Positions 1 to 61,239 of a DNA stretch of 61,239 bases are shown here, in pieces. The notes beneath the pieces are model-generated. The model was given only the letters and a program-made list of their open reading frames with translations. It had not been told where the DNA came from and ran no database searches. The translations under genes were made by a program, and so were the position numbers. The first letter of the stretch is position 1. Every line of letters begins with the position of its first letter. Origin of the DNA: an uncultured Nitrospirota bacterium (GTDB lineage Bacteria; Nitrospirota; Nitrospiria; Nitrospirales; UBA8639); assembly GCA_937139405.1 (NCBI GenBank), contig CAKZPV010000023.1, positions 1-61,239 of the forward strand, read 5' to 3'.

Positions 1-77
1 TTCAATACCTGGCCAGATGCACCAAGGCCACCTAAAAAATCCTTTATGCCGTCATTAAATCTTGCTGCTGAATTAAA
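1..77. repeat. Left copy of 77-bp terminal redundancy
   Basis: Identical to 61163-61239. Coding sequence runs through it in one frame, so this is the overlap left when a circular genome was linearised, not a biological end. 77 is a common k-mer overlap length in short-read assembly, which points to an assembly origin. Confidence 0.95.
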
Positions 78-3068
78 GGTTGATTCACCTGTGAAGCTGC
101 TTGTTGTGCCCACAGCAAAAGAACCATCTACAAACAACTTACTACCCGTGCTTGCCGTGCTGCCTATAGTAACATTGTCAGCAGTACTGGTAAGATAAGT
201 ATTTGGTCCTGCATCTGTCCAAAGGCTACCCCCTAGAGTATCTAAATCAAACGTGCCCACCTGCCCAGAAGCATCGATATTTAAGCCCCTATACGATGCC
301 TGATCCTTCACTCCGCCAGTGAATCCCGACAACGTTATATCCTTCTGAAATTCCTGGTTCTCATACCAAGTAGTCAGTAGGCTAGATATATCCATTTTAA
401 ATATTGTAGCCGATCCTGTTTGGCGATATAGATATAGGTCTGTCAAAAGACCATCGGTGCCCATTCTCCATTTGTTTGTCCCATTTTGGGCCCAGAACAT
501 TTCGGAGGTACTCAGAGGGCCTCCATCGATTTTTAAGGAGGCATTGCCTGTTGATTTGGCATGGATGGTTTCGTCTGGGGTATTTGTTCCGATGCCTAGC
601 CTTGTGTTAGTGACATCTGCAAAGAAATTCGCGTTCTCTTGGCCACCGCGCGTTCCGTTTCCTATGATTAGGTTGCCATCGTTGAATGGTGTGCCAAGGG
701 AATCGGCAGAAGCAGCTACAGATAATTGAGAAGCAAGAGAGTCAAGTCTAATGTTCCACATGAATCCCGCTGCATCAGTTAGCAATACTTTATCCAGACC
801 ATTGGTCAAGGTGTTCTTTTCAAATGTGGTATATCTATAAAATGGAATCCAAAATTGTCCCGCACTATCGATTACGAAATTCGGTTCGTTTTCTCCAACT
901 CCAGTTTTATTATGTGACCGAATTACATAATCATCGTCAGATGCTTCAGTAAACCAGTACCAATCCGTCAATGTGGTATCACCCATTCTTATTTGAGCTC
1001 GGCCTAATGCCAAAGGATCTTCAACAACTGCTAAGCCGCCATATACCGACAATCGCCAGACACTTGGGACGGGCCTACCGTTTATGCCGACGTCACTAGT
1101 ACCATCAAAATGCAGATGCTCTTCGAGAGTTCGGAAATCTGCATTATCCCAATAGACAATGCCATTATTTTCAAGATCCCACCAAAACGGAATTAATTGA
1201 TTCGTGCTTGAATCATATTGATAAAATTGCCTGTGGGTAAAGTTGGTGTCAGCATCGAATCGGATGTCTTGGGCGAACTTTATTTCTTCTGTTCGATCTC
1301 CACCCAATGCAACTTGCCTGTTACGATCAACGATTGAGGAATCCCCTAATGCGGTAGAATGAGTCAGATATTGATTTGCGACTAATTCATACGATCCGGT
1401 TTCCACACTATCAAATTCAAAATAAATTGGTGCCAAGGTTGAAGCACTGGCAATATTAAAAAGGTGGTCTCCTTCAATCATATACACTGCACTGTCAGTA
1501 AAAGGCATCTGACCGCTGACTAAGGTGAATCTTATTTTGACATTATCCCCGGTCGAATAGCCAAGATCGGCCAGATGCGTTATATAGGTAGCGAGCCCCG
1601 TAATTACTTCGTTGACTGTGTCTATTTGAGTATTGGTAATTGCTTCGGTGATCGTATCGTTTTGAAATGGAAATGCATACGCACCTAAAGCAGTATTATA
1701 ATTGTTGTCTGCACGTGCGCCCTTTCCAATTGCTAAGGCATTGAGGGTATCATTGAAATATATCCAGCGCACATTATCATTCATTAATACAAGCGAATCC
1801 CATGCTGTAGTGTCGGTTATTGAGCTATCCCCTTGAAAGAAAGCCATGTGCCAAGGCTTGCGCTTTAATGCATCCGAATCTGCAATGAGATCACCAATGG
1901 TCTCATATTCCACGTCTCCGTTGCCAGTTTGCAAGGTTAGTATCATGCCACCCGATACGCTCTGGTCTCTTACCCCAGGGGTTTGGATCTTAATGAATGC
2001 TGTATCTATTGCAAGTCCAATTACTTTGTCTAGCGGTGTGCTTGGTACAATAGAACTATCAGAAAATACGTACATTGAGATGCCCCCAAACCCCCCATTT
2101 GAAATTCTGGTATTATATTCGTTCATGCCTCTGGCGTTCTGCCATAGGTCACCATTCCCTGTTATTTGAAAAAAGTGATTATCTCCAAGGTGCTGAAGGC
2201 GATAATTACTAAGTACGTTTATATAATAAAGGGATATTGAATCCCATGTCATGCGGTGAAAAGAATTGCCGTCACTACCGGTAATCTCAGTGTTTTCAAC
2301 CAAAAAGCCTCCAAGTTTTACACTATCAGAGCCCACTAAGGTCAATCCATTATAGGCGTCAATTGAGTCGTTTGGTATGGTCACGGTTTGGGGTGGCTGG
2401 CCGTCGTTTTCTATTTCTAGTGAGATCACACGGCCATTAATTGAAAAATTATCGATCTGCTGTTCGTCTGTATCAACAAATTGACTGAGATCTACAGATA
2501 TATCTTGCGCGTCTTCATAGATATGCAAGACATTGCCAATTATTTTAACCGAATCGATATCCGTGTCAACGAACTGACTGAGGTCAACTGTCCTGTCTTT
2601 ATTGTCCTCGTAAACGTGCAAAACATTGCCTATGATTGCCAGTGAATCGACGTCCGTATCTGCACCACCGCCACCAACAATTTCCGTCTTGAAACTATCG
2701 ATCTGTGTGGCTCCACTGCACACGTAAGCAGTAAGGGTATCACCGACGTACTCTAAGCCACAAATTTTTGTATCGCCTGCCGTAGTAAAAAAACATTTGC
2801 GCAAGCTTTCTGACGGGAACCCTATGCTATCTTCCACAATTGTAAGACATACGCTATCGGTCTTAAAGCTCCAATCCAGCGCAATACGCCTAAACTGTAA
2901 AAATCCATTAGTAGAATCAGAAAGCAAAATATAGTCCGGCATTGAATCCGGTGCTACTTCGATTTCACGATCGGGCCTAATCCTCTGTGCTTCTGCATTG
3001 AAGGCAAGAAATAAAAAACTAACGGCAACGATTACGAACTTCCAATGTCTGGAAAGGTCTAAGGTCAT
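1..3068 (-). CDS. Tail fibre protein, N-terminal part (continues at 61162)
   Basis: This open frame has no stop between 3068 and the left edge. It continues at 61162 and stops at 59851, giving a protein of about 1,459 residues. The start at 3068 is the only ATG before the N-terminal hydrophobic segment, and it overlaps the preceding baseplate gene by 50 bp. Residues 1-28 look like a Sec signal peptide: basic start, hydrophobic VIVAVSFLFLAF, then NAEA/Q. Residues of about 135-210 hold two tandem copies, and a weaker third, of a motif reading DTDxDSxxIIGNVLHxYED followed by VDLSQFVD. Later parts are rich in beta-prone repeats of the LGIGT type typical of fibres. The role is inferred to be receptor binding. 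A signal peptide on a fibre with a chaperone-like C-terminus is unusual. Confidence 0.85.
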   Translation of the reverse strand, partial: MTLDLSRHWKFVIVAVSFLFLAFNAEAQRIRPDREIEVAPDSMPDYILLSDSTNGFLQFRRIALDWSFKTDSVCLTIVEDSIGFPSESLRKCFFTTAGDTKICGLEYVGDTLTAYVCSGATQIDSFKTEIVGGGGADTDVDSLAIIGNVLHVYEDNKDRTVDLSQFVDTDIDSVKIIGNVLHIYEDAQDISVDLSQFVDTDEQQIDNFSINGRVISLEIENDGQPPQTVTIPNDSIDAYNGLTLVGSDSVKLGGFLVENTEITGSDGNSFHRMTWDSISLYYINVLSNYRLQHLGDNHFFQITGNGDLWQNARGMNEYNTRISNGGFGGISMYVFSDSSIVPSTPLDKVIGLAIDTAFIKIQTPGVRDQSVSGGMILTLQTGNGDVEYETIGDLIADSDALKRKPWHMAFFQGDSSITDTTAWDSLVLMNDNVRWIYFNDTLNALAIGKGARADNNYNTALGAYAFPFQNDTITEAITNTQIDTVNEVITGLATYITHLADLGYSTGDNVKIRFTLVSGQMPFTDSAVYMIEGDHLFNIASASTLAPIYFEFDSVETGSYELVANQYLTHSTALGDSSIVDRNRQVALGGDRTEEIKFAQDIRFDADTNFTHRQFYQYDSSTNQLIPFWWDLENNGIVYWDNADFRTLEEHLHFDGTSDVGINGRPVPSVWRLSVYGGLAVVEDPLALGRAQIRMGDTTLTDWYWFTEASDDDYVIRSHNKTGVGENEPNFVIDSAGQFWIPFYRYTTFEKNTLTNGLDKVLLTDAAGFMWNIRLDSLASQLSVAASADSLGTPFNDGNLIIGNGTRGGQENANFFADVTNTRLGIGTNTPDETIHAKSTGNASLKIDGGPLSTSEMFWAQNGTNKWRMGTDGLLTDLYLYRQTGSATIFKMDISSLLTTWYENQEFQKDITLSGFTGGVKDQASYRGLNIDASGQVGTFDLDTLGGSLWTDAGPNTYLTSTADNVTIGSTASTGSKLFVDGSFAVGTTSSFTGESTFNSAARFNDGIKDFLGGLGASGQVL

Positions 3069-6000
3069 ACGGGAACGTTATTTTGTTCCCAATATTAAGG
3101 GTATACCCATCCGGGTGGTCCTTGATCTTAATAGTTCCGTCAAGGATCACAAACAGATTTTTAGAAACCGTTTCTGCATCCAGAGCCACCCAAGCATCTG
3201 GGATAACCACCTTAGAAGTTGGTACCGTAATTTCATTTGTACTAAATCCAGTACCGATATACACATCCCACTCATTACATTTTGGATCAGGATCACCAGT
3301 TGTGCCCGTGGTTGCGGTACAATCAGACTCTAAGCATATTTCAGGGCAGCCATCACAAAACTTTACCAGAGCTCTTAGGTGATACACACCATCAATATCA
3401 AGTGGTTGTTTGCCATCCCATGTATAGATTTGACTATCTACACCATGGGTAAACTGCCAAAGCACAAATGATATTTGGCTGGTGATTACTCCTCCAGCGG
3501 CTGCAACAATAGTAGGGATCAAACTACCATCACCTTGAATGCCACAATCAATCACAGGTTGATTTCTACAGATCGGTGGTGGTGCACAAAATTCTTGTTC
3601 CACCGTAAAACTTGGACAATTATTGTCAAAATCCCCCGTCCATTTAAATGTGACGCATTCAAAGTTGCAAACTGAGTCACCTTCGGTGTAAGCAGCATAG
3701 CTGCCATACCCTCCACCATTGTCAATTTTAACCTCCCAAGATTCATTTGAAATTGTGGTACAGTCATCAACTTGCACAGAATCACCGGTTGCTTTTACAC
3801 AGTTTGTAGCGTTGTCATACTCAAAGGATATATTTGGATCAAGCTGGCCGCAAATCAATTCAAATTGAAAATTCTTTTCTACATGTGCCGTACATCCATC
3901 GGTATAAACCGCATCGTAAGTAAATACTAATTCCTCAGTACTCCCAACGATTTGTGAGCCTGGGACGTAGGGGATGGCCACGCCACCGTCGATACTAACA
4001 GTCCAAGTTTCAGTCTGTATAACACTTTCTACGATGCCGCCAAGATCTGCAGAAACTTGAAGAGGGTCGCAACTTCTGGTAATTACGATTGTCGGTGAAT
4101 TAAGTGCACACGGATTGATCTTTGGATCTCCATCGTTCCCGATGTCAGCAGGACAAACACCATCCACCCCTACATCTGGGAGGAATAGAATTTCTGCTGC
4201 CTCGTGGCTACACGGATCATACCTGCTAATGCTGAGAGCCTTGGCGTAGAATTCACGACCTTTAAATGGCACCTTATATTTGTCCCTAAATCTACTTTTT
4301 CGGTAGTTGGTTGGGGTTAAAAATACCTTCGTAAGAATTTTACTAGAATACAAAGATGATAGTAATAATATGCGGTAAAACCAGGTATAAAGATCAAACC
4401 CATTGTCATCCGTGCCATAGACGAACTTTTGAATAGGAACCGTATTATTTAGCGAAACGATTTTCTCCTTACATTCATGAAATAGCACCGGATATTCTGT
4501 ATCATATGTGTCTTCGTCAGTCTCAAATCTAAATTTAACAGGTGCCTCTTCGCCTCTCGTTGTTGTCTTTGAAACTGAAGTTTTACCAATGCAAAACAAC
4601 ATCCTAGGGCCGATGTCGAAACTTAATTCACCATCGGTATTGTCCCACATGAATGGCAAATACATGGGTACGCCCTCATTGCTAAAAAACCTTCTGGTCC
4701 AATCAGACCACGTAGGCTCAAATATCGGATTGGGATATTCGGTTGTTTTATTCTCATACTCATCACCCAGATCCACCTTATGGGAAAATGGCTCTTGCTC
4801 TAAATTCAGATCATCTATTTTGGCATCAGATGAATCAGCGAATTGATATAAATGGAATCGCTTGACTTTTGCCCTTTCGTTAATTAATGACCCACCTTCA
4901 CAAAGACCTTCGTCAGTCAAATCAATGGCCTGCGAATTTGGTTTGTAAAATCCCTCAAATGGCCCTATTTCCTCATTAGTATCCTTCCAAAGCGTAGATT
5001 CATATGGCGGGAACGCTGTGATCTTTCGTAAACTAAATTGAGGTTCTACCTTGCCATTGATAAAGTGCAAGAATCCTTTGAAGTAATCTAGTATTGTATC
5101 GTCTCGAAATAATTCTCCGAAAAACATTTCATCACCCTTCTGGAAATATGTTTTCCTGGTACGTGTGTGAAACACACCATTAATCAGGTAGTACTTGTTT
5201 CCAAATTCATCGAGCAATAATAAATACACCTGATCATTTGGATCTAATATTACATTGAGCGCCTCAATGGTTTGGCTGAATTTAACATCCGCATTTGGAA
5301 CTGGATATTTTGGGATGGCCTTTAGTTCATAACCACCTTCAGCTAGTATTTCCTCCTCGTCATCTCCTTGCCGCTTACGTACAATCTGAATGAATAGTTT
5401 CCGGGCTAGTCTTCTATTTACATCACTGATTGACATTGTGAAATCGAAAAAGAAATCGGCAACGACCGGCGCACTATATATGCCGTCATTAAATACATCA
5501 CTGGGATCAAATACTTCGTCGTAAATATCTGAAACATCTTTCTCAAATGTCACATTGACACTAACATCTCGTCTGCTGAGTAACTCAGGTATGGTGCCGT
5601 AATCCTCACGCAAATAATACGACCACATTTGCTTGAAAAAGTCATCATCGAAAAATTCGCTTTCAATGGAATAACCTATGTGGCAAAATGCAGTCTGTAA
5701 TATATAGATGGGATTAAATAGGGGCCGAGTATCTTCACTAACCACCTTATTATGGTGAAAGAATTTTCCGTAGTCAACAATGGCAAACATATACCCTTTA
5801 CTGGGATCTCCGTCGTACCGCCAATGGTCCCAACTCTGTTTTACTATATCCGACGAGAATATAATGGGATCGCCCCAGTCAACGTCGCGTAGGCTAGTTT
5901 GAGAAGCCAATACCAGCCAATGGTTTTTATCTCGAATTAATTGACATTCTATTTTGTCATTGTTTGACCTGATTACATTTAGGTATGTGACCCGATAGGA

Positions 6001-6294
6001 GAGGCCCCCACCGATCACATTTACTTTAATTGGTGCATAACTACGTTTGTATGCAACAGGTGATAGAAACGATCTTAATGTAAGCTCATTCTTAGGCGTG
6101 ACAGGCAAACTGAAATTACGTACAGCCTCGTCTTTGATTTTGCCTTTTGAATTTAATTCTTGTGGTGCCTTGGTCAGTGGTAGCCTCGTTGCGTCATCGG
6201 TGTCTAGGTAGAGCACACCATTGTCAATGAAGTGGGCCGGGATGCCAGATGGAATCTCGACTAAGGATATGAAAATACACTGTTGTTTTGACAT
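3019..6294 (-). CDS. Large baseplate/tail tip protein (1,091 aa)
   Basis: It follows the tape measure and a distal-tail-like gene and precedes the fibre, which is the position of a baseplate hub or host-specificity protein. I prefer the ATG at 6294, which overlaps the upstream stop as TAATG, to an ATG twelve bases further upstream. The first 600 or so residues resemble a tail-associated scaffold rich in aromatic and acidic residues. From about residue 650 the sequence changes to Cys-rich segments with regular CDP.., CGxxDPN.. and NxCPSF.. motifs, resembling Ig-like or fibronectin-like modules for surface binding. No enzymatic motif is visible. The function is inferred from position. Confidence 0.7.
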   Translation of the reverse strand: MSKQQCIFISLVEIPSGIPAHFIDNGVLYLDTDDATRLPLTKAPQELNSKGKIKDEAVRNFSLPVTPKNELTLRSFLSPVAYKRSYAPIKVNVIGGGLSYRVTYLNVIRSNNDKIECQLIRDKNHWLVLASQTSLRDVDWGDPIIFSSDIVKQSWDHWRYDGDPSKGYMFAIVDYGKFFHHNKVVSEDTRPLFNPIYILQTAFCHIGYSIESEFFDDDFFKQMWSYYLREDYGTIPELLSRRDVSVNVTFEKDVSDIYDEVFDPSDVFNDGIYSAPVVADFFFDFTMSISDVNRRLARKLFIQIVRKRQGDDEEEILAEGGYELKAIPKYPVPNADVKFSQTIEALNVILDPNDQVYLLLLDEFGNKYYLINGVFHTRTRKTYFQKGDEMFFGELFRDDTILDYFKGFLHFINGKVEPQFSLRKITAFPPYESTLWKDTNEEIGPFEGFYKPNSQAIDLTDEGLCEGGSLINERAKVKRFHLYQFADSSDAKIDDLNLEQEPFSHKVDLGDEYENKTTEYPNPIFEPTWSDWTRRFFSNEGVPMYLPFMWDNTDGELSFDIGPRMLFCIGKTSVSKTTTRGEEAPVKFRFETDEDTYDTEYPVLFHECKEKIVSLNNTVPIQKFVYGTDDNGFDLYTWFYRILLLSSLYSSKILTKVFLTPTNYRKSRFRDKYKVPFKGREFYAKALSISRYDPCSHEAAEILFLPDVGVDGVCPADIGNDGDPKINPCALNSPTIVITRSCDPLQVSADLGGIVESVIQTETWTVSIDGGVAIPYVPGSQIVGSTEELVFTYDAVYTDGCTAHVEKNFQFELICGQLDPNISFEYDNATNCVKATGDSVQVDDCTTISNESWEVKIDNGGGYGSYAAYTEGDSVCNFECVTFKWTGDFDNNCPSFTVEQEFCAPPPICRNQPVIDCGIQGDGSLIPTIVAAAGGVITSQISFVLWQFTHGVDSQIYTWDGKQPLDIDGVYHLRALVKFCDGCPEICLESDCTATTGTTGDPDPKCNEWDVYIGTGFSTNEITVPTSKVVIPDAWVALDAETVSKNLFVILDGTIKIKDHPDGYTLNIGNKITFPYDLRPFQTLEVRNRCR

Positions 6295-7388
6295 TACCCG
6301 ACCCAATCAATTGTTCCTGAAACGACGGCCTTTAAGACCTTTTCTTTTTCGAATATTCGTATACCTCCTGAACCAATATTTAATTTTACCAGTTGATCGC
6401 CCGTAAGCGTTTCACGAACAATATATCTGTGCCTAGACATTTTAAAACTAGATAGGTAGAATGCCCAATCTGGGCGGGGTGGTACTTCGACTTCGATATT
6501 TACATTCATTTGGCCACTCATTGAAACTGGTTGCTTACCATATAGAAATCTATCGGTGCCGCTGATACCACATGGTATTTCAGTACAAATCTCCACACCA
6601 CTGCTGTCAATATTGGCCGAAGCGGGACAGCCTTTTAGTACCGCCCAACCACCATTCGGTTCAAAAAATACGATCTGTCCTAAATCGGGTGGGCAACATC
6701 CATCTTTAACAAAATACTTGAATGTCTTACCTGTGTATACCCGCACCTCTACCCGAACAATATTTGCCAAGCTGACGCCACCTACATGATTCTTTCCACC
6801 AATCGGAATGACGGTTATGCCTTCATTTAGTGAAACCACGGTGCCTGTTTCGGTGCCATTGCCATCTATCCTGACCACCGACACCGTTCCACTGCCACCC
6901 GGACTAAATATGCTGATGTACTCATACTGATTACGGCACATATTCATGACCAATGGTCGATAGGTCAAAGCCTCAACAGTATTTGCAGCAAATATGTCAG
7001 CCTCCCAATCTTGCACGGTGGCATTAACGATCTTACGTGTATCACTGTCTGTATTGACATTCACTTGAGAAGTGCAATTGTCCTGGTCGTAAGTGATGTC
7101 ACCATACTTGATATAGACTTCTTTTACTGCCTCATCGTCTTCATAAGCAGCGGTAGCACCAAGTACCGGTATCTTTGGCCGAAACAAACGAGCAATGTCA
7201 ACCATTCGGTCAGGACTTACATTGATGGTGCCCTGGCCAACTTCCTCGATTTCAGTCAACGCATTTCCGTCAAAGAAAACTTGATAACCTGTATTGTCAT
7301 CCTCGTTACCTGAGCCCTGTAGAGTGAACCTACCACAGCCGCCACGGACTGGGAAGAAAGCATCTGGATATGTTGTAATACTTGACAT
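6294..7388 (-). CDS. Distal-tail-like structural protein (364 aa)
   Basis: Gene between the tape measure and the large baseplate protein, where siphoviruses encode the distal tail protein. The sequence is beta-rich with many Gly and Asn residues. It has several Cys residues in the middle, including KDGCCPPDLG and LKGCPAS, and a C-terminal segment (YIVRETLTGDQLVKLNIG) that may be a second beta domain. Start and stop junctions on both sides are TAATG overlaps, so it is translationally coupled. I do not recognise the family; the assignment rests on gene order. Confidence 0.6.
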   Translation of the reverse strand: MSSITTYPDAFFPVRGGCGRFTLQGSGNEDDNTGYQVFFDGNALTEIEEVGQGTINVSPDRMVDIARLFRPKIPVLGATAAYEDDEAVKEVYIKYGDITYDQDNCTSQVNVNTDSDTRKIVNATVQDWEADIFAANTVEALTYRPLVMNMCRNQYEYISIFSPGGSGTVSVVRIDGNGTETGTVVSLNEGITVIPIGGKNHVGGVSLANIVRVEVRVYTGKTFKYFVKDGCCPPDLGQIVFFEPNGGWAVLKGCPASANIDSSGVEICTEIPCGISGTDRFLYGKQPVSMSGQMNVNIEVEVPPRPDWAFYLSSFKMSRHRYIVRETLTGDQLVKLNIGSGGIRIFEKEKVLKAVVSGTIDWVG

Positions 7389-9940
7389 TATACTGCTATA
7401 TCTTCTAAGATTTGCACATCACGTTCGTTTTCTAAGGCTGCACGCCCAAAGCCTTCAGTTGATCCTTTTTCACTACCCTTTTCGCTACCTCGCTCCACAG
7501 CGGATTCGATAGCTGCAACAAACTCTGGTGTTAGCTCTAAATTGCTTTGTACCGTAACTTGCTGATTACCTCCACTTAAACCACTGAGTGGTACCGCAAA
7601 ACCACCATCGGCATAATAACCACGGCTGGCTGAACCCAAACCAAGATTGCCGCGGATAGATTCTAATTGATTGACGAGTGCTCGGCCCCTTGGCGTGGCA
7701 AGCACCTTTTTTGGTGTAACATATTCACCAACGTGCACAATTCCAGCAGGACGGTGACCAGTTCGGTCGGGTGGAGCAGGGGAGTTATTAGGAGTAAAAC
7801 CACCATCGGCAAAGGTTTGACTTGCGATTGTACCCACCTGAAAGGCTGTAGCCGCGGCTATTGGTATGGCTGCAGTCAAAGAAGCTGGGAATGGCAGGAT
7901 CGTGTTGGCTATCGCCTGGATTGCTGCCAAAGCCCCTTTTATCAATGCTTCTTTAATGCTAATTTTCTTATTCTGCTCAAATTCTTCCTTTCGGATTTTA
8001 AGCTTTTCATCTTCAATAGACTTATTTATACGTGCGGTCTCTTCTGCGTTTCCTTCTGCAGCAGCCAAACGACCGGCAAATTCTTCATCCACAGCAGCCA
8101 AGCGTTCAGCGGTTTCTTCCTGAAGTGCTTCTCGGTTGCGTTCTTGTCGTAATAGGGCAGCCTGTGCCGCTATTTCTAATATTTGAGACTCGGTGTCTTC
8201 ACGGATACGTTTCTTTTCTTCAGCAATAGCGCGCTCATGCTCTAATTCCTTGTCAATTTCCTGCTGTTGCCGCTTTTCTAAAATAGCCAGTTCTTCATCG
8301 GCAGCCTTCTGGATAGCCTTGAGATCTTCTTCTTCAAGGTCGCGGTGAAACTTTAGATACTCTTCCTCAAGCTTTAATTCCGCATCCTCTTGTTTTTCTA
8401 GCAATCGGAGCTGTTCTTTTGCCTCTTTTTCTTGCTCACGTAATTGCTCCTTAAATATATCTTCATCTAACTTGGGTGCGAGACTCTTAGATATTTCTTC
8501 GGCCTTACTCCTGGCGCCCTTTGCGATACCATCACCAATGCCTTGACCAATCCTAACCCCTGATGCCGCAAAGCGTTCCTTATTTGCTTGCACTGCCTTC
8601 TCAATCTCCTTGGCTGACTCATCGAAAGCATTCCTGAAAGCTTCCTTAAATCCTAGATCATCAGCTGCTAAAGCATCTCTTTGGCTCCTGAGTGCATCAA
8701 CGTTGGCGTCACTGCTCAGTCCAAGGAAGTTCTTGAGCCTCTCTACTCCGATTTTTACATTTAGTATCTGCCGATTGAAATCATCAGTAATCCGTTCTAA
8801 TGCCTGGCTACCCACTGCCTTTATCCCTGCAAATGCAGCAGGTGCAAAGTTCAGAGCCTCAACCCAGCGAGTGACCTGCTGGATACCTATTTTTAAGAAA
8901 GGTGCCAACTTAGTCAAGCCGATTTGGACAAAGCCACCAACAGACTCCTTTAGGTCACCCCATACATTTGATAATTGTGTGAGTGGACCACTGCCCACTG
9001 TGCTTGCTAATTCAGCCTGACCGGCAAATTGGGTGTTTACTAACTCAACCGCTGCACCCGCTTCCAGCTCTTCTTTTGTTAGGTTTCTGAGTCCTGGCAA
9101 TACCTCACCAAGTTCACCTGAAAGCCCACTATATGTCTTCGAGAGATTCTTAACACCGCTTTCAAGCGATCCACCAGTAACAGCGGCAAGGTTTAAGGAT
9201 GCCTGAATAATATCATTTATTTCCTCCTCCGTCTTACCTATCGATGCAAGGAATGCTTGCTGCTCAATGATGGCCTCATCACCAATCAAACTAGTGTTCT
9301 GGAATTTGCCGGCTTGCTCAATTAATCGGTCAGCAACTTCAACGCGCTTACCCATTGCTTGTCTTAATGCTGCCTCGGCCTGGGCTTGTTTATTGTTTAC
9401 CTCTACCAATGCCACCCCAGCATTGACTACCCCTGTTACGGCTCCAATTGCTACTCCTGCAGCACCAGCGAACTTTAATAGACCACCAACACCTCCGCCA
9501 GCAAAAGCTTTACCATAATCCCCAACACTGCGCTGATTGTCACCCAGCCCCTTATCGATGCCTTTTAGGTCATTACTAAGGTCTTTGATCCTCTTCTGAA
9601 TACCTTTCCCATAGATGCCGTCTCGAGCCTCCACACCTAATTCCTTGAACTCATTCTTTAGGTTTGTGAGCTCCGCCTGCATAGCCCTATACGAGCCCTT
9701 GGCCTTGTCAGCTAGCTGGGTTTGTTCGCGTTGGGTTTGACGTATTTCATCATTAAATCCCTTCTGGACGGTTTTTATAGCACCTACATTCTTCTGTAGC
9801 TGCTTGTATCTATCCGATCCAATTTTAGTTTTTTCCAGCTCTTGCACGTACTCCTTTTGGAGTTGCTTGAGCTGGCGCATGTTGTCAATAGTGATGTCAA
9901 CACCATCTAACCTCAGCTTATATATCGCAGTCTTATTCAT
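7388..9940 (-). CDS. Tail tape measure protein (850 aa)
   Basis: The longest gene of the tail operon except the baseplate and fibre. Residues 1-150 are helical coiled coil, followed by a Gly/Ala-rich hydrophobic stretch (GGLLKFAGAAGVAIGAV), a helical middle, a very long charged coiled coil at about 480-640, and a second hydrophobic segment (FPASLTAAIPIAAATAF). The C-terminal motif GGFTPNN..RPAGIVHVGEYVTPKKVL is typical of tape measures. Such proteins set tail length, and 850 residues would predict a tail of roughly 130 nm. No contractile sheath gene is seen nearby, which fits a siphovirus. Confidence 0.92.
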   Translation of the reverse strand: MNKTAIYKLRLDGVDITIDNMRQLKQLQKEYVQELEKTKIGSDRYKQLQKNVGAIKTVQKGFNDEIRQTQREQTQLADKAKGSYRAMQAELTNLKNEFKELGVEARDGIYGKGIQKRIKDLSNDLKGIDKGLGDNQRSVGDYGKAFAGGGVGGLLKFAGAAGVAIGAVTGVVNAGVALVEVNNKQAQAEAALRQAMGKRVEVADRLIEQAGKFQNTSLIGDEAIIEQQAFLASIGKTEEEINDIIQASLNLAAVTGGSLESGVKNLSKTYSGLSGELGEVLPGLRNLTKEELEAGAAVELVNTQFAGQAELASTVGSGPLTQLSNVWGDLKESVGGFVQIGLTKLAPFLKIGIQQVTRWVEALNFAPAAFAGIKAVGSQALERITDDFNRQILNVKIGVERLKNFLGLSSDANVDALRSQRDALAADDLGFKEAFRNAFDESAKEIEKAVQANKERFAASGVRIGQGIGDGIAKGARSKAEEISKSLAPKLDEDIFKEQLREQEKEAKEQLRLLEKQEDAELKLEEEYLKFHRDLEEEDLKAIQKAADEELAILEKRQQQEIDKELEHERAIAEEKKRIREDTESQILEIAAQAALLRQERNREALQEETAERLAAVDEEFAGRLAAAEGNAEETARINKSIEDEKLKIRKEEFEQNKKISIKEALIKGALAAIQAIANTILPFPASLTAAIPIAAATAFQVGTIASQTFADGGFTPNNSPAPPDRTGHRPAGIVHVGEYVTPKKVLATPRGRALVNQLESIRGNLGLGSASRGYYADGGFAVPLSGLSGGNQQVTVQSNLELTPEFVAAIESAVERGSEKGSEKGSTEGFGRAALENERDVQILEDIAV

Positions 9941-10425
9941 TAGGCCGCTCTTAAGGCATCATCGCCCAGGTCTAGGATGAATAACAAATAATCCAATTCC
10001 CCTTCAAATTCATCTTCTGTGGCATCGATGGCAATACGACTAAATTCGGTTCGTCTCCCGTTCTTGCTGAACTCAAATGCCTTTCGGGTTGGGGTACCTT
10101 CTTTTTCGATCTTATTGATCACAGCCCATGAAAATGATTTGCGTTCCTCTTCAGAGGCACCCTTCAATACGTGCTCGCTCCATTCGAATATGGCTTTGAA
10201 TGGTGGGCGGTGCGCACGTGTGCGATTGTCTACAAACACTGCCGTACTGGCAACCAGAATTTCCCCAACTAGATCCTGAAATTCCCTTCGGATCACTACC
10301 TCGAAACTGTCAAGTGTTTTGCCACTGGCACTGTGTCCCTGTTGGATGAATTCATCTTTCATGGCATTCATCACAATTGTGAGACCTGCATCAAATCTAA
10401 CCGCCAGTTGATCAAGTGGGTCCAT
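9940..10425 (-). CDS. Neck/tail completion protein, HK97 gp10-like (161 aa)
   Basis: Small protein just upstream of the tape measure. The start DPLDQLAVRFDAGLTIVMNAMKDEF and the segment GKTLDSFEVVIRREFQDLVGEILVASTAVFVDNRTRAHRPP resemble tail completion proteins of the HK97 gp10 type, which have an amphipathic helix, a beta region and an aromatic/basic loop. TAATG overlaps couple it to the genes on either side. Role inferred: joining or finishing the tail at the head-tail interface. A connector role is also possible. Confidence 0.55.
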   Translation of the reverse strand: MDPLDQLAVRFDAGLTIVMNAMKDEFIQQGHSASGKTLDSFEVVIRREFQDLVGEILVASTAVFVDNRTRAHRPPFKAIFEWSEHVLKGASEEERKSFSWAVINKIEKEGTPTRKAFEFSKNGRRTEFSRIAIDATEDEFEGELDYLLFILDLGDDALRAA

Positions 10426-11213
10426 TAGCAGCTATCACATTTAAGCATGAGTAATTCATTGGTCGACATCGGTTGGTAATTGAAGTTTTGCGTTAGATCG
10501 GGTGCACAATTACATATCTCGATTTGTACCGTTTTCATCCGTAGATTATCGATGTACTTACCTCCTTGGAATATGTCCAGCGGCGTTGGGTTCACATATG
10601 AGGTAATCACCTTGCGTGGTCCGTGCGCGGAAGTCCCTTCCTGGGCATTTATCCATGCGGCACGGGCTTCACTAAGCCATAATTTTCCTTGATCGGCTCC
10701 TTCCAGGCCCAGCAAATCATCGTCACCATCATCATTAAGTGATACAATTGGAGCTCCGCCCAAACTACCGAGCCCTTCCATCACCACATCATACAGGCCA
10801 TAGGTAAAGAATTCCCTCAACGCAACCTGTAGGTTAAATAAATTGCGCTGATCAATCTCAGGAATAGTTCGATGCTTACACCCCTCACATTCTACCGGAC
10901 TTGCCACACTTATGAACATCGGGTGGCATATCTCATTTGAAAATGGGCTGGTCATTATGCTGCTTTTGACAGTTTCAACCATTAGCATATCATATTCTAA
11001 TTTGATATTCTTGGGTTGACCTCCTTTGTTTTCTGTAGCCCTGGACCAGAACCAGCCTTTTCGGTAATCAGCAAATGACATCTCTTCATTGGCCGCATTT
11101 AATTGGGATAGATTGTCTAGTACTGCAAAGGAATTTAATTGGCCGCCACCAGACAGGTAGGGCGAATCGATAACTATTTGCCTGAATAGCTTATAGATGT
11201 CAAGTACTTCCAT
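10425..11213 (-). CDS. First gene of tail operon, virion protein of unknown role (262 aa)
   Basis: Opens the tail operon, downstream of a terminator and an inverted repeat. It has four conserved-looking Cys residues: VECEGCKHRT in the middle and EICNCAPD with a terminal CDSC. These could form a zinc or structural site. The segment RNLFNLQVALREFFTYGLYDVV is amphipathic. It ends in a TAATG overlap with the tail completion gene. I do not recognise the family. Position suggests a tail terminator or tube component. Confidence 0.5.
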   Translation of the reverse strand: MEVLDIYKLFRQIVIDSPYLSGGGQLNSFAVLDNLSQLNAANEEMSFADYRKGWFWSRATENKGGQPKNIKLEYDMLMVETVKSSIMTSPFSNEICHPMFISVASPVECEGCKHRTIPEIDQRNLFNLQVALREFFTYGLYDVVMEGLGSLGGAPIVSLNDDGDDDLLGLEGADQGKLWLSEARAAWINAQEGTSAHGPRKVITSYVNPTPLDIFQGGKYIDNLRMKTVQIEICNCAPDLTQNFNYQPMSTNELLMLKCDSC

Positions 11214-11260
11214 ATCAGAGCCATAAAGATGAATATAGCCCTAGGCGGATGTAAGTTAAA

Positions 11261-11290
11261 CTGACAAGTTCTGTTTGCCATACTTGACAG
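11261..11290. promoter_or_regulatory. Inverted repeat upstream of tail operon
   Basis: CTGACAAGT and ACTTGACAG face each other across 12 bases, matching at 8 of 9 positions. It lies between a minus-strand terminator and the first tail gene, so it is a candidate binding site for a late activator or repressor. No clear TAnnTTTG box is visible here. Confidence 0.4.
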
Positions 11291-11320
11291 AAAAAAGGCA
11301 CATCGATTTGATGCACCTTT
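11289..11320 (-). terminator. Rho-independent terminator before tail operon
   Basis: On the minus strand AAAGGTGCATC pairs with GATGTGCCTTT (11 bp with two G-U pairs) over a five-base loop, followed by a T-run. It ends the transcript of the 11355-12044 gene and separates it from the tail operon. Confidence 0.8.
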
Positions 11321-11354
11321 GCTAATAAATAACCTGGATAAATACGGGGTAAAA

Positions 11355-12044
11355 CTACCCTATAGCGGCCTGCTTATCACTTTTAACTCCTTTGCGGAGA
11401 TTAATATTTTTTGCTGACTCTTTGCCTCGATTAAAACTTGATGTATCGCCATTGGAATAATATCTCCTGGACGACTGTAAATTTAGGCCCAAACTATTAA
11501 ACCTATGGCTTACTTCACGATCTTTACAGACCATTAAGCCCTTGCAATCATTCAGTTTACTAAGCATGTTGCGTTCAGATTCGATCATCAATGTCAATTT
11601 GTTCGCTAACGTTTCCATCATGCCACTCATGAACGAAGCCTTTTGCACTTTGCCCCTAACCTTAAAAAACTCATGATCCATTGCATTCCTGATCAAGTCG
11701 AGCATATACCATGCGATTAAGGTATCATGCTTTTCGCCAAAAAAAACAATCGATGCCCCAGACCTATATGACCTGCAATGTGTTAGCTCTGCAATTTTTG
11801 ACATCAACAATGAAGACCGGTGCCAAGTCCTTCGCTTTTCTGATCCTCCAGCAAATTCTCGCGCCCGTTTCCCATAGCTATCAGTCTTAATGTCAGATAT
11901 GTCAACGGTGGATAAATTGTATTCATTCATTAATTCCTTAGCCTTAGCAAGTGCCAAGATTGCTTCAGATTCACTGCAACCGTTCGTCTCGGTCTTGCTC
12001 AATAAGGCTCTAATCTTCAATGCTACTTTTTCCCGTTTAGTCAT
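11355..12044 (-). CDS. DUF2786-like protein (229 aa)
   Basis: The first 50 residues (KIRALLSKTETNGCSESEAILALAKAKELMNEYNL) match the DUF2786 pattern, found in phage and bacterial proteins of unknown function. The middle holds a conserved-looking THCRS..FFGEKHDTLIAWYMLDLI segment, as in companion domains of that family. The C-terminus is basic. The gene has its own promoter: TTG at 12111-12109, 20 bases, then TATTTTTG at 12088-12081, with an embedded palindrome at 12087-12102. A terminator follows, so it is a single-gene transcript. Confidence 0.65.
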   Translation of the reverse strand: MTKREKVALKIRALLSKTETNGCSESEAILALAKAKELMNEYNLSTVDISDIKTDSYGKRAREFAGGSEKRRTWHRSSLLMSKIAELTHCRSYRSGASIVFFGEKHDTLIAWYMLDLIRNAMDHEFFKVRGKVQKASFMSGMMETLANKLTLMIESERNMLSKLNDCKGLMVCKDREVSHRFNSLGLNLQSSRRYYSNGDTSSFNRGKESAKNINLRKGVKSDKQAAIG

Positions 12045-12080
12045 ATGTACCTATATTGTTGGTTATTTACTTTGTTATAT

Positions 12081-12111
12081 CAAAAATAAACTATTTAGTT
12101 TAATATAACAA
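12081..12111 (-). promoter_or_regulatory. Promoter with embedded operator palindrome
   Basis: On the minus strand TTG (12111-12109), a 20-base spacer, and TATTTTTG (12088-12081) match the Bacteroidota -33/-7 consensus. The perfect palindrome TAAACTATTTAGTTTA at 12087-12102 fills most of the spacer and shares its last TA with the -7 box. A bound protein would block the promoter. It may also control the divergent gene at 12167. Confidence 0.8.
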
Positions 12112-12166
12112 CTATATAGGTTATTGTATTTTGATTAATTTTACTGCATTTATAGAAATGATCTAA

Positions 12167-12310
12167 ATGGATGAGCACATCAAAAAGAGGTACAAAGACA
12201 TGTTGTCACTGTGGCCGGTCATATTGGTAGTGGTAATTGTGATCATCATCCTTTCCGAGTTGGGCTACACGGATGGTCCTAGCTTTTCAGATATGCTTTT
12301 TGGAAAGTAG
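12167..12310 (+). CDS. 47-aa single-span membrane protein on plus strand
   Basis: Starts at an ATG and reads DEHIKKRYKDMLSLWP, then a strong hydrophobic segment VILVVVIVIIIL, then a polar tail ending FSDMLFGK. The charge distribution predicts one membrane span. It is the only plus-strand gene in the left half of the window. It is divergent from the DUF2786-like gene across an operator, and ends one base before the stop of the convergent 12311-12661 gene. Unknown role; exclusion or host membrane interaction are possibilities. Confidence 0.6.
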   Translation: MDEHIKKRYKDMLSLWPVILVVVIVIIILSELGYTDGPSFSDMLFGK

Positions 12311-12661
12311 TTACTGCAGCTCCGGAATATACTCTCTGAATAACTGATACATAGCTGACTTGCCCATCTTTGATAAATTGCGAGTGCCTGCCATCCAGCC
12401 ATCGACTTCAGCCTTTGTAATCTTTATATGAGGCGTAGAAAGTCGATGTGCTAAGATCTCGTATGTCCAGCCCATGCGCTTGCAAAATACCTTGATATTT
12501 TCAGGGGTCATTGCAATTGCTTCAGTTCTTATATTTTCCACTGGGACCATGTTAATACTTGAACCCGGAGCGTCTATTGCAGTCAATGCTTTGGTTATCT
12601 CGTATGCATGTGCTTCATCTTCAGTAAAGCACTCGAATTTGATTTTAACTATCTTTGTCAT
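12311..12661 (-). CDS. Small protein with C-terminal HTH-like region (116 aa)
   Basis: I choose the ATG at 12661 (MTKIVKIKFE), because the upstream extension would read through a hairpin. The first half is a small alpha/beta segment with ECFTEDEAHAYEITKALTAID. The second half (NIKVFCKRMGWTYEILAHRLST..KAEVDGWMAGTRNL) resembles an XRE-like helix-turn-helix. Possibly a small regulator. It shares a 15-bp leader with the next upstream gene. Confidence 0.55.
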   Translation of the reverse strand: MTKIVKIKFECFTEDEAHAYEITKALTAIDAPGSSINMVPVENIRTEAIAMTPENIKVFCKRMGWTYEILAHRLSTPHIKITKAEVDGWMAGTRNLSKMGKSAMYQLFREYIPELQ

Positions 12662-12662
12662 T

Positions 12663-12677
12663 CTAAGTTTTTGTTTA
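12663..12677 (-). repeat. Leader repeat, copy 1
   Basis: Minus-strand TAAACAAAAACTTAG directly before the start codon of the 12661 gene. An identical 15-mer precedes the 13018 gene. A-rich leaders commonly support translation in Bacteroidota, so this may be a duplicated translation-initiation region. Confidence 0.6.
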
Positions 12678-12707
12678 GGCCAGGAGTGTGCGCTCCCGGC
12701 CTTTTTT
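12678..12707 (+). terminator. Plus-strand terminator in a minus-strand gene interval
   Basis: GGCCaGGAG pairs with CTCCcGGCC over a six-base loop, followed by six T on the plus strand. No T-run exists on the minus side. It would end a plus transcript that starts before 12167 and runs antisense through the 12311-12661 gene. Confidence 0.7.
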
Positions 12708-12727
12708 GGTTTAAGTAATTTCAAATA

Positions 12728-13018
12728 TTAATTATCGTACAGTCCCGATTTGATTTCTAAGTCATGACTAATCCTTGATTCCTTATCAATAGATAATTGG
12801 GTAGAAAACCTCTTCCAAGTTTGTGACCACTTAGAAAATACACGTGCACCTCCATCGACTTTTTCATAAATAAACTCGCTCCCCCAAATTATCGGTCTAC
12901 TAGTCTCACAACAGTAAATTCCAGATACGTTAGCAAGGTTATAGTTAGCGATCATGATGATTGCGTTTTCAGCGTTGAAAGTGATGACCTCGCCTTTTTT
13001 ATTTAAGATATTTTTCAT
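12728..13018 (-). CDS. Uncharacterised protein (96 aa)
   Basis: The ATG at 13018 (MKNILNKKGEVITF) follows the TAAACAAAAACTTAG leader and is preferred to an upstream ATG at 13063. The protein has beta-prone segments, with CC in the middle (GIYCCETSR), and Trp-rich SKWSQTWKRF. Not recognised. Probably co-transcribed with the HTH-like gene downstream. Confidence 0.55.
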   Translation of the reverse strand: MKNILNKKGEVITFNAENAIIMIANYNLANVSGIYCCETSRPIIWGSEFIYEKVDGGARVFSKWSQTWKRFSTQLSIDKESRISHDLEIKSGLYDN

Positions 13019-13022
13019 CTCT

Positions 13023-13037
13023 CTAAGTTTTTGTTTA
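13023..13037 (-). repeat. Leader repeat, copy 2
   Basis: Identical to 12663-12677 on the minus strand, placed just upstream of the start codon at 13018. Confidence 0.6.
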
Positions 13038-13114
13038 TTAATTAATATGATACTAATATACAACTAACACTGCGCAAGTATAAATGTCATAAATATTAAA
13101 CTTTAACACTTTTA

Positions 13115-13150
13115 AATAAAAAAGGCCACCCCACTTTCGCGAGATGGCCA
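13115..13150 (-). terminator. Terminator after lipoprotein gene
   Basis: On the minus strand TGGCCA and TGGCC arms (plus-strand ggcca 13124-13128, tggcca 13145-13150) close a hairpin with additional pairing, followed by TTTTTTATTT. Confidence 0.75.
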
Positions 13151-13188
13151 AATACGGACCTGAGTTTTCTTACGATGTATCTAAGCTG

Positions 13189-13974
13189 CTAGTTTTCGCA
13201 ATTATAATGGGTCGTGGTATTAATACAGTCATTCGCTAATATCGCTACGGATGGGCTGCTCGGCTGCACACCATTCTTAACCCGCATATAGTATCCTTTA
13301 CCTGGGTCCGTGGTTTGGCTATATGGTACTGCTGTCATGCTGGCATATTGGGAACCATTCTTGTAATACTTGACGCGCATTTCCTCACAATCATCGCTAA
13401 ATGCCCATAACCTCAGCCAAAAGACAATGTGATCGTTTGTACAATCGTCATCACCATAAGGTAAGCCTACCGTTACAGTCACATGATCAAGCCAAGAGAC
13501 AAAATACCAAGTAGTGTTGCTACTGTTGTAGGCCATCAAAAGCCAGTCATCCCTACTATCACCATTTGGATCAAAACGAACATCAAAGACATCTGCACTT
13601 CTCTGCTTAAGCCTTCTGTCATATTCTTCCATTGCTTCCTGAGACATGAAGATCTTGCCATCTTTTTGGTGTCGATGGTAAGTGTTCTTCATCTCTTCAC
13701 TGGTTGGTGCACGATCGAAGTACTTGTGTGTCACACCATCGATCAATTCACTTTTAACAAAGCCCTCTTTTTTCATGGGATTGTAATGATGAATCAAGGT
13801 CTCACTCATCGGAGTTTCGATGTATTCGGGAGGCTCTGGCGTAAGCCCTTCCGGCGCCACGTCTTGGCTAATGACAAGGTCATCTGTTAGCGGTTCAGAC
13901 TTATCGCAAGCAGTAAATAGTGTGGTTAACAGCGCTAGACATAGCGCGAGTGCAAAGAATTTTGTATTCTTCAT
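13189..13974 (-). CDS. Lipoprotein of unknown function (261 aa)
   Basis: The start at 13974 (MKNTKFFALALCLALLTTLFTACDKSE) gives a classical type II signal peptide with lipobox FTAC. After a Pro/Glu-rich linker there is a charged segment (EYDRRLKQRS) and a beta-rich domain with paired Cys (DDDCTND, SDDCEEM, ANDCINTTTHYNCEN). Not a virion protein by context: it lies among small accessory genes and has its own terminator. Phage lipoproteins often block superinfection or alter the host surface, but nothing here proves that. Confidence 0.7.
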   Translation of the reverse strand: MKNTKFFALALCLALLTTLFTACDKSEPLTDDLVISQDVAPEGLTPEPPEYIETPMSETLIHHYNPMKKEGFVKSELIDGVTHKYFDRAPTSEEMKNTYHRHQKDGKIFMSQEAMEEYDRRLKQRSADVFDVRFDPNGDSRDDWLLMAYNSSNTTWYFVSWLDHVTVTVGLPYGDDDCTNDHIVFWLRLWAFSDDCEEMRVKYYKNGSQYASMTAVPYSQTTDPGKGYYMRVKNGVQPSSPSVAILANDCINTTTHYNCEN

Positions 13975-13993
13975 CTGCAATTTGGTTTGCAAG

Positions 13994-14035
13994 GGGTCTC
14001 TCTCGGTGCGCTAACACCGGGGTCAAAGAGATCCC
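13994..14035. promoter_or_regulatory. Hairpin in leader of lipoprotein gene
   Basis: GGGTCTCTCTCGGTG and CACCGGGGTCAAAGAGATCCC can fold with bulges (GGG/CCC, CTCT/AGAG, GGTG/CACC) over a six-base loop. No T-run follows on either strand. It lies 20 bases upstream of the lipoprotein start, so it could control its translation. Confidence 0.45.
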
Positions 14036-14053
14036 TTTGGTTTAAAAATATTG

Positions 14054-14350
14054 TTAGTCTTTTGTCATGGGCGCTTCTACTATTTTGGTTGATTGATCAT
14101 GAAGTAAGTGGACTGCATGACTCATATATTTGCAGTTATATGGGGTGTCGGGATCAACATCGAGCCGGAGAGACCAGTTCTTTATTCTTTCGTCGAAATA
14201 GACCTGATAGACATCGTCTTCCATGAACGTCCATCCATTTGGAAGAATACCCATTGAGTTATCCGCGGTCATATTTCCATCTAGAGAAACCCAATCACCA
14301 TCTTTAATCATAGTGCCTTCACTGTCAAGTAGTCCGGTCTCTTTACCCAT
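14054..14350 (-). CDS. Uncharacterised small protein (98 aa)
   Basis: Reads GLLDSEGTMIKDGDWVSLDGN..NGWTFMEDDVYQVYFDERIKNWSLRL. The KDGDWV turn and beta-rich pattern recall small phage beta-barrel proteins such as YopX, but the match is weak. Its start overlaps the preceding gene by 8 bp, so it belongs to a chain of tightly packed small genes. Function unknown. Confidence 0.5.
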   Translation of the reverse strand: MGKETGLLDSEGTMIKDGDWVSLDGNMTADNSMGILPNGWTFMEDDVYQVYFDERIKNWSLRLDVDPDTPYNCKYMSHAVHLLHDQSTKIVEAPMTKD

Positions 14351-14564
14351 TTTCCTTTTTATGTTTGTTCATGGCCGCGATGGCCGATTCTTTTGCGGAT
14401 TTGATCGTGCTTTCGTTACGACCCCATTCACGGATATCCGCATTAAATGTAGCGCACCAATAAAAGCCACCATATGCTTTCCATACGTTTAATTCATATC
14501 CCCCTATTATCCTAGTTCGGTAGAATCCCATAAAATCAGGTCCAGTCCACTTGATGCTAGTCAT
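14343..14564 (-). CDS. Uncharacterised small protein (73 aa)
   Basis: Short protein with GFYRTRIIGGYELNVWKAYGGFYWCATFNADI and a Lys-rich helical C-terminus. The GGYELNVW segment resembles small conserved phage proteins of unknown function. It overlaps both neighbours by 8 bp. Confidence 0.5.
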   Translation of the reverse strand: MTSIKWTGPDFMGFYRTRIIGGYELNVWKAYGGFYWCATFNADIREWGRNESTIKSAKESAIAAMNKHKKENG

Positions 14565-14763
14565 CGTTCAGTAATTTACTGTGATCATGAATTGACTTGT
14601 CTAGAAAGTAGAACCGATTGTTAAATGTTACTTGTAGGTCGTTGTAAAGTCTGCAGTCTATCGCTGAATTTCTTTTGAGATAATCGATATATGATTTTGC
14701 CTGCATTAATTCTTTTTTCTCCTTTTGCCGTCGTTCAATAATAATACCTGGAAGCTTACTCAT
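14557..14763 (-). CDS. Uncharacterised small protein (68 aa)
   Basis: Charged, probably helical protein: IIERRQKEKKELMQAKSYIDYLKRN, then a more mixed C-terminus. Three bases separate it from the upstream gene. No recognisable domain. Confidence 0.45.
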   Translation of the reverse strand: MSKLPGIIIERRQKEKKELMQAKSYIDYLKRNSAIDCRLYNDLQVTFNNRFYFLDKSIHDHSKLLNDD

Positions 14764-14766
14764 CCT

Positions 14767-14949
14767 TCATTCGTTTTGCCCTTCCTTGTCCGTAGGTTGG
14801 GCGGTTAAGTAATCTATGATTTCGCGTGCAACCCTAGGAAATAAGATACTACTTAGAAAGGGTGTTTTTGTACTATGTCTTGTATTCACGGCTTGATGCT
14901 TTGTCAATATGTGAATGACTCCTTCTTCTAGCTTCTCCTTTTCGCTCAT
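14767..14949 (-). CDS. Uncharacterised small protein (60 aa)
   Basis: Helical N-terminus (EKEKLEEGVIHILTKHQAV) and a second amphipathic helix (ILFPRVAREIIDYLTAQ). An ATGA overlap with the upstream gene supports it as a translated gene. Confidence 0.5.
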   Translation of the reverse strand: MSEKEKLEEGVIHILTKHQAVNTRHSTKTPFLSSILFPRVAREIIDYLTAQPTDKEGQNE

Positions 14950-15158
14950 AGGTCATATTTTACAATAGCTTCACAGATTCGATTTTGTAAATCTGCTACA
15001 GCTTCAGCTAATGTTTTAAAATGTTTGTCTGGTAACCTCAAATAGTTTCCGTCCATAAATAATTCAGCTTGTGAGTACCAATCTTCTGTGTGGTTTGAGT
15101 AACGCACAAGAGCATTTTTGATGATATTGGGTTTCACCCATTGGATCTTATCGCTCAT
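14946..15158 (-). CDS. Uncharacterised small protein (70 aa)
   Basis: Mixed alpha/beta protein (IQWVKPNIIKNALVRYSN..YSQAELFMDG..LRLPDKHF) with a C-terminal helix. Both ends are ATGA overlaps, so translation is coupled to the 40-residue Cys protein upstream and the next gene downstream. Confidence 0.5.
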   Translation of the reverse strand: MSDKIQWVKPNIIKNALVRYSNHTEDWYSQAELFMDGNYLRLPDKHFKTLAEAVADLQNRICEAIVKYDL

Positions 15159-15277
15159 TCTTTAATTTTTGCAATCTCCTTTAATAATTCGCATCGGTAT
15201 AAGGCAGTAATTGACCTTGGGCAGGTTTTGCAGGGTTTTACGCTATCTTTCTTGTAATCGCAATGTGGTTCGCTCAT
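15155..15277 (-). CDS. 40-aa four-cysteine microprotein
   Basis: Reads SEPHCDYKKDSVKPCKTCPRSITALYRCELL, with Cys at 6, 16, 19 and 29: the spacing of a small zinc-binding knuckle. It ends in an ATGA overlap with the next gene, which supports translation. Function unknown; nucleic-acid or protein binding is possible. Confidence 0.6.
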   Translation of the reverse strand: MSEPHCDYKKDSVKPCKTCPRSITALYRCELLKEIAKIKE

Positions 15278-15289
15278 GGCTGGTCTGGC

Positions 15290-15508
15290 TTAGAATGTCG
15301 CTTTTCTATTGCTGGATTGATATTCTTCATAATCGATTCTTCCCAACTTCCTTAAAACTCGCTTCATTAGATCGATTACATCGGTTGTTTTCATTCTAGG
15401 GTATTTTTTGGCATTAGTTTCAAGCGAGTCTATACATTCTTCGGTCTCTTGAATCAAGTCCTGAATAAAGTCTCTCATACTACGTTCAACCTCCTTCGCT
15501 GTGCTCAT
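15290..15508 (-). CDS. Uncharacterised helical protein (72 aa)
   Basis: Acidic/helical start (TAKEVERSMRDFIQDLIQETEECIDSLE) and basic end (RVLRKLGRIDYEEYQSSNRK). Start overlaps the upstream stop as ATGA. No known domain seen. Confidence 0.5.
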   Translation of the reverse strand: MSTAKEVERSMRDFIQDLIQETEECIDSLETNAKKYPRMKTTDVIDLMKRVLRKLGRIDYEEYQSSNRKATF

Positions 15509-15723
15509 TTTGATTTGGTTTGAAATATCATGTCAGTAATTAGGCCGTGAAATCCTATAAGACCTGTATTCCATTCTTTTTGCTCTCGTAATTCGTGGTC
15601 TTTCCACCGAAGTAGTTCATAAAACATCGGAAGGTCCTCTATTGCTGCACTAGAACGTCTATATAGCAGGTCGATTCTTTCATCACCTAGCCTAAATTGT
15701 GCTATCAATTGATTTTCCTTCAT
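15505..15723 (-). CDS. Uncharacterised small protein (72 aa)
   Basis: Reads KENQLIAQFRLGDERIDLLYRR..IEDLPMFYELLRWKDHELREQKEWN, a helical protein with a hydrophobic C-terminal stretch. Coupled to the next gene by ATGA. Confidence 0.5.
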   Translation of the reverse strand: MKENQLIAQFRLGDERIDLLYRRSSAAIEDLPMFYELLRWKDHELREQKEWNTGLIGFHGLITDMIFQTKSK

Positions 15724-15733
15724 ATCGCTTTAT

Positions 15734-16036
15734 TTAGTCCCTGTCGGGGTTAGTAAATCTTATCGATATTTTATCCCTAGTGGTCACTAATAAAACCGAG
15801 CATCCAACCTTCTTAAGCCTTTCAACACAATCATTTATGGTGTATTCTGCATCTTCAATTTGATCTTTGCACGTCTCGATCTCTTCATCTTGCTCGATTT
15901 CAATTTCTTCAAGTCGAAAACAATCTTCACAGATCACCGTATTGGGATACCACTTTTCAGAACCATATCCATCCGGTAGGTCGAATATGGTATCGCAGTG
16001 TTGGCAGTTTACTGGCATTGCATCTTCGTCATACAT
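15734..16036 (-). CDS. Zinc-ribbon protein (100 aa)
   Basis: CxxC pairs at residues 11/14 and 36/39 make a zinc ribbon, followed by a very acidic helix (EEIEIEQDEEIE), a coiled coil, and a short beta end (CSVLLVTTRDKISIRF). Small phage proteins of this layout are often regulators or adaptors; the role here is unknown. Confidence 0.6.
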   Translation of the reverse strand: MYDEDAMPVNCQHCDTIFDLPDGYGSEKWYPNTVICEDCFRLEEIEIEQDEEIETCKDQIEDAEYTINDCVERLKKVGCSVLLVTTRDKISIRFTNPDRD

Positions 16037-16073
16037 CTTTCATATCATTTTTTCGTTTGCTGGGTCGGGGTGG

Positions 16074-16256
16074 TTAAAAAAGATCATGACAGCAGTGAGC
16101 AAATCGTTTATGCGAATATTTGTTGAACACCTCCGGGAGTCTATCGATGGCTGCACACAATTGACTAGATCGAGTACCCGCATATTTCATAAGAAGAGAA
16201 ATAACCTGGGAGGCCACTATGAATATTCGAGAAGTAGAAAGATTGCTTTGCGTCAT
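16074..16256 (-). CDS. Possible small protein (60 aa)
   Basis: Open frame in a stretch otherwise lacking a minus-strand gene. Sequence SNLSTSRIFIVASQVISLLMKYAGTRSSQLCAAIDRLPEVF looks helical, with two Cys near the end (HCCHDLF). It fits the spacing of its neighbours, but coding evidence is weak. Confidence 0.35.
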   Translation of the reverse strand: MTQSNLSTSRIFIVASQVISLLMKYAGTRSSQLCAAIDRLPEVFNKYSHKRFAHCCHDLF

Positions 16257-16277
16257 GATCCTATAATTCCTTGTTGT

Positions 16278-16385
16278 CTAATTTGTGGTCACTTTAAGTC
16301 CGTAAGGGGGTATTACAGGGTAGGCCAAAGCCCGAAAACATTGGGTTTGGGGTACTCGAAAAGTAGGTGGTTGGTTCCTCTTCAT
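16278..16385 (-). CDS. Possible 35-aa peptide
   Basis: ATG-started frame reading KRNQPPTFRVPQTQCFRALAYPVIPPYGLKV. The Pro-rich VPxxQC..LAYPVIPPYGL pattern recalls very small phage peptides, but at 35 residues chance cannot be excluded. Confidence 0.25.
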   Translation of the reverse strand: MKRNQPPTFRVPQTQCFRALAYPVIPPYGLKVTTN

Positions 16386-16392
16386 CCGTAAC

Positions 16393-16764
16393 TTACTTAA
16401 AGTGCTTCTGCATCTTCTTATGTTCTTTCAGGTTCTTCTCGATACCCTCGCGAATAAAATACTGGTAGCCTGAATGTGAAATATGAGGGCATTTCTTAGA
16501 AATGGACTTATTAATATTGATTTTGATTTGTGAATATCTGTTGTCCACTATGCCTCTAAACGTGTTCACCACGGTTAACTCTCTTCCGCTTGCTAGAGTT
16601 ACCATAACATCAAAGATTGATTTTGCAATTGTGGTCTCAGTTTTAATGCTATCAAGCATAAATAACCTGGCAGGCGAACACATATCTGTCAATACCTGCA
16701 GACCCTCTAGCTTCGCCTGGTTACTTTCCAGGATACCGATGATAATTAAATTTAATTCTTTCAT
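16393..16764 (-). CDS. Uncharacterised protein (123 aa)
   Basis: N-terminal helix (ELNLIIIGILESNQAKLEGL), a middle with MLDSIKTETTIAKSIFDVMVTLASG, and a very basic C-terminus rich in Lys and His (EKNLKEHKKMQKHFK). The basic tail suggests nucleic-acid contact. No domain recognised. Confidence 0.5.
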   Translation of the reverse strand: MKELNLIIIGILESNQAKLEGLQVLTDMCSPARLFMLDSIKTETTIAKSIFDVMVTLASGRELTVVNTFRGIVDNRYSQIKININKSISKKCPHISHSGYQYFIREGIEKNLKEHKKMQKHFK

Positions 16765-16774
16765 GTGTTTGTGT

Positions 16775-16957
16775 TTATCTGTGCCAGTTTGAGCCCTTTA
16801 AATTATCACGACCGTAATACTTGTCAACTTTCTTGCGTAGGTTGGACCGCATAATATTCATCTTCTCCCAATTGCCTGACTCAATGGCCCTGGGCCACTC
16901 TTTCAAAAGCGAATCTGTTTCTTGGATGATGGCATCCATTTGTTGGATCGATTTCAT
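16775..16957 (-). CDS. Uncharacterised helical protein (60 aa)
   Basis: Two predicted helices (QQMDAIIQETDSLLKEWPRAIE and EKMNIMRSNLRKKVDKYYG). Its start overlaps the upstream stop as ATGA. Function unknown. Confidence 0.45.
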   Translation of the reverse strand: MKSIQQMDAIIQETDSLLKEWPRAIESGNWEKMNIMRSNLRKKVDKYYGRDNLKGSNWHR

Positions 16958-17139
16958 TTCTTCATTAATGCTATAAATTCACTAACGACCGTAAGATCTG
17001 ACTTACTGCTTGAATCATGCTTTCGCAAAAAATTGGTGTAGCTGAGCAGCATCGAAACTATGGCGTTCTCCCTGGCTGCATTAGTGCTGCTATGTACTGC
17101 CGTAAACATATACGTACCTGCCTTGTATTTGCTGTTCAT
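16954..17139 (-). CDS. First gene after operator, uncharacterised (61 aa)
   Basis: Helical protein (ARENAIVSMLLSYTNFLRKH) starting 38 bases downstream of the operator palindrome at 17177-17192, so it heads a transcription unit. Coupled by ATGA to the next gene. No known family. Confidence 0.5.
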   Translation of the reverse strand: MNSKYKAGTYMFTAVHSSTNAARENAIVSMLLSYTNFLRKHDSSSKSDLTVVSEFIALMKK

Positions 17140-17176
17140 AATCTAATTGTTAAGATTCGTCGTTGTCAACACAATA

Positions 17177-17192
17177 TAAACTAAATAGTTTA
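17177..17192. promoter_or_regulatory. Operator palindrome upstream of 17139 gene
   Basis: Perfect 16-bp palindrome TAAACTAAATAGTTTA. On the minus strand it runs into TATATTG, an imperfect -7 box. Same motif and position as at 12087 and 23134. Confidence 0.75.
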
Positions 17193-17217
17193 TTTTGAAA
17201 AACAATTGATTAATATT

Positions 17218-17451
17218 TTAAACAATTTTCACCGTGTCGCCTTCATTCAGCAGAACAATTGTGTGTCCCGTCTTTTTATGGAGCACTTGCAGTTCTTTGT
17301 CTAGCTCTTCGTACTCCTCTTCGCTACCAACGTCCTTAAGCGTAATAAAAATGGTCTTGGGTTTGTCATTACTGGTCATAGCAACTGAAGCTATTGCAGG
17401 TGCGAGCGCTGTACCTATGCCAAATTTTCGGATAAAGTCAATTCTTTTCAT
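17218..17451 (-). CDS. Putative exported small protein (77 aa)
   Basis: N-terminus MKRIDFIRKFGIGTALAPAIASVA looks like an export signal. It resembles Bacteroidota Tat-type leaders (RRDFIKK..G) but has only one Arg of the twin pair, so Sec export or no export is also possible. The mature part (TIFITLKDVGSEEEYEELDKELQVLHKKTGH) is a small alpha/beta domain. Its start overlaps the preceding gene by 14 bp. Confidence 0.5.
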   Translation of the reverse strand: MKRIDFIRKFGIGTALAPAIASVAMTSNDKPKTIFITLKDVGSEEEYEELDKELQVLHKKTGHTIVLLNEGDTVKIV

Positions 17452-17938
17452 TTGAAGATATTTTCAGCTTTAAATCGTCCAAGTTGTTGTAATAATAGTC
17501 TGTCCACTTAACTAAACCGTCTGCTCCAAAGGTTTCCTTAATCCACTCGCGAACTAACGTATGTTTTGCTTCGCATATCCTCAGTTTATGCATGGAGTCA
17601 CCATTTGCTTCTGCTCTCTGCCGATTGCGCTCCTGATACACTCTTCCTCTTTTCCTCCTTGCGCGATTCACCGCCTGCTTAGCCAATATGTATTCTTCGT
17701 GCTTACTCCCTTTCAATGTTTTAATCTTTTCGGCTTTCGCTTGAAGCTTAAAATATTGATAGTCGAGTCGGTCAATAAGGCATTCAATAAACTTGTCAAC
17801 GCCTTGAAGGATTGCACTTTTCAGAGACTGTTCTATCTGTTCTTCACTAATTATTTTGGAAGCATAGATTTCTGAAGCTACCATTTTGCACCAAATGTCA
17901 AATAGTGCAATGTTTTTGATTTTCGTCTGTTCTTTCAC
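17438..17938 (-). CDS. Uncharacterised helical basic protein (166 aa)
   Basis: Helical first half with FDIWCKMVASEIYASKIISEEQIEQSL, then a basic segment (AVNRARRKRGRVYQERNRQRAEANGD), then EAKHTLVREWIKETFGADGLVKW. The Arg-rich middle could bind nucleic acid. No domain recognised. Confidence 0.5.
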   Translation of the reverse strand: MKEQTKIKNIALFDIWCKMVASEIYASKIISEEQIEQSLKSAILQGVDKFIECLIDRLDYQYFKLQAKAEKIKTLKGSKHEEYILAKQAVNRARRKRGRVYQERNRQRAEANGDSMHKLRICEAKHTLVREWIKETFGADGLVKWTDYYYNNLDDLKLKISSNEKN

Positions 17939-17939
17939 T

Positions 17940-18536
17940 TTAATATTTTAGGTCTGTCCAATGGATTATCTGACCTTCAAAGTCTGAGTCGAACCATTGG
18001 AAAAAACTGATCGCATCAGGGAACCCGTCATTTACAGCAAGTTTAAATATTTCCTCACCTCCACTCGGTGTGCCTTTTCGTGGTATTTGTTCAAAGGTGA
18101 TTTCGTCTCCCCAATTAGCTTGGATAATATCGCTTGGCACGATCGAGTGATAGTCGTCAATTGTTACAGTGATATACCTCTCATAATGATCCTGGCAATC
18201 TGGCGGTCCAGGGACCGGGTACCAGTCCGAGTAAATAATTTGAATATCCTGCACACTCACCACCGGCACTCTCGGAGCAAACCTAAATTGGTTCTTTGTC
18301 CGCATGTTTACCCAAAAATCAATCATCATTCCTGGTCGCCATCGCTTGCCGGATCGGATAGAGTGAATCTTTGCTTTTTGAAGTATCATCAGGCCTGGGT
18401 CAATCCTATGATTGGCAAGTATTTCCAAGTAGCAAGGTGCTGGTGATCCCATCCAAATCTTTTCAGGGAAGAAGGTCGGCTGCCCTGCCATCTCACCCAT
18501 TTTCTTGGGCCATTTCGTGCTGAATGCTAAGTTCAT
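17940..18536 (-). CDS. Conserved phage protein, ASCH-like pattern (198 aa)
   Basis: Contains the run KIHSIRSGKRWRPGMMIDFWVNMRTKNQFRFAP, followed by VVSVQDIQIIY, and ends FFQWFDSDFEGQIIHWTDLKY. The KxHTIRxGxRWxxG pattern and the terminal FEGxIIHWT are familiar from phage proteins of Bacteroidota that resemble ASCH/PUA RNA-binding folds. Likely a small RNA- or nucleotide-binding protein; the exact role is unknown. Confidence 0.6.
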   Translation of the reverse strand: MNLAFSTKWPKKMGEMAGQPTFFPEKIWMGSPAPCYLEILANHRIDPGLMILQKAKIHSIRSGKRWRPGMMIDFWVNMRTKNQFRFAPRVPVVSVQDIQIIYSDWYPVPGPPDCQDHYERYITVTIDDYHSIVPSDIIQANWGDEITFEQIPRKGTPSGGEEIFKLAVNDGFPDAISFFQWFDSDFEGQIIHWTDLKY

Positions 18537-18558
18537 TTATTAGCGATTGTTGCGGTGC

Positions 18559-18813
18559 TCATTTGATATTGTACTTTTTACGCATTTCATTATATTTTTC
18601 GAGCGTCAATGTAGGGTATCCCAATTTCATCCGATCAAAAGACTTTTGCCATTGAAAGATGCCTAGTACAATTTTAGCCGCTGTTACTTTATTGCGTGCA
18701 TTTGGATGTGCAACATCCATTGGTATACTGCTTTTAAAATGTGCGGAATAATGGTACTCGTCTTTCAGCGCTTCAAAATCCATTATTATTTTTCTTGCTT
18801 CGTCTTTAGTCAT
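18559..18813 (-). CDS. Uncharacterised protein (84 aa)
   Basis: Reads TKDEARKIIMDFEALKDEYHYSAHF, then VAHPNARNKVTAAKIVLGIFQWQKSFDRMKLGYPTL. Probably helical. Not recognised. Confidence 0.45.
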   Translation of the reverse strand: MTKDEARKIIMDFEALKDEYHYSAHFKSSIPMDVAHPNARNKVTAAKIVLGIFQWQKSFDRMKLGYPTLTLEKYNEMRKKYNIK

Positions 18814-18833
18814 GTGGCCTTAATGTAGGTTCG

Positions 18834-19262
18834 TTATGAATTTAATCTCAGCCATTGTTCTTCGGTCATGACTACGTGTCCACTTGGTTTACCATGCACA
18901 TAATCAATGAATGATTCAATCGTATACTGGTCAGTTCGCACTAACCAATTTGTAAGTGCAGACTGAAGCTGGTTTCCCAAATTATGAACTACGTAAAACC
19001 TACCTGGAATACCCGAGGGTAATTTGAAGTTAACCTGAGCGTTGACAAAATTCATATTGCCGGAATTTCGAATCTTAACCAATAGGCTTTGTTCTGACAC
19101 GTTCATATTCTCATAATTTAAAATCGAATTTAAAATTGCCCGGTTTAATTCATCTGTCCGCCTCGGGTTGGGCAACTTCTCAGATCTCCAATCATAACCG
19201 GGACCAAAAAAGATCTTCGAAATTTGGTGGTTATCCCAACTGTACCCACCGAAACACCTCAC
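18834..19262 (-). CDS. Uncharacterised protein (142 aa)
   Basis: Begins with GTG (MRCFGGYSWDN); an in-frame stop lies just upstream. The N-terminal third has a conserved-looking FFGPGYDWRSEKLPNPRRTDELNRAILNSILNYENMN. The C-terminal part (GKPSGHVVMTEEQWLRL) is mixed. Function unknown. Confidence 0.5.
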   Translation of the reverse strand: MRCFGGYSWDNHQISKIFFGPGYDWRSEKLPNPRRTDELNRAILNSILNYENMNVSEQSLLVKIRNSGNMNFVNAQVNFKLPSGIPGRFYVVHNLGNQLQSALTNWLVRTDQYTIESFIDYVHGKPSGHVVMTEEQWLRLNS

Positions 19263-19298
19263 GAGTTAATGCGGCTCTTTCTAATTAAATGGTATGTC

Positions 19299-20117
19299 TT
19301 ACAATTTCATAAAAGGAATTGGTGCCCACTGTTCACCGTTCCAATAAGTTTTACTATCAAGATCAACCACGCGCTCAATAGTGGCTGAATAATGTTTTTC
19401 GTGATCGTAATTACTGACCAATTTCGGCTCGGTGATCCCTTTGAGGAAGACCAAGTGTTCGCCTGCCATCTCCGTAGTTTTATTTGGGACCAGTGCCCTA
19501 AGCTTTGCGTTCTCGTTTTCGGCTGCGTCTGCCTTTGCTTTAAGCTCTGCATTCTGCGCACGTAATTCCATTTGACTAATTTCCTTCGCCTTTTCTTCTA
19601 AATGAGCACGGTGCACGGCTTTTGCACCGGTGACGAAGGAGTGCCACATTGCATCAGGTAGTGTTCCTAAATTAGCTGGCACCTCCATACCTGGGGTTAA
19701 ATATTGCCTCAGCTGCACCTCACGCTCATTGTATATTTTATCAATGCGCTGCTGCTCCTGGATCTCATAATAATTTTCGATTCCATGCAGCATCTTTTCA
19801 ATTCCCTGGGATGCGAACAACTGAGCATTCTTCCAACCATCAACAAACCGACCACCAGCAAGGTAGAAAGCCTTCATTTTTTTGTGAATTTTGGCAGTGC
19901 CGGTCCGTACTTTGACGTACCGTAGCCGCAATTCTTTTGCGCGCTGACATGTGGCGTCACTTATTTCTAAATTAACGATCTCATTGTATTCACTTTCTAA
20001 GGCTACCATCTTGTCAAGCATCGGAGTGAAGGCAGCGCGAATCTCACTGGCTTTAGTTTCTTCCAATCCAAATTTCTTTGGATCTAGTTTTACTAATTCA
20101 ATTGTTTTCGCTTCCAT
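19299..20117 (-). CDS. Conserved phage coiled-coil protein (272 aa)
   Basis: I choose ATG 20117 (MEAKTIELVKLDPKKFGLEE) over one at 20282, because the upstream part is Cys-rich and unlike the rest. The segment RLRYVKVRTGTAKIHKKMKAFYLAGGRFVDGWKNAQLF is a pattern seen in many phage proteins of unknown function encoded beside recombination or early genes. A long coiled coil covers about 110-210, and the end has WNGEQWAPIP. Confidence 0.55.
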   Translation of the reverse strand: MEAKTIELVKLDPKKFGLEETKASEIRAAFTPMLDKMVALESEYNEIVNLEISDATCQRAKELRLRYVKVRTGTAKIHKKMKAFYLAGGRFVDGWKNAQLFASQGIEKMLHGIENYYEIQEQQRIDKIYNEREVQLRQYLTPGMEVPANLGTLPDAMWHSFVTGAKAVHRAHLEEKAKEISQMELRAQNAELKAKADAAENENAKLRALVPNKTTEMAGEHLVFLKGITEPKLVSNYDHEKHYSATIERVVDLDSKTYWNGEQWAPIPFMKL

Positions 20118-20130
20118 GTGTTTATACTGT

Positions 20131-20373
20131 TTATAGTTTTTCGAATATATCCTCCGAATCCTTGATACTTTTGTCGAGGTGACTAAGCATCGCCCCGTGG
20201 CATACAGCCAACAATTCTTTTTGCATTCCTGACAGTAAATTACTGGCATTAAAAAACCGAACGATTTCATCAGTTTCTTCAAAGGCCTTTTCCTTCAAAT
20301 GCTCGAATACGTGCAGCTGACGTTTAATTGCAGATTGCAGTTCAATCCCTCTCTTCAGAGTTTCATTGTCCAT
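20131..20373 (-). CDS. Uncharacterised helical protein (80 aa)
   Basis: Helical throughout (ETLKRGIELQSAIKRQLHVFEHLKEKAFEETDEIVRFFNAS). It lies 7 bases from the upstream gene. Possibly a partner of the coiled-coil protein downstream. Confidence 0.45.
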   Translation of the reverse strand: MDNETLKRGIELQSAIKRQLHVFEHLKEKAFEETDEIVRFFNASNLLSGMQKELLAVCHGAMLSHLDKSIKDSEDIFEKL

Positions 20374-20380
20374 AATTGGT

Positions 20381-20803
20381 TTATTTTAATAGCTCAATAA
20401 ATTCGAATACAATACCTCGACAGTAAAGGTCATCGTCTTCGTATATCTCAAATGTGTGGTGAGGGATATCGGTGATAAATATCCACGAACATTCATCGGA
20501 ACCCCAGATAGCTTGGATCTTATGTTTAACTTCAACACCCATAGAAGCCAAATATTCTAGCTTCTCATCTACATCGTCAAATACATCGTCAGTGCTGAAT
20601 ACCTTGCCATTTAGGAAGTAAATATGCTCTCCACCATAAGCACCAACCTCATCATGAATAATGCCCCTGAACTCCACCAAATCATCCGACGCACCAAAAA
20701 CAACCACTAAATTGTGTTCATTGGCAAGGTTGCATTCTGCTTTTGTGATTTCTTCCCTGTATTGCCTACCGTTTAAGGTAGCTGCCATTTGTTCCGCACT
20801 CAT
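20381..20803 (-). CDS. Conserved phage protein of unknown function (140 aa)
   Basis: The start SAEQMAATLNGRQYREEITKAE, then LVVVFGASDDLVEFRGIIHDEVGAY, and the end WIFITDIPHHTFEIYEDDDLYCRGIVF follow a pattern common in temperate phage genomes, without known function. It heads an operon after the terminator at 20817-20858. Confidence 0.6.
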   Translation of the reverse strand: MSAEQMAATLNGRQYREEITKAECNLANEHNLVVVFGASDDLVEFRGIIHDEVGAYGGEHIYFLNGKVFSTDDVFDDVDEKLEYLASMGVEVKHKIQAIWGSDECSWIFITDIPHHTFEIYEDDDLYCRGIVFEFIELLK

Positions 20804-20816
20804 AATTTTTTATTGA

Positions 20817-20858
20817 TCTAAAAAATGCAACCGGATTAGAACTTCTTCCACCGGCAGC
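20817..20858 (-). terminator. Terminator between 20881 and 20803 genes
   Basis: On the minus strand TGCTGCCGG pairs with CCGGTTGCA, with two mismatches, across a 16-base loop and runs into TTTTTTAG. It splits the small-gene region into two transcripts. Confidence 0.55.
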
Positions 20859-20880
20859 ACTTAACAAACAAAAGTGATTC

Positions 20881-21579
20881 TTATATGTGAATGACTGTCA
20901 GGTCTTTGAATTTCTCAATTTCAACCTCCATCAATCGATTCACAGCCCTTTCTTTTTTCTCCTTTAGGTCAGCAGATTCCAACCAATAAACCGCACTACT
21001 ATCTTGGATATCGAAATTTATTTCAACATCGAATGCCTCAGCTTCGGCACCATTGAAGAGTGGCATCCTTAATTTGAATTTAAGATCAAGCTCATGCTTC
21101 ACCTGCTGCTCAAAACTTATCTTCTTGTTTCCCTTCAGGTCGTTTCCATCCTCTATTTCCTTTGTCACACGCACTTTGAATTTCTGCAGATTGGTCACCA
21201 ACTTGGTGTTCTCATCTCTTTCCACAAAGTGAATGCGGTTCATCTTAAGCAGGCTTACCAATTCCTTGGTAGTGTATCTCTTGTAGTGGTTGATACCAAA
21301 ATGTTCTAAAGCTGGATTATCTTTAATCCGCCCAATAACCTCTACACGTTCATGATTTGCATGGCCGCCAACCAATAATTCGATAAACCAATTATTTACG
21401 TCAACCAACACGTAAGCAGTTTTATAGTCATACTGATTCATCGTCTGGTACCATATTGATGGAGCTGACAGAACCCCCTCTATCTTTATGTTCGTGGGGT
21501 GCTCAACACTCAAAGCCTTGCCCTCTCTTATGATAAGCTCATTACCTTCGGGTTGTACTTTCAATTCTATGTCTGACAT
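20881..21579 (-). CDS. Conserved phage protein (232 aa)
   Basis: Single domain with the segments MNQYDYKTAYVLVDVNNWFIELLVGG, LVSLLKMNRIHFVERDENTKLV and FDIQDSSAVYWLESADLKEKKE. It resembles conserved proteins in phages with recombination systems, but I cannot name the family. It is followed by a terminator. Spacing to the upstream gene is 27 bp. Function unknown. Confidence 0.5.
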   Translation of the reverse strand: MSDIELKVQPEGNELIIREGKALSVEHPTNIKIEGVLSAPSIWYQTMNQYDYKTAYVLVDVNNWFIELLVGGHANHERVEVIGRIKDNPALEHFGINHYKRYTTKELVSLLKMNRIHFVERDENTKLVTNLQKFKVRVTKEIEDGNDLKGNKKISFEQQVKHELDLKFKLRMPLFNGAEAEAFDVEINFDIQDSSAVYWLESADLKEKKERAVNRLMEVEIEKFKDLTVIHI

Positions 21580-21606
21580 TATTTATAATTAAAAAAGTGA
21601 TTAGAT

Positions 21607-22092
21607 TTATTTGGATGCGATATTGCGCACGTTCCCAGTGATGGAGTACTGTCGCTCAGCTGGTGTCATGGCACGTTCATATTCGTAGTGCCCTTCCTCG
21701 TTATACATAGCCACCAAACCAAGCTCATGATATTGGAAAATGAAGAGCTTCTTTTTGATTATCTCATATCCGGACCGGATACTCTGCAGGTTTTTGCGCA
21801 GCCGAGTTTTTAGGCTCTTAATGCCTTCGTCGCCATAATCTATGCCATATAGCCCATCAATCAGTAGTTTGATTTCTTCAGGATTATAGTCCTTTTTCAT
21901 GGCCTCACTAAATTGATTGAGAGCATCTTGCCGGTCGGACTGGAATTTGTTTATCTGGAAGACCTCTTCTTTCATGTCGAGGATTTCTTCATCTGTGAAG
22001 TTGTGTCGCATGTCCTCCACCACTGTGTTGTATGCATTATATTTTAAGTCCTCGGGATTAATAAACGCATCAATGTCTTTGTGTTTTTCCAT
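21607..22092 (-). CDS. Uncharacterised protein (161 aa)
   Basis: Acidic helical protein with DEEILDMKEEVFQINKFQSDRQ, PEEIKLLIDGLYGIDYGDEG and LRKNLQSIRSGYEIIKKKLFIF. No catalytic motif seen. Nine bases from the upstream gene. Confidence 0.5.
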   Translation of the reverse strand: MEKHKDIDAFINPEDLKYNAYNTVVEDMRHNFTDEEILDMKEEVFQINKFQSDRQDALNQFSEAMKKDYNPEEIKLLIDGLYGIDYGDEGIKSLKTRLRKNLQSIRSGYEIIKKKLFIFQYHELGLVAMYNEEGHYEYERAMTPAERQYSITGNVRNIASK

Positions 22093-22101
22093 TACTATGA
22101 T

Positions 22102-22305
22102 TTAATATTTTGAATAAATTTGCTCACGCTTTTTGGCATTTGCAATTTTCTTTGCCATACCTGAAATCCATCGGCTGCGTAGCCATTCAGCATATTTTTT
22201 ATCGCCTACAATGCCAGCACGTGACCGGACTTTGGCATACCCACGTTTGCTTGGCTTTCGTCTGCTGGTTACTACCCGTATTTGACTAGGTTGAACGTTT
22301 CTCAT
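22102..22305 (-). CDS. Very basic small protein (67 aa)
   Basis: Arg/Lys-rich (RRKPSKRGYAKVRSRAG, then WLRSRWISGMAKKIANAKKREQ). The composition suggests nucleic-acid binding. It follows a 30-residue membrane peptide with 4 bases between them. Confidence 0.5.
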   Translation of the reverse strand: MRNVQPSQIRVVTSRRKPSKRGYAKVRSRAGIVGDKKYAEWLRSRWISGMAKKIANAKKREQIYSKY

Positions 22306-22309
22306 TTGA

Positions 22310-22402
22310 TCAGATAAATGCGGTCACGGTCCGTACTGCGAACCATAGCCATGCGAATAAAATAAATGCCTTTGTCAGGCGGTCACAATTAGGAATCTTC
22401 AT
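22310..22402 (-). CDS. Possible 30-aa membrane peptide
   Basis: Reads KIPNCDRLTKAFILFAWLWFAVRTVTAFI, a single hydrophobic span flanked by basic residues. It overlaps the upstream 51-residue gene by 14 bp. Short, but the charge pattern and packing fit a real micropeptide. Confidence 0.4.
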   Translation of the reverse strand: MKIPNCDRLTKAFILFAWLWFAVRTVTAFI

Positions 22403-22544
22403 TTGGTGGGAATATTTTGCGGATCATCTTTGCATCACAACTAATAGAGAAAAATGTGCTGTTCCTTTTAGTCTCGATAATCATCTGACCGCTCTTGTTC
22501 ATACAAACAAACTTCTCACCGGAGTAATATGGCTTCATCATCAT
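22389..22544 (-). CDS. Small protein (51 aa)
   Basis: Starts with three tandem ATG codons, then KPYYSGEKFVCMNKSGQMIIETKRN and SISCDAKMIRKIFPP. A compact beta-like sequence. First gene after the terminator at 22560-22590. Confidence 0.45.
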   Translation of the reverse strand: MMMKPYYSGEKFVCMNKSGQMIIETKRNSTFFSISCDAKMIRKIFPPNEDS

Positions 22545-22559
22545 TTGTCAATTAATTTG

Positions 22560-22590
22560 AAAAAAAGGGTTGCACGAAGAGATGCAACCC
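22560..22590 (-). terminator. Strong terminator
   Basis: GGGTTGCA (22567-22574) and TGCAACCC (22583-22590) form an 8-bp stem with an 8-base loop. Seven T follow on the minus strand. Confidence 0.85.
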
Positions 22591-22750
22591 CCAGAACATG
22601 TATAGAAACAATTACTAAAACTGCATCTTGATATCTCTCAAAAATGTGGGAATGCGTTTGATCTAACACCCCCACATTCAAAACCGAGATATTTACGGCA
22701 GAGATCTTTTTCCCTGCTAATAACCAAAAACCAATAATTTCAATTTCTGA
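22591..22750 (-). ncRNA. Candidate structured non-coding RNA
   Basis: About 160 bases with no gene, between two minus-strand terminators. It holds a two-step inverted repeat: ATATCTC (22631-22637) with GAGATAT (22686-22692), and ATGTGGG (22644-22650) with CCCACAT (22671-22677), around a 20-base loop. A transcript ending at the 22560 terminator would be a compact folded RNA. No promoter with a clear TAnnTTTG box was found, so this remains a candidate. Confidence 0.35.
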
Positions 22751-22786
22751 TGAAAGGGTAGGGGAAAGACCATTAAACCCCTACCC
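22751..22786 (-). terminator. Terminator after 22806-23114 gene
   Basis: GGGTAGGGG (22756-22764) and CCCCTACCC (22778-22786) form a perfect 9-bp stem. The following T-run on the minus strand is short (TTTC). Confidence 0.6.
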
Positions 22787-22805
22787 ACTTCAATATCAAC
22801 CAAAC

Positions 22806-23114
22806 TTAGTTCGCGAGTTCTTGGAAGTTGATGCCCTTTTCGAACCGCCCGAACATGAGCACATCATCAGGATGAACTCGCCTCTCAATCTCATCCAGTT
22901 TAATTGGTTGATTCGCATATGAATTCCACCAATTCAGATATTCAATCGTATCAAATTTGATCTCCCCATCATGCACAATGATTGTAATCTGTTCATAGTC
23001 AACTAGCACCTCAGTTACCCACCTTTCTCGATTAGCTTTCCTTACTTTGGCCGTTGCATTTGCAACCGCTTGATCCATTACGTTTTCAATCTCAGTGAAC
23101 ATGTTGTTATGCAT
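22806..23114 (-). CDS. Uncharacterised protein, single-gene transcript (102 aa)
   Basis: Helical N-terminus (EIENVMDQAVANATAKVRKANRERW) followed by a beta segment (VLVDYEQITIIVHDGEIKF) and IERRVHPDDVLMFGRF. It lies 20 bases below an operator/promoter and above a terminator, so it is transcribed alone under control of the palindrome. Not recognised. Confidence 0.55.
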   Translation of the reverse strand: MHNNMFTEIENVMDQAVANATAKVRKANRERWVTEVLVDYEQITIIVHDGEIKFDTIEYLNWWNSYANQPIKLDEIERRVHPDDVLMFGRFEKGINFQELAN

Positions 23115-23122
23115 TTGTTTGA

Positions 23123-23161
23123 CGATACAAAAATAAACTAAATAGTTTAGATAGACAACTG
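23123..23161 (-). promoter_or_regulatory. Promoter with embedded operator palindrome
   Basis: On the minus strand TTG, a 20-base spacer and TATTTTTG match the Bacteroidota consensus. The perfect palindrome TAAACTAAATAGTTTA at 23134-23149 fills the spacer and ends on the TA of the -7 box, exactly as at 12081-12111. Confidence 0.8.
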
Positions 23162-23172
23162 TTTAATGTATT

Positions 23173-23463
23173 TTATTTTAAATTAATTTCATCAGCGAAA
23201 GACCAGTACTTATTATCCTCCATAAACTTCAGGTGAATGCGCTTTTGCTCTTCAGTTGAGATCGTCCCATCCTCGCAATCATCATGGTGCCGTCTGCATA
23301 GCCCCATTAGATTTTCGATAAAGTCTTTCAGCTTACTACCGCCCATCCGTCTTGGTTCAATATGATGCACATCTACGGCTCGGCCACCACATATTTCGCA
23401 GACTGCCTCGGTAGGGCAGAGGTAGCCGAAAAACTTTGTATAGATTTTTACATGTGCCTTCAC
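23173..23463 (-). CDS. HNH endonuclease (96 aa)
   Basis: CEIC at residues 22-25, VHHIEPRRMGG with H33/H34, N51 and LCRRHH at 55-60 give a Cys-supported HNH fold. The GTG start at 23463 overlaps the upstream stop as GTGA. HNH nucleases beside terminase genes often assist DNA packaging; here it is two genes downstream of the large terminase. A free-standing homing nuclease is the alternative. Confidence 0.8.
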   Translation of the reverse strand: MKAHVKIYTKFFGYLCPTEAVCEICGGRAVDVHHIEPRRMGGSKLKDFIENLMGLCRRHHDDCEDGTISTEEQKRIHLKFMEDNKYWSFADEINLK

Positions 23464-23738
23464 TGAACTGAGTTGTAGATATGCATCATGTGGCTCGTGT
23501 CTTCAAAGTCACTGTAGAACAACTCTTCAAATGAATTATACCAGCGTTCACGCAATGCCAATAAATACAATGATTTTATTCCCACCAGGTCACGCACCAT
23601 CTTTTCGTGCTTCAATTGATTCTCCCGTTGCTTCATAAAATGATCGAGGGAAGCTTTGTCGGTCGGTCTGGCCTTCGGTTTGCCAGTAAAAGCAACCTTC
23701 AGATTAGGGTTTTTAGATAGCGATGAATAATAAGCCGA
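23460..23738 (-). CDS. Frameshift extension (92 codons in -1 frame)
   Basis: After the run of nine T on the minus strand (23746-23738), the -1 frame stays open and reads SAYYSSLSKNPNLKVAFTG, then KPKARPTDKASLDHF, and a helical end to a TGA at 23460. No start codon exists in this frame before the coding-like part begins; the first ATG is at 23636. The TGA overlaps the GTG of the HNH gene, as expected of a genuine gene end. This part is therefore probably made by -1 slippage from the 24397 gene, giving a 312-residue product. Confidence 0.65.
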   Translation of the reverse strand, partial: SAYYSSLSKNPNLKVAFTGKPKARPTDKASLDHFMKQRENQLKHEKMVRDLVGIKSLYLLALRERWYNSFEELFYSDFEDTSHMMHIYNSVQ

Positions 23739-24397
23739 AAAAAAAACCGGGTACCCAGCACCACGTCCATTGGAAGACCTGCGAATAATTCAGCTCGCTT
23801 TGTGAGGAAGGCTTCGCGCTCCCTAAATTTCAGCGGCAATAATTCGCCCTTGCGACGTAACAGTATGGCCATAGCTTTTAGGCTTAGTCCAAATTCCATT
23901 CCTCCGTCCAAATCCTTTTGCGATTCCTTGACCAACCTCAATTCACGTTCCAGGCTCTTTATCTCAACCACCTCCCCGGTTGTATATCCCTTTTGGCTGC
24001 CAAAGTGCCTTTCTACCATCATGGGGTCGATGTAATAGGTCTCACCCTCAAAATCTACTTTGTAGCTGCCATCCACTATGTTGGTACCACTTGTGAGCAA
24101 TTCATCATACTGGCTGATCATCGATATGATGTGCACATATAATCGAGTGGTTGAAATTTCTTCACCCATAGGCAACATGTAACCATCCTTGATCATCTGC
24201 CCAATGTCATCACCTAGAATAATGTACTGTAATGCAGAGCAATCGCCCACTATATTGGTAACTGCTGCGGCAAGGTATTCAGCTGCTTGGTCGTCTTGGT
24301 CTTCCAGGTTCATTTGCATGTAGGCCTCTTCTTCTTTCTTGAAGTCGAGATATCTGGAATAAGTGATTTGACCTGGATGCGTAGGTACCTCTATCAT
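23699..24397 (-). CDS. Upstream frame of a probable frameshift pair (232 aa)
   Basis: Acidic start (YLDFKKEEEAYMQMNLEDQDDQAAEYLA), with a later FREREAFLTKRAELFAGLPMDVVLGTRFFF that leads straight into the T9 run. In the zero frame only 12 residues follow the run before the stop; in the -1 frame 92 codons follow. The layout (short and long forms with a common N-terminus) recalls the G/GT tail assembly chaperones of siphoviruses, but this pair lies beside terminase rather than the tape measure. Start overlaps the upstream stop as ATGA. Confidence 0.65.
   Translation of the reverse strand: MIEVPTHPGQITYSRYLDFKKEEEAYMQMNLEDQDDQAAEYLAAAVTNIVGDCSALQYIILGDDIGQMIKDGYMLPMGEEISTTRLYVHIISMISQYDELLTSGTNIVDGSYKVDFEGETYYIDPMMVERHFGSQKGYTTGEVVEIKSLERELRLVKESQKDLDGGMEFGLSLKAMAILLRRKGELLPLKFREREAFLTKRAELFAGLPMDVVLGTRFFFRLIIHRYLKTLI
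23738..23746 (-). other. Slippery run of nine T (minus strand)
   Basis: Nine consecutive A on plus (T on minus) within CGG-T9-CGG. It would allow -1 ribosomal slippage at U-UUU-UUU or polymerase slippage. An assembly error in a 9-base homopolymer is the simple alternative. Confidence 0.6.
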
Positions 24398-24972
24398 GCT
24401 TTGATTGCATCAAGGATCTTACGAGCAATAGTGATTTTCTTACGAGCACCGCCAAGTTCCAGCCCTATCGAATCAGCAAAAGCCTTCATGCGGTTGAAAA
24501 CTTCAACATATTCTACTTCTCCATCACCAAATACTTTCAGGATTTCCTCAGTGGTTTTGCAATCAGTCAATTCCTTGCCAGCATCATTTAGCTGCTGCGG
24601 TGTCGGTGGTTGTTCACCTTGCTCCTTTGCCTGCTGCTTTAGATATTCACCATATGTGATATTTTCATCTTCACAGCCATCACATTTATCCTCATTGGCG
24701 AATTTGTTTTCGGTATAAGGATTCTTGACCATCTTAGCAAACTTTTTAGTCTTCGGTGCATCATCATTGAATAATGAAATGACTGCTTGCTGGTCTTGAG
24801 GATATGCGCTGGCATAGTTGATTATTAGGGCATTGAATTCATTACCTTTGCGGTTCTCTTGGTAATAATCAAGTCTTTCGATAAGTGGTGTTAGTTGTAT
24901 CCTGAGATCTTCACTTTTTAGTTCCAGTGCCTTAAAACGGTCTTTAAACCGTGCTTCCGGTGTACTTTTCAT
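24394..24972 (-). CDS. Uncharacterised protein beside terminase (192 aa)
   Basis: Basic helical start (ARFKDRFKALELKSEDLRIQLTPLIERLDYYQ), a CDGCED cluster in the middle, a Gln/Pro-rich linker, and a C-terminal SIGLELGGARKKITIARKILDAI that could be a small DNA- or protein-binding helical hairpin. It lies 17 bases after the terminase and is coupled by ATGA to the next gene. Not recognised. Confidence 0.5.
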   Translation of the reverse strand: MKSTPEARFKDRFKALELKSEDLRIQLTPLIERLDYYQENRKGNEFNALIINYASAYPQDQQAVISLFNDDAPKTKKFAKMVKNPYTENKFANEDKCDGCEDENITYGEYLKQQAKEQGEQPPTPQQLNDAGKELTDCKTTEEILKVFGDGEVEYVEVFNRMKAFADSIGLELGGARKKITIARKILDAIKA

Positions 24973-24989
24973 GTTTATTCACTATTTGA

Positions 24990-26417
24990 TTATACCACTG
25001 CGGTGGCTGTTATTCTATTCCGTTTGGGTTGGGGCAAAAAGAACACGCACCTCATGGCGCACATGTCACTAAAGTCGGGTGATCGGCCCAGGGTGGCCTT
25101 TACTACTTCCTTACGCACCAATTTCATGGGGCCATCCTTGTCTGGATCTCTGCGCTTGATTTGCTCGAACTCTTCAATTACCATGGTTTCATCGGCCTTT
25201 TTGATAGCTTTCAGCCACATCTCACTCTCGTTGGTCAACTCTACCAGTTTGTAGTGGCACTGAGCTTTTAGGTTCTCATATTGTGGCTTAGTTTCCTTCT
25301 TTCTATTCTGTGATGTTTTACGCGTGGGGATCTCCTTTGCATTAGCATGGAAGGCATAGGCCCCCACAAAGAAGCCATCTAGGTATGCACCAAGCCCATC
25401 AGCATCATAAACAATCCTACGGTTAGGTATGCCATGTTTATCTTTCATTGCCTGTATGGCGTCCTTCACCTCGGCTCCATTTGCCTTGGCAATTGATTTG
25501 TACTCCACCAGTACTTTACCATACCATACCCCTATCATAAACCTATCATTTCCCATCATTGCAACATCTGCACTGATGCACTTTTGTCCTAGGTCAATCG
25601 GAACATGTGAGTTCGTAAACAGGTCTAGTATCGCATCATAGTCGAGTAGGACGTCATCACCATCGTCGTAGTCGAAATTTCCATACAATAGCCGCTGGAT
25701 CATCACTGGATTCTTTGACTCTAGCACTGAATTTCGATAGCTCTCTTGATTAATGAATGGATTGTCGTCATATAGGGCACTGATAAACTTTCGGTATGCC
25801 TCAATCGATCCTTTTTGGTTTGGACGAACATAGTCGTGGTAAATCCAGTTCTTCGCTGGATTGCACGTATAAAGTGACTTGGGAGGTAATTTCCAATTGG
25901 TACCGTCAAAGTTTTGACCTTTGAGCAAGGTCAATCTACTCTTTAACTGATCTCGGGCTGCCACATTGATTTCCTGGGCCTCATCGATCCAAACGAAACT
26001 GAGATCATAAGAGCCCAATCGATCATAGCTCTTGTCTGTAGGCTTATGCTTCAACTCTTCAAATAAAACCATACTACCACCATCAAAGTCGCCGTTGTTT
26101 CTACTCAGATGCATTATGCTATCATGGTTGCTGTAAGTGTAGTCGACATCCTTTGTTAGGTTGGCAGCTCTGCAGAACTTCAACATAGTGCTGACCGTCG
26201 TACGCTTGAGGCGTTTTAGCTCTTGCCTGGCTACAAACGACACCATTCCTTCGTGCTCTAATCCCGTCATTACTACATGTGCGCTGCCCACGTAAGATTT
26301 TCCGCCTCTTCCTCCTCCACCATAACATATCTCCGAAATACCGTTGTCGTCCCTCAATAGATTGAAAGCCGCTAACTGCTTTTCGCTTAACTGTACTTTG
26401 ATCTCTTCCTCTAGCAT
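24990..26417 (-). CDS. terL: Terminase large subunit (475 aa)
   Basis: ATPase N-domain with Walker A GGGGRGGKS at 33-41 and Walker B LSFVWIDEAQE near 139-149. The nuclease C-domain has acidic motifs in SADVAMMGNDRFMIGVWYG, VYDADGLGAYLDGFF and SPDFSDMCAMR. The length fits the phage terminase family. It cuts and translocates DNA into proheads through the portal. The portal lies far away in the circle, so the packaging genes are split into two sites. Confidence 0.95.
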   Translation of the reverse strand: MLEEEIKVQLSEKQLAAFNLLRDDNGISEICYGGGGRGGKSYVGSAHVVMTGLEHEGMVSFVARQELKRLKRTTVSTMLKFCRAANLTKDVDYTYSNHDSIMHLSRNNGDFDGGSMVLFEELKHKPTDKSYDRLGSYDLSFVWIDEAQEINVAARDQLKSRLTLLKGQNFDGTNWKLPPKSLYTCNPAKNWIYHDYVRPNQKGSIEAYRKFISALYDDNPFINQESYRNSVLESKNPVMIQRLLYGNFDYDDGDDVLLDYDAILDLFTNSHVPIDLGQKCISADVAMMGNDRFMIGVWYGKVLVEYKSIAKANGAEVKDAIQAMKDKHGIPNRRIVYDADGLGAYLDGFFVGAYAFHANAKEIPTRKTSQNRKKETKPQYENLKAQCHYKLVELTNESEMWLKAIKKADETMVIEEFEQIKRRDPDKDGPMKLVRKEVVKATLGRSPDFSDMCAMRCVFFLPQPKRNRITATAVV

Positions 26418-26423
26418 TGATTA

Positions 26424-27059
26424 CTACCCATCAAGTATGCTTTCATCTGTAACCTTTTCAATCGTATACCTACGTACCTTTACCTCGCCGCTGATTTCAT
26501 GCTTATCCTTCTGACCAAGCGTATTTTTGCCTAGCCAGATTTGCATCGTCGCATTAGGTGGCACGATATACTCTTCGCGCTCGATCTTGGTGCCGTCTTT
26601 CTTCGTTATGGTCACCTTACCCTTCTCGCCGTTTGCAGTCAAGAATTGCCTGTGACGTAGATTTGTCCGGCCTTTCGCCCTTTTAGGCTTCAGATAATCC
26701 GAAAACGGAATCTGATGCTTTTCCTTGCAACGACTGATGAGCGTGTCTAAATCGACTCCAAAAAATCCGGCAATCTCCTCCTGAGAACATTGAATCTCTG
26801 CTAGGTAATCGACTTGATCCCAATCGATTTCGATCTTCAATTTTGCTGCTGTATTCCCCTTGGTGAACTTGCCGTCTTTCTTGTTGTGATTGACTGGTGA
26901 CTTCCTTCGTGCTCGGGATGTCTTGCGCTTTGGAGCAGCTTTCGTTGCTGGCTTTTTCTTGACCGCTGAATTTTTTGAAATTGCCGCTGACTTAGCTTTT
27001 GGTGGCCTGCCTCTTCTTTTTGGTGTGGGTTTACTGTTCGACGACTTGGGTGATGCCAT
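26424..27059 (-). CDS. terS: Terminase small subunit-like protein (211 aa)
   Basis: Directly upstream of the large subunit, 6 bases away. The N-terminal 75 residues are a Lys/Pro-rich disordered tail (KPTPKRRGRPPKAKSAA) like an AT-hook. The middle (DWDQVDYLAEIQCSQEEIAGFFGVDLDTLISRCKE) is a helix-turn-helix as in small terminases, which recognise the packaging site. An imperfect operator palindrome lies 6 bases before the start. Confidence 0.8.
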   Translation of the reverse strand: MASPKSSNSKPTPKRRGRPPKAKSAAISKNSAVKKKPATKAAPKRKTSRARRKSPVNHNKKDGKFTKGNTAAKLKIEIDWDQVDYLAEIQCSQEEIAGFFGVDLDTLISRCKEKHQIPFSDYLKPKRAKGRTNLRHRQFLTANGEKGKVTITKKDGTKIEREEYIVPPNATMQIWLGKNTLGQKDKHEISGEVKVRRYTIEKVTDESILDG

Positions 27060-27064
27060 ATAAA

Positions 27065-27080
27065 TAAACTAATTGGTTTA
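27065..27080. promoter_or_regulatory. Imperfect operator palindrome before terminase
   Basis: TAAACTAATTGGTTTA: the arms match except for one pair. It lies 6 bases before the small terminase start, further downstream than at other promoters, with no exact TAnnTTTG beside it. Probably a repressor site covering the transcription or translation start. Confidence 0.6.
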
Positions 27081-27168
27081 CAAATATGACAAACAGTTAA
27101 CTCATATGCAATATTTCTGCAATGTATTTTCATAATAAACAGCAATAGTTATCGAAGCAACCGCTCAA

Positions 27169-27870
27169 TTATGAAAGACCATGATCTTTGTACTTTTTCC
27201 TTATGTAGGCACTCAAGTTAAGGATTGCTTGCTCTAGCTCCTGATTTGTCTTCCTATAGTCTTTAAAGAACCCTTTGTTTAATATTGCATATGCTGGAGC
27301 CCTAGATACGTTGTCAATGTGCTGGAGCATTAACTCATTCTTCTTTGTCACAACCGGAAGGCCATGTGCTAATATATTTCGATCTGTGATGAAATTGAAA
27401 AACTTCGTAGTAAGTGCCTTACACTTAGCTTTTGTATTGAAGAATTCTAATCTCTTTATATCAGCTCGCTTCTTTAAAATATCGTTACTTAAAAGACCTC
27501 TATGACCCATAAAATCAAGCGCCATGAGTGGTTTTGAGTTGGAGGGATATTTGTGGTGCTTGTAGAAAAGTTGCAGAAACTTCTTTAGATCAGCATGTAA
27601 GTATTCAGCCTCTTCTAAAGCTTTGCCCTTCGAATGGCGATATTTATCTAGGACCTCGTTGAGCTCTGAGAGTTTTGATCCGACAGGAATTTTATACTCT
27701 ATTTTGTCGTCATTTGGCACGGTTTCTCCAAGGAGCTGAATTTTTCGATTCTTTTCATCTTGAATCGTAATCGCCATTGAAATAACACCTTTTTCCGTTG
27801 TATATAGTTTCATGAAGCAACTATCTAGTTCCATAAGATAGGGATAATTTTTAGTTTTGTTGTGAACCAA
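27169..27870 (-). CDS. HEPN-like protein, possible defence gene (233 aa)
   Basis: The C-terminal half contains FFNFITDRNILAHGLPVVTKK, where RNILAH is the Rx4H motif of HEPN RNases, in the usual helical context. The N-terminal half has a small beta part (IQLLGETVPNDDKIEYKIPVGS) and helices. The start is uncertain: ATGs at 27870, 27834, 27813 or 27777. The gene is isolated between the integrase operon and terminase. HEPN proteins often act in abortive infection or phage exclusion; that role is inference. Confidence 0.5.
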   Translation of the reverse strand: MVHNKTKNYPYLMELDSCFMKLYTTEKGVISMAITIQDEKNRKIQLLGETVPNDDKIEYKIPVGSKLSELNEVLDKYRHSKGKALEEAEYLHADLKKFLQLFYKHHKYPSNSKPLMALDFMGHRGLLSNDILKKRADIKRLEFFNTKAKCKALTTKFFNFITDRNILAHGLPVVTKKNELMLQHIDNVSRAPAYAILNKGFFKDYRKTNQELEQAILNLSAYIRKKYKDHGLS

Positions 27871-27970
27871 TGTCCTCCTGACCTAAATGACCTTTTGACT
27901 ATCAATGGCTCCTTGGCTGCTCTCTCCGGCACCGCAGAATTGAACCGTGACGGTCAAATAAGACCTCTTT
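27871..27970. other. Candidate attP region
   Basis: The only non-coding stretch near the serine recombinase, whose start overlaps its upstream gene. TGACC occurs twice on the left (in CTGACCTAAATGACC) and GGTCA once on the right (in GACGGTCAAAT), giving inverted arms around a centre near 27920, and it looks more GC-rich than its surroundings. This fits a serine-integrase attP but is not proof. Confidence 0.3.
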
Positions 27971-28297
27971 TTAGCCATACTTCCAAGTTTTTTCTTTTTC
28001 CAATACGAGTTCCTTTTTCAATTCAATAATTGTCTTTTTGCTCTCACTTTGAACCTGCTGGACTTTTTGCAATTCTGCTACGATATTTCGATACTTTGGA
28101 TGCTCTTTTACGTCCATTGGTCTGACGGCTTTCAGTTTTGCGACTTCATCCTGTAGTTCAGCCAACTCAGATTTCAACATCCCGTTTTCAATTCGCACCT
28201 GAGATATGATTTCTCTCAAACCCTGTACCACCTCATCCTTGGTGTATTCCCGCGACAGCTTGAGCAACGTTCTTTTATCCCAATCGTCCGACATCAT
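27971..28297 (-). CDS. Coiled-coil protein coupled to integrase (108 aa)
   Basis: An N-terminal small helical part (DDWDKRTLLKLSREYTKDEVVQGL) is followed by an almost unbroken coiled coil. It starts in an ATGA overlap with the recombinase stop, so the two are made together. Recombination directionality factors of serine integrases are diverse small proteins often encoded nearby, which makes this a candidate; no family evidence supports it. Confidence 0.5.
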   Translation of the reverse strand: MMSDDWDKRTLLKLSREYTKDEVVQGLREIISQVRIENGMLKSELAELQDEVAKLKAVRPMDVKEHPKYRNIVAELQKVQQVQSESKKTIIELKKELVLEKEKTWKYG

Positions 28298-29898
28298 GAC
28301 GCAATTCGTTCAAATACGTTTACTAAACCATTGAAAACCAGTGGGGTAGATGGTTGCATTTCATTCCCATTGCGGGTACATATTGCACTTTCAAGCAAAT
28401 CTCTCCTCATATTAAGGTTTTTATCTATCCTTAATCCCTTGATAATCTTATTCTTAGAGAAAAAAGGCTCCAATGCCGACGTGGTTGCATAACTCTGTTT
28501 ACCCATCACCAAAAAGTTGTCAAAAAACAAACCAATCAATTCGTGCTTTTGGTCTATGTTGGCAGCTTGATAGTACCATTCAAGGTTCATGAAGCTACTT
28601 TGATGCTTCTCGACCTTCCCGATGAGTTTATGCTCCATCGTGTCGAAGCTATTGATCTTAATATTGGCTTCCGTCTTGAGCCTACTGTACTTCATTTTCC
28701 ATTTCTTGTACGTGTGGCTGTCGATCATGTCTTGGATGTACTTATCTTCCAACTTGCTTTCTTGCTCGTGGATTTTCTGTAGCTCTCGTTTCGCTTCTTT
28801 GACTCCGCTGGCGTAATCCTTGATGCTGACAGATAGATTATGACGTAGGCCGATCATTAGCATTTCAGCATCTCTTTTGTTTAGTGAGCCTTGCGATATG
28901 ATGTCCAGCATTAAATCGTCTGCTTTCTTTGCGTTGAAGGTCTGCTTAGGACATTTTGGGCAGCGATAATACCAATACGTCCCTCCATTACCGGTGGTCT
29001 TACTGCCAGTCATTATTTCTAAGCATTCGGGACACCTGGCAATCCCTCTAAGTGGGAGCTCTGGACGGACAAGCTTTCTATTTCTACGTTGGCGGCCACT
29101 CAATTTATCCTGCACTTGGTAGAATGTGTCTTTTGACACAATAGGCAAATGCATTCCATCTTTTAATTTGGTAGGATACTTACGATAGGCTGGTACCTCA
29201 ATGATTCCGGCATAAGTAAGGTTTGAAAGCATCCTCTTGATTGCATCATGGCCGCGACCTTTCCACCCTTTTTGCTTGGCATATGTCTGCAATTCTTTAA
29301 ATTCTGCGCCACCCAAGTACTTGTCATAAACCTTTTTGACCACTGGCGCAGCAATGGGATCTATGACAATGATCGGCTTTCCTGCCTCATCTCTGCGGTT
29401 CAAATACCCGTATGGAGCCCTGCCAATGAATCTTCCCTCATTTTTAGCTTGCCAGACCCCGAATTTAGTTCGATCGCTGATCCTAAGCCGTTCAAATTCT
29501 CCGTCTACCAGGATGCCGGCACGGATCTTGAAGGACATCGCATCGTCTTCAATCAATGCATACGGCTCCATGGCGCTGAGCACCTTGACATTCCACCGGT
29601 TTTCAAGTTTGTGAATGAGCTGCAGACCGTCAATCGTGTTCCTGATTAGACGATCGTACTTCATTACGACCAGGCAATCAACTTGTGCACGATTCTTGTA
29701 AAGTTTGGTTTCCATTCGCTTCCACGATGGCCGATCAAAATTCTTTGCGCTGTAACCGTCATCGATAAAGGTTTCGACTATCTCGATGTTGTTGCGTTCG
29801 CAAAACGATGTGTTGTAATGCACCTGGCCAGCAATACTAAAATGTGACTGGTCTTCGTCACTGATCCGGATGTAGAGATATGCTTTGCGGTTGATCAT
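28294..29898 (-). CDS. int: Large serine recombinase / integrase (534 aa)
   Basis: Resolvase domain at residues 1-150 with catalytic S13 in YLYIRISDEDQ, and the conserved RNTIDGLQLI region. The Recombinase domain follows at about 160-260 (RAPYGYLNRR, GGAEFKELQTYAKQKGWKGRGHD), then a zinc ribbon with CPEC..CPKC at about 290-330, and a C-terminal coiled coil with a tail. The length is usual for phage integrases of this class, which recombine attP with attB without host factors. Start overlaps the upstream stop as ATGA, so it is expressed with the replication genes. Confidence 0.93.
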   Translation of the reverse strand: MINRKAYLYIRISDEDQSHFSIAGQVHYNTSFCERNNIEIVETFIDDGYSAKNFDRPSWKRMETKLYKNRAQVDCLVVMKYDRLIRNTIDGLQLIHKLENRWNVKVLSAMEPYALIEDDAMSFKIRAGILVDGEFERLRISDRTKFGVWQAKNEGRFIGRAPYGYLNRRDEAGKPIIVIDPIAAPVVKKVYDKYLGGAEFKELQTYAKQKGWKGRGHDAIKRMLSNLTYAGIIEVPAYRKYPTKLKDGMHLPIVSKDTFYQVQDKLSGRQRRNRKLVRPELPLRGIARCPECLEIMTGSKTTGNGGTYWYYRCPKCPKQTFNAKKADDLMLDIISQGSLNKRDAEMLMIGLRHNLSVSIKDYASGVKEAKRELQKIHEQESKLEDKYIQDMIDSHTYKKWKMKYSRLKTEANIKINSFDTMEHKLIGKVEKHQSSFMNLEWYYQAANIDQKHELIGLFFDNFLVMGKQSYATTSALEPFFSKNKIIKGLRIDKNLNMRRDLLESAICTRNGNEMQPSTPLVFNGLVNVFERIAS

Positions 29899-30272
29899 TG
29901 CTCCAATTGGGTTCCTGGGGATCTACCGCTTAAATTTTCCAATTTTTCTTCTAATACCTTGAGCGGGTTATTGGCTAACATTTGTTTGTGCCCGGAAATG
30001 AACGAACCCACAGGCCAAATCCTACGTCCTGGATCAACCACCTTGATATTATGAAATTCCGGAGGCGATTCATCTAGTTTCCATTCAGACGCCACAATAA
30101 GCGTGACAGCCTCTTCTGACGTGTATTGGATACCACATTCGTAAGCTGGCTGAAATTTGCCGGTATGACTGTCTAGCACTAAATCTATAAAGTCATCACC
30201 TTCTTTTTCGCCTACCTGGTGAACATACTTACACAGTAATGCAAATAATTCGTCCTTCGTTAACTGCTTCAT
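29895..30272 (-). CDS. Uncharacterised protein (125 aa)
   Basis: The ATG at 30272 (MKQLTKDELFALLCKYVHQ) is preferred to one at 30308, which would overlap a partial operator. The fold appears mixed alpha/beta with YTSEEAVTLIVASEWKLDES and VVDPGRRIWPVGSF. Coupled to the integrase by ATGA. Function unknown. Confidence 0.5.
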   Translation of the reverse strand: MKQLTKDELFALLCKYVHQVGEKEGDDFIDLVLDSHTGKFQPAYECGIQYTSEEAVTLIVASEWKLDESPPEFHNIKVVDPGRRIWPVGSFISGHKQMLANNPLKVLEEKLENLSGRSPGTQLEQ

Positions 30273-30276
30273 AGTA

Positions 30277-30423
30277 TTAAATTGTATTATCTGGTTTACA
30301 AAGTACATTATTTGTAGTTACCTCCAAAAGCTTTTCTATCACACGACGCTGATCTTTAGGCAGAGATTCAAGCCAAGCCTTATACTTTTTCACCTCATAT
30401 GCTGTTGGTGCCAATGACTTCAT
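30277..30423 (-). CDS. Small protein (48 aa)
   Basis: Reads KSLAPTAYEVKKYKAWLESL, then PKDQRRVIEKLLEVTTNN. A short helical protein beginning one base after the stop of the upstream gene. Not recognised. Confidence 0.45.
   Translation of the reverse strand: MKSLAPTAYEVKKYKAWLESLPKDQRRVIEKLLEVTTNNVLCKPDNTI
30283..30298. promoter_or_regulatory. Weak operator half-site
   Basis: TGGTTTA matches the right arm of the operator, but the left arm matches at only 4 of 7 positions. It lies 11 bases upstream of the 30272 start and inside the end of the previous gene. Confidence 0.3.
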
Positions 30424-30424
30424 C

Positions 30425-30709
30425 TCAGCAAGGGTATCCGTTTTTCTTGAGCTTCCGTACAGCGTTCTTTCGATTTATTGCCGTGGTGTACTTACAACCA
30501 GTCTCATGGATCAATTTCTTTTTCAGGCCACCGTTGATCTTCAGGGAAATGCCATCGAATTCCACTTCGGTCACTGTCCCGGCATCCCACTTCCATAGCT
30601 TCATGCCACGTCGAAGAGTCAGATTGCCAAGCAATTTATTTTGCCTTTTTACCTCTCTTACGATCTTTGTCGGTTCGGGCAATGACTTCTCTGGTGTAAA
30701 ATCTTTCAT
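30425..30709 (-). CDS. Uncharacterised basic protein (94 aa)
   Basis: Basic protein with LTLRRGMKLWKWDAGTVTEVEFDGISLKING and a Lys-rich end. It overlaps the DUF1064-like gene by 74 bp in another frame, which is long; the true start may be a later codon. Confidence 0.4.
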   Translation of the reverse strand: MKDFTPEKSLPEPTKIVREVKRQNKLLGNLTLRRGMKLWKWDAGTVTEVEFDGISLKINGGLKKKLIHETGCKYTTAINRKNAVRKLKKNGYPC

Positions 30710-31100
30710 TTTTTGTTCTTGCTTCTTTGACTAACAATAAACTGCTCTTGCTGGCAGTCAGCTTCCGGAATAGTATTTGAAAATGCTTCCACTTATATTT
30801 CCATAGCTTCGTTTCAGCTCCCTTGACTTCTATGTATGTTTTGAGTCCACTCAGTTCGGTGACTACGAAGTCAATTCGGTATGTGCATATTTTCTCACCA
30901 CCTACTTCTAAATCAATCGGCACTTGCCTTGCCACTGATCTGATTTCTTTCAATTTATACTTCCATTCCAAGTGCTTGAAGTATCTCATTTCTAGTCTAC
31001 TATGCCATTTTATCCCTCGGTATATTGGCTTTTCATTGCCATACTTCGCCCTCTTCTTCTTGGCTGTCAATAACCGATATTCCTCCAAAGACATCTTCAT
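30636..31100 (-). CDS. DUF1064-type phage endonuclease (154 aa)
   Basis: Reads YRGIKWHSRLEMRYFKHLEWKYKLKEI, then RIDFVVTELSGLKTYIEVKGAETKLW. The E..DFxV..YIEVKG residues are the PD-(D/E)XK catalytic core of DUF1064 nucleases, which cut branched DNA in phage replication and recombination. Overlaps the upstream gene by 4 bp. Confidence 0.75.
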   Translation of the reverse strand: MKMSLEEYRLLTAKKKRAKYGNEKPIYRGIKWHSRLEMRYFKHLEWKYKLKEIRSVARQVPIDLEVGGEKICTYRIDFVVTELSGLKTYIEVKGAETKLWKYKWKHFQILFRKLTASKSSLLLVKEARTKNERFYTREVIARTDKDRKRGKKAK

Positions 31101-31384
31101 TTATTCCGCTTAGATTGAGTCGGTGGAATCTTTGGAGCATACCCGCTTTTGATTATGAAATACTTGGTGTCTAAATTCATCGGCGGAAATGGATCACCGA
31201 ACGTGTAAATCCTGACCCACATTTTCCCAGTCAACAGGAATTTTATGCGATCCCAAAAACCACCCTTCCAGCAAGTGACAACGGTGCCCTCTTCATCTTT
31301 TAATCTTTGGGCTGGCAATGGCTCATACTGTGGTTGACCCTTCCCGTAGGTGATGTTGCAGTAGATAAAATTTATTGGTTTCAT
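31097..31384 (-). CDS. Conserved phage protein (95 aa)
   Basis: The pattern LPAQRLKDEEGTVVTCWKGGFWDRIKFLLTGKMWVRIYTFGDPFPPM is common in phages of many hosts. No function is known to me. It is coupled by overlap to the DUF1064-like gene. Confidence 0.6.
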   Translation of the reverse strand: MKPINFIYCNITYGKGQPQYEPLPAQRLKDEEGTVVTCWKGGFWDRIKFLLTGKMWVRIYTFGDPFPPMNLDTKYFIIKSGYAPKIPPTQSKRNK

Positions 31385-31401
31385 TCAATTGAATTTTAGA
31401 T

Positions 31402-31429
31402 GATGGGGAGCCCATTACAACTCCCCATC
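31402..31429. promoter_or_regulatory. Perfect hairpin between SSB-like gene and next gene
   Basis: GATGGGGAG and CTCCCCATC form a perfect 9-bp stem with a 10-base loop. No T-run follows on the minus strand, so it may be an RNA processing or stability element rather than a terminator. Confidence 0.5.
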
Positions 31430-31443
31430 CGCGAGAACAAAAA

Positions 31444-32130
31444 TTAAAAAGGAAGATCGTCGTCTTCAGTGGGTAAACCACCTTGCATAATCGGCTCCTC
31501 TGCAAATGCTTTTTCTTCTCGATCATGCCGGTCTTGAACAGTTTGCATGCCCATTGCCGCATCAATCTTTTCATCCATCGTTGGCTTTGAATGCATAGCA
31601 TTGAGCTCTTCATTTATCTCCTTCATCACGGCATCGAAAAATTCAAATTCCTTTATCCTGCTATACTTAATCCCCTCGCCCGGTACCTCATAGGGTTCCC
31701 ATGCTGGTTTGCTACCCTGATAGTCTTTTGTGTATTTTTTCTTCAGCCATCCACCTTGCTTGATAAACAAATTCTGCTTTTTGGTTTCTTCCTCATACGA
31801 AAGAACTATGTACACAGGTTTACTTAAATCAATGTTTTCCATGTAGTATAGAAAATCGCCCCCCGCATAACCTTTGCGGTTTAATTGCAATACTTCACCG
31901 TCAGTAAATTCTATGTTAATAGTATTATAAGTTTTACCCTGGTATTCACGCTCGGTCATTTCGATCTTTGCGATCATGCCTTCCATGTAATCCCGCCTCA
32001 GCTCTATAACTGGGACTAGGTTTGCATTCTGCCTGGTAATACCCCTGGGGTCATCTGGAGTGGTTTTTGAAACAAAGAATTTGTTCCATGACTTCCAATA
32101 GCTTTTTGTTTCTCGCGTTCCTCCTGCCAT
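31444..32130 (-). CDS. Candidate single-stranded DNA-binding protein (228 aa)
   Basis: The last residues are PTEDDDLPF, the acidic tip used by SSB proteins to recruit replication and repair partners, after a Gly/Glu-rich disordered tail. The first 150 residues have beta-strand alternation (MIAKIEMTEREYQGKTYNTINIEF, PVYIVLSYEEETKKQNLFIKQGG) compatible with an OB-fold. It sits in the replication operon. It does not look like ordinary bacterial SSB, so a divergent phage type is inferred. Confidence 0.6.
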   Translation of the reverse strand: MAGGTRETKSYWKSWNKFFVSKTTPDDPRGITRQNANLVPVIELRRDYMEGMIAKIEMTEREYQGKTYNTINIEFTDGEVLQLNRKGYAGGDFLYYMENIDLSKPVYIVLSYEEETKKQNLFIKQGGWLKKKYTKDYQGSKPAWEPYEVPGEGIKYSRIKEFEFFDAVMKEINEELNAMHSKPTMDEKIDAAMGMQTVQDRHDREEKAFAEEPIMQGGLPTEDDDLPF

Positions 32131-32157
32131 TTTTAATTTGATTTTATAGTGAAATAA

Positions 32158-33051
32158 TTAATTACTTTTTCGTGTCTCTGCCGACCGCTCCATTAAATAC
32201 TTGCTTATCGTGATTGACTTAAATGCATGCTTGGTCAATCCAGATGACTGATATAGTTTCTCAAGCGTTGTCTTTATTCCGTTGTCATCGATTTCCTCTG
32301 TCCATTTCTGTTCTATGTATTCATCAATTTCTTTGTGGATCTCACTGATTTCTACACCGGCATATTCGGCATATTGCTTCAAACCTCGGAACTGTATACC
32401 TCTAGCGTTTTGTCGTTTGATCAATTCATTTGTACGTTTTTTTTCCATGGCACGTATTTTTTCCTGAATCTCTGGTGGTGGTGGTTTTCTCTCGACCTGC
32501 CTCATCTCTTCGCGGCTTACTTTTCGCATAAATGAACTCACCTCCAATCGTTGGTCCATATGGTCACCCAACCATCCAAGGACGACGTTTGCGTCAAAAC
32601 GTTCATAGAGATCTGACCCGGCATTATTGATCAACACCATCTTAATATCTGGTATGGTTGCCGTTGGATATTTTGCCAACATAAATTGAGTCAATAGAAT
32701 CATCATAGATCCGTCTTTGTCAAACCCCCGTTTCACGGATGAAATAGCCGCCATTGCATTTACACACGTGCCAACCAATCCGGAGAGCTTTGCAAACCCA
32801 CGGTAATGATTTATACTACCGATGGTGGGGTGCGTTGAAATATCTTGCACTAAATCGCTAATAGTTTTATAATCAATCGATGCTATATAGTTAATGTCAA
32901 TATTGACAGTCTTTCGTGCAACGATTGGATCAAAGCTCCAACCACCCTCATTTATTTTTGTGCTCCACTGATTAGCCAAATCAGCTGTTAGCCATTCTCC
33001 GAAATTGCTCAGCAGTAGTTTCGCTGAGACCTGCTGTAGTACTTCTTTCAT
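32158..33051 (-). CDS. Replication-associated protein, unknown family (297 aa)
   Basis: Helical protein between the DnaT-like gene and the SSB-like gene, so a replication role is inferred. Residues about 60-120 (YKTISDLVQDISTHPTIGSINHYRGFAKLSGLVGTC) look like a conserved core; the second half has a charged coiled coil (EEMRQVERKPPPPEIQEKIRAMEKKR). The start overlaps the upstream gene by 71 bp. Helicase loader is one possibility. Confidence 0.45.
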   Translation of the reverse strand: MKEVLQQVSAKLLLSNFGEWLTADLANQWSTKINEGGWSFDPIVARKTVNIDINYIASIDYKTISDLVQDISTHPTIGSINHYRGFAKLSGLVGTCVNAMAAISSVKRGFDKDGSMMILLTQFMLAKYPTATIPDIKMVLINNAGSDLYERFDANVVLGWLGDHMDQRLEVSSFMRKVSREEMRQVERKPPPPEIQEKIRAMEKKRTNELIKRQNARGIQFRGLKQYAEYAGVEISEIHKEIDEYIEQKWTEEIDDNGIKTTLEKLYQSSGLTKHAFKSITISKYLMERSAETRKSN

Positions 33052-33415
33052 TTGTCACTGATTTTTCATAAAACAATCCCTGCCATCCATTTTCAATACT
33101 TTTATTTATCGTTGCACTAATTACGTCATTGGGAAATAATGACCATTTCTTAACTAACAACCTAATCCCCTTTTCGCTCAATGGTTTACGGATCTCATGT
33201 CGGTATTCTAACCAATTCATCAATAATTCTTCATTTAAAGGGAGCGCTGGAAACTCTGGATTTCGGTTATATTTCGCTAATGCATCCGCTTGCCTTTTGC
33301 CAATTCTCTTAACATTAGCATCCTTGGTTCCGCGTTCAAGCAAAATGTTTTTAAGCTTCACAATCTCACGCTCATGTTCTGCGATTTGATCTAAAATTGT
33401 TTTTGTAGGTATCAT
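32981..33415 (-). CDS. DnaT/initiator-like replication protein (144 aa)
   Basis: N-terminal coiled coil (ILDQIAEHEREIVKLKNILLERG). The C-terminal part NWLEYRHEIRKPLSEKGIRLLVKKWSLFPNDVISATINKSIENGWQGLF matches the C-terminal region of phage replication initiators and helicase loaders, where the final GWQGLF is typical. A usual initiator has an extra N-terminal HTH domain, absent here. Confidence 0.6.
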   Translation of the reverse strand: MIPTKTILDQIAEHEREIVKLKNILLERGTKDANVKRIGKRQADALAKYNRNPEFPALPLNEELLMNWLEYRHEIRKPLSEKGIRLLVKKWSLFPNDVISATINKSIENGWQGLFYEKSVTNERSTTAGLSETTAEQFRRMANS

Positions 33416-33687
33416 ATTTTATCTATTTCTTTACTAGATACACCCCGCCCTATATCCTATGAAAAAGGACTTGTCAATTATTACTCTTTTTACCTATCTT
33501 TATACTTAGTATGTAGTATGTTAGATAGGTAATTGTTCAGTAAGTAATAAGAGTCCGCTTAGGGCATACCAAGTGAAAAATGGTTTTCATCCCCCTATGG
33601 GAGTCAAAAAACTTGGCCTTATTAAAGCTGGTATATTTCCTTCCCTCTGTGAAGAGGTTTCATTTGTCGGGAGTTGATGGCGGTTGA
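33416..33687. other. Structured non-coding region, possible origin or control element
   Basis: About 270 bases without a convincing gene. ACCTATCT (33492-33499) faces AGATAGGT (33523-33530), with TTAGTATGTAGTATGTTAG between them. CCAAGT (33569-33574) faces ACTTGG (33611-33616), enclosing a smaller CCCC/GGGA hairpin. It lies directly upstream of the replication genes, so a phage origin or leader control is possible. Confidence 0.4.
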
Positions 33688-33834
33688 TCATTGCTCCCAC
33701 TTTTTATACCGCATGCCTAAACACATCACACTAGGGTTGTTAACCCCATCAGTTAAATTCTCAATGTCACCGACTGACACCAATGGAAAACTATGGTGGA
33801 AAATCCAATTAAAGTGTGACTTATGTACTATCAT
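33688..33834 (-). CDS. Small protein (48 aa)
   Basis: Reads HFNWIFHHSFPLVSVGDIENLTDG, then VNNPSVMCLGMRYKKWEQ. It begins 3 bases after the stop of the HTH gene, so it is probably co-transcribed. Not recognised. Confidence 0.45.
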   Translation of the reverse strand: MIVHKSHFNWIFHHSFPLVSVGDIENLTDGVNNPSVMCLGMRYKKWEQ

Positions 33835-33837
33835 AAA

Positions 33838-34071
33838 TTACAGCAGAGTTAACTGTCCTACTGGAATAAAATAACTTGCAACTTTGCACAGCTTACCGTG
33901 CCTATTCCTGACATCTACTGTTCTTTTCTCTATCATGTGACCACGTTCTTTCAGATCGTAAATACGTCCACTCAATCGAGTGATTCCGAATTTTTCAATT
34001 GCTTCGAGCGAAGTGATGTTATTGCCCTTCAGCAAATGCATCAATAGCTCGTCATTCTGGGATCGTGGCAT
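33838..34071 (-). CDS. Small winged-helix HTH protein (77 aa)
   Basis: Reads DELLMHLLKGNNITSLEAIEKFGITRLSGRIYDLKERGHMI, then a short beta wing ending ASYFIPVGQL. This is the pattern of small phage HTH proteins with the ITSLEA..FGITRLS..IYDL signature. Likely a regulator of the early region. Confidence 0.7.
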   Translation of the reverse strand: MPRSQNDELLMHLLKGNNITSLEAIEKFGITRLSGRIYDLKERGHMIEKRTVDVRNRHGKLCKVASYFIPVGQLTLL

Positions 34072-34078
34072 CGCTTTA

Positions 34079-34501
34079 TTATTGACTTATGCAAAAAAGA
34101 AGTAGGTCAGGATTGTAGTTGGGCTCTTCGGCTCTCACTCCGTCAAGATGTTCGATTAGCTCCTGCATCCAAACAAACCTATTGTGAGGCTCTAGATGCT
34201 CTCTGACGTTGGATACATATACCTCTTTGCAGAGGTCGGATATTTCTCCAAATTCCTCTAAGTTCAGCACAGCAAATTTTAGAATCGATCTTAAAAATGC
34301 CTGCATGCTTTCTTTGGTGATTTCAATTTCAAGAGACTGATGATGTCGCACCACTCGATTGAAATCAATCATAACCTCGTCATAAATCTCCCTACTCGAT
34401 TGGTTCAGAGATATGGTGCATACATAGTAGCCGGCAATTAATCTAAAATTTCGGACCACTACCTGCGTTGGATTGAAAATTGTTTCAGTACCTGATTTCA
34501 T
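34079..34501 (-). CDS. Uncharacterised protein (140 aa)
   Basis: Beta-rich start (TQVVVRNFRLIAGYYVCTISLNQSSREIY) and helical end (AFLRSILKFAVLNLEEFGEISDLCKEVY, then RFVWMQELIEHLDGV). It lies between two HTH genes. Function unknown. Confidence 0.5.
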   Translation of the reverse strand: MKSGTETIFNPTQVVVRNFRLIAGYYVCTISLNQSSREIYDEVMIDFNRVVRHHQSLEIEITKESMQAFLRSILKFAVLNLEEFGEISDLCKEVYVSNVREHLEPHNRFVWMQELIEHLDGVRAEEPNYNPDLLLFCISQ

Positions 34502-34537
34502 AATTGTTCTTTTAGTTTTCTGAATAAAAGGATTGAT

Positions 34538-34855
34538 CTAGTGGGAGAGGGGCTTGTTGAACTCGTCAACTGCTGCATTAATTTGAACCAGCATTTTGTG
34601 GTTTACGGAATAATAAATTTCCTTACCATTTCTGGCAGTTTCTACAACTTCAGACCTCCTTAATATTGCCAGGTGTTGAGATGTGACAGATTGCTCCAGC
34701 CTGAATCGTAGATGGATTTCTGTGACGCTAGCACGACCAACATCGTCCAAATAATCGATAATGTCTTTGCGCAACTCGTGATCAATTGCCCTCAATCGTA
34801 AAATGGCGGTTTTGAGTTTCTTCCTGTCAATTAGAGATCTGGTTTTTATTATCAT
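34538..34855 (-). CDS. ArsR-family winged-helix regulator (105 aa)
   Basis: The core LRKDIIDYLDDVGRASVTEIHLRF, RLEQSVTSQHLAILRRSEVV and ARNGKEIYYSVNHKML follows the ArsR/SmtB winged helix. No Cys metal site is present, so it would respond to another signal. Expressed from the divergent control region together with the gene at 35169, it may modulate the lysis/lysogeny switch. Confidence 0.75.
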   Translation of the reverse strand: MIIKTRSLIDRKKLKTAILRLRAIDHELRKDIIDYLDDVGRASVTEIHLRFRLEQSVTSQHLAILRRSEVVETARNGKEIYYSVNHKMLVQINAAVDEFNKPLSH

Positions 34856-34977
34856 CTGATCTTGATTTTTTGCATAGAAATGAACCCTTGGTCAATGACC
34901 AACTAAAATTTACGTGGTGTTTAGTACTAGGTAAAGTTGGGCTCCGAAGAGCCCGACAATTTGGTTTGCAAGAGCAT

Positions 34978-35169
34978 CTAACTACCTGCTATGCTTTCCG
35001 TCTGGACTTTTGAACCAAAGAGAGATTTATGATGCCCCTTGATACATTCAATAAGTGCCGCTTTTTTTGTTGAACCTTCAGGTCTCTCTTGATAGTGAGA
35101 ATGGATTTCATCAAATAAATCCCAGACACCCTCTTTTAGAACCTGATGCATTATTCTCCTTCTTTTCAT
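34978..35169 (-). CDS. Small early protein divergent from repressor A (63 aa)
   Basis: Reads KRRRIMHQVLKEGVWDLFDEIHSHYQERPEGSTKKAALIECIKG. It is the first minus-strand gene opposite repressor A, where Cro-like or early genes usually lie. No HTH is evident. Function unknown. Confidence 0.5.
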   Translation of the reverse strand: MKRRRIMHQVLKEGVWDLFDEIHSHYQERPEGSTKKAALIECIKGHHKSLFGSKVQTESIAGS

Positions 35170-35188
35170 TTATTATCTTAGCTAACTT

Positions 35189-35276
35189 GTTGCCCGTAGC
35201 AACATATACGCAACAATAATACCGTATATATGTACGGTAAACAAGATATATATACGAATTTAACAGTTCGTTAACG
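35189..35276. promoter_or_regulatory. Operator cluster of repressor A
   Basis: Three palindromes lie between divergent genes: GTTGC-CCGTA-GCAAC (35189-35203), ACCGTATATATGTACGGT (35221-35238) and CGTTAACG (35269-35276), the last just before the repressor start. They differ from the TAAACTA-type operator, so repressor A probably reads its own set. Confidence 0.65.
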
Positions 35277-35280
35277 TTTT

Positions 35281-35850
35281 ATGCTAGATCGTATTAAAGA
35301 ACTCATGAAGCTAGAGGGGATCAAGACTTGGTATGGTCTTGCAAAGGCTACTGGCGTGGGTGAGAGTACGTTCCGGAGGGCCGAGGATCTTGGTAACAAA
35401 CTAAGTATTGACACACTGAGAAAGCTTCTTAATTATTTTAAAAACTGGGATGCAAGGTGGATTATTACCGGTGAGACACGACAAAAGGTTAGTCTACCAG
35501 ACATGGAGGATTTGATCAACCTCCAAGCCTTAGCAGCAGATCTGCCTGAAGAAGCTATTCTAGTAGTTGAGGATCATGACAATTCGACAATAATATACCA
35601 GGGCGATATTTTGAAGATCAGAAAGGTAGATGAAATCAGAAATACCGACATGGGAATTATTGTTTCACCGAAAATACAGCCAGCCGGGGCGGCTCTTGGA
35701 CATGTGCATTATTTTCGAAACGACAATGGTGATGTCGCAAACATAAATATTACTCCATACTCGGTATCTAGTGGTAAGGACTATCCTCTTAAGCCTAAGG
35801 ATGTTACCTGTACCTATAAAATTGAGCTAAGAATCACGCAACACATATAG
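35281..35850 (+). CDS. CI-like repressor A (189 aa)
   Basis: N-terminal XRE helix-turn-helix (KTWYGLAKATGVGESTFRRAEDLGNKLSIDTLRKLLNYF) and a C-terminal beta domain (EAILVVEDHDNSTIIYQGDILKIRK) like a LexA/CI dimerisation domain, with no clear Ser-Lys pair, so self-cleavage is not evident. It is preceded by a cluster of palindromes, which fits autoregulation. The degenerate sensor kinase follows 109 bases later on the same strand. Confidence 0.75.
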   Translation: MLDRIKELMKLEGIKTWYGLAKATGVGESTFRRAEDLGNKLSIDTLRKLLNYFKNWDARWIITGETRQKVSLPDMEDLINLQALAADLPEEAILVVEDHDNSTIIYQGDILKIRKVDEIRNTDMGIIVSPKIQPAGAALGHVHYFRNDNGDVANINITPYSVSSGKDYPLKPKDVTCTYKIELRITQHI

Positions 35851-35958
35851 TGTGCCCTAAATGTGTTTAGAAGCAATCTAAAGTAGGTTCATTCTGCATT
35901 TACCTTGTTAATATGAAATTATTAAACTACATTGCTAATCCTATAACTCAAGAACTAA

Positions 35959-37806
35959 ATGAGAACGCACCCAAAGTGGATACTGTGGGTACTTCTTATT
36001 GTGGGGCTTAGCACAGCGATTTCTACACGTAATCATTACCGTGATAAGGCACGTAAAACAGCCTATCAGCAAAACACACAGTTAAACCACCTGGACTCAC
36101 TCATTCAAAGGAATGAACTTGAGGCCGCTCGATATTTGATTTCTGAATTATCTAATTCTGATTTCAATCAAAAGAAAGAAGATAACATCTTCATTCGCTG
36201 GCTTTTTCTACAAGGGAAGTATCATTATTATGCCCAAGAATACCCCTTGGCCGCTGATTTTATGAAGCAGGCTGAGATAGAGGTATATGAGATCGACGAG
36301 CCTGTCGAGCATCAATTATATTATTTATTGGAGAGGTGTTATTACCATATGGGTTCCAAGCATTTTCGTGCACTTTTCAGTGAAAAATACTTGAAAGAGG
36401 CTGTCCAGGAGGATCAATATCGATTCATCCGAACTAAGCTTCTAATGCGCATTGCAGGAATTTATTTTAAAGATAAGAAGCAGGATCTATATGAGGATGC
36501 GATTGAAAAGGCCGATTCTATTGCTAGGGATCTAAACGACCCATCTCTTATTATTCAATGTGGATTGATCAGAAATGCATTTAATAAATCTCGAACACCA
36601 GAACAGAAACTAGCTTATCTAGAAAGTCTGAAGCACCTTGTCTCAGAAATGTCTCCGCCAATCAAAAACACTTACTATAAACAGATTTCGGATATACATT
36701 ACTTCAAGTTAAAGGATATGGATCAGGCCAACAGCAACAACGGTCTAAGCCTAGATGCTTCTAAGCATATTCCTGACCACCATGAAAGGTTGCGTAAGGT
36801 TTCTGAGAATTTCATTCTTTTATCTGATAGCGAAATTAAACTGGGAGACTTCGAGTCTGCCGCTATACACCTTGACTCAGCCATGAAGTATAAAGATTAC
36901 ATAGCTGCCAGATGGGTCCCGTATCTTTATGGAAATAAGCTTGAAACTCTAATGGCTCTCAATGACAATGATAGTCTTATCCTTGACATGCACTACCAAT
37001 CAATTGCCGCTTATGAGGACAAGTCTGGAGCTATCCATAAAGGAGAAATGGAAGCTTTGAACAGATTCATGGCTAGAGAGGTAAACTATTACCAAAGAAC
37101 ATTGAAGCTCGTTAAGACACAGCGCAATCTGTTCGTATCCCTTTCTGCAGCGCTTTTGGCGATTCTGTTTTTAGTTAGACATGTCTATAAGCAAATTCTC
37201 ATTCGCAGAGCACAGGACGCTGAAATTAAATCACTTCGTGCCCAATTAGCAATGGCCCTAATCAAGCCCAAGGTTCTAATTCACCTTCTAAAACAAATGA
37301 CTCACGACACTGCTGGTGCACAGCAGAGAGTGCGAAAGGCCTTCGGTTACCTATCTGGGTTTCTAAGTTGCCTCGTGAGTGGTGAAGAAGTGAGATTGAC
37401 CGATGAATTGGAAACAATCAAAAACTACTTGTCACTGCACACACTTGTTCACACAAATGAGAAAATAGACTTTAATGCGGAATTGTCAATAGATACCGAA
37501 GTTGTAATACCTAAGTTGTTCATCCTATCAATCGTCGACTACCTAGTTCGTTGCAACAGCTACACTGAGAAGCTTGGCATTCTAATACAAATAAAGAATT
37601 TAGATAGCACTACGCTGAAATGCATAATAAAGAGAACAGGATTCAGTGAGAAGAGAAACCAAAAGGGAAATGTATTTCCAATTCTTGAAAGGTATCTTTT
37701 AGAATATGGATGCAATCTAGAATTTGATGTGAACGAAAAACTAGTTCTACACATCCCTTTTGATAAGCCACTGGGTAAATACCCGAGGGCGTTTTCTCCT
37801 AGTTAG
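35959..37806 (+). CDS. TPR sensor protein with degenerate LytS-type kinase region (615 aa)
   Basis: Membrane segment at residues about 7-23, TPR-like helical repeats at about 40-370 (expected outside the cytoplasm), a second membrane segment (LFVSLSAALLAILFLVRHVY), then a region aligned to LytS/YehU kinases: AEIKSLRAQLAMALIKPKVLIHLL at about 422-444, later VRLTDELETIKNYLSLH. In the family this reads NPHFLFN; here P437 is followed by K438, so the phospho-acceptor His is lost. The Asn box and Gly boxes of the ATPase are not recognisable. Likely a pseudokinase that senses envelope signals. Confidence 0.7.
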   Translation: MRTHPKWILWVLLIVGLSTAISTRNHYRDKARKTAYQQNTQLNHLDSLIQRNELEAARYLISELSNSDFNQKKEDNIFIRWLFLQGKYHYYAQEYPLAADFMKQAEIEVYEIDEPVEHQLYYLLERCYYHMGSKHFRALFSEKYLKEAVQEDQYRFIRTKLLMRIAGIYFKDKKQDLYEDAIEKADSIARDLNDPSLIIQCGLIRNAFNKSRTPEQKLAYLESLKHLVSEMSPPIKNTYYKQISDIHYFKLKDMDQANSNNGLSLDASKHIPDHHERLRKVSENFILLSDSEIKLGDFESAAIHLDSAMKYKDYIAARWVPYLYGNKLETLMALNDNDSLILDMHYQSIAAYEDKSGAIHKGEMEALNRFMAREVNYYQRTLKLVKTQRNLFVSLSAALLAILFLVRHVYKQILIRRAQDAEIKSLRAQLAMALIKPKVLIHLLKQMTHDTAGAQQRVRKAFGYLSGFLSCLVSGEEVRLTDELETIKNYLSLHTLVHTNEKIDFNAELSIDTEVVIPKLFILSIVDYLVRCNSYTEKLGILIQIKNLDSTTLKCIIKRTGFSEKRNQKGNVFPILERYLLEYGCNLEFDVNEKLVLHIPFDKPLGKYPRAFSPS

Positions 37807-37970
37807 CCGTCAGTTGGATCGTCTTCTGGCCGACTAGAAAAGATCGTTCCAGGGCTTTGAGGGGTAACTTCAACTTTACCATAGGGATCGATATCCTCAA
37901 CGGTATCTTTCTCACAAGAGATAAAAGTGACAGCGCATGCAAGGACGAAAAGAATCATTAGTTTTTTCAT
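37803..37970 (-). CDS. Small lipoprotein (55 aa)
   Basis: Signal peptide KKLMILFVLACAVTFISCEK with lipobox FISC. The mature peptide is short, acidic and Pro-rich, ending in RPEDDPTDG. Convergent with the sensor gene, overlapping its last 4 bases. Unknown role. Confidence 0.65.
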   Translation of the reverse strand: MKKLMILFVLACAVTFISCEKDTVEDIDPYGKVEVTPQSPGTIFSSRPEDDPTDG

Positions 37971-38116
37971 TTGTAGTAATTTTAATTGTTAATCTATGTA
38001 TTAAAAGTAATCATCATATGTTACAATAACAAGGAAATTCCTCAAGTTTGAACAGAATATTTACGAAAATCGAAAGAGAATTGCTAGATTAATGCCACTT
38101 TCAAAATACACTTTAG

Positions 38117-38443
38117 ATGAGAATCCCTAAAAACATTGCCAAACAAACCAGCCGCGTTGTATACGACAAGCTCGTCGATATGACCGATGACCAGAAAAGA
38201 TCATTCATGGAAGAATTCTATCGGAAAAAGAAACAAGTCCGATTTGGATATATATTCTGGTTTCTTTTCGGGCTCCACTATGCATATATTGGTAGGTGGG
38301 GCATGCAAGTAATATTTTGGATCACAGCTGGTGGATTGGGTATTTGGTGGCTGATTGATGCCTTTCGGATGACAGGGATCATTCGAGACCACAATACAGA
38401 TATGTCTACCAAGATCATGAAGGACATGGTTGCTATCGTTTAG
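38117..38443 (+). CDS. TM2-domain membrane protein (108 aa)
   Basis: RFGYIFWFLFGLHYAYIGRWGMQVIFWITAGGLGIWWLIDAFRM is a two-span TM2 domain, with cytoplasmic charged ends (TDDQKRSFMEEFYRKKKQ). TM2 proteins occur in bacteria and phages without a fixed role. It opens a run of accessory membrane genes. Confidence 0.8.
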   Translation: MRIPKNIAKQTSRVVYDKLVDMTDDQKRSFMEEFYRKKKQVRFGYIFWFLFGLHYAYIGRWGMQVIFWITAGGLGIWWLIDAFRMTGIIRDHNTDMSTKIMKDMVAIV

Positions 38444-38517
38444 TATTTTTGTCGGTGGGAGCACGATTGCCTTTTTATTGACAAGACGGTTGATAGCTAG
38501 CATTGTAAGTACTCAAT

Positions 38518-39384
38518 ATGAATGATTACGAAGATTCAGACCTCTTTTCTAGCATTTTGAATAGCATTATATTTGGTGCTTTGGTTCTCTTTCTTTTTGG
38601 TCACGCGTACAATTCATTGAGACTACTTGGCACAGGGGAATTCGCTGATTGCACAGTCACGGGATGTAGTGAACATAGAAGAGAAAGGCCCGAAGACATT
38701 ACAATTTACTATACATACAGCTTTGATTGTACTGATATAAAAATCACCTCCACGAGGAAAGAGTGCATTAGGCATTTTAATTATGACTGCATCCTATTTG
38801 TTTCGGAGAAATTGGGTGAGGCAGTTTTTGTCGGGAAGAAGAATGGGTTTTTGGCGATATGGAGCTACAATCGTTTAGGTGGTTTAGCGGCTTTTTGTCT
38901 TTTTATTGTGATAATTGTTATTATGATTATTTACGGGCTGACAAAATTGATTCCAGAGGTCAAAATCGTTTGGCAGGGATACATTAGTAATGAAAGTGCC
39001 GGGATCATAGTGAGGATGAAAAAAATATCCGATGTAATCCTATTGATTTCAGCATCTTTAATAGCTGTTTCAGCCCCTCTACTTGTAGGAAAGGTGGCTA
39101 TATCCCTCGAAGGAAGAAGTATCATGCTAAATGGACTTTTAATGCTTATAATTATTAGTTCAATTTCTTTTGGACCGTTCTTGATATTGTTTCTATTCAA
39201 CCAATTCAAGAGGAATATAAGCTATCATGTCAAGATTGCAAGAAATATTATTACAATCATCGCTTCTTCCAGGTTTTTGTACTCGATCTTAGTTATACTA
39301 TATAGATCGGTTTACAAGGACCTTGAGATAGGTAGCTTTAGTGAGTTGCTTTTGATTTTATTTGAAGTACTAACTGAATCATGA
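38518..39384 (+). CDS. Multi-span membrane protein (288 aa)
   Basis: Hydrophobic segments near residues 15-35, 125-145, 175-195, 205-230 and 245-265. Between the first two lies an exported-looking loop with Cys (DCTVTGCSEHRR, DCTDIKI, RKECIRHFNYDC), as in DUF3592-type proteins. Coupled by ATGA to the secreted protein downstream. A membrane accessory protein expressed from the lysogen is plausible. Confidence 0.6.
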   Translation: MNDYEDSDLFSSILNSIIFGALVLFLFGHAYNSLRLLGTGEFADCTVTGCSEHRRERPEDITIYYTYSFDCTDIKITSTRKECIRHFNYDCILFVSEKLGEAVFVGKKNGFLAIWSYNRLGGLAAFCLFIVIIVIMIIYGLTKLIPEVKIVWQGYISNESAGIIVRMKKISDVILLISASLIAVSAPLLVGKVAISLEGRSIMLNGLLMLIIISSISFGPFLILFLFNQFKRNISYHVKIARNIITIIASSRFLYSILVILYRSVYKDLEIGSFSELLLILFEVLTES

Positions 39385-40139
39385 GCGCCCTTCTTTTGCT
39401 AATTCTTTTGCTGCTGCTGCCGGTGCTGTCGTTTGGACAGGATGTGCATGGGACATTTATTTTTGCCGGACATTGTAAGGAGGGAATTGTCGCACTAGTT
39501 GACTCAAGATTAGGTATTCCGAGTGATTTTCCTGGAAGAGATCTGTGCTACGTAGAAAACTTTGACAAAACCATTATTCTAGGAGAATCAGTCATAATAA
39601 CTGCAGGTCAAGGAGCAATAGACGGAGTCTCTCTGGGTAATATTTTTACCGAGTTACCAAGTGGAATGGGGCTAGGTACCTTAGACCATTTTACAATGGC
39701 TTTAAATGCATCCGAATGCCTCCCAATGAATAAATTCATATCTATTGAAAAGAGTGATGGCCGTTACGGCCTCTACTTTTCTAATCGTGGGTCACCTGCC
39801 AAAAAGGTAGAATATGGCTTTTTAGAAAACCATGACTCATTAGTAATGACCTATAACACTGATTTGCCTTGCAGGACAGTCGCTTCAATTGTTACTGATG
39901 CGCTTAAGGACGTTCAGCAAAGATCTCCGATTGAAAGAATAAATACGGACCTCACTGAAATATACGTTGAATCAAATCAACTATCTATTGAGAGGGGCAA
40001 TAATACAGTCCACTGGGATGATTTTACAGAAATGTATAAAGATCTATCAGAAGGCAAGGTTCCATATGTTGTTGCAAAGGGGCAATGGGCCCCGAATGTT
40101 AAGGCTGAACTACGCTTTCGCTATGAGGCTAGAAAATAA
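39381..40139 (+). CDS. Secreted protein (252 aa)
   Basis: Signal peptide SALLLLILLLLLPVLSFGQ, with cleavage before Gln. The mature domain is beta-rich, with GHCKEGIVALVDSRLGIPSD and KSDGRYGLYFSNRGSP. The start overlaps the upstream membrane gene (ATGA), so the pair may act together in the envelope. No known family seen. Confidence 0.65.
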   Translation: MSALLLLILLLLLPVLSFGQDVHGTFIFAGHCKEGIVALVDSRLGIPSDFPGRDLCYVENFDKTIILGESVIITAGQGAIDGVSLGNIFTELPSGMGLGTLDHFTMALNASECLPMNKFISIEKSDGRYGLYFSNRGSPAKKVEYGFLENHDSLVMTYNTDLPCRTVASIVTDALKDVQQRSPIERINTDLTEIYVESNQLSIERGNNTVHWDDFTEMYKDLSEGKVPYVVAKGQWAPNVKAELRFRYEARK

Positions 40140-40455
40140 AGTGAATGGCCTCTCTGTCGCTTGGAATTATTTTCCACAATCCAACCACTCGAACAGAATC
40201 GATTAAATCATTTGCTCTCTGAAAAGCTATCGATTCATTTGGTGCTAATTCGCTGGTAAATTTAGATTCTACAAAGGCCTGCTTAACCAGAACGAACATC
40301 GTGTCAACTTGAACTCCCTGTCCCCACTGAGTTGAGGGGGCCAATTCTGTCGTCCATACATGCAAGTCAGAAAATATTTCAACTTGGTTTATCTCATCGG
40401 TTTTTTGACCGCTGCAACCAATAATTAATATTAATCCAAAAACTATTTTCCACAT
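40129..40455 (-). CDS. Putative lipoprotein (108 aa)
   Basis: The start at 40455 gives MWKIVFGLILIIGCSGQK, a lipoprotein signal with lipobox IIGC. An ATG at 40515 would place the start inside the operator and spoil the signal. Convergent with the secreted-protein gene over 11 bp. Confidence 0.6.
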   Translation of the reverse strand: MWKIVFGLILIIGCSGQKTDEINQVEIFSDLHVWTTELAPSTQWGQGVQVDTMFVLVKQAFVESKFTSELAPNESIAFQRANDLIDSVRVVGLWKIIPSDREAIHFIF

Positions 40456-40507
40456 CTCTTGACAAATTACAAATAAATATAGGGCTAATCGAACTCGGTT
40501 GTCAAAA

Positions 40508-40523
40508 TAATCCATCTAGTTTA
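40508..40523. promoter_or_regulatory. Operator upstream of repressor B
   Basis: TAATCCATCTAGTTTA: right arm exact, left arm 5 of 7. On the plus strand it runs into TTTATTTG, one change from TAnnTTTG, 106 bases before the repressor B start. This suggests that repressor B controls itself through the common operator. Confidence 0.5.
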
Positions 40524-40628
40524 TTTGTCAAAATTCTTTACTACCTTCGGCTGCATATCTTACATGATTTACTAAATAAACTGTAAGATGTGGTTGTGAA
40601 ACTATTGAGTAATCTAAATAAGGTAGAT

Positions 40629-41258
40629 ATGTCGTCCATTATCAACAACAGATTCATCAAATTCATTGAGTTAACGAAGATTGAAACGAAAGAGAGCTAT
40701 CGCGGAATAGCTAAAAGGATCGGAATTACACCTCAATACCTGAGTAATGTAATGAATGGCAAGCCGGTCAGCGATCAGACTATTGATAAATTGATTGCTG
40801 AATATCCAAGTGCAAGAGGATACATATTCGGAACCGATGCTGCTGCATTGAAAAAGACTAAGTATTTTCTAATCACGATGATAGATGGCTCTGATTCGGA
40901 GGAGCAATACCCCTATCAATTGAGTTCAGGTAATTCTGACGAATATGTAGCTTATCAAGTTCATGATGATTTAATGGAAACTAGAACCGATCTCAGCATT
41001 AGGAATGGTGATATTGTGATCTGTAGAAATGTCCCTCGCGACGCTTGGCCAAACCTGTGGACGAAAAGATACTACCTGATCAAGCATAAAACGCTGGGTT
41101 ACATCTGCCGATATCTCGAATCGATTAAAAAAGGATTTCTGACATTGGGTACGGCAAATGATTTATTCTCGCACGAAAGTAAGGTTGATATTGAACACGT
41201 GCAGGAGATATATCTAGTGCAAGACTTGCACACCAAGAGATTCAAAAATATTACCTAA
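40629..41258 (+). CDS. CI-like repressor B (209 aa)
   Basis: Start chosen at ATG 40629; a GTG at 40590 is possible. N-terminal XRE HTH (ESYRGIAKRIGITPQYLSNVMNGKPVSDQTIDKLI). The C-terminal half (LMETRTDLSIRNGDIVICRNVPRDAW, then YYLIKHKTLGYICRYL) resembles the S24 fold. The catalytic Ser is not in the usual GDS context, so cleavage is doubtful. It lies next to a copy of the TAAACTA operator, making it the best candidate for the reader of that motif. Confidence 0.75.
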   Translation: MSSIINNRFIKFIELTKIETKESYRGIAKRIGITPQYLSNVMNGKPVSDQTIDKLIAEYPSARGYIFGTDAAALKKTKYFLITMIDGSDSEEQYPYQLSSGNSDEYVAYQVHDDLMETRTDLSIRNGDIVICRNVPRDAWPNLWTKRYYLIKHKTLGYICRYLESIKKGFLTLGTANDLFSHESKVDIEHVQEIYLVQDLHTKRFKNIT

Positions 41259-41629
41259 AAAAGTGACTGCTGATTGTCTACTGCGATATCATCGTTCCGT
41301 ATCATATCAGTCACGGCTTGCAATCGAATAATTTGCTTCTGTCCAATGTGGAAGTTCAGTTTTCCACTTGAGATCATTCGTGGGTAAGCACCTTTTCGAT
41401 AATCCAATTCACGATTTAATTCCCCAAGTATTGCTGTCTTGATTTGGTCTGTTGGCTTTAATCCGGTCGTAATTAATTCCAATGCAGCCTTTAATAATAG
41501 ATACTGCCTATTGGCTTTGTCGCGGCTCATTCTCCCTTGCTTCACCCATCTAGAATAGACCCTTTGACGCATTCGGAGCTCCCGATTTAATTCGGTGATC
41601 ATTTCTTTGGAGGTGCACTTCTTAGCCAT
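41255..41629 (-). CDS. Tandem-repeat phage protein (124 aa)
   Basis: Two copies of one unit. Residues about 9-55 read ITELNRELRMRQRVYSRWV then QGRMSRDKANRQYLLLKAALELI; residues about 65-113 read ILGELNRELDYRKGAYPRMI then SSGKLNFHIGQKQIIRLQAVTDMI. Single-unit relatives are small conserved phage proteins of unknown role. Last gene of the recombination operon. Confidence 0.6.
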   Translation of the reverse strand: MAKKCTSKEMITELNRELRMRQRVYSRWVKQGRMSRDKANRQYLLLKAALELITTGLKPTDQIKTAILGELNRELDYRKGAYPRMISSGKLNFHIGQKQIIRLQAVTDMIRNDDIAVDNQQSLF

Positions 41630-42089
41630 CGGTTACATTGTTTGGCCTACCTGGCATCGTGCGGTTCTTTTCTTCCTTCAGGTAACTGATGTGCTGTGTC
41701 AGTGCATTGAATTTTTCCTTGCAATCCCAATGCAGTTGGTCGTAATTTTCCATGTATGTTGTGTGCAAGGTTTCTTTATGCTTATAAAAGTCAGCATCTA
41801 CTTCGGCCAATGCCTTTGCCTGTACACCACTTTTACCCTGGCCCATGTAGTGCTTTTTCCGTTCGTTCAGGTGCTTTTTGTATTGGTACGCATACCTGGC
41901 CACTTCCTTGCGGTGGGTAACGATGCTGATAACTAGCTGAGTTTGAAGCAACATTATCCTTTGCTTTAATGACAAAAGCCCATCGATATGCACGGTGTCG
42001 ATAGGCATGTGGCAATAGTCTTCGGTGACGCTAACTAGCTCACCATAATCTAGTTCTTCGCTGAAACTAAGCAGCTCGGGTTTCTCCAT
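41622..42089 (-). CDS. Uncharacterised protein of recombination operon (155 aa)
   Basis: Helical protein (LLSLKQRIMLLQTQLVISIVTHRKEVARYAYQYKKHLNERKK) with a basic middle. It overlaps the nuclease gene by 23 bp and the tandem-repeat gene by 8 bp, so it is part of the same coupled operon. Confidence 0.5.
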   Translation of the reverse strand: MEKPELLSFSEELDYGELVSVTEDYCHMPIDTVHIDGLLSLKQRIMLLQTQLVISIVTHRKEVARYAYQYKKHLNERKKHYMGQGKSGVQAKALAEVDADFYKHKETLHTTYMENYDQLHWDCKEKFNALTQHISYLKEEKNRTMPGRPNNVTDG

Positions 42090-42717
42090 AGTATAATTCT
42101 CTATATGATTCCAAAAGCAAATGTTTCATTTCAATGGCCGAATTGAGTTTTAACAACAAAGCCTTTTCGTCATGTTCTAATAAAGGCACATGTACAACAT
42201 GCATCGGATTAGCTTGATTTCTAGGATCGTAACTAATGAACACCGATTGCTTTACTTTTGAACACATCATTTCAAAAACCATCTGCCAGTAATATGCTTT
42301 GCACGTTCTTTTCAGGTCTGCAGCATCGACGAACTTGCAATACTTTTTGTGCACCTCTGGGCTATAGGGACATTTCACTTGAACACTGGCTGGTAGCTCA
42401 TTGATGTATCCATCTGGAGTACCTCCGGAATCCTGATTATACTTCAAGAACCCTGGATCTTTAATGCGCATACCATGCACTAACTCAAAGTGCAACAGAG
42501 CACATGGTTCGTGAATGTAACCCCATTCTGTGGCAGCATTAGAAAACCCTCCCTGTCTTTGGCCGGTGATCACTTCTTTTACATTGGCCAAGATATATCC
42601 ATGGGCCGTCTTACCCCATGCCTTGCCGGTTCGATCCATAGTCATTAGCTTATAAATCTCGCTTGCTGTAAACCTCCCTAAGCGATCATTATGCTGTTGC
42701 TCCGTTAGTCGCGCCAT
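42067..42717 (-). CDS. YqaJ/lambda-exonuclease-type nuclease (216 aa)
   Basis: Reads RLGRFTASEIYKLMT at the start, later GYIHEPCALLHFELVHG, then GGTPDGYINELPASVQVKCPYSPEVHKKY and ayYWQMVFEMM. E, D and QVKCP form the PD-(D/E)XK core of the YqaJ recombinase family. It would resect double-strand DNA ends to feed the annealing protein encoded just upstream. Confidence 0.85.
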   Translation of the reverse strand: MARLTEQQHNDRLGRFTASEIYKLMTMDRTGKAWGKTAHGYILANVKEVITGQRQGGFSNAATEWGYIHEPCALLHFELVHGMRIKDPGFLKYNQDSGGTPDGYINELPASVQVKCPYSPEVHKKYCKFVDAADLKRTCKAYYWQMVFEMMCSKVKQSVFISYDPRNQANPMHVVHVPLLEHDEKALLLKLNSAIEMKHLLLESYRELYYGETRAA

Positions 42718-43423
42718 TCTTTTTGTTTTTCGCCTCTAATAATACAGACTGCTCTATCTGGGTTAGGTCGTAAGTTTCAACACACAGGTCGTATATGGTG
42801 ACCTCACCCTTTTTGATTCGATCTAGTGCTGCCTGAAATTGAGTTTCAGATATTTTTAACTTGACCGCTTTTGTTTTTTCACCAGGTGATTTTTTCAATG
42901 CATTTTCCTTGATCAATTCCATGTCCACCATCTTATCATTTTGATCCTTCAGGTATTTAGATCCATCATGTGTACCAAGGAAAACATCGGCATTGAACCC
43001 AAGTAGGCTTAAGCCCTTTGTCAAGGCATCCGTCTTTACTTTCTTTGTTGGATCACTGACAGCATAGAAGATCTTATCTTGGATATAAAACAGGCTGATG
43101 TCACTTGCAATAGGGTAGGAGGCTTCTTTTGCACTTGACGCCATTTTATACCATAGTTCAGCAGTGTATTGCATTACAGTCAAATGCGGTTTTCCTTCAA
43201 AATGGATCTCCCTGAATTCCTCATTTCTCACACCCCACCCATGGCCAAACGGGCCAAACAATTCAGTAGCCTTTTGGATCTGGCTTTGTGCGCAAATTGA
43301 TGTGCCATGGAAATCTCCTTTCTGAAATTCCTGGGTCAGTGCTGGATCAGTCACATTTACCTTATTCCAAATTCGGTCTAGGTTGGCCGTGATCGTTCTT
43401 TTTTTCTTAGTTGATGCGCTCAT
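42689..43423 (-). CDS. Single-strand annealing-type recombination protein (244 aa)
   Basis: The start at ATG 43423 (MSASTKKKRTITANL) overlaps the upstream stop by 17 bp. It contains FHGTSICAQSQIQKATELFGPFGHGWGVRNEEF, resembling the core of Rad52/Sak-like phage annealing proteins, and later DALTKGLSLLGFNADVFLG. It precedes the YqaJ-type exonuclease, the usual partner order. The exact annealing family is uncertain. Confidence 0.65.
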   Translation of the reverse strand: MSASTKKKRTITANLDRIWNKVNVTDPALTQEFQKGDFHGTSICAQSQIQKATELFGPFGHGWGVRNEEFREIHFEGKPHLTVMQYTAELWYKMASSAKEASYPIASDISLFYIQDKIFYAVSDPTKKVKTDALTKGLSLLGFNADVFLGTHDGSKYLKDQNDKMVDMELIKENALKKSPGEKTKAVKLKISETQFQAALDRIKKGEVTIYDLCVETYDLTQIEQSVLLEAKNKKNGATNGATA

Positions 43424-44216
43424 GCTGATAAAATTGTTCTGTCGGCTGGTTGTGCTTGTCCACATATACAGCGTTCATTAATGAGAAAATATCGTTTAGT
43501 TCAGGCTCATATGCCTCTATCCACCACAGTTTGCTCTCGGCATCCCATCGGAAGCCATTCGATTTCAATAGGTCTTTACTGTGGAATGGTGATCCATTGG
43601 CCGTGACCTTATATTTGTTTAGCTGTGAAAGCTTATGCAGTCGTTGTAAATAGCTTTCCTCCTCCATTTGGATATTGCGCATAGACAGTACATGCAATGT
43701 TGCTAGGCAATCGATGTCAGCCCTGTGCCCTTCGAAGTAAAACCCATGGGCCCAGCTCAAATACTCTAAACTCCTACAGCTCATTCCATAATCTCGCCAG
43801 GGGATGTCATCAATACTGCACTGCCACCGGATTTGTTCTGCGATCGGGCACACTTTTGTGACAAATGATTTATCGAACTTGGCATTGTGAGCAATGATCA
43901 TATTTAGGCCACCTAACAAAATATTCAAGCGATTCAAATCAAGCTTATGTCCAGCTATCTTCTCAGGCGTTATGCCAGTTAATTTCATAATATTAAGGCT
44001 CAGCGGTGCGTCATTTAATTGAGTCTCACTGTAAATTTGTATGATCTTTCCTTGCCTGGCGCAGTATTTAAAACGGATCACTGCGATTTCAATAATAACG
44101 TGCTCATTCGGGTCTAAGCCATTGGTTTCAACATCTAGGACCGCACCTACAAATACGTCGGCACCGACCTCATCAATTAGCTGCAATTCACCGTCAAATG
44201 GATGTAGAACCCTCAT
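43407..44216 (-). CDS. DnaQ-like 3'-5' exonuclease (269 aa)
   Basis: DEDDh motifs: AVLDVETNGLDP (D28, E30), IIAHNAKFDKSF, and HRADIDCLATLHVL with the final His and Asp. The C-terminal domain (FRWDAESKLWWIEA) resembles small add-on domains in phage exonucleases. It starts in an ATGA overlap with a 21-residue membrane peptide. Confidence 0.88.
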   Translation of the reverse strand: MRVLHPFDGELQLIDEVGADVFVGAVLDVETNGLDPNEHVIIEIAVIRFKYCARQGKIIQIYSETQLNDAPLSLNIMKLTGITPEKIAGHKLDLNRLNILLGGLNMIIAHNAKFDKSFVTKVCPIAEQIRWQCSIDDIPWRDYGMSCRSLEYLSWAHGFYFEGHRADIDCLATLHVLSMRNIQMEEESYLQRLHKLSQLNKYKVTANGSPFHSKDLLKSNGFRWDAESKLWWIEAYEPELNDIFSLMNAVYVDKHNQPTEQFYQHERIN

Positions 44217-44278
44217 TTACTTAGATTATCTAGTAGCGCAATGACAATGAATAATAATATGATTGAAAGCGTCTTCAT
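44213..44278 (-). CDS. 21-aa membrane micropeptide
   Basis: Reads KTLSIILLFIVIALLDNLSK: one hydrophobic span. Its start overlaps the upstream stop as ATGA, and its stop overlaps the next start as ATGA, so it sits exactly between two genes with no spare base. That arrangement is hard to explain by chance. Confidence 0.55.
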   Translation of the reverse strand: MKTLSIILLFIVIALLDNLSK

Positions 44279-44430
44279 TCCTTTAAGTGTATGTCTAAAA
44301 AATGTTTGGCAGCCGAGTTGATCGGTTTGATGTAAAATCCATTCTCATCACTTCGGTGAAAAATTAATCCTGCCAAAGCCTTGCGTAGGTAATTGTAATC
44401 GTCCTTTCCAACTTGATATATGGTGGTCAT
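44275..44430 (-). CDS. Small protein (51 aa)
   Basis: Reads TTIYQVGKDDYNYLRKALAGLIFHR, then SDENGFYIKPINSAAKHFLDIHL. ATGA overlaps at both ends tie it to the zinc protein upstream and the micropeptide downstream. Mixed alpha/beta, not recognised. Confidence 0.6.
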   Translation of the reverse strand: MTTIYQVGKDDYNYLRKALAGLIFHRSDENGFYIKPINSAAKHFLDIHLKE

Positions 44431-44801
44431 GCTAATGTTATTGATCGAGCTATTTCCGACAACGTCTTAGGCTCTTCTCTGTCTGGGCATTCTTTTGGCA
44501 TGGGTTCATTAAATTCATCTCCCAGATCAAACCAATTATTTTTCATCTCTACCTTTGGCGGATAAACCCACTTTTCCAATTTCCTGCATTTGAATAATTG
44601 CACTTTCTGCTCTTGCTCTCCGATATACGTGTCGTGGTAAATTGATGTTTCCTCCTTTGCTAAATGATTACAGCCCCAACAATCACGATTGTTATCTGGA
44701 TTCTTATGACAGATCAGTTCATGCTTGACACAACTATCTTTTCTCAGATAGTATTTCTTACAATGATCGCAGTAATAGACTTGTTTGGTTTTGGTTATCA
44801 T
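44427..44801 (-). CDS. Zinc-finger protein (124 aa)
   Basis: C2H2-like finger YYCDHCKKYYLRKDSCVKHELICH in the first 33 residues, then a second Cys cluster DCWGCNHL with a later FKCRKLEKW. Probably a DNA- or RNA-binding accessory protein of the recombination operon. Confidence 0.65.
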   Translation of the reverse strand: MITKTKQVYYCDHCKKYYLRKDSCVKHELICHKNPDNNRDCWGCNHLAKEETSIYHDTYIGEQEQKVQLFKCRKLEKWVYPPKVEMKNNWFDLGDEFNEPMPKECPDREEPKTLSEIARSITLA

Positions 44802-44804
44802 GCA

Positions 44805-44966
44805 CTACCATCTACTTAATTCCTCGTCGTATGCCCTATGAGCTGCCTCTTCCGCTGCATGCCGATATTCGTCTTCTAATCTTCTTACTTCTTCCCTTTT
44901 TTGCTCCTCAGACAATTCCTCACTTTGCCATATGTGGTCAATTTCTCTTTGCAATCGTTCTTCCAT
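44805..44966 (-). CDS. Helical small protein (53 aa)
   Basis: Almost entirely charged helix: EERLQREIDHIWQSEELSEE, then QKREEVRRLEDEYRHAAEE. It lies between two clear genes with tight spacing. Unknown. Confidence 0.5.
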   Translation of the reverse strand: MEERLQREIDHIWQSEELSEEQKREEVRRLEDEYRHAAEEAAHRAYDEELSRW

Positions 44967-44977
44967 TTTGTCTTATT

Positions 44978-45250
44978 TTATAAGATTATGATGTTTGTTT
45001 CTCCAAACTCAGGGTGCTCTTTGTCGTTTCTGTAGAACCAATGATTTAAGGCTCGCACCCATTCTAAATATTCAGCATCGTTGATAACGAGACGAATACC
45101 CCACGGACCTCGAGTAACCTTTCGGATATTTAACTTGTGCTCTTTGATGTATTTCTTAACCCTATAAGGGATGCGTCGATTCAAGAAATCATACATCAGC
45201 TTCTTCTCGTGCAGACCATCGTCTATTAAATCACTGATTTGGTTTTCCAT
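44978..45250 (-). CDS. Uncharacterised protein (90 aa)
   Basis: Helical N-terminus and a basic middle (RRIPYRVKKYIKEHKLNIRKVTRGPWGIRLVINDAEYLEWV). Three bases from the upstream gene. Not recognised. Confidence 0.5.
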   Translation of the reverse strand: MENQISDLIDDGLHEKKLMYDFLNRRIPYRVKKYIKEHKLNIRKVTRGPWGIRLVINDAEYLEWVRALNHWFYRNDKEHPEFGETNIIIL

Positions 45251-45253
45251 GGT

Positions 45254-45541
45254 CTATACTAATCTTGAAATGTGAAATGATCGGGTTCCTTTAACTCCTA
45301 AATCGTAGTATCGAATTACGTACCCACTTGGTGATCTAAACAATGGCGTCCTAATACCCTGCATGCTCCCCCTGGCAATCCTTGGCGTTGCATCTGACTT
45401 GATGTACGTAAAGGTTGCTTGATCATCAGCCATCTTGCGAATAAGCTTGTATGTTTTCCAAGCCTTCTTTTGAGCTAATGACCAACTCATGCCCTCGTGT
45501 GATCTCAGTAAATGTGCCAACTGCATAATTAGTGCTCTCAT
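45254..45541 (-). CDS. DUF2693-like small SH3-fold protein (95 aa)
   Basis: The pattern MSWSLAQKKAWKTYKLIRKMADDQATFTYIKSDATPRIARGSM with VIRYYDLGVKGTRSFHISRLV resembles DUF2693 proteins of Bacteroidota mobile elements. It lies 31 bases from an operator/promoter and heads the recombination operon. Confidence 0.6.
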   Translation of the reverse strand: MRALIMQLAHLLRSHEGMSWSLAQKKAWKTYKLIRKMADDQATFTYIKSDATPRIARGSMQGIRTPLFRSPSGYVIRYYDLGVKGTRSFHISRLV

Positions 45542-45563
45542 TGTTGTATGATTTTGTTCTCAT

Positions 45564-45599
45564 AGCAAAGATACACTAAATAGTTTACATTGCAAATCT
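45564..45599 (-). promoter_or_regulatory. Promoter with operator before recombination operon
   Basis: TACACTAAATAGTTTA at 45572-45587 has one change from the palindrome. On the minus strand TTTG, 19 bases, then TATCTTTG match the promoter consensus, and the operator again shares the TA of the -7 box. Confidence 0.78.
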
Positions 45600-45600
45600 A

Positions 45601-45882
45601 TTAGGTAACTTTATGCAACTTATCTGGTTTATCGCCTTTATGTAAGAATGGACCCATTATGCCCACCTCTTCAATTTGATGCTTGATGGTCTTGCCACCA
45701 TAGTGACAGACGATCGTTAAAGGTATTGAACCATTGTTGGTGAACATCCATGCATCTAAATGCCTGGGATAGAACGTAATGCAATTTGATCTCTTCTTAA
45801 AAAACCTATCAAGTTTAACTTCGTTACCATTGCAAATTACACCTGGTGGCGGGTGCCCAAATATGATATTTCGCCATTTCAT
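45601..45882 (-). CDS. Uncharacterised early protein (93 aa)
   Basis: Reads KWRNIIFGHPPPGVICNGNEVKLDRFFKKRSNCITFYPRHL, then a beta end. First minus gene of the divergent region opposite the XRE gene at 45975. It could be the first early protein. No family recognised. Confidence 0.5.
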   Translation of the reverse strand: MKWRNIIFGHPPPGVICNGNEVKLDRFFKKRSNCITFYPRHLDAWMFTNNGSIPLTIVCHYGGKTIKHQIEEVGIMGPFLHKGDKPDKLHKVT

Positions 45883-45904
45883 GAAACAAATCTATGGCTT
45901 TTTG

Positions 45905-45970
45905 ATGTTAATGAAGTAGTTTATAATATAATCTTTAAGGTTTATTTTATACATTTGTGTTAAATAGTTC
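45905..45970. promoter_or_regulatory. Divergent control region with operator half-sites
   Basis: TAGTTTA lies in gaagtagtttataa, and a TAAATAGTT lies at the XRE gene start. Full palindromes are absent, but half-sites on both sides suggest regulation of both directions. Confidence 0.4.
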
Positions 45971-45974
45971 GATT

Positions 45975-46181
45975 ATGACAAGGATGAATAGATTGAAAGT
46001 AGTGCTAGTCGAAAAGGGGATGACTCAAAAGGCATTGGCTCAAAAGCTGAAAGTTACGCCCGCATCTGTAAACAATATTTGCAATCAGAGGCAACAGCCC
46101 TCATTGCACAAATTGTATTTGCTGGCTTCTGTATTGGGCGTCAGTGCGAAAGATCTTATCTATGAGCAGATACCTGCTTAA
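45975..46181 (+). CDS. Small XRE regulator (68 aa)
   Basis: ATG 45975 (MTRMNRLKVVLVEKGM) is a better start than the GTG at 45957. The HTH core is KALAQKLKVTPASVNNICNQRQQPSLHKLYLLASVLGVSAKDLI. A one-domain protein of Cro size, divergent from the early minus operon. It may compete with repressor B at the same operators. Confidence 0.75.
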   Translation: MTRMNRLKVVLVEKGMTQKALAQKLKVTPASVNNICNQRQQPSLHKLYLLASVLGVSAKDLIYEQIPA

Positions 46182-46203
46182 TCTTAGCTTGAATTAGTGA
46201 ATT

Positions 46204-46239
46204 AAAAAACCGGCTGATCGTAAGACCATCCGGTTTTTT
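46204..46239. terminator. Bidirectional terminator
   Basis: AAAAAACCGG and CCGGTTTTTT pair across a 16-base loop between the convergent XRE gene and the last head gene, serving both directions. Confidence 0.85.
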
Positions 46240-46262
46240 ATTTGCTGCAAAAATACCTGCAA

Positions 46263-46622
46263 TTAAGCTCTAGCCAACTGGTACGTTGCCGTGTCAGTGG
46301 TTATAGAATCCAATTCGTAAGGCCCAATGTGGTCAATGGCCAAATTACCGCCTCCGTAAGTGACAACGAGGTCACTCAATTTGACGTTAATTTCCTTGTG
46401 CTTGATCAGATCGTGAATTGCATCACGGATCGCAATAGGTGCGTCTGCCCTAATGCCAGCAGGTAAGGCCAAAATTTCCCCATCAAAAACAATCGATTCC
46501 ACTATCTCGGCAGCGCCCACGGCAGTATCCATACTATCCGTAGCGTTTGCACCAGGTGAAGCCGATTCCAGTTTAAGATGGTTGTCTTTATCGGCCAATG
46601 CATTAGCTCTTTGTAAAGTCAT
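46263..46622 (-). CDS. Last gene of head operon, unknown (119 aa)
   Basis: Ala/Asp-rich protein: SPGANATDSMDTAVGAAEIVESIVFDGEILALPAGIRADAP, then helix and beta. It could be a head-completion or minor head protein. Followed by the bidirectional terminator. Not recognised. Confidence 0.45.
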   Translation of the reverse strand: MTLQRANALADKDNHLKLESASPGANATDSMDTAVGAAEIVESIVFDGEILALPAGIRADAPIAIRDAIHDLIKHKEINVKLSDLVVTYGGGNLAIDHIGPYELDSITTDTATYQLARA

Positions 46623-46628
46623 GACTAA

Positions 46629-46991
46629 CTAGTTTAAATTAAAAAATTGATTATCTGTATCGGCCCACCGGTCAAACGAATGATCTGAACACTGAGCTTT
46701 CTTGAATCCCAGCTTCGTTAAGCTGAAATAAATATCCATGTAAGGCTTTGTAATGGATGGACATTTGCAAATTGTACACCCTTTCGTCATTATCCCCACC
46801 TTGGGCATCACAGGCCCGTAGTACGGGCATTGAACGCAAACTTTTACCCTGGCATCACCGTGCTGCTTGCTAACCAACTTGCCGCCCATCTTTACAACTG
46901 AGGCAAGTTTGTTCATGGCAAACCTACCCAGCGCGGTAGTAGCTTTTATTTCTTCGTTTTGCAACACAATTTTCTGTTTCACAATCTCCAT
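46629..46991 (-). CDS. Cys-rich head-module protein (120 aa)
   Basis: ATG 46991 (MEIVKQKIVLQNEEIKATTA) or 47012. CVQCPYYGPV, GCTICKCPSI and a later AQCSDHSF make a zinc-like cluster of six Cys. It overlaps the adaptor gene by 68 bp. Similar small Cys proteins occur between adaptor and tail genes in Bacteroidota phages; no function is known. Confidence 0.5.
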   Translation of the reverse strand: MEIVKQKIVLQNEEIKATTALGRFAMNKLASVVKMGGKLVSKQHGDARVKVCVQCPYYGPVMPKVGIMTKGCTICKCPSITKPYMDIYFSLTKLGFKKAQCSDHSFDRWADTDNQFFNLN

Positions 46992-47580
46992 CAAATCCGG
47001 AGTAATTATCAAATAAGGTTACATTATTATCCTCTCGTTGATCTGTCATCCACCCGATCATTGCTTTTAAGGTCATGGTGATCTTTGCATCGTAGTTTTG
47101 GATCAATAGATTTATTTCACCAGTTGTAGCAGGAGAGAAGCTTTCACCTGTACGCCTAGCGGCTCCCTGTGGGCTTAAATAAATTGAATTCTGTGTGATG
47201 CCACCCTTGACTACATGGTAAGCTATCAGTGGGCCTAAATATTGGCACCACAATTCGTTGTATAAATCTTCATCGAACTTGGTGGCATTCTTCCAATACT
47301 TTATGTTATCCGGCCGGTTGCCGGTAGTGCTGGCAATTGCCTCATAAATGAATTGGTCGAAGATCGCTTTTTCACCAATTGCATATGTTTTTTCGTCGTC
47401 GTATTCATCAGCAACGTGTGTGGTTTTGTTAGCAAGCAAATCTTTCTTGAATGCATGACCTAAGCAATTTTCGAATAGGTTCCACTCGATAATTGTAATA
47501 TCCCTTAACTCACACTGAGGGAATGTTCCTCGTAGTTTAGCTAATGACACTATTTCGTGCTCTTCTATTAAATTATTCAT
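46924..47580 (-). CDS. Head-tail adaptor-like protein (218 aa)
   Basis: Start chosen at ATG 47580 (MNNLIEEHEIVSLAKLRGTF), overlapping the portal stop by 8 bp. The pattern IIEWNLFENCLGHAFKKDLLANKT, then YDDEKTYAIGEKAIFDQFIYEAIA, resembles adaptor proteins that follow the portal in Bacteroidota phages. Role inferred from position and general pattern. Confidence 0.55.
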   Translation of the reverse strand: MNNLIEEHEIVSLAKLRGTFPQCELRDITIIEWNLFENCLGHAFKKDLLANKTTHVADEYDDEKTYAIGEKAIFDQFIYEAIASTTGNRPDNIKYWKNATKFDEDLYNELWCQYLGPLIAYHVVKGGITQNSIYLSPQGAARRTGESFSPATTGEINLLIQNYDAKITMTLKAMIGWMTDQREDNNVTLFDNYSGFDGDCETENCVAKRRNKSYYRAG

Positions 47581-48865
47581 CCTCAACGACAATTGCTGGA
47601 CCTTCAATTTCTTCTTCTTCCGGTTCTTCTACCGCTTCCCCTTCGCCAAGTGATTCGATCATCGTAGCTATGTTGCGGTCAAACTGGATACCGTAATCAA
47701 ATTCTCTACCCATGAATTCGAATGTCAATTCAAATACATGCTGCCAAAAGTTCTCGTACTTAACTTGCCTGGGTTGTACTACACTAGCATCAAATTGAAC
47801 ATACAGATCTTTCAATATGTTGGAGCCAATACCGGACCCGGTCTGCACCATCCTAGATATTTCCTTTGGCACATCGTGTGATGCATGTATATAGCTACTG
47901 GCAGTTCTTAGGGAAAACTCATTGTATTTGTAGTCTCGATTTATTCCAAGTTTTTCGACAGTGGGTTTTTCATCCCCTTCGTATTCTAATACTGCCATAC
48001 TTCTAGCCTGTTTGCCCTCATTGGTCATTAGGCTTCTAAGGACGCCCGCTAATTTCTCTACCTGGCTTTGTTCATCTTCTTCGCCTTCTATGATCGATGG
48101 AGGTGCCTTTAGTAAGAATAGCAATATTGCAGTCAGATCCGTATTGCTGATCTTCATCATTGAGTTGGAAGTATACCACTCAACTAAAATCCAGAAGATC
48201 ACATTCATTGCCCTTGGACGACCGTATAGGTCAGATCCATGCTTTATGTGAAAAACAGTCTCGCGATAACCACGTTTCTTAGTCCAATGTGGAAATGCTC
48301 TTACCAGTTCGTAACCGTATTTCTTAAATCCCTCTCGAGTAAATTCTTCAGCAATACAGATCGTGCTTGGTTTGTCTTCGAACAGGTACATGCATTTTTT
48401 TGGGTGGACGACTTCCGTACTAACTTTGCGAACATCACCAACAGTGGCTTGCCGGTATCGCAAATAAGCATTACCGAACACGTCTTCGTGCTTACTAAGG
48501 TCCTTTGATGAATCAATTATCGAATTAAACTTCAATCCGGACTCATCTAAGAACTTGGCAAACTCTAACTGGTCATTATAAGAAAGCGCTTCCTTCAATT
48601 CTTCTGGAACCTTGAGCCCCTGGTAGAATTTCTTTACAACTTCCAATTCGCCCTCAAAGGCATAGAATAGCTTGGTGTTGATACAATTACCATGGCTGCC
48701 AGTATTAGCATAAAGGGTTTCTAATAGATCTAGATATTTATGGGCACTCGCTTCGGTGGTACCAAAGGGTGGCCATAGTTTCAGATCCTTTACAAGTGCC
48801 CGAACTTTCTTCCCGTCCTTTACCAGTTCCGGGAATGGGTTTTCTACATGAATTTGTACTGCCAC
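47573..48865 (-). CDS. Portal protein (430 aa)
   Basis: The length, the central helical region (LYGRPRAMNVIFWILVEWYTSNSMMKISNTDLTAI) and the C-terminal part (VPKEISRMVQTGSGIGSNILKDLYVQFDASVVQPRQ) match phage portal proteins; the tail is very acidic (EPEEEEIEGPA). It is the dodecameric DNA gate of the head. Here it is encoded after the capsid gene, not before it. Confidence 0.85.
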   Translation of the reverse strand: MAVQIHVENPFPELVKDGKKVRALVKDLKLWPPFGTTEASAHKYLDLLETLYANTGSHGNCINTKLFYAFEGELEVVKKFYQGLKVPEELKEALSYNDQLEFAKFLDESGLKFNSIIDSSKDLSKHEDVFGNAYLRYRQATVGDVRKVSTEVVHPKKCMYLFEDKPSTICIAEEFTREGFKKYGYELVRAFPHWTKKRGYRETVFHIKHGSDLYGRPRAMNVIFWILVEWYTSNSMMKISNTDLTAILLFLLKAPPSIIEGEEDEQSQVEKLAGVLRSLMTNEGKQARSMAVLEYEGDEKPTVEKLGINRDYKYNEFSLRTASSYIHASHDVPKEISRMVQTGSGIGSNILKDLYVQFDASVVQPRQVKYENFWQHVFELTFEFMGREFDYGIQFDRNIATMIESLGEGEAVEEPEEEEIEGPAIVVEDE

Positions 48866-48878
48866 TCACTTGCATTTT

Positions 48879-49145
48879 TTACTCTTCCTCAGCGTTACCC
48901 AATAGATCGTCTACAGGTGCTTCCGGTGTTTTGTTAATTTCATTAGCCTGCTCCCTGACCTGTTGGCGGACCACCAGGCCATGAAAGTTTTTGTCATAAA
49001 GCTCACTGTATTGCTCTTGTGTAGCTTCCGGCCAAACGCGCTCACCAACTTTTATTGGGCCACCTATAGCAACCCAATTGCCGCCAAGCATCATCCGTCG
49101 TGGATTGCGCTTGGCGGCATCTGTTGGTATAAATTTATAATTCAT
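48879..49145 (-). CDS. Small protein between capsid and portal genes (88 aa)
   Basis: Reads FIPTDAAKRNPRRMMLGGNWVAIGGPIKVGERVWPEATQEQY, acidic at the end (DDLLGNAEEE). It is coupled to the upstream gene by TAATG. Possibly a minor head protein. Confidence 0.5.
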   Translation of the reverse strand: MNYKFIPTDAAKRNPRRMMLGGNWVAIGGPIKVGERVWPEATQEQYSELYDKNFHGLVVRQQVREQANEINKTPEAPVDDLLGNAEEE

Positions 49146-49708
49146 TAAACAGGCATGTTGTCAATGCCGACTGTACCATGTACGGCAGCACATAAGTGCT
49201 TAGAATTCAATTGAACCTGATCACTGGATTTTTCTCCCGTAAGGTTTCCACCCTGATCAATGTGCTGGTTTACCTTCAACGGGCTTACCGCCAAATTCAA
49301 TTTCAACCCATCGTATTCTATTCCAAATACGCGCTCAGTACAATCATTATTAAAAGTATGCAGGACTAGCCCACATGTGGCAATAGCATTGGTGATTTGT
49401 CGAGTCTGCTCAGCTGTCTTACCTTTTAACAAAAGGGTAATTATCGAATCATACAAACCTGAGTCCTCGCTATATGTCGAAACATATTGCGCAGTCTCCC
49501 GATCCATGTGAACCCTAACGAAAGTGCCTCCACCCTGCATGGCATAACCAGACAAAATATTGGTGGCCTCATCAAAAGCTGAATTTTCGAGATCAATATC
49601 ACTAGCCTTTGCCCAAAAAGCAGCGAAAAACCCGCCACGGTCACACAGAACATTCTGTATGATCTCTTCTAGGGCAGCCGGAGTATCGCAATTAATTATA
49701 GGACACAT
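49145..49708 (-). CDS. Virion protein of head module, unknown (187 aa)
   Basis: Reads LCDRGGFFAAFWAKASDIDLENSAFDEATNILSGYAMQGGGTFVRVHMDRETAQYVSTYSEDSGLY, ending LCAAVHGTVGIDNMPV. Dense, regular sequence typical of a structural protein encoded beside the capsid gene. Head completion or tail tube are possible; not recognised. Confidence 0.5.
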   Translation of the reverse strand: MCPIINCDTPAALEEIIQNVLCDRGGFFAAFWAKASDIDLENSAFDEATNILSGYAMQGGGTFVRVHMDRETAQYVSTYSEDSGLYDSIITLLLKGKTAEQTRQITNAIATCGLVLHTFNNDCTERVFGIEYDGLKLNLAVSPLKVNQHIDQGGNLTGEKSSDQVQLNSKHLCAAVHGTVGIDNMPV

Positions 49709-49747
49709 ATTACTAGTTTAAAAGATGATCAAAAAAACCAAATACTA

Positions 49748-50953
49748 TTACTGGCTGTAGGCTTGTGCTCCAACAAAATAATCAGTGTCGACTATTGCGT
49801 TGGCAAACAATGCGTGCGCCAAGTAGTAGAAAGTTCCGTAATCCTTAACCTGTCGACTTTGCTCGATCAACATTCCTACATCTTGGCCATTGGTGCCAGG
49901 GATTGAATCAAAGCTTGATCCAAGCTGAATGTTTCCGGCCATGGTGATACCCATAAAGTGAGTCTGTCCGGTCAACCACTGATCGAATCCACCGATCTCA
50001 GATAGAGGAATAATCGGATTTTGGTCAATATAGTAAACCAACCTTGGTCGAGCACCTGCGCCAACGGTTATAGCCTCACGGGTTAACCTGCGTTCATTCT
50101 GAGCAGCTAATGCCGATTCAGTATTGTAGCGAGTTACAACGCCAGAATAAACATCGTCACTAACCAAAACCAAAGCGCTCACCTGACGACCGCTAGCGGT
50201 TACAAAGCCACCAGCGTTGATCAACTTACGCATCTTTGCCTTTGCAGTGCCTTTCATGGTATCGTAATCGTTTACGAAATTGCCATTATAGTCGTTGGTG
50301 CCTCCGTCAACTCGAGTATCAAAGAAGTTGGGGATATTTAGGTGATCCGCTCCACCACCAGCTTGCAGGTCAGATAAACGCTTCATCCAACCATCACAAG
50401 TACTGTACGTGGCTTTGAATAGTTTAACTTCATCTAAACTTGCTTCACTATCATAGGTGATAGCTGACTCATCTACATTATACAGGTTGCCGCTGGTAAG
50501 CGTCATACGTGCACCCAAAGAAGCATTCTGCATTAGTGTGGTCAATGCTTGATTGAATAAGCGTGCTCCATTCTGATCAAGATCGATCACGTCCCCTTCA
50601 AAAGATAGGAAGTGCTCAAATAAACTACCAAGTAATTCGTCCCAGCACATTTTTTCTTTCAACACAGCTTCGCATGGTACTATCTCACGCTTATTCATCC
50701 TCAACGCGCCTGTTGCGTCACTTACGCATGACTTAAGCGGCTGCCATACTAACGGCGTACCTCGCACGTCATGTACTGTGAATTTTCCTTTTTTGGTGAC
50801 TTTCATATACGAGAAAATCCCGAACATTGCTTGCCAAAAACCAAAGGTATAACCGTACTCATTCTCGACGAGCGCGTTTAGATTGGCTTCAGGAAAAAGC
50901 AGTTGCGGAGATTGAGCGTCGATAAAATCGGGTTGTATTAATAACTCTTCCAT
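49748..50953 (-). CDS. Major capsid protein (401 aa)
   Basis: It follows the protease/scaffold gene and has the size and composition of an HK97-fold capsid protein. Features include the helical stretch at about 100-140 (MCWDELLGSLFEHFLSFEGD), a central domain and a C-terminal segment with MGITMAGNIQLGSS. The assignment rests on position, length and character rather than on a unique motif. Confidence 0.8.
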   Translation of the reverse strand: MEELLIQPDFIDAQSPQLLFPEANLNALVENEYGYTFGFWQAMFGIFSYMKVTKKGKFTVHDVRGTPLVWQPLKSCVSDATGALRMNKREIVPCEAVLKEKMCWDELLGSLFEHFLSFEGDVIDLDQNGARLFNQALTTLMQNASLGARMTLTSGNLYNVDESAITYDSEASLDEVKLFKATYSTCDGWMKRLSDLQAGGGADHLNIPNFFDTRVDGGTNDYNGNFVNDYDTMKGTAKAKMRKLINAGGFVTASGRQVSALVLVSDDVYSGVVTRYNTESALAAQNERRLTREAITVGAGARPRLVYYIDQNPIIPLSEIGGFDQWLTGQTHFMGITMAGNIQLGSSFDSIPGTNGQDVGMLIEQSRQVKDYGTFYYLAHALFANAIVDTDYFVGAQAYSQ

Positions 50954-51011
50954 TTTTTCTGCAATATTTTGAAATAAATAATTTTATTGTCCCTACACTT
51001 AGGCAAAAGCC

Positions 51012-52013
51012 CTAGTACTTTGATGGGTTCGCCACCTGCCGAGCCTTGTTGTTAAAGCTCTTTTCAGCCGGAGTTTCAACCTGGGCTCCTTGGCCTGGCT
51101 TTCCTTCCAACGCTAAAGCATTAGCAACATCTTGCTCAGCCTTTTCAACCTTTTCGCCCATGTTTTTTACTTGGGTTTGTAACTCGGTGATCGTGCCAGC
51201 AAGACCTTCAGGAATAGAGTTTTTCACCTCTTCAATTTGGTCATTAATAACTTGGATTTTTGGGTCCAAAGCATTGGTAACCGCAGTGGTGATTGATTCG
51301 GTAAAATCAATTTTCTTGATTTCGTTGGTGATCGTCTCACCAATCGAATCACTCAATGCACCAATTTGGGTACTGACTTCATCAAGGATTGAGGTTTTCT
51401 GCTCTTTGAATTTTTCCTCATTCATCTTATCTGAATTTTTCTGATTTAAAATATTTTTGATTGCCTCTGGCACCTTGTTGTACACCAGTAGGTTTTTATT
51501 TGCCGAATTTAATATTTCTGTGGAGGGAGTGATTTCATCAACGAAACCGTGGTCCAAAGCCTCTTGCGCGGTCATCCAGGTTTCATCATCCATCATCTGC
51601 TTAATCTCATCTACGTCTTTACCCGTTTTTTTAGAAAAGATCATGGCCAGCTCATCGGTCATACTATTCATAAGCTGAGCCATGTTTTCTAAATCCTTAG
51701 CCTCACCGGCAGCATAAACCCACGGATTATGTATCATATAATATCCATGCTCACTCATGGTGACTTTGTCGGCTGCAGAAGCTACAACCGTCCCAGCACT
51801 GAGTGCGAAACCCACGATATGCGCTTCGACCTCAGCGTCCCTACCTTTTAGGTAATTGTAAATAGCTAAAGCCTCTAAGACTTCACCTCCGTATGAATTA
51901 ATGGGAACCTTGATTTTATCTGGTGACTTGCCTAAAATCTCGCTTGAAACAGACTTTAGGGTTGACCCCCAAAAGCCAATATCTTCGATTAAAGACACTT
52001 CTATCTCTTCCAT
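51012..52013 (-). CDS. ClpP-like prohead protease fused to scaffold (333 aa)
   Basis: Residues 1-180 are an S14 fold with PINSYGGEVLEALAIYNYL, catalytic S72 in VGFALSAGTVVAS, H95 in YYMIHNPW, and the following helices. Residues about 200-333 are a charged coiled coil, a typical scaffold, with alternating KNMGEKVEKAEQDV. In relatives the protein assembles with capsid subunits and is then cut away. The fused length fits. Confidence 0.88.
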   Translation of the reverse strand: MEEIEVSLIEDIGFWGSTLKSVSSEILGKSPDKIKVPINSYGGEVLEALAIYNYLKGRDAEVEAHIVGFALSAGTVVASAADKVTMSEHGYYMIHNPWVYAAGEAKDLENMAQLMNSMTDELAMIFSKKTGKDVDEIKQMMDDETWMTAQEALDHGFVDEITPSTEILNSANKNLLVYNKVPEAIKNILNQKNSDKMNEEKFKEQKTSILDEVSTQIGALSDSIGETITNEIKKIDFTESITTAVTNALDPKIQVINDQIEEVKNSIPEGLAGTITELQTQVKNMGEKVEKAEQDVANALALEGKPGQGAQVETPAEKSFNNKARQVANPSKY

Positions 52014-52090
52014 GCAACAATTGTACGACCGTTACAAGGCAATGACAATAGCAGCTAACAGGTATTGTCAAGGATCACAAACAGAAATGA

Positions 52091-52423
52091 TTATTTAGAT
52101 TTCGGCGTATACATGCCCATCTCTTTGCGTTTTCGCCAAACATAATCCCGGTTAACATTGTTTAGCCTGGCAATTTTGCGGATACTATTGCCTGCTAGGA
52201 GGGAGGTCTTGATATAAGGAATTCTTAATTGAGGGTAATCATAGTGCATCAGAAAATTTAATGCTCTTGGTGGAATCTGGTCGATCGAGGTGACTTTTAC
52301 TTTCGTGCTTTCAAATGTTATTTCGTTATAGGCATCGATCACAGCTTGGGATTTATTCTTATATAATTCCCGAGTTGATGGCTGATTTAAGGTGCTTTCC
52401 GACTGCAATTTTAAGTGCTTCAT
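52091..52423 (-). CDS. Small HTH-like protein near head operon (110 aa)
   Basis: Start at ATG 52423 (MKHLKLQSES) or 52456. The C-terminus GNSIRKIARLNNVNRDYVWRKRKEMG is an HTH-like helix pair. It overlaps the upstream gene by 65 bp in another frame. A regulator of the head operon or a DNA-binding accessory protein is possible. Confidence 0.5.
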   Translation of the reverse strand: MKHLKLQSESTLNQPSTRELYKNKSQAVIDAYNEITFESTKVKVTSIDQIPPRALNFLMHYDYPQLRIPYIKTSLLAGNSIRKIARLNNVNRDYVWRKRKEMGMYTPKSK

Positions 52424-52724
52424 AACAGGTGTCACATATAGTGTCTGGATATACATTGGCCTCTGCTAAGATAGGCATAATTTCATCAAAATATTTTTTA
52501 CTATACAATTCTTTTACAACTGGAATTTGCACTTCGGTTAGGTTATTCCAATTCCAATTTGTTTGCATATTAGCTTTTGTCTTCGGCCTGGATCTACGCT
52601 TTAATTTCTTTGGCTTCCCGTCTGAATATATTCTTACCACATCCGGCAAATCATCTACTTTTATTTTTTGCAATTCCTCTACAGTAAATGCACCTTCGCG
52701 TTCCTTAGTAATTATATATTTCAT
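52359..52724 (-). CDS. Uncharacterised protein, first gene of head operon (121 aa)
   Basis: Basic middle (DGKPKKLKRRSRPKTKANMQTNWN) and helical end (IPVVKELYSKKYFDEIMPILAEANVYP). It begins after the terminator at 52734-52771, so it heads the capsid operon. Not recognised. Confidence 0.5.
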   Translation of the reverse strand: MKYIITKEREGAFTVEELQKIKVDDLPDVVRIYSDGKPKKLKRRSRPKTKANMQTNWNWNNLTEVQIPVVKELYSKKYFDEIMPILAEANVYPDTICDTCYEALKIAVGKHLKSAINSGII

Positions 52725-52733
52725 ATCCTAAAA

Positions 52734-52771
52734 ATAAAAAAACCTGCACTAAGGATAGAACAGGTTTTTAA
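52734..52771 (-). terminator. Terminator between decoration-like gene and head operon
   Basis: AAAAACCTG (52738-52746) and CAGGTTTTT (52761-52769) form a 9-bp stem; on the minus strand it runs into a T-run. It separates the decoration-like gene from the head operon. Confidence 0.8.
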
Positions 52772-52797
52772 CCCAAAACTCTAAATCCAATTATTTT

Positions 52798-53157
52798 TTA
52801 TGTGATACGCACAGAACTCAACAGCATGCCAGCATGGCTTACCTGAAATAGAACAGCATTGTTTCCGGTGATTGCATTGTCGGGATCATCCTGACCATAG
52901 GTTGCCTTGTCAAATGGTCCGAAGATCATGACGGCACCAGCTGGCACAGTCTCGACCCTCTCTTCTAAATCTAAGCCATCCTTTTGATATGGTGTTTGGA
53001 AGGTGATAGTTTGGGGTGCTGCATCAGTATTATTTACCCTAACACCCGTCCTAGCAGGATTATTATTTATGCTATGGTGATTTACTGGGTCACCAGTTAT
53101 TTCCGTAATTGTTGCACCGTCGCGGGTTGCCACCGCTGTTGGAATTAATTCGCGCAT
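52798..53157 (-). CDS. Capsid decoration-like protein (119 aa)
   Basis: Beta-rich, with TVPAGAVMIFGPFDKATYG and VLFQVSHAGMLLSSVRI, a pattern of small phage coat or decoration proteins (VxxGxxxxIGPF..Y..). It is transcribed alone between two terminators, a hint of high expression. Binding to the capsid surface is inferred. Confidence 0.55.
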   Translation of the reverse strand: MRELIPTAVATRDGATITEITGDPVNHHSINNNPARTGVRVNNTDAAPQTITFQTPYQKDGLDLEERVETVPAGAVMIFGPFDKATYGQDDPDNAITGNNAVLFQVSHAGMLLSSVRIT

Positions 53158-53273
53158 AATGAGATATTTTTCAGATTAGATAGGTTTTCAAATTGAAATA
53201 ATTTCAGTGGCAATAATATGTCTAATCGCTACCTGAGACAATCAAGGGTTAAAGCTTCTGTTTGCTTTCGTTG

Positions 53274-53307
53274 ACAAAAAAATGGGGTTACCGTCACCAG
53301 TAACCCT
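53274..53307 (-). terminator. Terminator after amidase gene
   Basis: GGGTTAC (53285-53291) and GTAACCC (53300-53306) form a stem with an 8-base loop, followed by a T-run on the minus strand. It ends the lysis transcript. Confidence 0.85.
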
Positions 53308-53326
53308 ATGGGAAACAACGACGACC

Positions 53327-53872
53327 TCAATTATGATCCTTGTCTGGAAATATCTTCCTCCATTGCTTGCCAAACCAACTAAGCGGAATGGTTAGCGGTG
53401 CTGGACCTGGATATTTTTGATTGATGTAATCTCTCAGGCATCCACCAGGGCATGCAGTCGGACGAAAGTCTGAATGCACATACACTGGTAGATCCCCTAA
53501 AACCAGCCTGAGAGACGCAATAAGTTCGTCTAATGATTCTAGCATGACGTAGGGCGGCATTTCTCGATCCCAATTTCCTCGAAGGGCTATGCCAAGGTAT
53601 TTTGTGTTGTGGCCACCACAGTGGTAAGAGATGTCATCTACGTGGTTGGTATGATTCACCTGGCCGTCGTAGTCAATTACAAAATGATATGAAATTCCTT
53701 TGCCCCATTTTTGAATGTGTAGCTTGGCGGCCTCCTCGATCGATATATTACCAGCAAAGTGGTGGATCACAAAGCCTTCCAGTTGCTCGAGCCTGCGCTT
53801 TTTGAACGGAACTTTTCGAGGTAATGCATTTATTAGATTAGTCACGCCCATCCGAATAGTCTTTTCCACCAT
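53327..53872 (-). CDS. N-acetylmuramoyl-L-alanine amidase endolysin (181 aa)
   Basis: Amidase_2/PGRP fold: FVIHHFAGN (first zinc His), YHFVIDYDGQVNHTN, YHCGGHNTKYLGIALRGN, and the C-terminal YVHSDFRPTACPGG with the second His and the Cys. It cuts the amide bond between sugar and peptide in peptidoglycan during lysis. No signal peptide, so release depends on a holin. Overlaps the metzincin-like gene by 31 bp. Confidence 0.92.
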   Translation of the reverse strand: MVEKTIRMGVTNLINALPRKVPFKKRRLEQLEGFVIHHFAGNISIEEAAKLHIQKWGKGISYHFVIDYDGQVNHTNHVDDISYHCGGHNTKYLGIALRGNWDREMPPYVMLESLDELIASLRLVLGDLPVYVHSDFRPTACPGGCLRDYINQKYPGPAPLTIPLSWFGKQWRKIFPDKDHN

Positions 53873-54627
53873 GGGATCTTTTTTTTTGGTTGTTCAACTT
53901 TGGCTACAAATTCTTTAGTTGGATCGTCTGGATCTCGGCCAGCCTGAATCAATATGTTTCTACGAATAAATTGTGCTGCACGATCCAAACCGATAGCAAC
54001 CATTCGGTCCGCGCCTTGCGTGGTATTGAGTGCATGCCTTGTGTCGTCTGTTACTTTATTGTTGGGGTCATAATATGGGCCCATTAATTCACCTTTGACC
54101 TCAGAGTGTCCAACACCTTGGCCATGGTAAACCTCGTGTTCAATCCCTTTGGGAAAAGAAAACTTTCCTTTAGATGCTTTAATGTCCCAAGCTACTTCAA
54201 GGCTCATAAAGCAGTCAAGAGAGTATGGGTATCCAGGTAAGTACGAGTACTGAACGGCTAGCGTTCCAGGAGACCTTGAGAATAGAAAAGGCGATTTGAA
54301 AGAAGAACCATCCGGCATATGAACCATATCGTTCTTATCTACCCAGTAGAAGGTCTGTTCGGCTTCGTCAAAATTCTCACTACTCTTCAACCTCAATGGC
54401 CAGTTTTCATGGTTTATATTTGATAGGGCATCCTTAATTAAGGCAATTTGCAAGAACGTCTCCAAGTTCTTTTGTTGCTCAGGGTTTGCTAGATGCCAAT
54501 AGATAATCTTTTGACCATCAACTTCTTTCCAGGGCAGCTTTCTATCGCTCAAAATACTGAACTCAGCAGCCTTTGGCACCGCCCACGCTTCAGGTGGTGC
54601 ATCATGAGAACAAACAATCTTTTTCAT
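53842..54627 (-). CDS. Metzincin-like metalloprotease of lysis module (261 aa)
   Basis: Residues 164-174 read HEVYHGQGVGH, a perfect HExxHxxGxxH zinc motif, followed by S175 and a possible Met-turn ELMGPYYD at 180-187. This is the matrixin/astacin (metzincin) signature. The N-terminal 150 residues have mixed folds. The C-terminus (KKKIPWWKRLFGWA) is an amphipathic basic-aromatic tail that may touch membranes. No signal peptide. It lies between holin-like genes and the amidase. Confidence 0.7.
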   Translation of the reverse strand: MKKIVCSHDAPPEAWAVPKAAEFSILSDRKLPWKEVDGQKIIYWHLANPEQQKNLETFLQIALIKDALSNINHENWPLRLKSSENFDEAEQTFYWVDKNDMVHMPDGSSFKSPFLFSRSPGTLAVQYSYLPGYPYSLDCFMSLEVAWDIKASKGKFSFPKGIEHEVYHGQGVGHSEVKGELMGPYYDPNNKVTDDTRHALNTTQGADRMVAIGLDRAAQFIRRNILIQAGRDPDDPTKEFVAKVEQPKKKIPWWKRLFGWA

Positions 54628-54639
54628 AGCAATAGATTA

Positions 54640-54669
54640 AAACCACTCCGATACTTTTACCGGAGTGGA
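54640..54669 (-). terminator. Hairpin upstream of metzincin gene
   Basis: CCACTCCG (54644-54651) and CGGAGTGG (54662-54669) form a perfect 8-bp stem. On the minus strand TTTT follows, so it may be a weak or attenuating terminator. Confidence 0.55.
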
Positions 54670-54724
54670 ACTGTTTACGAAACACATACTCAAACTATCA
54701 CACCAAACACGGTGAAAAAATATC

Positions 54725-54994
54725 TTATGCAGCTCTTGCAAATGGATTTAATGCATAGACAACTTTGCTTTTCTTACTGCTTAGCTTTGCCATTGGCGCA
54801 CCTTCTTCTTTTTCACCTGTACGTATAGGCAAGAATTGCCAGAGGGCAATGACTGCCATTACAACTGAGAAGACCATCTCGGTTCCTTCTGGACCTAATA
54901 AAGATTGCGCCCACCCTGGCAACCAAGAACCACCGATTGAAAGTAGGATGCCAGCAAGTAGTACCCACGCCTTACGAATGTTTTCTAAATTCAT
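54725..54994 (-). CDS. Holin-like membrane protein (89 aa)
   Basis: Two hydrophobic segments (WVLLAGILLSIGGSWL and VFSVVMAVIALWQFL) and a basic C-terminus (LSSKKSKVVYALNPFARAA): the layout of a class II holin. Next to the other small membrane proteins of the lysis module. Confidence 0.55.
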   Translation of the reverse strand: MNLENIRKAWVLLAGILLSIGGSWLPGWAQSLLGPEGTEMVFSVVMAVIALWQFLPIRTGEKEEGAPMAKLSSKKSKVVYALNPFARAA

Positions 54995-55001
54995 GATATT
55001 T

Positions 55002-55298
55002 CTATTTTGATTTAATTTCTTTACCTCTGATTAGGCTCAATCCCATCAGGAATATTTGCCCTAATATTTTTATTGATTTGAATACACCAGGCTTCTGATA
55101 CTTGCCTTTGATCAAGAACTTGTCATCAAAGAAGACGAGAAACGCCTGTATCCATTCTAACCAAAAAACTGCCTTGGTGGCCCAATTTTGCTTGCCAGAA
55201 AGCTTGGCTAATCCCTGGGGCTCTTCACCCTTTAGAATTTTAATAGTTTCACTTAGCTCCTCCCTTTCCCTGGCTGCTTTTATGATTAGTTCATTCAT
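55002..55298 (-). CDS. Small membrane-associated protein (98 aa)
   Basis: Start at ATG 55298 (MNELIIKAAREREELSETIK). Hydrophobic segments AVFWLEWIQAFLVFF and SIKILGQIFLMGLSLI. Basic between and after. A holin partner or lysis regulator is possible. Confidence 0.5.
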   Translation of the reverse strand: MNELIIKAAREREELSETIKILKGEEPQGLAKLSGKQNWATKAVFWLEWIQAFLVFFDDKFLIKGKYQKPGVFKSIKILGQIFLMGLSLIRGKEIKSK

Positions 55299-55300
55299 TT

Positions 55301-55822
55301 CTATCGATTGAATTTCATAAATAAGGCATAGCTGACATGCCATTTATTTGGCTCTAATTTCTTTACTGCCATTGCTGCTTGACCGTCTCCGATCGATTGA
55401 TATTTCCATCCAAAGTATTCCCCTTTGTTTGGATAAAGAGCAAAGGATGCCAGAGCTGGATCATAGAACCTGTGATGTGGATAAGGATTGGCTGCTGAAT
55501 GTATTTTAATATAATTCCCCCTTAGTGATGATTCAAAAGAATCCTTCGAATAGCCATAATAGAATTTCTTTAGATCTCGTAAGACTATGTGCCGATCGCT
55601 TGTCAGCACCTCCAGTTCTTTTGTGTTTACGATGTAGTCAATCTGAACATGCTGGTGAAAGGAATGAACCAGCGATTGCCATGGCATAGGATTTGGAAAC
55701 TTAGTCCAATGTGGGGCATCATAAACACGATAGTCGTTGGCTTTTAATATGGCTTCTGCACTCGACGTATCAATCTGCCCAAATAGTGACAGCGGAAATA
55801 ATATGTAGATCAAAAGCCTCAC
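55301..55822 (-). CDS. Secreted protein in lysis region (173 aa)
   Basis: Signal peptide RLLIYILFPLSLFGQ, with Gln at the cleavage site. The mature part has YDAPHWTKFPNPMPWQSLVHSFHQHVQ and a large aromatic/His content (NPYPHHRFYDP). Could act in the periplasm during lysis, for instance at the outer membrane. No family seen. Confidence 0.55.
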   Translation of the reverse strand: MRLLIYILFPLSLFGQIDTSSAEAILKANDYRVYDAPHWTKFPNPMPWQSLVHSFHQHVQIDYIVNTKELEVLTSDRHIVLRDLKKFYYGYSKDSFESSLRGNYIKIHSAANPYPHHRFYDPALASFALYPNKGEYFGWKYQSIGDGQAAMAVKKLEPNKWHVSYALFMKFNR

Positions 55823-56424
55823 TTGAGCCTAAAATTGGGTAGCATCCACATGCCTTGATGAAGAAAGAAAACTGCTGTAGGAAAAGCCATGGCAGTGCTG
55901 ATGTCAGGGATATAAAAGTACAGAGATGGGATATCAGCTGCGTATCCAATCAATGCGGTACCTGAGACTAGCATCATAGCCCAACCCCAAGGTTTCTTGT
56001 TTCTCCTAAAGAAGGATAGGGAGAAGATTAAAAACAATGCAACTGTTGCCCAGCTGGGCACGTTCTGCGCCAAAGAAAAATACAGGGGGTCATTGAATGC
56101 AGGTAGAATATTTATTGCTTCAGAATGATAATACCAGGCACTTACAGCGCCCATTGCTATTAAGCTAAACCAGCCCGCTAAGAAATCTCTTGACCTTGGT
56201 TTTTGATGGACGTGGAATATCATTGCTAATGATGCAACGATGAATGAAAGTGCTGTTACAGGCTTCATAGTAACCCAATCAGGTCTTATCTGAGCAACAT
56301 CTGTAACACCAATGCACCACCCAATAAATATTAAAACTGAAAAAGCCAGAAGCATCCAAGGCAACGAATAGTACAGCGCCATTTTGATTGAGTATTCACG
56401 ATTTAATTCATTGCGTAGATTCAT
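55819..56424 (-). CDS. Multi-span membrane protein resembling a MASE sensor domain (201 aa)
   Basis: About six hydrophobic segments. The first half reads IFIGWCIGVTDVAQIRPDWVTMKPVTALSFIVASLAMIF, like the membrane sensor domains at the start of bacterial kinases and cyclases (the ...MKPxTAL.. pattern). No kinase or cyclase follows. Coupled by ATGA to both neighbours. Confidence 0.55.
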   Translation of the reverse strand: MNLRNELNREYSIKMALYYSLPWMLLAFSVLIFIGWCIGVTDVAQIRPDWVTMKPVTALSFIVASLAMIFHVHQKPRSRDFLAGWFSLIAMGAVSAWYYHSEAINILPAFNDPLYFSLAQNVPSWATVALFLIFSLSFFRRNKKPWGWAMMLVSGTALIGYAADIPSLYFYIPDISTAMAFPTAVFFLHQGMWMLPNFRLK

Positions 56425-56750
56425 TTCATTTTCTTTTTTAGGTAGTCTGATACCAATTTATCTCGATGCTTATTCAAGTATCCAAAAACACCAAAGACAA
56501 ATGAGAAAAGAGGTAGTGCTAACGCTGCTGTCATCAATGTAATAAATGAACAGTTCCACGATTCAAAGAACTCACAGCCTTGTGGAGCAACGTAAATTGC
56601 AGCTATTACGCCAAGAATAACTTTGGTTATTATTATTTTCAAACTGAGGGTATCCCAGCTGATCATCATAGCCACCACTGATCCAGATAAACCAGTGAAA
56701 ATCGCTGGTAGCAAGTCCACAAAATAGTGCATGTCGTTTTCTCTTGTCAT
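56421..56750 (-). CDS. Holin-like protein (109 aa)
   Basis: ATG 56750 or 56732 (MHYFVDLLPAIF). Three hydrophobic segments (AIFTGLSGSVVAMMISW, IITKVILGVIAAIYVAP, FITLMTAALALPLFSFVFGVFGYL) and a Lys-rich end, the usual layout of small phage holins. It opens the lysis cassette after the fibre genes. Confidence 0.6.
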   Translation of the reverse strand: MTRENDMHYFVDLLPAIFTGLSGSVVAMMISWDTLSLKIIITKVILGVIAAIYVAPQGCEFFESWNCSFITLMTAALALPLFSFVFGVFGYLNKHRDKLVSDYLKKKMK

Positions 56751-56790
56751 AGCTGTCTCCGTGCTTTGCTATGTGTGTTCATTAATAGTT

Positions 56791-57027
56791 TCAATTGTTT
56801 CTATGTTCGTCCATTATTCGCTGTGCATATCGCTCTATCTGATCTCTGTATTTGCTTGTCGTCTGCCCTGGCATCGTGCCGCCTATGAACTTGTTTTTAA
56901 ATCTGACCCCACAACCCCACTCACCATCCAAAAACCAAAGCTTGACTTTGTAGCCGCCATCCTTGGCCATGTATTGAGCCCTGAACAACTTATATTCCAT
57001 CTCCGTTGCCGTGTGTTCGTAAATCAA
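56791..57027 (-). CDS. Uncharacterised small protein (78 aa)
   Basis: Reads EMEYKLFRAQYMAKDGGYKVKLWFLDGEWGCGVRFKNKFIG, a beta-rich sequence. Starts 3 bases after the spike gene's stop. Could be a small spike- or lysis-associated protein. Confidence 0.45.
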   Translation of the reverse strand: MIYEHTATEMEYKLFRAQYMAKDGGYKVKLWFLDGEWGCGVRFKNKFIGGTMPGQTTSKYRDQIERYAQRIMDEHRNN

Positions 57028-57030
57028 CTT

Positions 57031-59445
57031 TTATTTCGCTGCCCAGCCAGTATTTCCAGTTCCACTTTCTTTCACATAAAATGACGTTCCAGCACCTCCG
57101 TCCGATCGATGGAATGTAGACCCCACGCCAGCCGTTACCGCACTTTCTGGACTTCCTGAGCCGGTTACAATCCTAATGTCATTGGTTTCGTCTAGCGTTA
57201 GATCTGAAGTAATTAATACCGTACCATCCAATTGAATATCAAAGGTCCCATTGTCGGTATCTGATCCAATTAGTACCTCACCACCTCCGGTTAATTTGAT
57301 CAATACTGGATTTCCTGTACCACCTTGAAATATAATATCATCATTCGATCCTACACCCCCTTGAATCGTGAAATCATTACTACTAACCGATCCGAACGTT
57401 ATTTGGTTAGATCCATCTAAGGCAAGCATATTCATAGGTGATCCGCCTGCATCATATATAGCATACGCCCTGCCATTTGCGAGACGCATACCCACCTGGG
57501 AATAGATATATCCATTAGACTGTAGAGTACCGCGGCCGTAATTCGTAGCAGTACCGACACTCACTATTCCACCACCCGTGAAATAGATATTATTTCCGTC
57601 CTGATCTATATTTCTATGCCCTGTTATTGGTGCGTCATCTGTAAAGAAAGTCGGGAACCATAGATCACCTCCGATATATGATTTCGGTGTGCTTGAAAAA
57701 CCTTTGCTTCCTGCGATCATGGTTAGCTTAGAAGTATCAGCCAATCCTTTGAGATCGTATACAAAGTTGGTTCCTGTGCGCTCCATGTTGTTAATCCAGG
57801 ATATTGGGCCTGTGTTCGCTGTCGTATTGAGACTGAAACCCACATTGATGAAGTAGCAATCCTCGACAATCAACCTGGATGCATAGTCAACCTTAATGGC
57901 TGGATTGTTCGGATCACCACCCGATTGAGGTGTAATCTTAGTATTAGATATCTGATATGTTGGATGCACCGCACCTGAAGGAAACTTGCTACCTAGGTCA
58001 AAGATGGCTGCCGTCTTAGTGTTATTGAGTGGAATGTCTTCGGTATACCCACCACGTAATTGAAACCAATTATTCTCTGCGATCACCGCACTGGAATCGA
58101 TAGATTCCATTATTAATTCTGTAGCGACTAATCCCATGCTTGCGCTATCTTGCTTCAGTCCTATATCGGCTGCTGTGATCCAGCACTTATGCAATGTGGT
58201 TGTGGTTCCTTGGATGTTGGACGTATATGCATGTATGCCAATGTCTTCAATATGCTTGATTCTAATTTCCCTGATTTCAGTATTGATGCTTGCCGACATA
58301 CGAATACCATCTTTGAAATACCTATCGCCAACACCTCCATCAATTGTTATTCTCTCAAATAGAGGAGCGTTTGGATGAATTAATTGAACCGCACAAGAAG
58401 CAGGCGAAAGAGCCTGGATATGCATGTTAGTTAGACCAATACTACTATGATAGCTCGATGTCGAATCGATCACAAAAACCGGCTTACTAGCGTCGTTCAA
58501 GTCAGCTAATATCATCGAACCGACCTTACCGTTTAAATCGCCTCCTGTGGTCGCTGTGCCCTTAAAATGAATATTTGGCTTTATGCGTACACTATCAGTT
58601 AAGGTGACCGTATCGGGTAGGTTTATTCGGTAGGCATCTCCGATTTCATAACACCAATCCCTCGCACGTCTCAATACCACCTCACCGGCTTCTGATCCCT
58701 TGTCGAAATGGCTGTATTGGTATTCCAACCCATCAGCAAGCAAATAGGCATAACTGCCACCTGTGGGCACCAACGTAATTGAATCGATAGTATAACCTAC
58801 TATGCCAGTTGACTTGACTAAGTACTTGGCACCTGTCGTGCGTCGCTCAATTATAGAATTGTTTGGGAATGTCTGAGAATATATATCTGCCAGGTCGTCA
58901 ACAAAAAAGGATCTGAAGTTCTCAAGACTCTGAATGTCAACTCTATGAACACCTAAGCTGTCAATGTTCCTTTGAATAACAACTTCGTTTGCAATGTGCC
59001 TCAATAAGTGAGCGGCGAGCGTATCAGTAGTAATCGTGCTATCTGCAAAACCTGTGATAATTACCGTGTTACCGTTATCAATCGTAAGGCTGTCGTTTGA
59101 ATAGGTAAGGTTTTGAGCTGGAACACCCGAAATAATAGAATCCCGAAGCCATGCAAGTAATGTATCGGACGGAACAATAGATTCTCTAGTACTATTTCCG
59201 TCTTGATTCATCACATAGAAACCATAAGTTTCAATGCTATCCTTTGAATCATGAGCCCATGCGAAGTATGGGATAACTCTCAACGCTGCGGGTGTAAGTG
59301 GATCACTTAAAACTTCATCCATAGATGACATCTTAAATCGCTTATCCACTTCGACTAATATATCATCCTTGATCTTCTCAACTTGATCTTGACTGACTTC
59401 ACAAGCAGCAATGATCAATATCAATGCAAAAATTAAATACCTCAT
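57031..59445 (-). CDS. Tailspike-like protein with lipoprotein signal (804 aa)
   Basis: N-terminus RYLIFALILIIAACEVSQ looks like a lipoprotein signal with lipobox IAAC. The middle, about 250-580, has repeating beta-strand patterns (GLTNMHIQALSPAS, ERITIDGGVG, EIRIKHIEDIGIHAY, VEDCYFINVG) typical of a right-handed beta-helix as in tailspikes. The end (FHRSDGGAGTSFYVKESGTGNTGWAAK) resembles C-terminal tips of phage spikes. A lipid-anchored or exported form would be at odds with ordinary assembly in the cytoplasm. Coupled to the 106-residue gene by ATGA. Confidence 0.72.
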   Translation of the reverse strand: MRYLIFALILIIAACEVSQDQVEKIKDDILVEVDKRFKMSSMDEVLSDPLTPAALRVIPYFAWAHDSKDSIETYGFYVMNQDGNSTRESIVPSDTLLAWLRDSIISGVPAQNLTYSNDSLTIDNGNTVIITGFADSTITTDTLAAHLLRHIANEVVIQRNIDSLGVHRVDIQSLENFRSFFVDDLADIYSQTFPNNSIIERRTTGAKYLVKSTGIVGYTIDSITLVPTGGSYAYLLADGLEYQYSHFDKGSEAGEVVLRRARDWCYEIGDAYRINLPDTVTLTDSVRIKPNIHFKGTATTGGDLNGKVGSMILADLNDASKPVFVIDSTSSYHSSIGLTNMHIQALSPASCAVQLIHPNAPLFERITIDGGVGDRYFKDGIRMSASINTEIREIRIKHIEDIGIHAYTSNIQGTTTTLHKCWITAADIGLKQDSASMGLVATELIMESIDSSAVIAENNWFQLRGGYTEDIPLNNTKTAAIFDLGSKFPSGAVHPTYQISNTKITPQSGGDPNNPAIKVDYASRLIVEDCYFINVGFSLNTTANTGPISWINNMERTGTNFVYDLKGLADTSKLTMIAGSKGFSSTPKSYIGGDLWFPTFFTDDAPITGHRNIDQDGNNIYFTGGGIVSVGTATNYGRGTLQSNGYIYSQVGMRLANGRAYAIYDAGGSPMNMLALDGSNQITFGSVSSNDFTIQGGVGSNDDIIFQGGTGNPVLIKLTGGGEVLIGSDTDNGTFDIQLDGTVLITSDLTLDETNDIRIVTGSGSPESAVTAGVGSTFHRSDGGAGTSFYVKESGTGNTGWAAK

Positions 59446-59762
59446 TTCTTCCTTTTTAGAATTGATTTATGAGTGATGGGTCCCATTTCTTCGGGCTTTA
59501 TTCCGTGGGATCTAGCAATCAAATTAATTTGATATTCAAGGGCATCTAATTCTTGCCTCAATTGAATCCACCTTGATACGATCTTGGCAAAATCCTCCTG
59601 GATGTATGGCGCCAATGGAACGGTATCAAAGATTGGTGCCGCTAATTGTTTATTGGTCAATTCCCTTGCCTTTTGGGCGGCTTCCGAGTAATCCTGTGCA
59701 TTGAGTGGTATGATTACTGTGCAACATGCGATTAAGCAAAAAAATATAATTGAATATCTCAT
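59442..59762 (-). CDS. Small exported protein of fibre module (106 aa)
   Basis: Signal peptide RYSIIFFCLIACCTVIIPLNAQ with Gln at the cleavage site; an alternative lipobox LIAC exists. The mature part is an alpha-helical coiled coil (YSEAAQKARELTNKQ, RWIQLRQELDALEYQINLIARSHG). It could be a chaperone or linker of fibre or spike. ATGA overlaps on both ends. Confidence 0.6.
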   Translation of the reverse strand: MRYSIIFFCLIACCTVIIPLNAQDYSEAAQKARELTNKQLAAPIFDTVPLAPYIQEDFAKIVSRWIQLRQELDALEYQINLIARSHGIKPEEMGPITHKSILKRKK

Positions 59763-59854
59763 TTCGTGATAAATAATTTTGGTCGTGATACCTGAATCAT
59801 GGCAAAGTCTGAACAGGCAAATAGAATTAATATTGAGATCGTCAAAACCTTCAT
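59759..59854 (-). CDS. 31-aa micro-lipoprotein
   Basis: Reads KVLTISILILFACSDF with lipobox LFAC after a hydrophobic segment, then a short tail. Its start overlaps the fibre stop as ATGA, and its stop overlaps the next start as ATGA. If processed, the mature lipopeptide has only about 17 residues. Confidence 0.55.
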   Translation of the reverse strand: MKVLTISILILFACSDFAMIQVSRPKLFITK

Positions 59855-61239
59855 TTCTTTTCTATATCTATTGTGATTTTAATCCCGTCCTTATCAATTA
59901 CTGGCACGGATAAGCCAGCCGGTTTCACTTGATTTAGGAGAGCATTTTCAAGGGCAAGCAATCGATCTTCCTGCTTGGCAACAATGGCCTCTAATACTTC
60001 TTTATCTTTTATTAATTGCTGGACTGCAGCTGTCGTGTATGTTTGTGCCCCATCAACTGACATTGTCAACATTCCAGTTGATTTCGAGGCCATAACCTCA
60101 TGTGGAAAGACAGATTGGTATTCCTGTGCAATATATCCGTGGTATATTCTGTCTTCCATACCGGAGGCATTTATTAGACTATCCTTGTATCTAAAATTGA
60201 CCGGTCGCAAAGACCTCAAAACAGTGTATGGATCTTCGATTGTTGTGATGTCCCGTTTAACTCTTTGATCTGAAAGTGATGACCAAGATCCACCACCCGT
60301 CTTACCTGCTGTCCCGTTAACCTCTAGGTCATAGGTCAGACTAGAACCTCCATTGACAGAAAAATATCCAGTAGCCCAAGCATATGTATTGGCGTCAAGC
60401 TGAATGTTATTGGTTCCGGCCCTTATGATGACAACATCATCCGCAAGGATCTGTATGTCGTCATCTGCTGCATTTCTGGCTGAGATATAAATATCCCCGT
60501 TATCATCGAATTGAATATATTGGTCATTGTCGCTTGGTGTGGCGTCCAATAGTAATTCATGGCCTATTGATGGACCATTTGTTGTACTACTCTGGATCTC
60601 AAGTTGGTCGTCTGGAGCATTTCCTATAAATGCCTCATTATTAATTGTGCTGACTGTGCTTGTGATGCTTTCCTGTGTAGCACTACCAACCAACATCGAT
60701 ATCTGACTAGAAGTAAAATTGATCGACTCACCAGAAGCATTATCAAAATTGTAACTATTCGGGAAAGTCATTCCCCCCGTATCGTCTATGTCAAGGCTGG
60801 CACCAATGAAAAGCGTATTGTTACCATCGTTCCATTGAAAATCGTTGTCTTGATCTGCTACATCAGACCCTTGACCGTACACAATATTTGTATTTGTAAT
60901 AACAGTACCTAATTCGTCAGCACCACCTGACCCCGAATAATTTATCGTGACCGTGTTGCCAGACCTTGATGTGGTAATATCGGTCCCACCTGTGATAGAT
61001 ATCGTTTCTCCGTCTGTGATCTCCGTTGCTGCGGTACCGTCTGCATCCCAAAAGAAGGAAGTCATACCGACATTGTCTACATTATCAGCAAAGCCAGCTG
61101 GTATACTCCCTAAATCAGACCATAAGACTTGTTGCCACCTGACCTCGTCACCTGTGAACCATTTCAATACCTGGCCAGATGCACCAAGGCCACCTAAAAA
61201 ATCCTTTATGCCGTCATTAAATCTTGCTGCTGAATTAAA
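59851..61239 (-). CDS. Tail fibre protein, C-terminal part with S74 chaperone domain
   Basis: This is the continuation of the gene that starts at 3068; the last 77 bases duplicate positions 1-77. A TTG at 61167 could be mistaken for a start, but it is internal and reads as Leu in the context GQVLKWFTGDE. The last 140 residues form a peptidase S74 (intramolecular chaperone auto-processing) domain. It begins SDQRVKRDI, with the expected Ser-Lys pair at about S1320 and K1325, and includes the HGYIAQEYQSVFPHEV segment and a terminal coiled coil. In known family members this domain trimerises the fibre and then cleaves itself off. The stop overlaps the start of a 31-codon lipoprotein gene as ATGA. 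Confidence 0.88.
   Translation of the reverse strand, partial: FNSAARFNDGIKDFLGGLGASGQVLKWFTGDEVRWQQVLWSDLGSIPAGFADNVDNVGMTSFFWDADGTAATEITDGETISITGGTDITTSRSGNTVTINYSGSGGADELGTVITNTNIVYGQGSDVADQDNDFQWNDGNNTLFIGASLDIDDTGGMTFPNSYNFDNASGESINFTSSQISMLVGSATQESITSTVSTINNEAFIGNAPDDQLEIQSSTTNGPSIGHELLLDATPSDNDQYIQFDDNGDIYISARNAADDDIQILADDVVIIRAGTNNIQLDANTYAWATGYFSVNGGSSLTYDLEVNGTAGKTGGGSWSSLSDQRVKRDITTIEDPYTVLRSLRPVNFRYKDSLINASGMEDRIYHGYIAQEYQSVFPHEVMASKSTGMLTMSVDGAQTYTTAAVQQLIKDKEVLEAIVAKQEDRLLALENALLNQVKPAGLSVPVIDKDGIKITIDIEKK
61163..61239. repeat. Right copy of 77-bp terminal redundancy
   Basis: Exact copy of positions 1-77. Removing one copy closes a 61,162-bp circle and joins the two parts of the large fibre gene in frame. 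Confidence 0.95.

Follow-up and report, generated by a model that had tools for sequence, protein, structure and literature searches.

Textbook tail assembly is wholly cytoplasmic, and we know of no tailed phage with a Sec-exported tail fibre; to our knowledge, such an assembly route is not known for the Caudoviricetes. Sec-exported structural proteins do occur in the virions of the filamentous Inoviridae, whose coat proteins pIII and pVIII assemble at the inner membrane during extrusion, unlike the tail fibres of a tailed phage with lytic release. Signal peptidase I (SPI) substrates of Bacteroidetes carry a glutamine at position +1, here called the Q-rule (PMC5837995, PMC10653852). Phage-encoded substrates of this kind have been described from P. 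gingivalis, a Bacteroidota host (Matrishin et al. 2023, PMC10367356), but not as tail fibres or virion proteins, and the phage DGR target proteins of the Hankyphage paper lack signals. A search of the literature for signal peptides or Sec export of tailed-phage fibres, with most subscription journals and preprints outside its range, found none. The view of an earlier note on this DNA that no such system has been described thus holds for the searched literature, but the same arrangement is present, unremarked, in public phage records. Signal-bearing fibre sequences have been public for years, apparently without comment on the pattern.

The locus described here lies in a contig assigned to an uncultured Nitrospirota bacterium, and the window is the whole of the analysed stretch, 61,239 nucleotides. 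An exact 77-bp repeat at its two ends closes the window into a circle of 61,162 bp. A tape measure protein, a head protease of the ClpP type, a terminase, and a large serine recombinase together indicate a temperate tailed phage. The recombinase (28294-29898, minus strand) contains Resolvase, Recombinase, and zinc ribbon domains and resembles Ccr-type recombinases, which suggests a temperate phage that integrates via a serine recombinase. The terminase matched 13 of 50,697 phage records, belonging to Polaribacter, Bacteroides, Flavobacterium, and Cellulophaga phages and two faecal phages. The assembly is Nitrospira-type by RpoB (up to 96% to Nitrospiraceae UBA8639), with a GC content of 45-50% vs 41.5% in the window. 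As nearly all terminase matches are to Bacteroidota phages, the contig has the appearance of a Bacteroidota phage mis-binned with a Nitrospira MAG, and we infer the host from these matches. Consistent with mis-binning, fibre and spike queries matched nothing beyond the window in genomes related to that assembly, of which up to 397 were searched. A host-derived secreted protein with a Peptidase_S74 domain was ruled out, as the assembly has no S74 gene besides that of the window fibre.

Several other genes of this phage were observed in passing. A plus-strand cassette includes a sensor-like gene (35959-37806) for a 615-aa protein with a hydrophobic N-terminal segment and a weak His_kinase match (PF06580), together with two HTH/repressor-like genes (35281-35850 and 40590-41258). 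Three exported-looking proteins are encoded outside the late operon, at 39381-40139 (plus strand, Q-rule-like VLSFG↓Q), 40129-40515 (minus strand, lipobox IIG↓C), and 13189-13992 (minus strand, lipobox FTA↓C), the arrow marking the apparent cleavage site here and below.

The tail, fibre, and lysis genes that concern us are the following.

1 to 3068, minus strand: tail-fibre gene, 5' two thirds; N-terminus at 3068, Sec signal peptide, predicted site AEA↓Q28
3019 to 6306, minus strand: distal tail/baseplate protein, 1095 aa, directly upstream of the fibre, between tape measure and fibre; no signal
7388 to 9940, minus strand: tape measure protein (phrog_27166, E=1.8e-8); no signal
53327 to 53872, minus strand: endolysin (Amidase_2, PF01510, E=1.6e-14)
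55301 to 55822, minus strand: small late-cluster protein, 173 aa; SPI-like signal LFG↓Q, by eye
56421 to 56750, minus strand: holin-like membrane protein (phrog_2359 holin, E=6.5e-5), encoded downstream of the spike
57031 to 59445, minus strand: tail spike, 804 aa, sequence and strand pattern of beta-helix type; predicted lipobox IAA↓C15
59442 to 59762, minus strand: exported helical/coiled-coil protein, 106 aa; predicted LNA↓Q23 or LIA↓C13
59759 to 59854, minus strand: putative micro-lipoprotein, 31 aa; lipobox LFA↓C14, ATGA overlap at each end
59851 to 61239, minus strand: tail-fibre gene, 3' part; Peptidase_S74 near the C-terminus, the last 77 bp repeating 1-77

The fibre gene runs across the contig ends (3068 to 1, then 61162 to 59851, minus strand) and forms a single frame of 1459 codons once these are joined. 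The four genes singled out by the earlier note are real, although the extent given there left out most of the fibre. Its S74 domain is above threshold (Pfam PF13884, E=2.9e-12, 47.1 bits vs a cut-off of 22), and the gene lies in the tail operon beside those for the tape measure and baseplate. The fibre, 31-aa, 106-aa, and spike genes are arranged head to tail, with ATGA stop/start overlaps at 59854, 59762, and 59445. A single-sequence AlphaFold2 (AF2) model of the 106-aa protein (mean pLDDT 67) contains a long helix of 35 residues at 52-86. Near the lysis genes, the frame at 53842-54627 (minus strand) has a weak match to matrixin (Peptidase_M10).

The spike is probably a polysaccharide-binding or -degrading beta-helix protein. 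Its C-terminal 43-51 residues (window 57031-57190) match 225 phage records at up to 79% identity, mainly tail proteins of Vibrio, Klebsiella, and Acinetobacter phages, while the remaining spike has no match in those records; by sequence, this C-terminus is a widely exchanged tip module. A phmmer search of the PDB with the spike found no solved relative, and its AF2 model from two sequences (mean pLDDT 41.6) was too poor for a fold search.

Signals were called with our own script and by inspection. All four N-termini consist of a basic residue, then a hydrophobic stretch, and then a cleavage site. The fibre begins MTLDLSRHWKFVIVAVSFLFLAFNAEA↓Q28, a predicted Sec signal with the site AEA↓Q; the 31-aa peptide begins MKVLTISILILFA↓C14, with a predicted lipobox LFA↓C; and the spike begins MRYLIFALILIIAA↓C15, with a predicted lipobox IAA↓C. 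The 106-aa protein begins MRYSIIFFCLIACCTVIIPLNA↓Q23, with the site LNA↓Q, but an internal LIA↓C13 lipobox is also possible, leaving its class ambiguous. By these predictions the Bacteroidetes Q-rule is obeyed by the fibre and probably by the 106-aa protein. The earlier note had described four consecutive, coupled genes that all begin with export signals, and had held that a lack of predicted signals would speak against it; the open reading frames, the ATGA junctions, and script-called Sec-type signals on all four proteins bear the description out. Export signals are, moreover, not confined to these four, as the small gene at 55822-55301 begins with MRLLIYILFPLSLFG↓Q, a signal that the script missed and that was seen by eye.

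No signal was called on the tail, baseplate, portal, and capsid proteins of the window, including the tape measure and the 364-aa and 1095-aa tail proteins. Across 35 Bacteroidota phage genomes or contigs, 17 of 442 open reading frames of at least 300 aa (3.8%) received a call, a descriptive rate only, since the sample is non-random and over-represents Cellulophaga phages and terminase relatives. Twelve of these 17 are annotated as, or can be recognised as, tail-fibre, pectate-lyase, or spike genes, or directly adjoin such genes and are annotated from MS/MS. Because signal calls are this rare, four adjacent signal-bearing genes are beyond chance.

Relatives of the phage were sought in IMG/VR. 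Pattern scans with the spike, fibre, MCP, 1095-aa protein, and amidase as queries yielded no relatives; a terminase alignment led to 80 loci, and 17 longer contigs among them were read. In one of these, G401, the genes for the tape measure and distal tail are directly followed by one for a 551-aa fibre with an S74 domain and a Q-rule signal (MVIKKLFIWLALLLPFTANA↓Q). A second, G397, encodes a 1033-aa spike homologue (37% identity over 410 residues and 65% over the C-terminal 78), also located behind the tape measure gene and two large genes of the tail. Towards their N-termini the two spikes are barely similar, and the lipobox of the window spike is replaced in G397 by the signal MKKLFLFIAILLFAIQGFS↓Q (SFS... 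GFS↓Q). Both spikes have a signal, but of a different class, and no other sequence argument speaks as strongly for export as the property that counts. With the Q-rule cleavage sites and the lipobox, this homologue supports the first of the two branches offered in the earlier note, that the proteins are exported. Also encoded by G397 is a phage-borne subtilase (L274:18597-19715) that combines a Q-rule signal with a hydrophobic segment at its C-terminus. In G413, a third IMG/VR contig, three Q-rule signal proteins of 348, 195, and 125 aa, one of them thioredoxin-like by eye, are encoded close together near a contig end (L270:2211-4706).

Among cultured phages, Cellulophaga phage phi10:1 has five consecutive genes after its tail genes (gp091-gp095) with signals ending A↓Q, G↓Q, or S↓Q, and its record annotates gp091-gp094 as structural proteins from MS/MS. 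Signals and MS/MS virion annotation also coincide in the records of phi19:1 (gp101-104), phi18:3 (gp085-087), and phi39:1 (gp26). The +1 residue is glutamine in nearly all of these signals, phi19:1 gp104 having FG↓K instead. In phi19:3 and Nekkels_1, signals are present and the proteins are called structural in the records, without MS/MS of their own. Phages phi10:1 and phi19:1 belong to the Assiduviridae and phi18:3 and phi19:3 to the Pachyviridae, and the MS/MS-annotated signal-bearing cases span these two families and one unclassified phage. The first 25 codons of seven partly overlapping homologue pairs differ by 19 synonymous vs 4 non-synonymous changes, which suggests that the Cellulophaga signal is maintained by selection. 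In Maribacter phage Colly_1, a protein annotated as a tail fibre has a lipobox; a lipoprotein matrixin (L068:1408-2007) is encoded near it and an OmpA-family gene. No signals were found on the fibres or comparable tail proteins of phi17:2, phi46:1, P12024S, P2559S, 11b, B40-8, P12002L, and the Danklef/Freya phages. With many Bacteroidota phages lacking a signal, export would be a recurring option and no general requirement.

We propose that these genes form the adhesin module of a temperate Bacteroidota phage, in which the fibre and spike leave the cytoplasm through Sec and only then join the virion, a reading to which we give an even chance. Export of the fibre and spike is well supported by their predicted signals. 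The annotations in the Cellulophaga records suggest by analogy that both are virion proteins in the window phage as well, although MS/MS annotation there may reflect co-purified secreted enzyme. That unrelated cultured Bacteroidota phages have signal-tagged fibres in particles analysed by mass spectrometry suggests that such fibres leave the cytoplasm before attachment.

According to this model, the fibre, the spike, and their two small partner proteins would be made late with export signals, and would cross the inner membrane by way of the host Sec system. Cleavage by signal peptidase I would give the fibre, and probably also the 106-aa protein, an N-terminal glutamine that is expected to cyclise to pyroglutamate, and the spike and the 31-aa peptide would be lipidated through signal peptidase II (SPII). 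Folding of the adhesins would follow outside the cytoplasm; as an S74 chaperone is built into the fibre and the tip of the spike is one that many tail spikes have, both may fold without cytoplasmic help. Finally, the adhesins would attach to the rest of the virion when lysis frees the particles, the holin-like protein and endolysin being encoded just downstream. For the window phage we infer the processing, the folding outside the cytoplasm, the attachment after export, and the virion membership. A broader reading, tentative and somewhat short of even in our estimate, is that in a set of Bacteroidota tailed phages fibres and spikes are routinely exported by Sec, cut by SPI or SPII, matured outside the cytoplasm, and then attached. 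If so, receptor-binding modules of different origin would have only the export signal in common.

The spike lipobox sits uneasily with this model, as it may permit surface anchoring, and a lipid-anchored spike would be an awkward fit to a freely released virion. The lipoboxes on the spike, the 31-aa peptide, and the tail-fibre-annotated Colly_1 protein instead favour exported surface or secreted depolymerases or adhesins that are made late, stay outside the virion, and strip or mask the polysaccharide receptor of the producing cell, which we regard as rather unlikely. Their effect, similarly unlikely in our view, would be to ease release and to block re-adsorption or superinfection; the phage looks temperate from its large serine recombinase, and the P. 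gingivalis phage Q-rule proteins have been suggested to modify the host envelope (PMC10367356). However, comparable proteins are MS/MS-annotated virion proteins in four Cellulophaga phages, and both the tail-operon gene order and the tail-fibre type of the S74 domain and spike tip argue against a role outside the virion. A decoy confined to the lysogen, as the earlier note suggested for exported forms, is less likely and is not favoured by the MS/MS annotation of the Cellulophaga signal-bearing fibre modules or by the location of the genes in a late tail operon. A division of the proteins between the two sites, with part exported to the cell surface and part kept in the cytoplasm and built into virions, would account both for the MS/MS-based virion annotation of such proteins and for the spike lipobox, but no alternative start stands out near the signals, the next methionine being residue 43 in the fibre and residue 39 in the spike, and we consider this very improbable.

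The N-terminus of a fibre is normally its tail-attachment end, and the Cellulophaga fibres are annotated virion proteins; both points would suit hydrophobic N-termini that remain unprocessed and dock the fibre and spike of a cytoplasmic assembly to the tail tip. This second branch of the earlier note is conceivable, but it leaves the +1 glutamine and the lipobox unexplained: the glutamine recurs in nearly all type-I cases and is needless for an anchor, and the exchange of a lipobox in the window spike for an SPI-type signal with +1 glutamine in G397 fits export and not a conserved docking surface. We therefore think it quite unlikely. A different question is whether the 31-aa and 106-aa proteins belong with the adhesins at all. 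A tiny lipoprotein gene that overlaps (ATGA) the gene for a coiled-coil envelope protein, with a holin-like gene and an amidase downstream, resembles a two-component spanin, composed of an outer-membrane lipoprotein and an inner-membrane coiled-coil protein and unrelated to the adhesins. We find this doubtful: the hydrophobic segment of the 106-aa protein ends in the cleavage site LNA↓Q with no evident uncleaved anchor, maturation would leave a lipoprotein of only 18 aa, and the spike gene lies between the pair and the lysis genes.

The Bacteroidota O-glycosylation motif D[ST][AILVMT] occurs 24 times in the fibre vs 9.5 expected and 12 times in the spike vs about 4.5, an enrichment of about 2.5-fold that is absent in the tested tail and capsid proteins of the window. 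In nearly all Cellulophaga proteins and those of G401, phi39:1, and Colly_1 the motif is at or below expectation, and the G397 spike has 9 vs 6. Periplasmic O-glycosylation was accordingly rejected as a general explanation, the motif not being enriched in other signal-bearing fibres, and is a lead for the window phage only.

If export before attachment of the adhesins is correct, virion maturation would come to involve host signal peptidases, glutaminyl cyclase, and possibly glycosylation, and the stage at which fibres are added to the particle would need rethinking. Receptor-binding proteins of Bacteroidota phages are difficult to annotate, and filters that treat a signal peptide as the mark of a non-virion protein may mis-sort genuine ones.

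Fibres with Peptidase_S74, the endosialidase-type intramolecular chaperone, resemble the window fibre in carrying the domain near the C-terminus of a long fibre, but Sf12, the one enterobacterial S74 fibre checked, has no signal, whereas the window fibre has one. Beta-helix spikes and depolymerases with the tip SPE..VTAG.GS..R.DG..GTSFYVKESGTGNTGW.AK have this C-terminal tip in common with the window spike; they are not known as exported, unlike the window spike with its lipobox and the G397 homologue with its SPI-type signal and +1 glutamine. In the fibre/pectate-lyase modules of Cellulophaga phages phi10:1, phi19:1, phi19:3, phi18:3, Nekkels_1, and phi39:1, neither a lipobox spike nor a 31-aa/106-aa pair was found, their signals pass without comment in the records, and the window fibre and spike gave no tblastn match in the Cellulophaga phages. 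These modules are like that of the window in comprising fibre or polysaccharide-enzyme genes with Sec signals, which in the siphoviruses lie close to the end of the tail cluster, and the signal-bearing genes are consecutive in most of them, as they are in the window phage.
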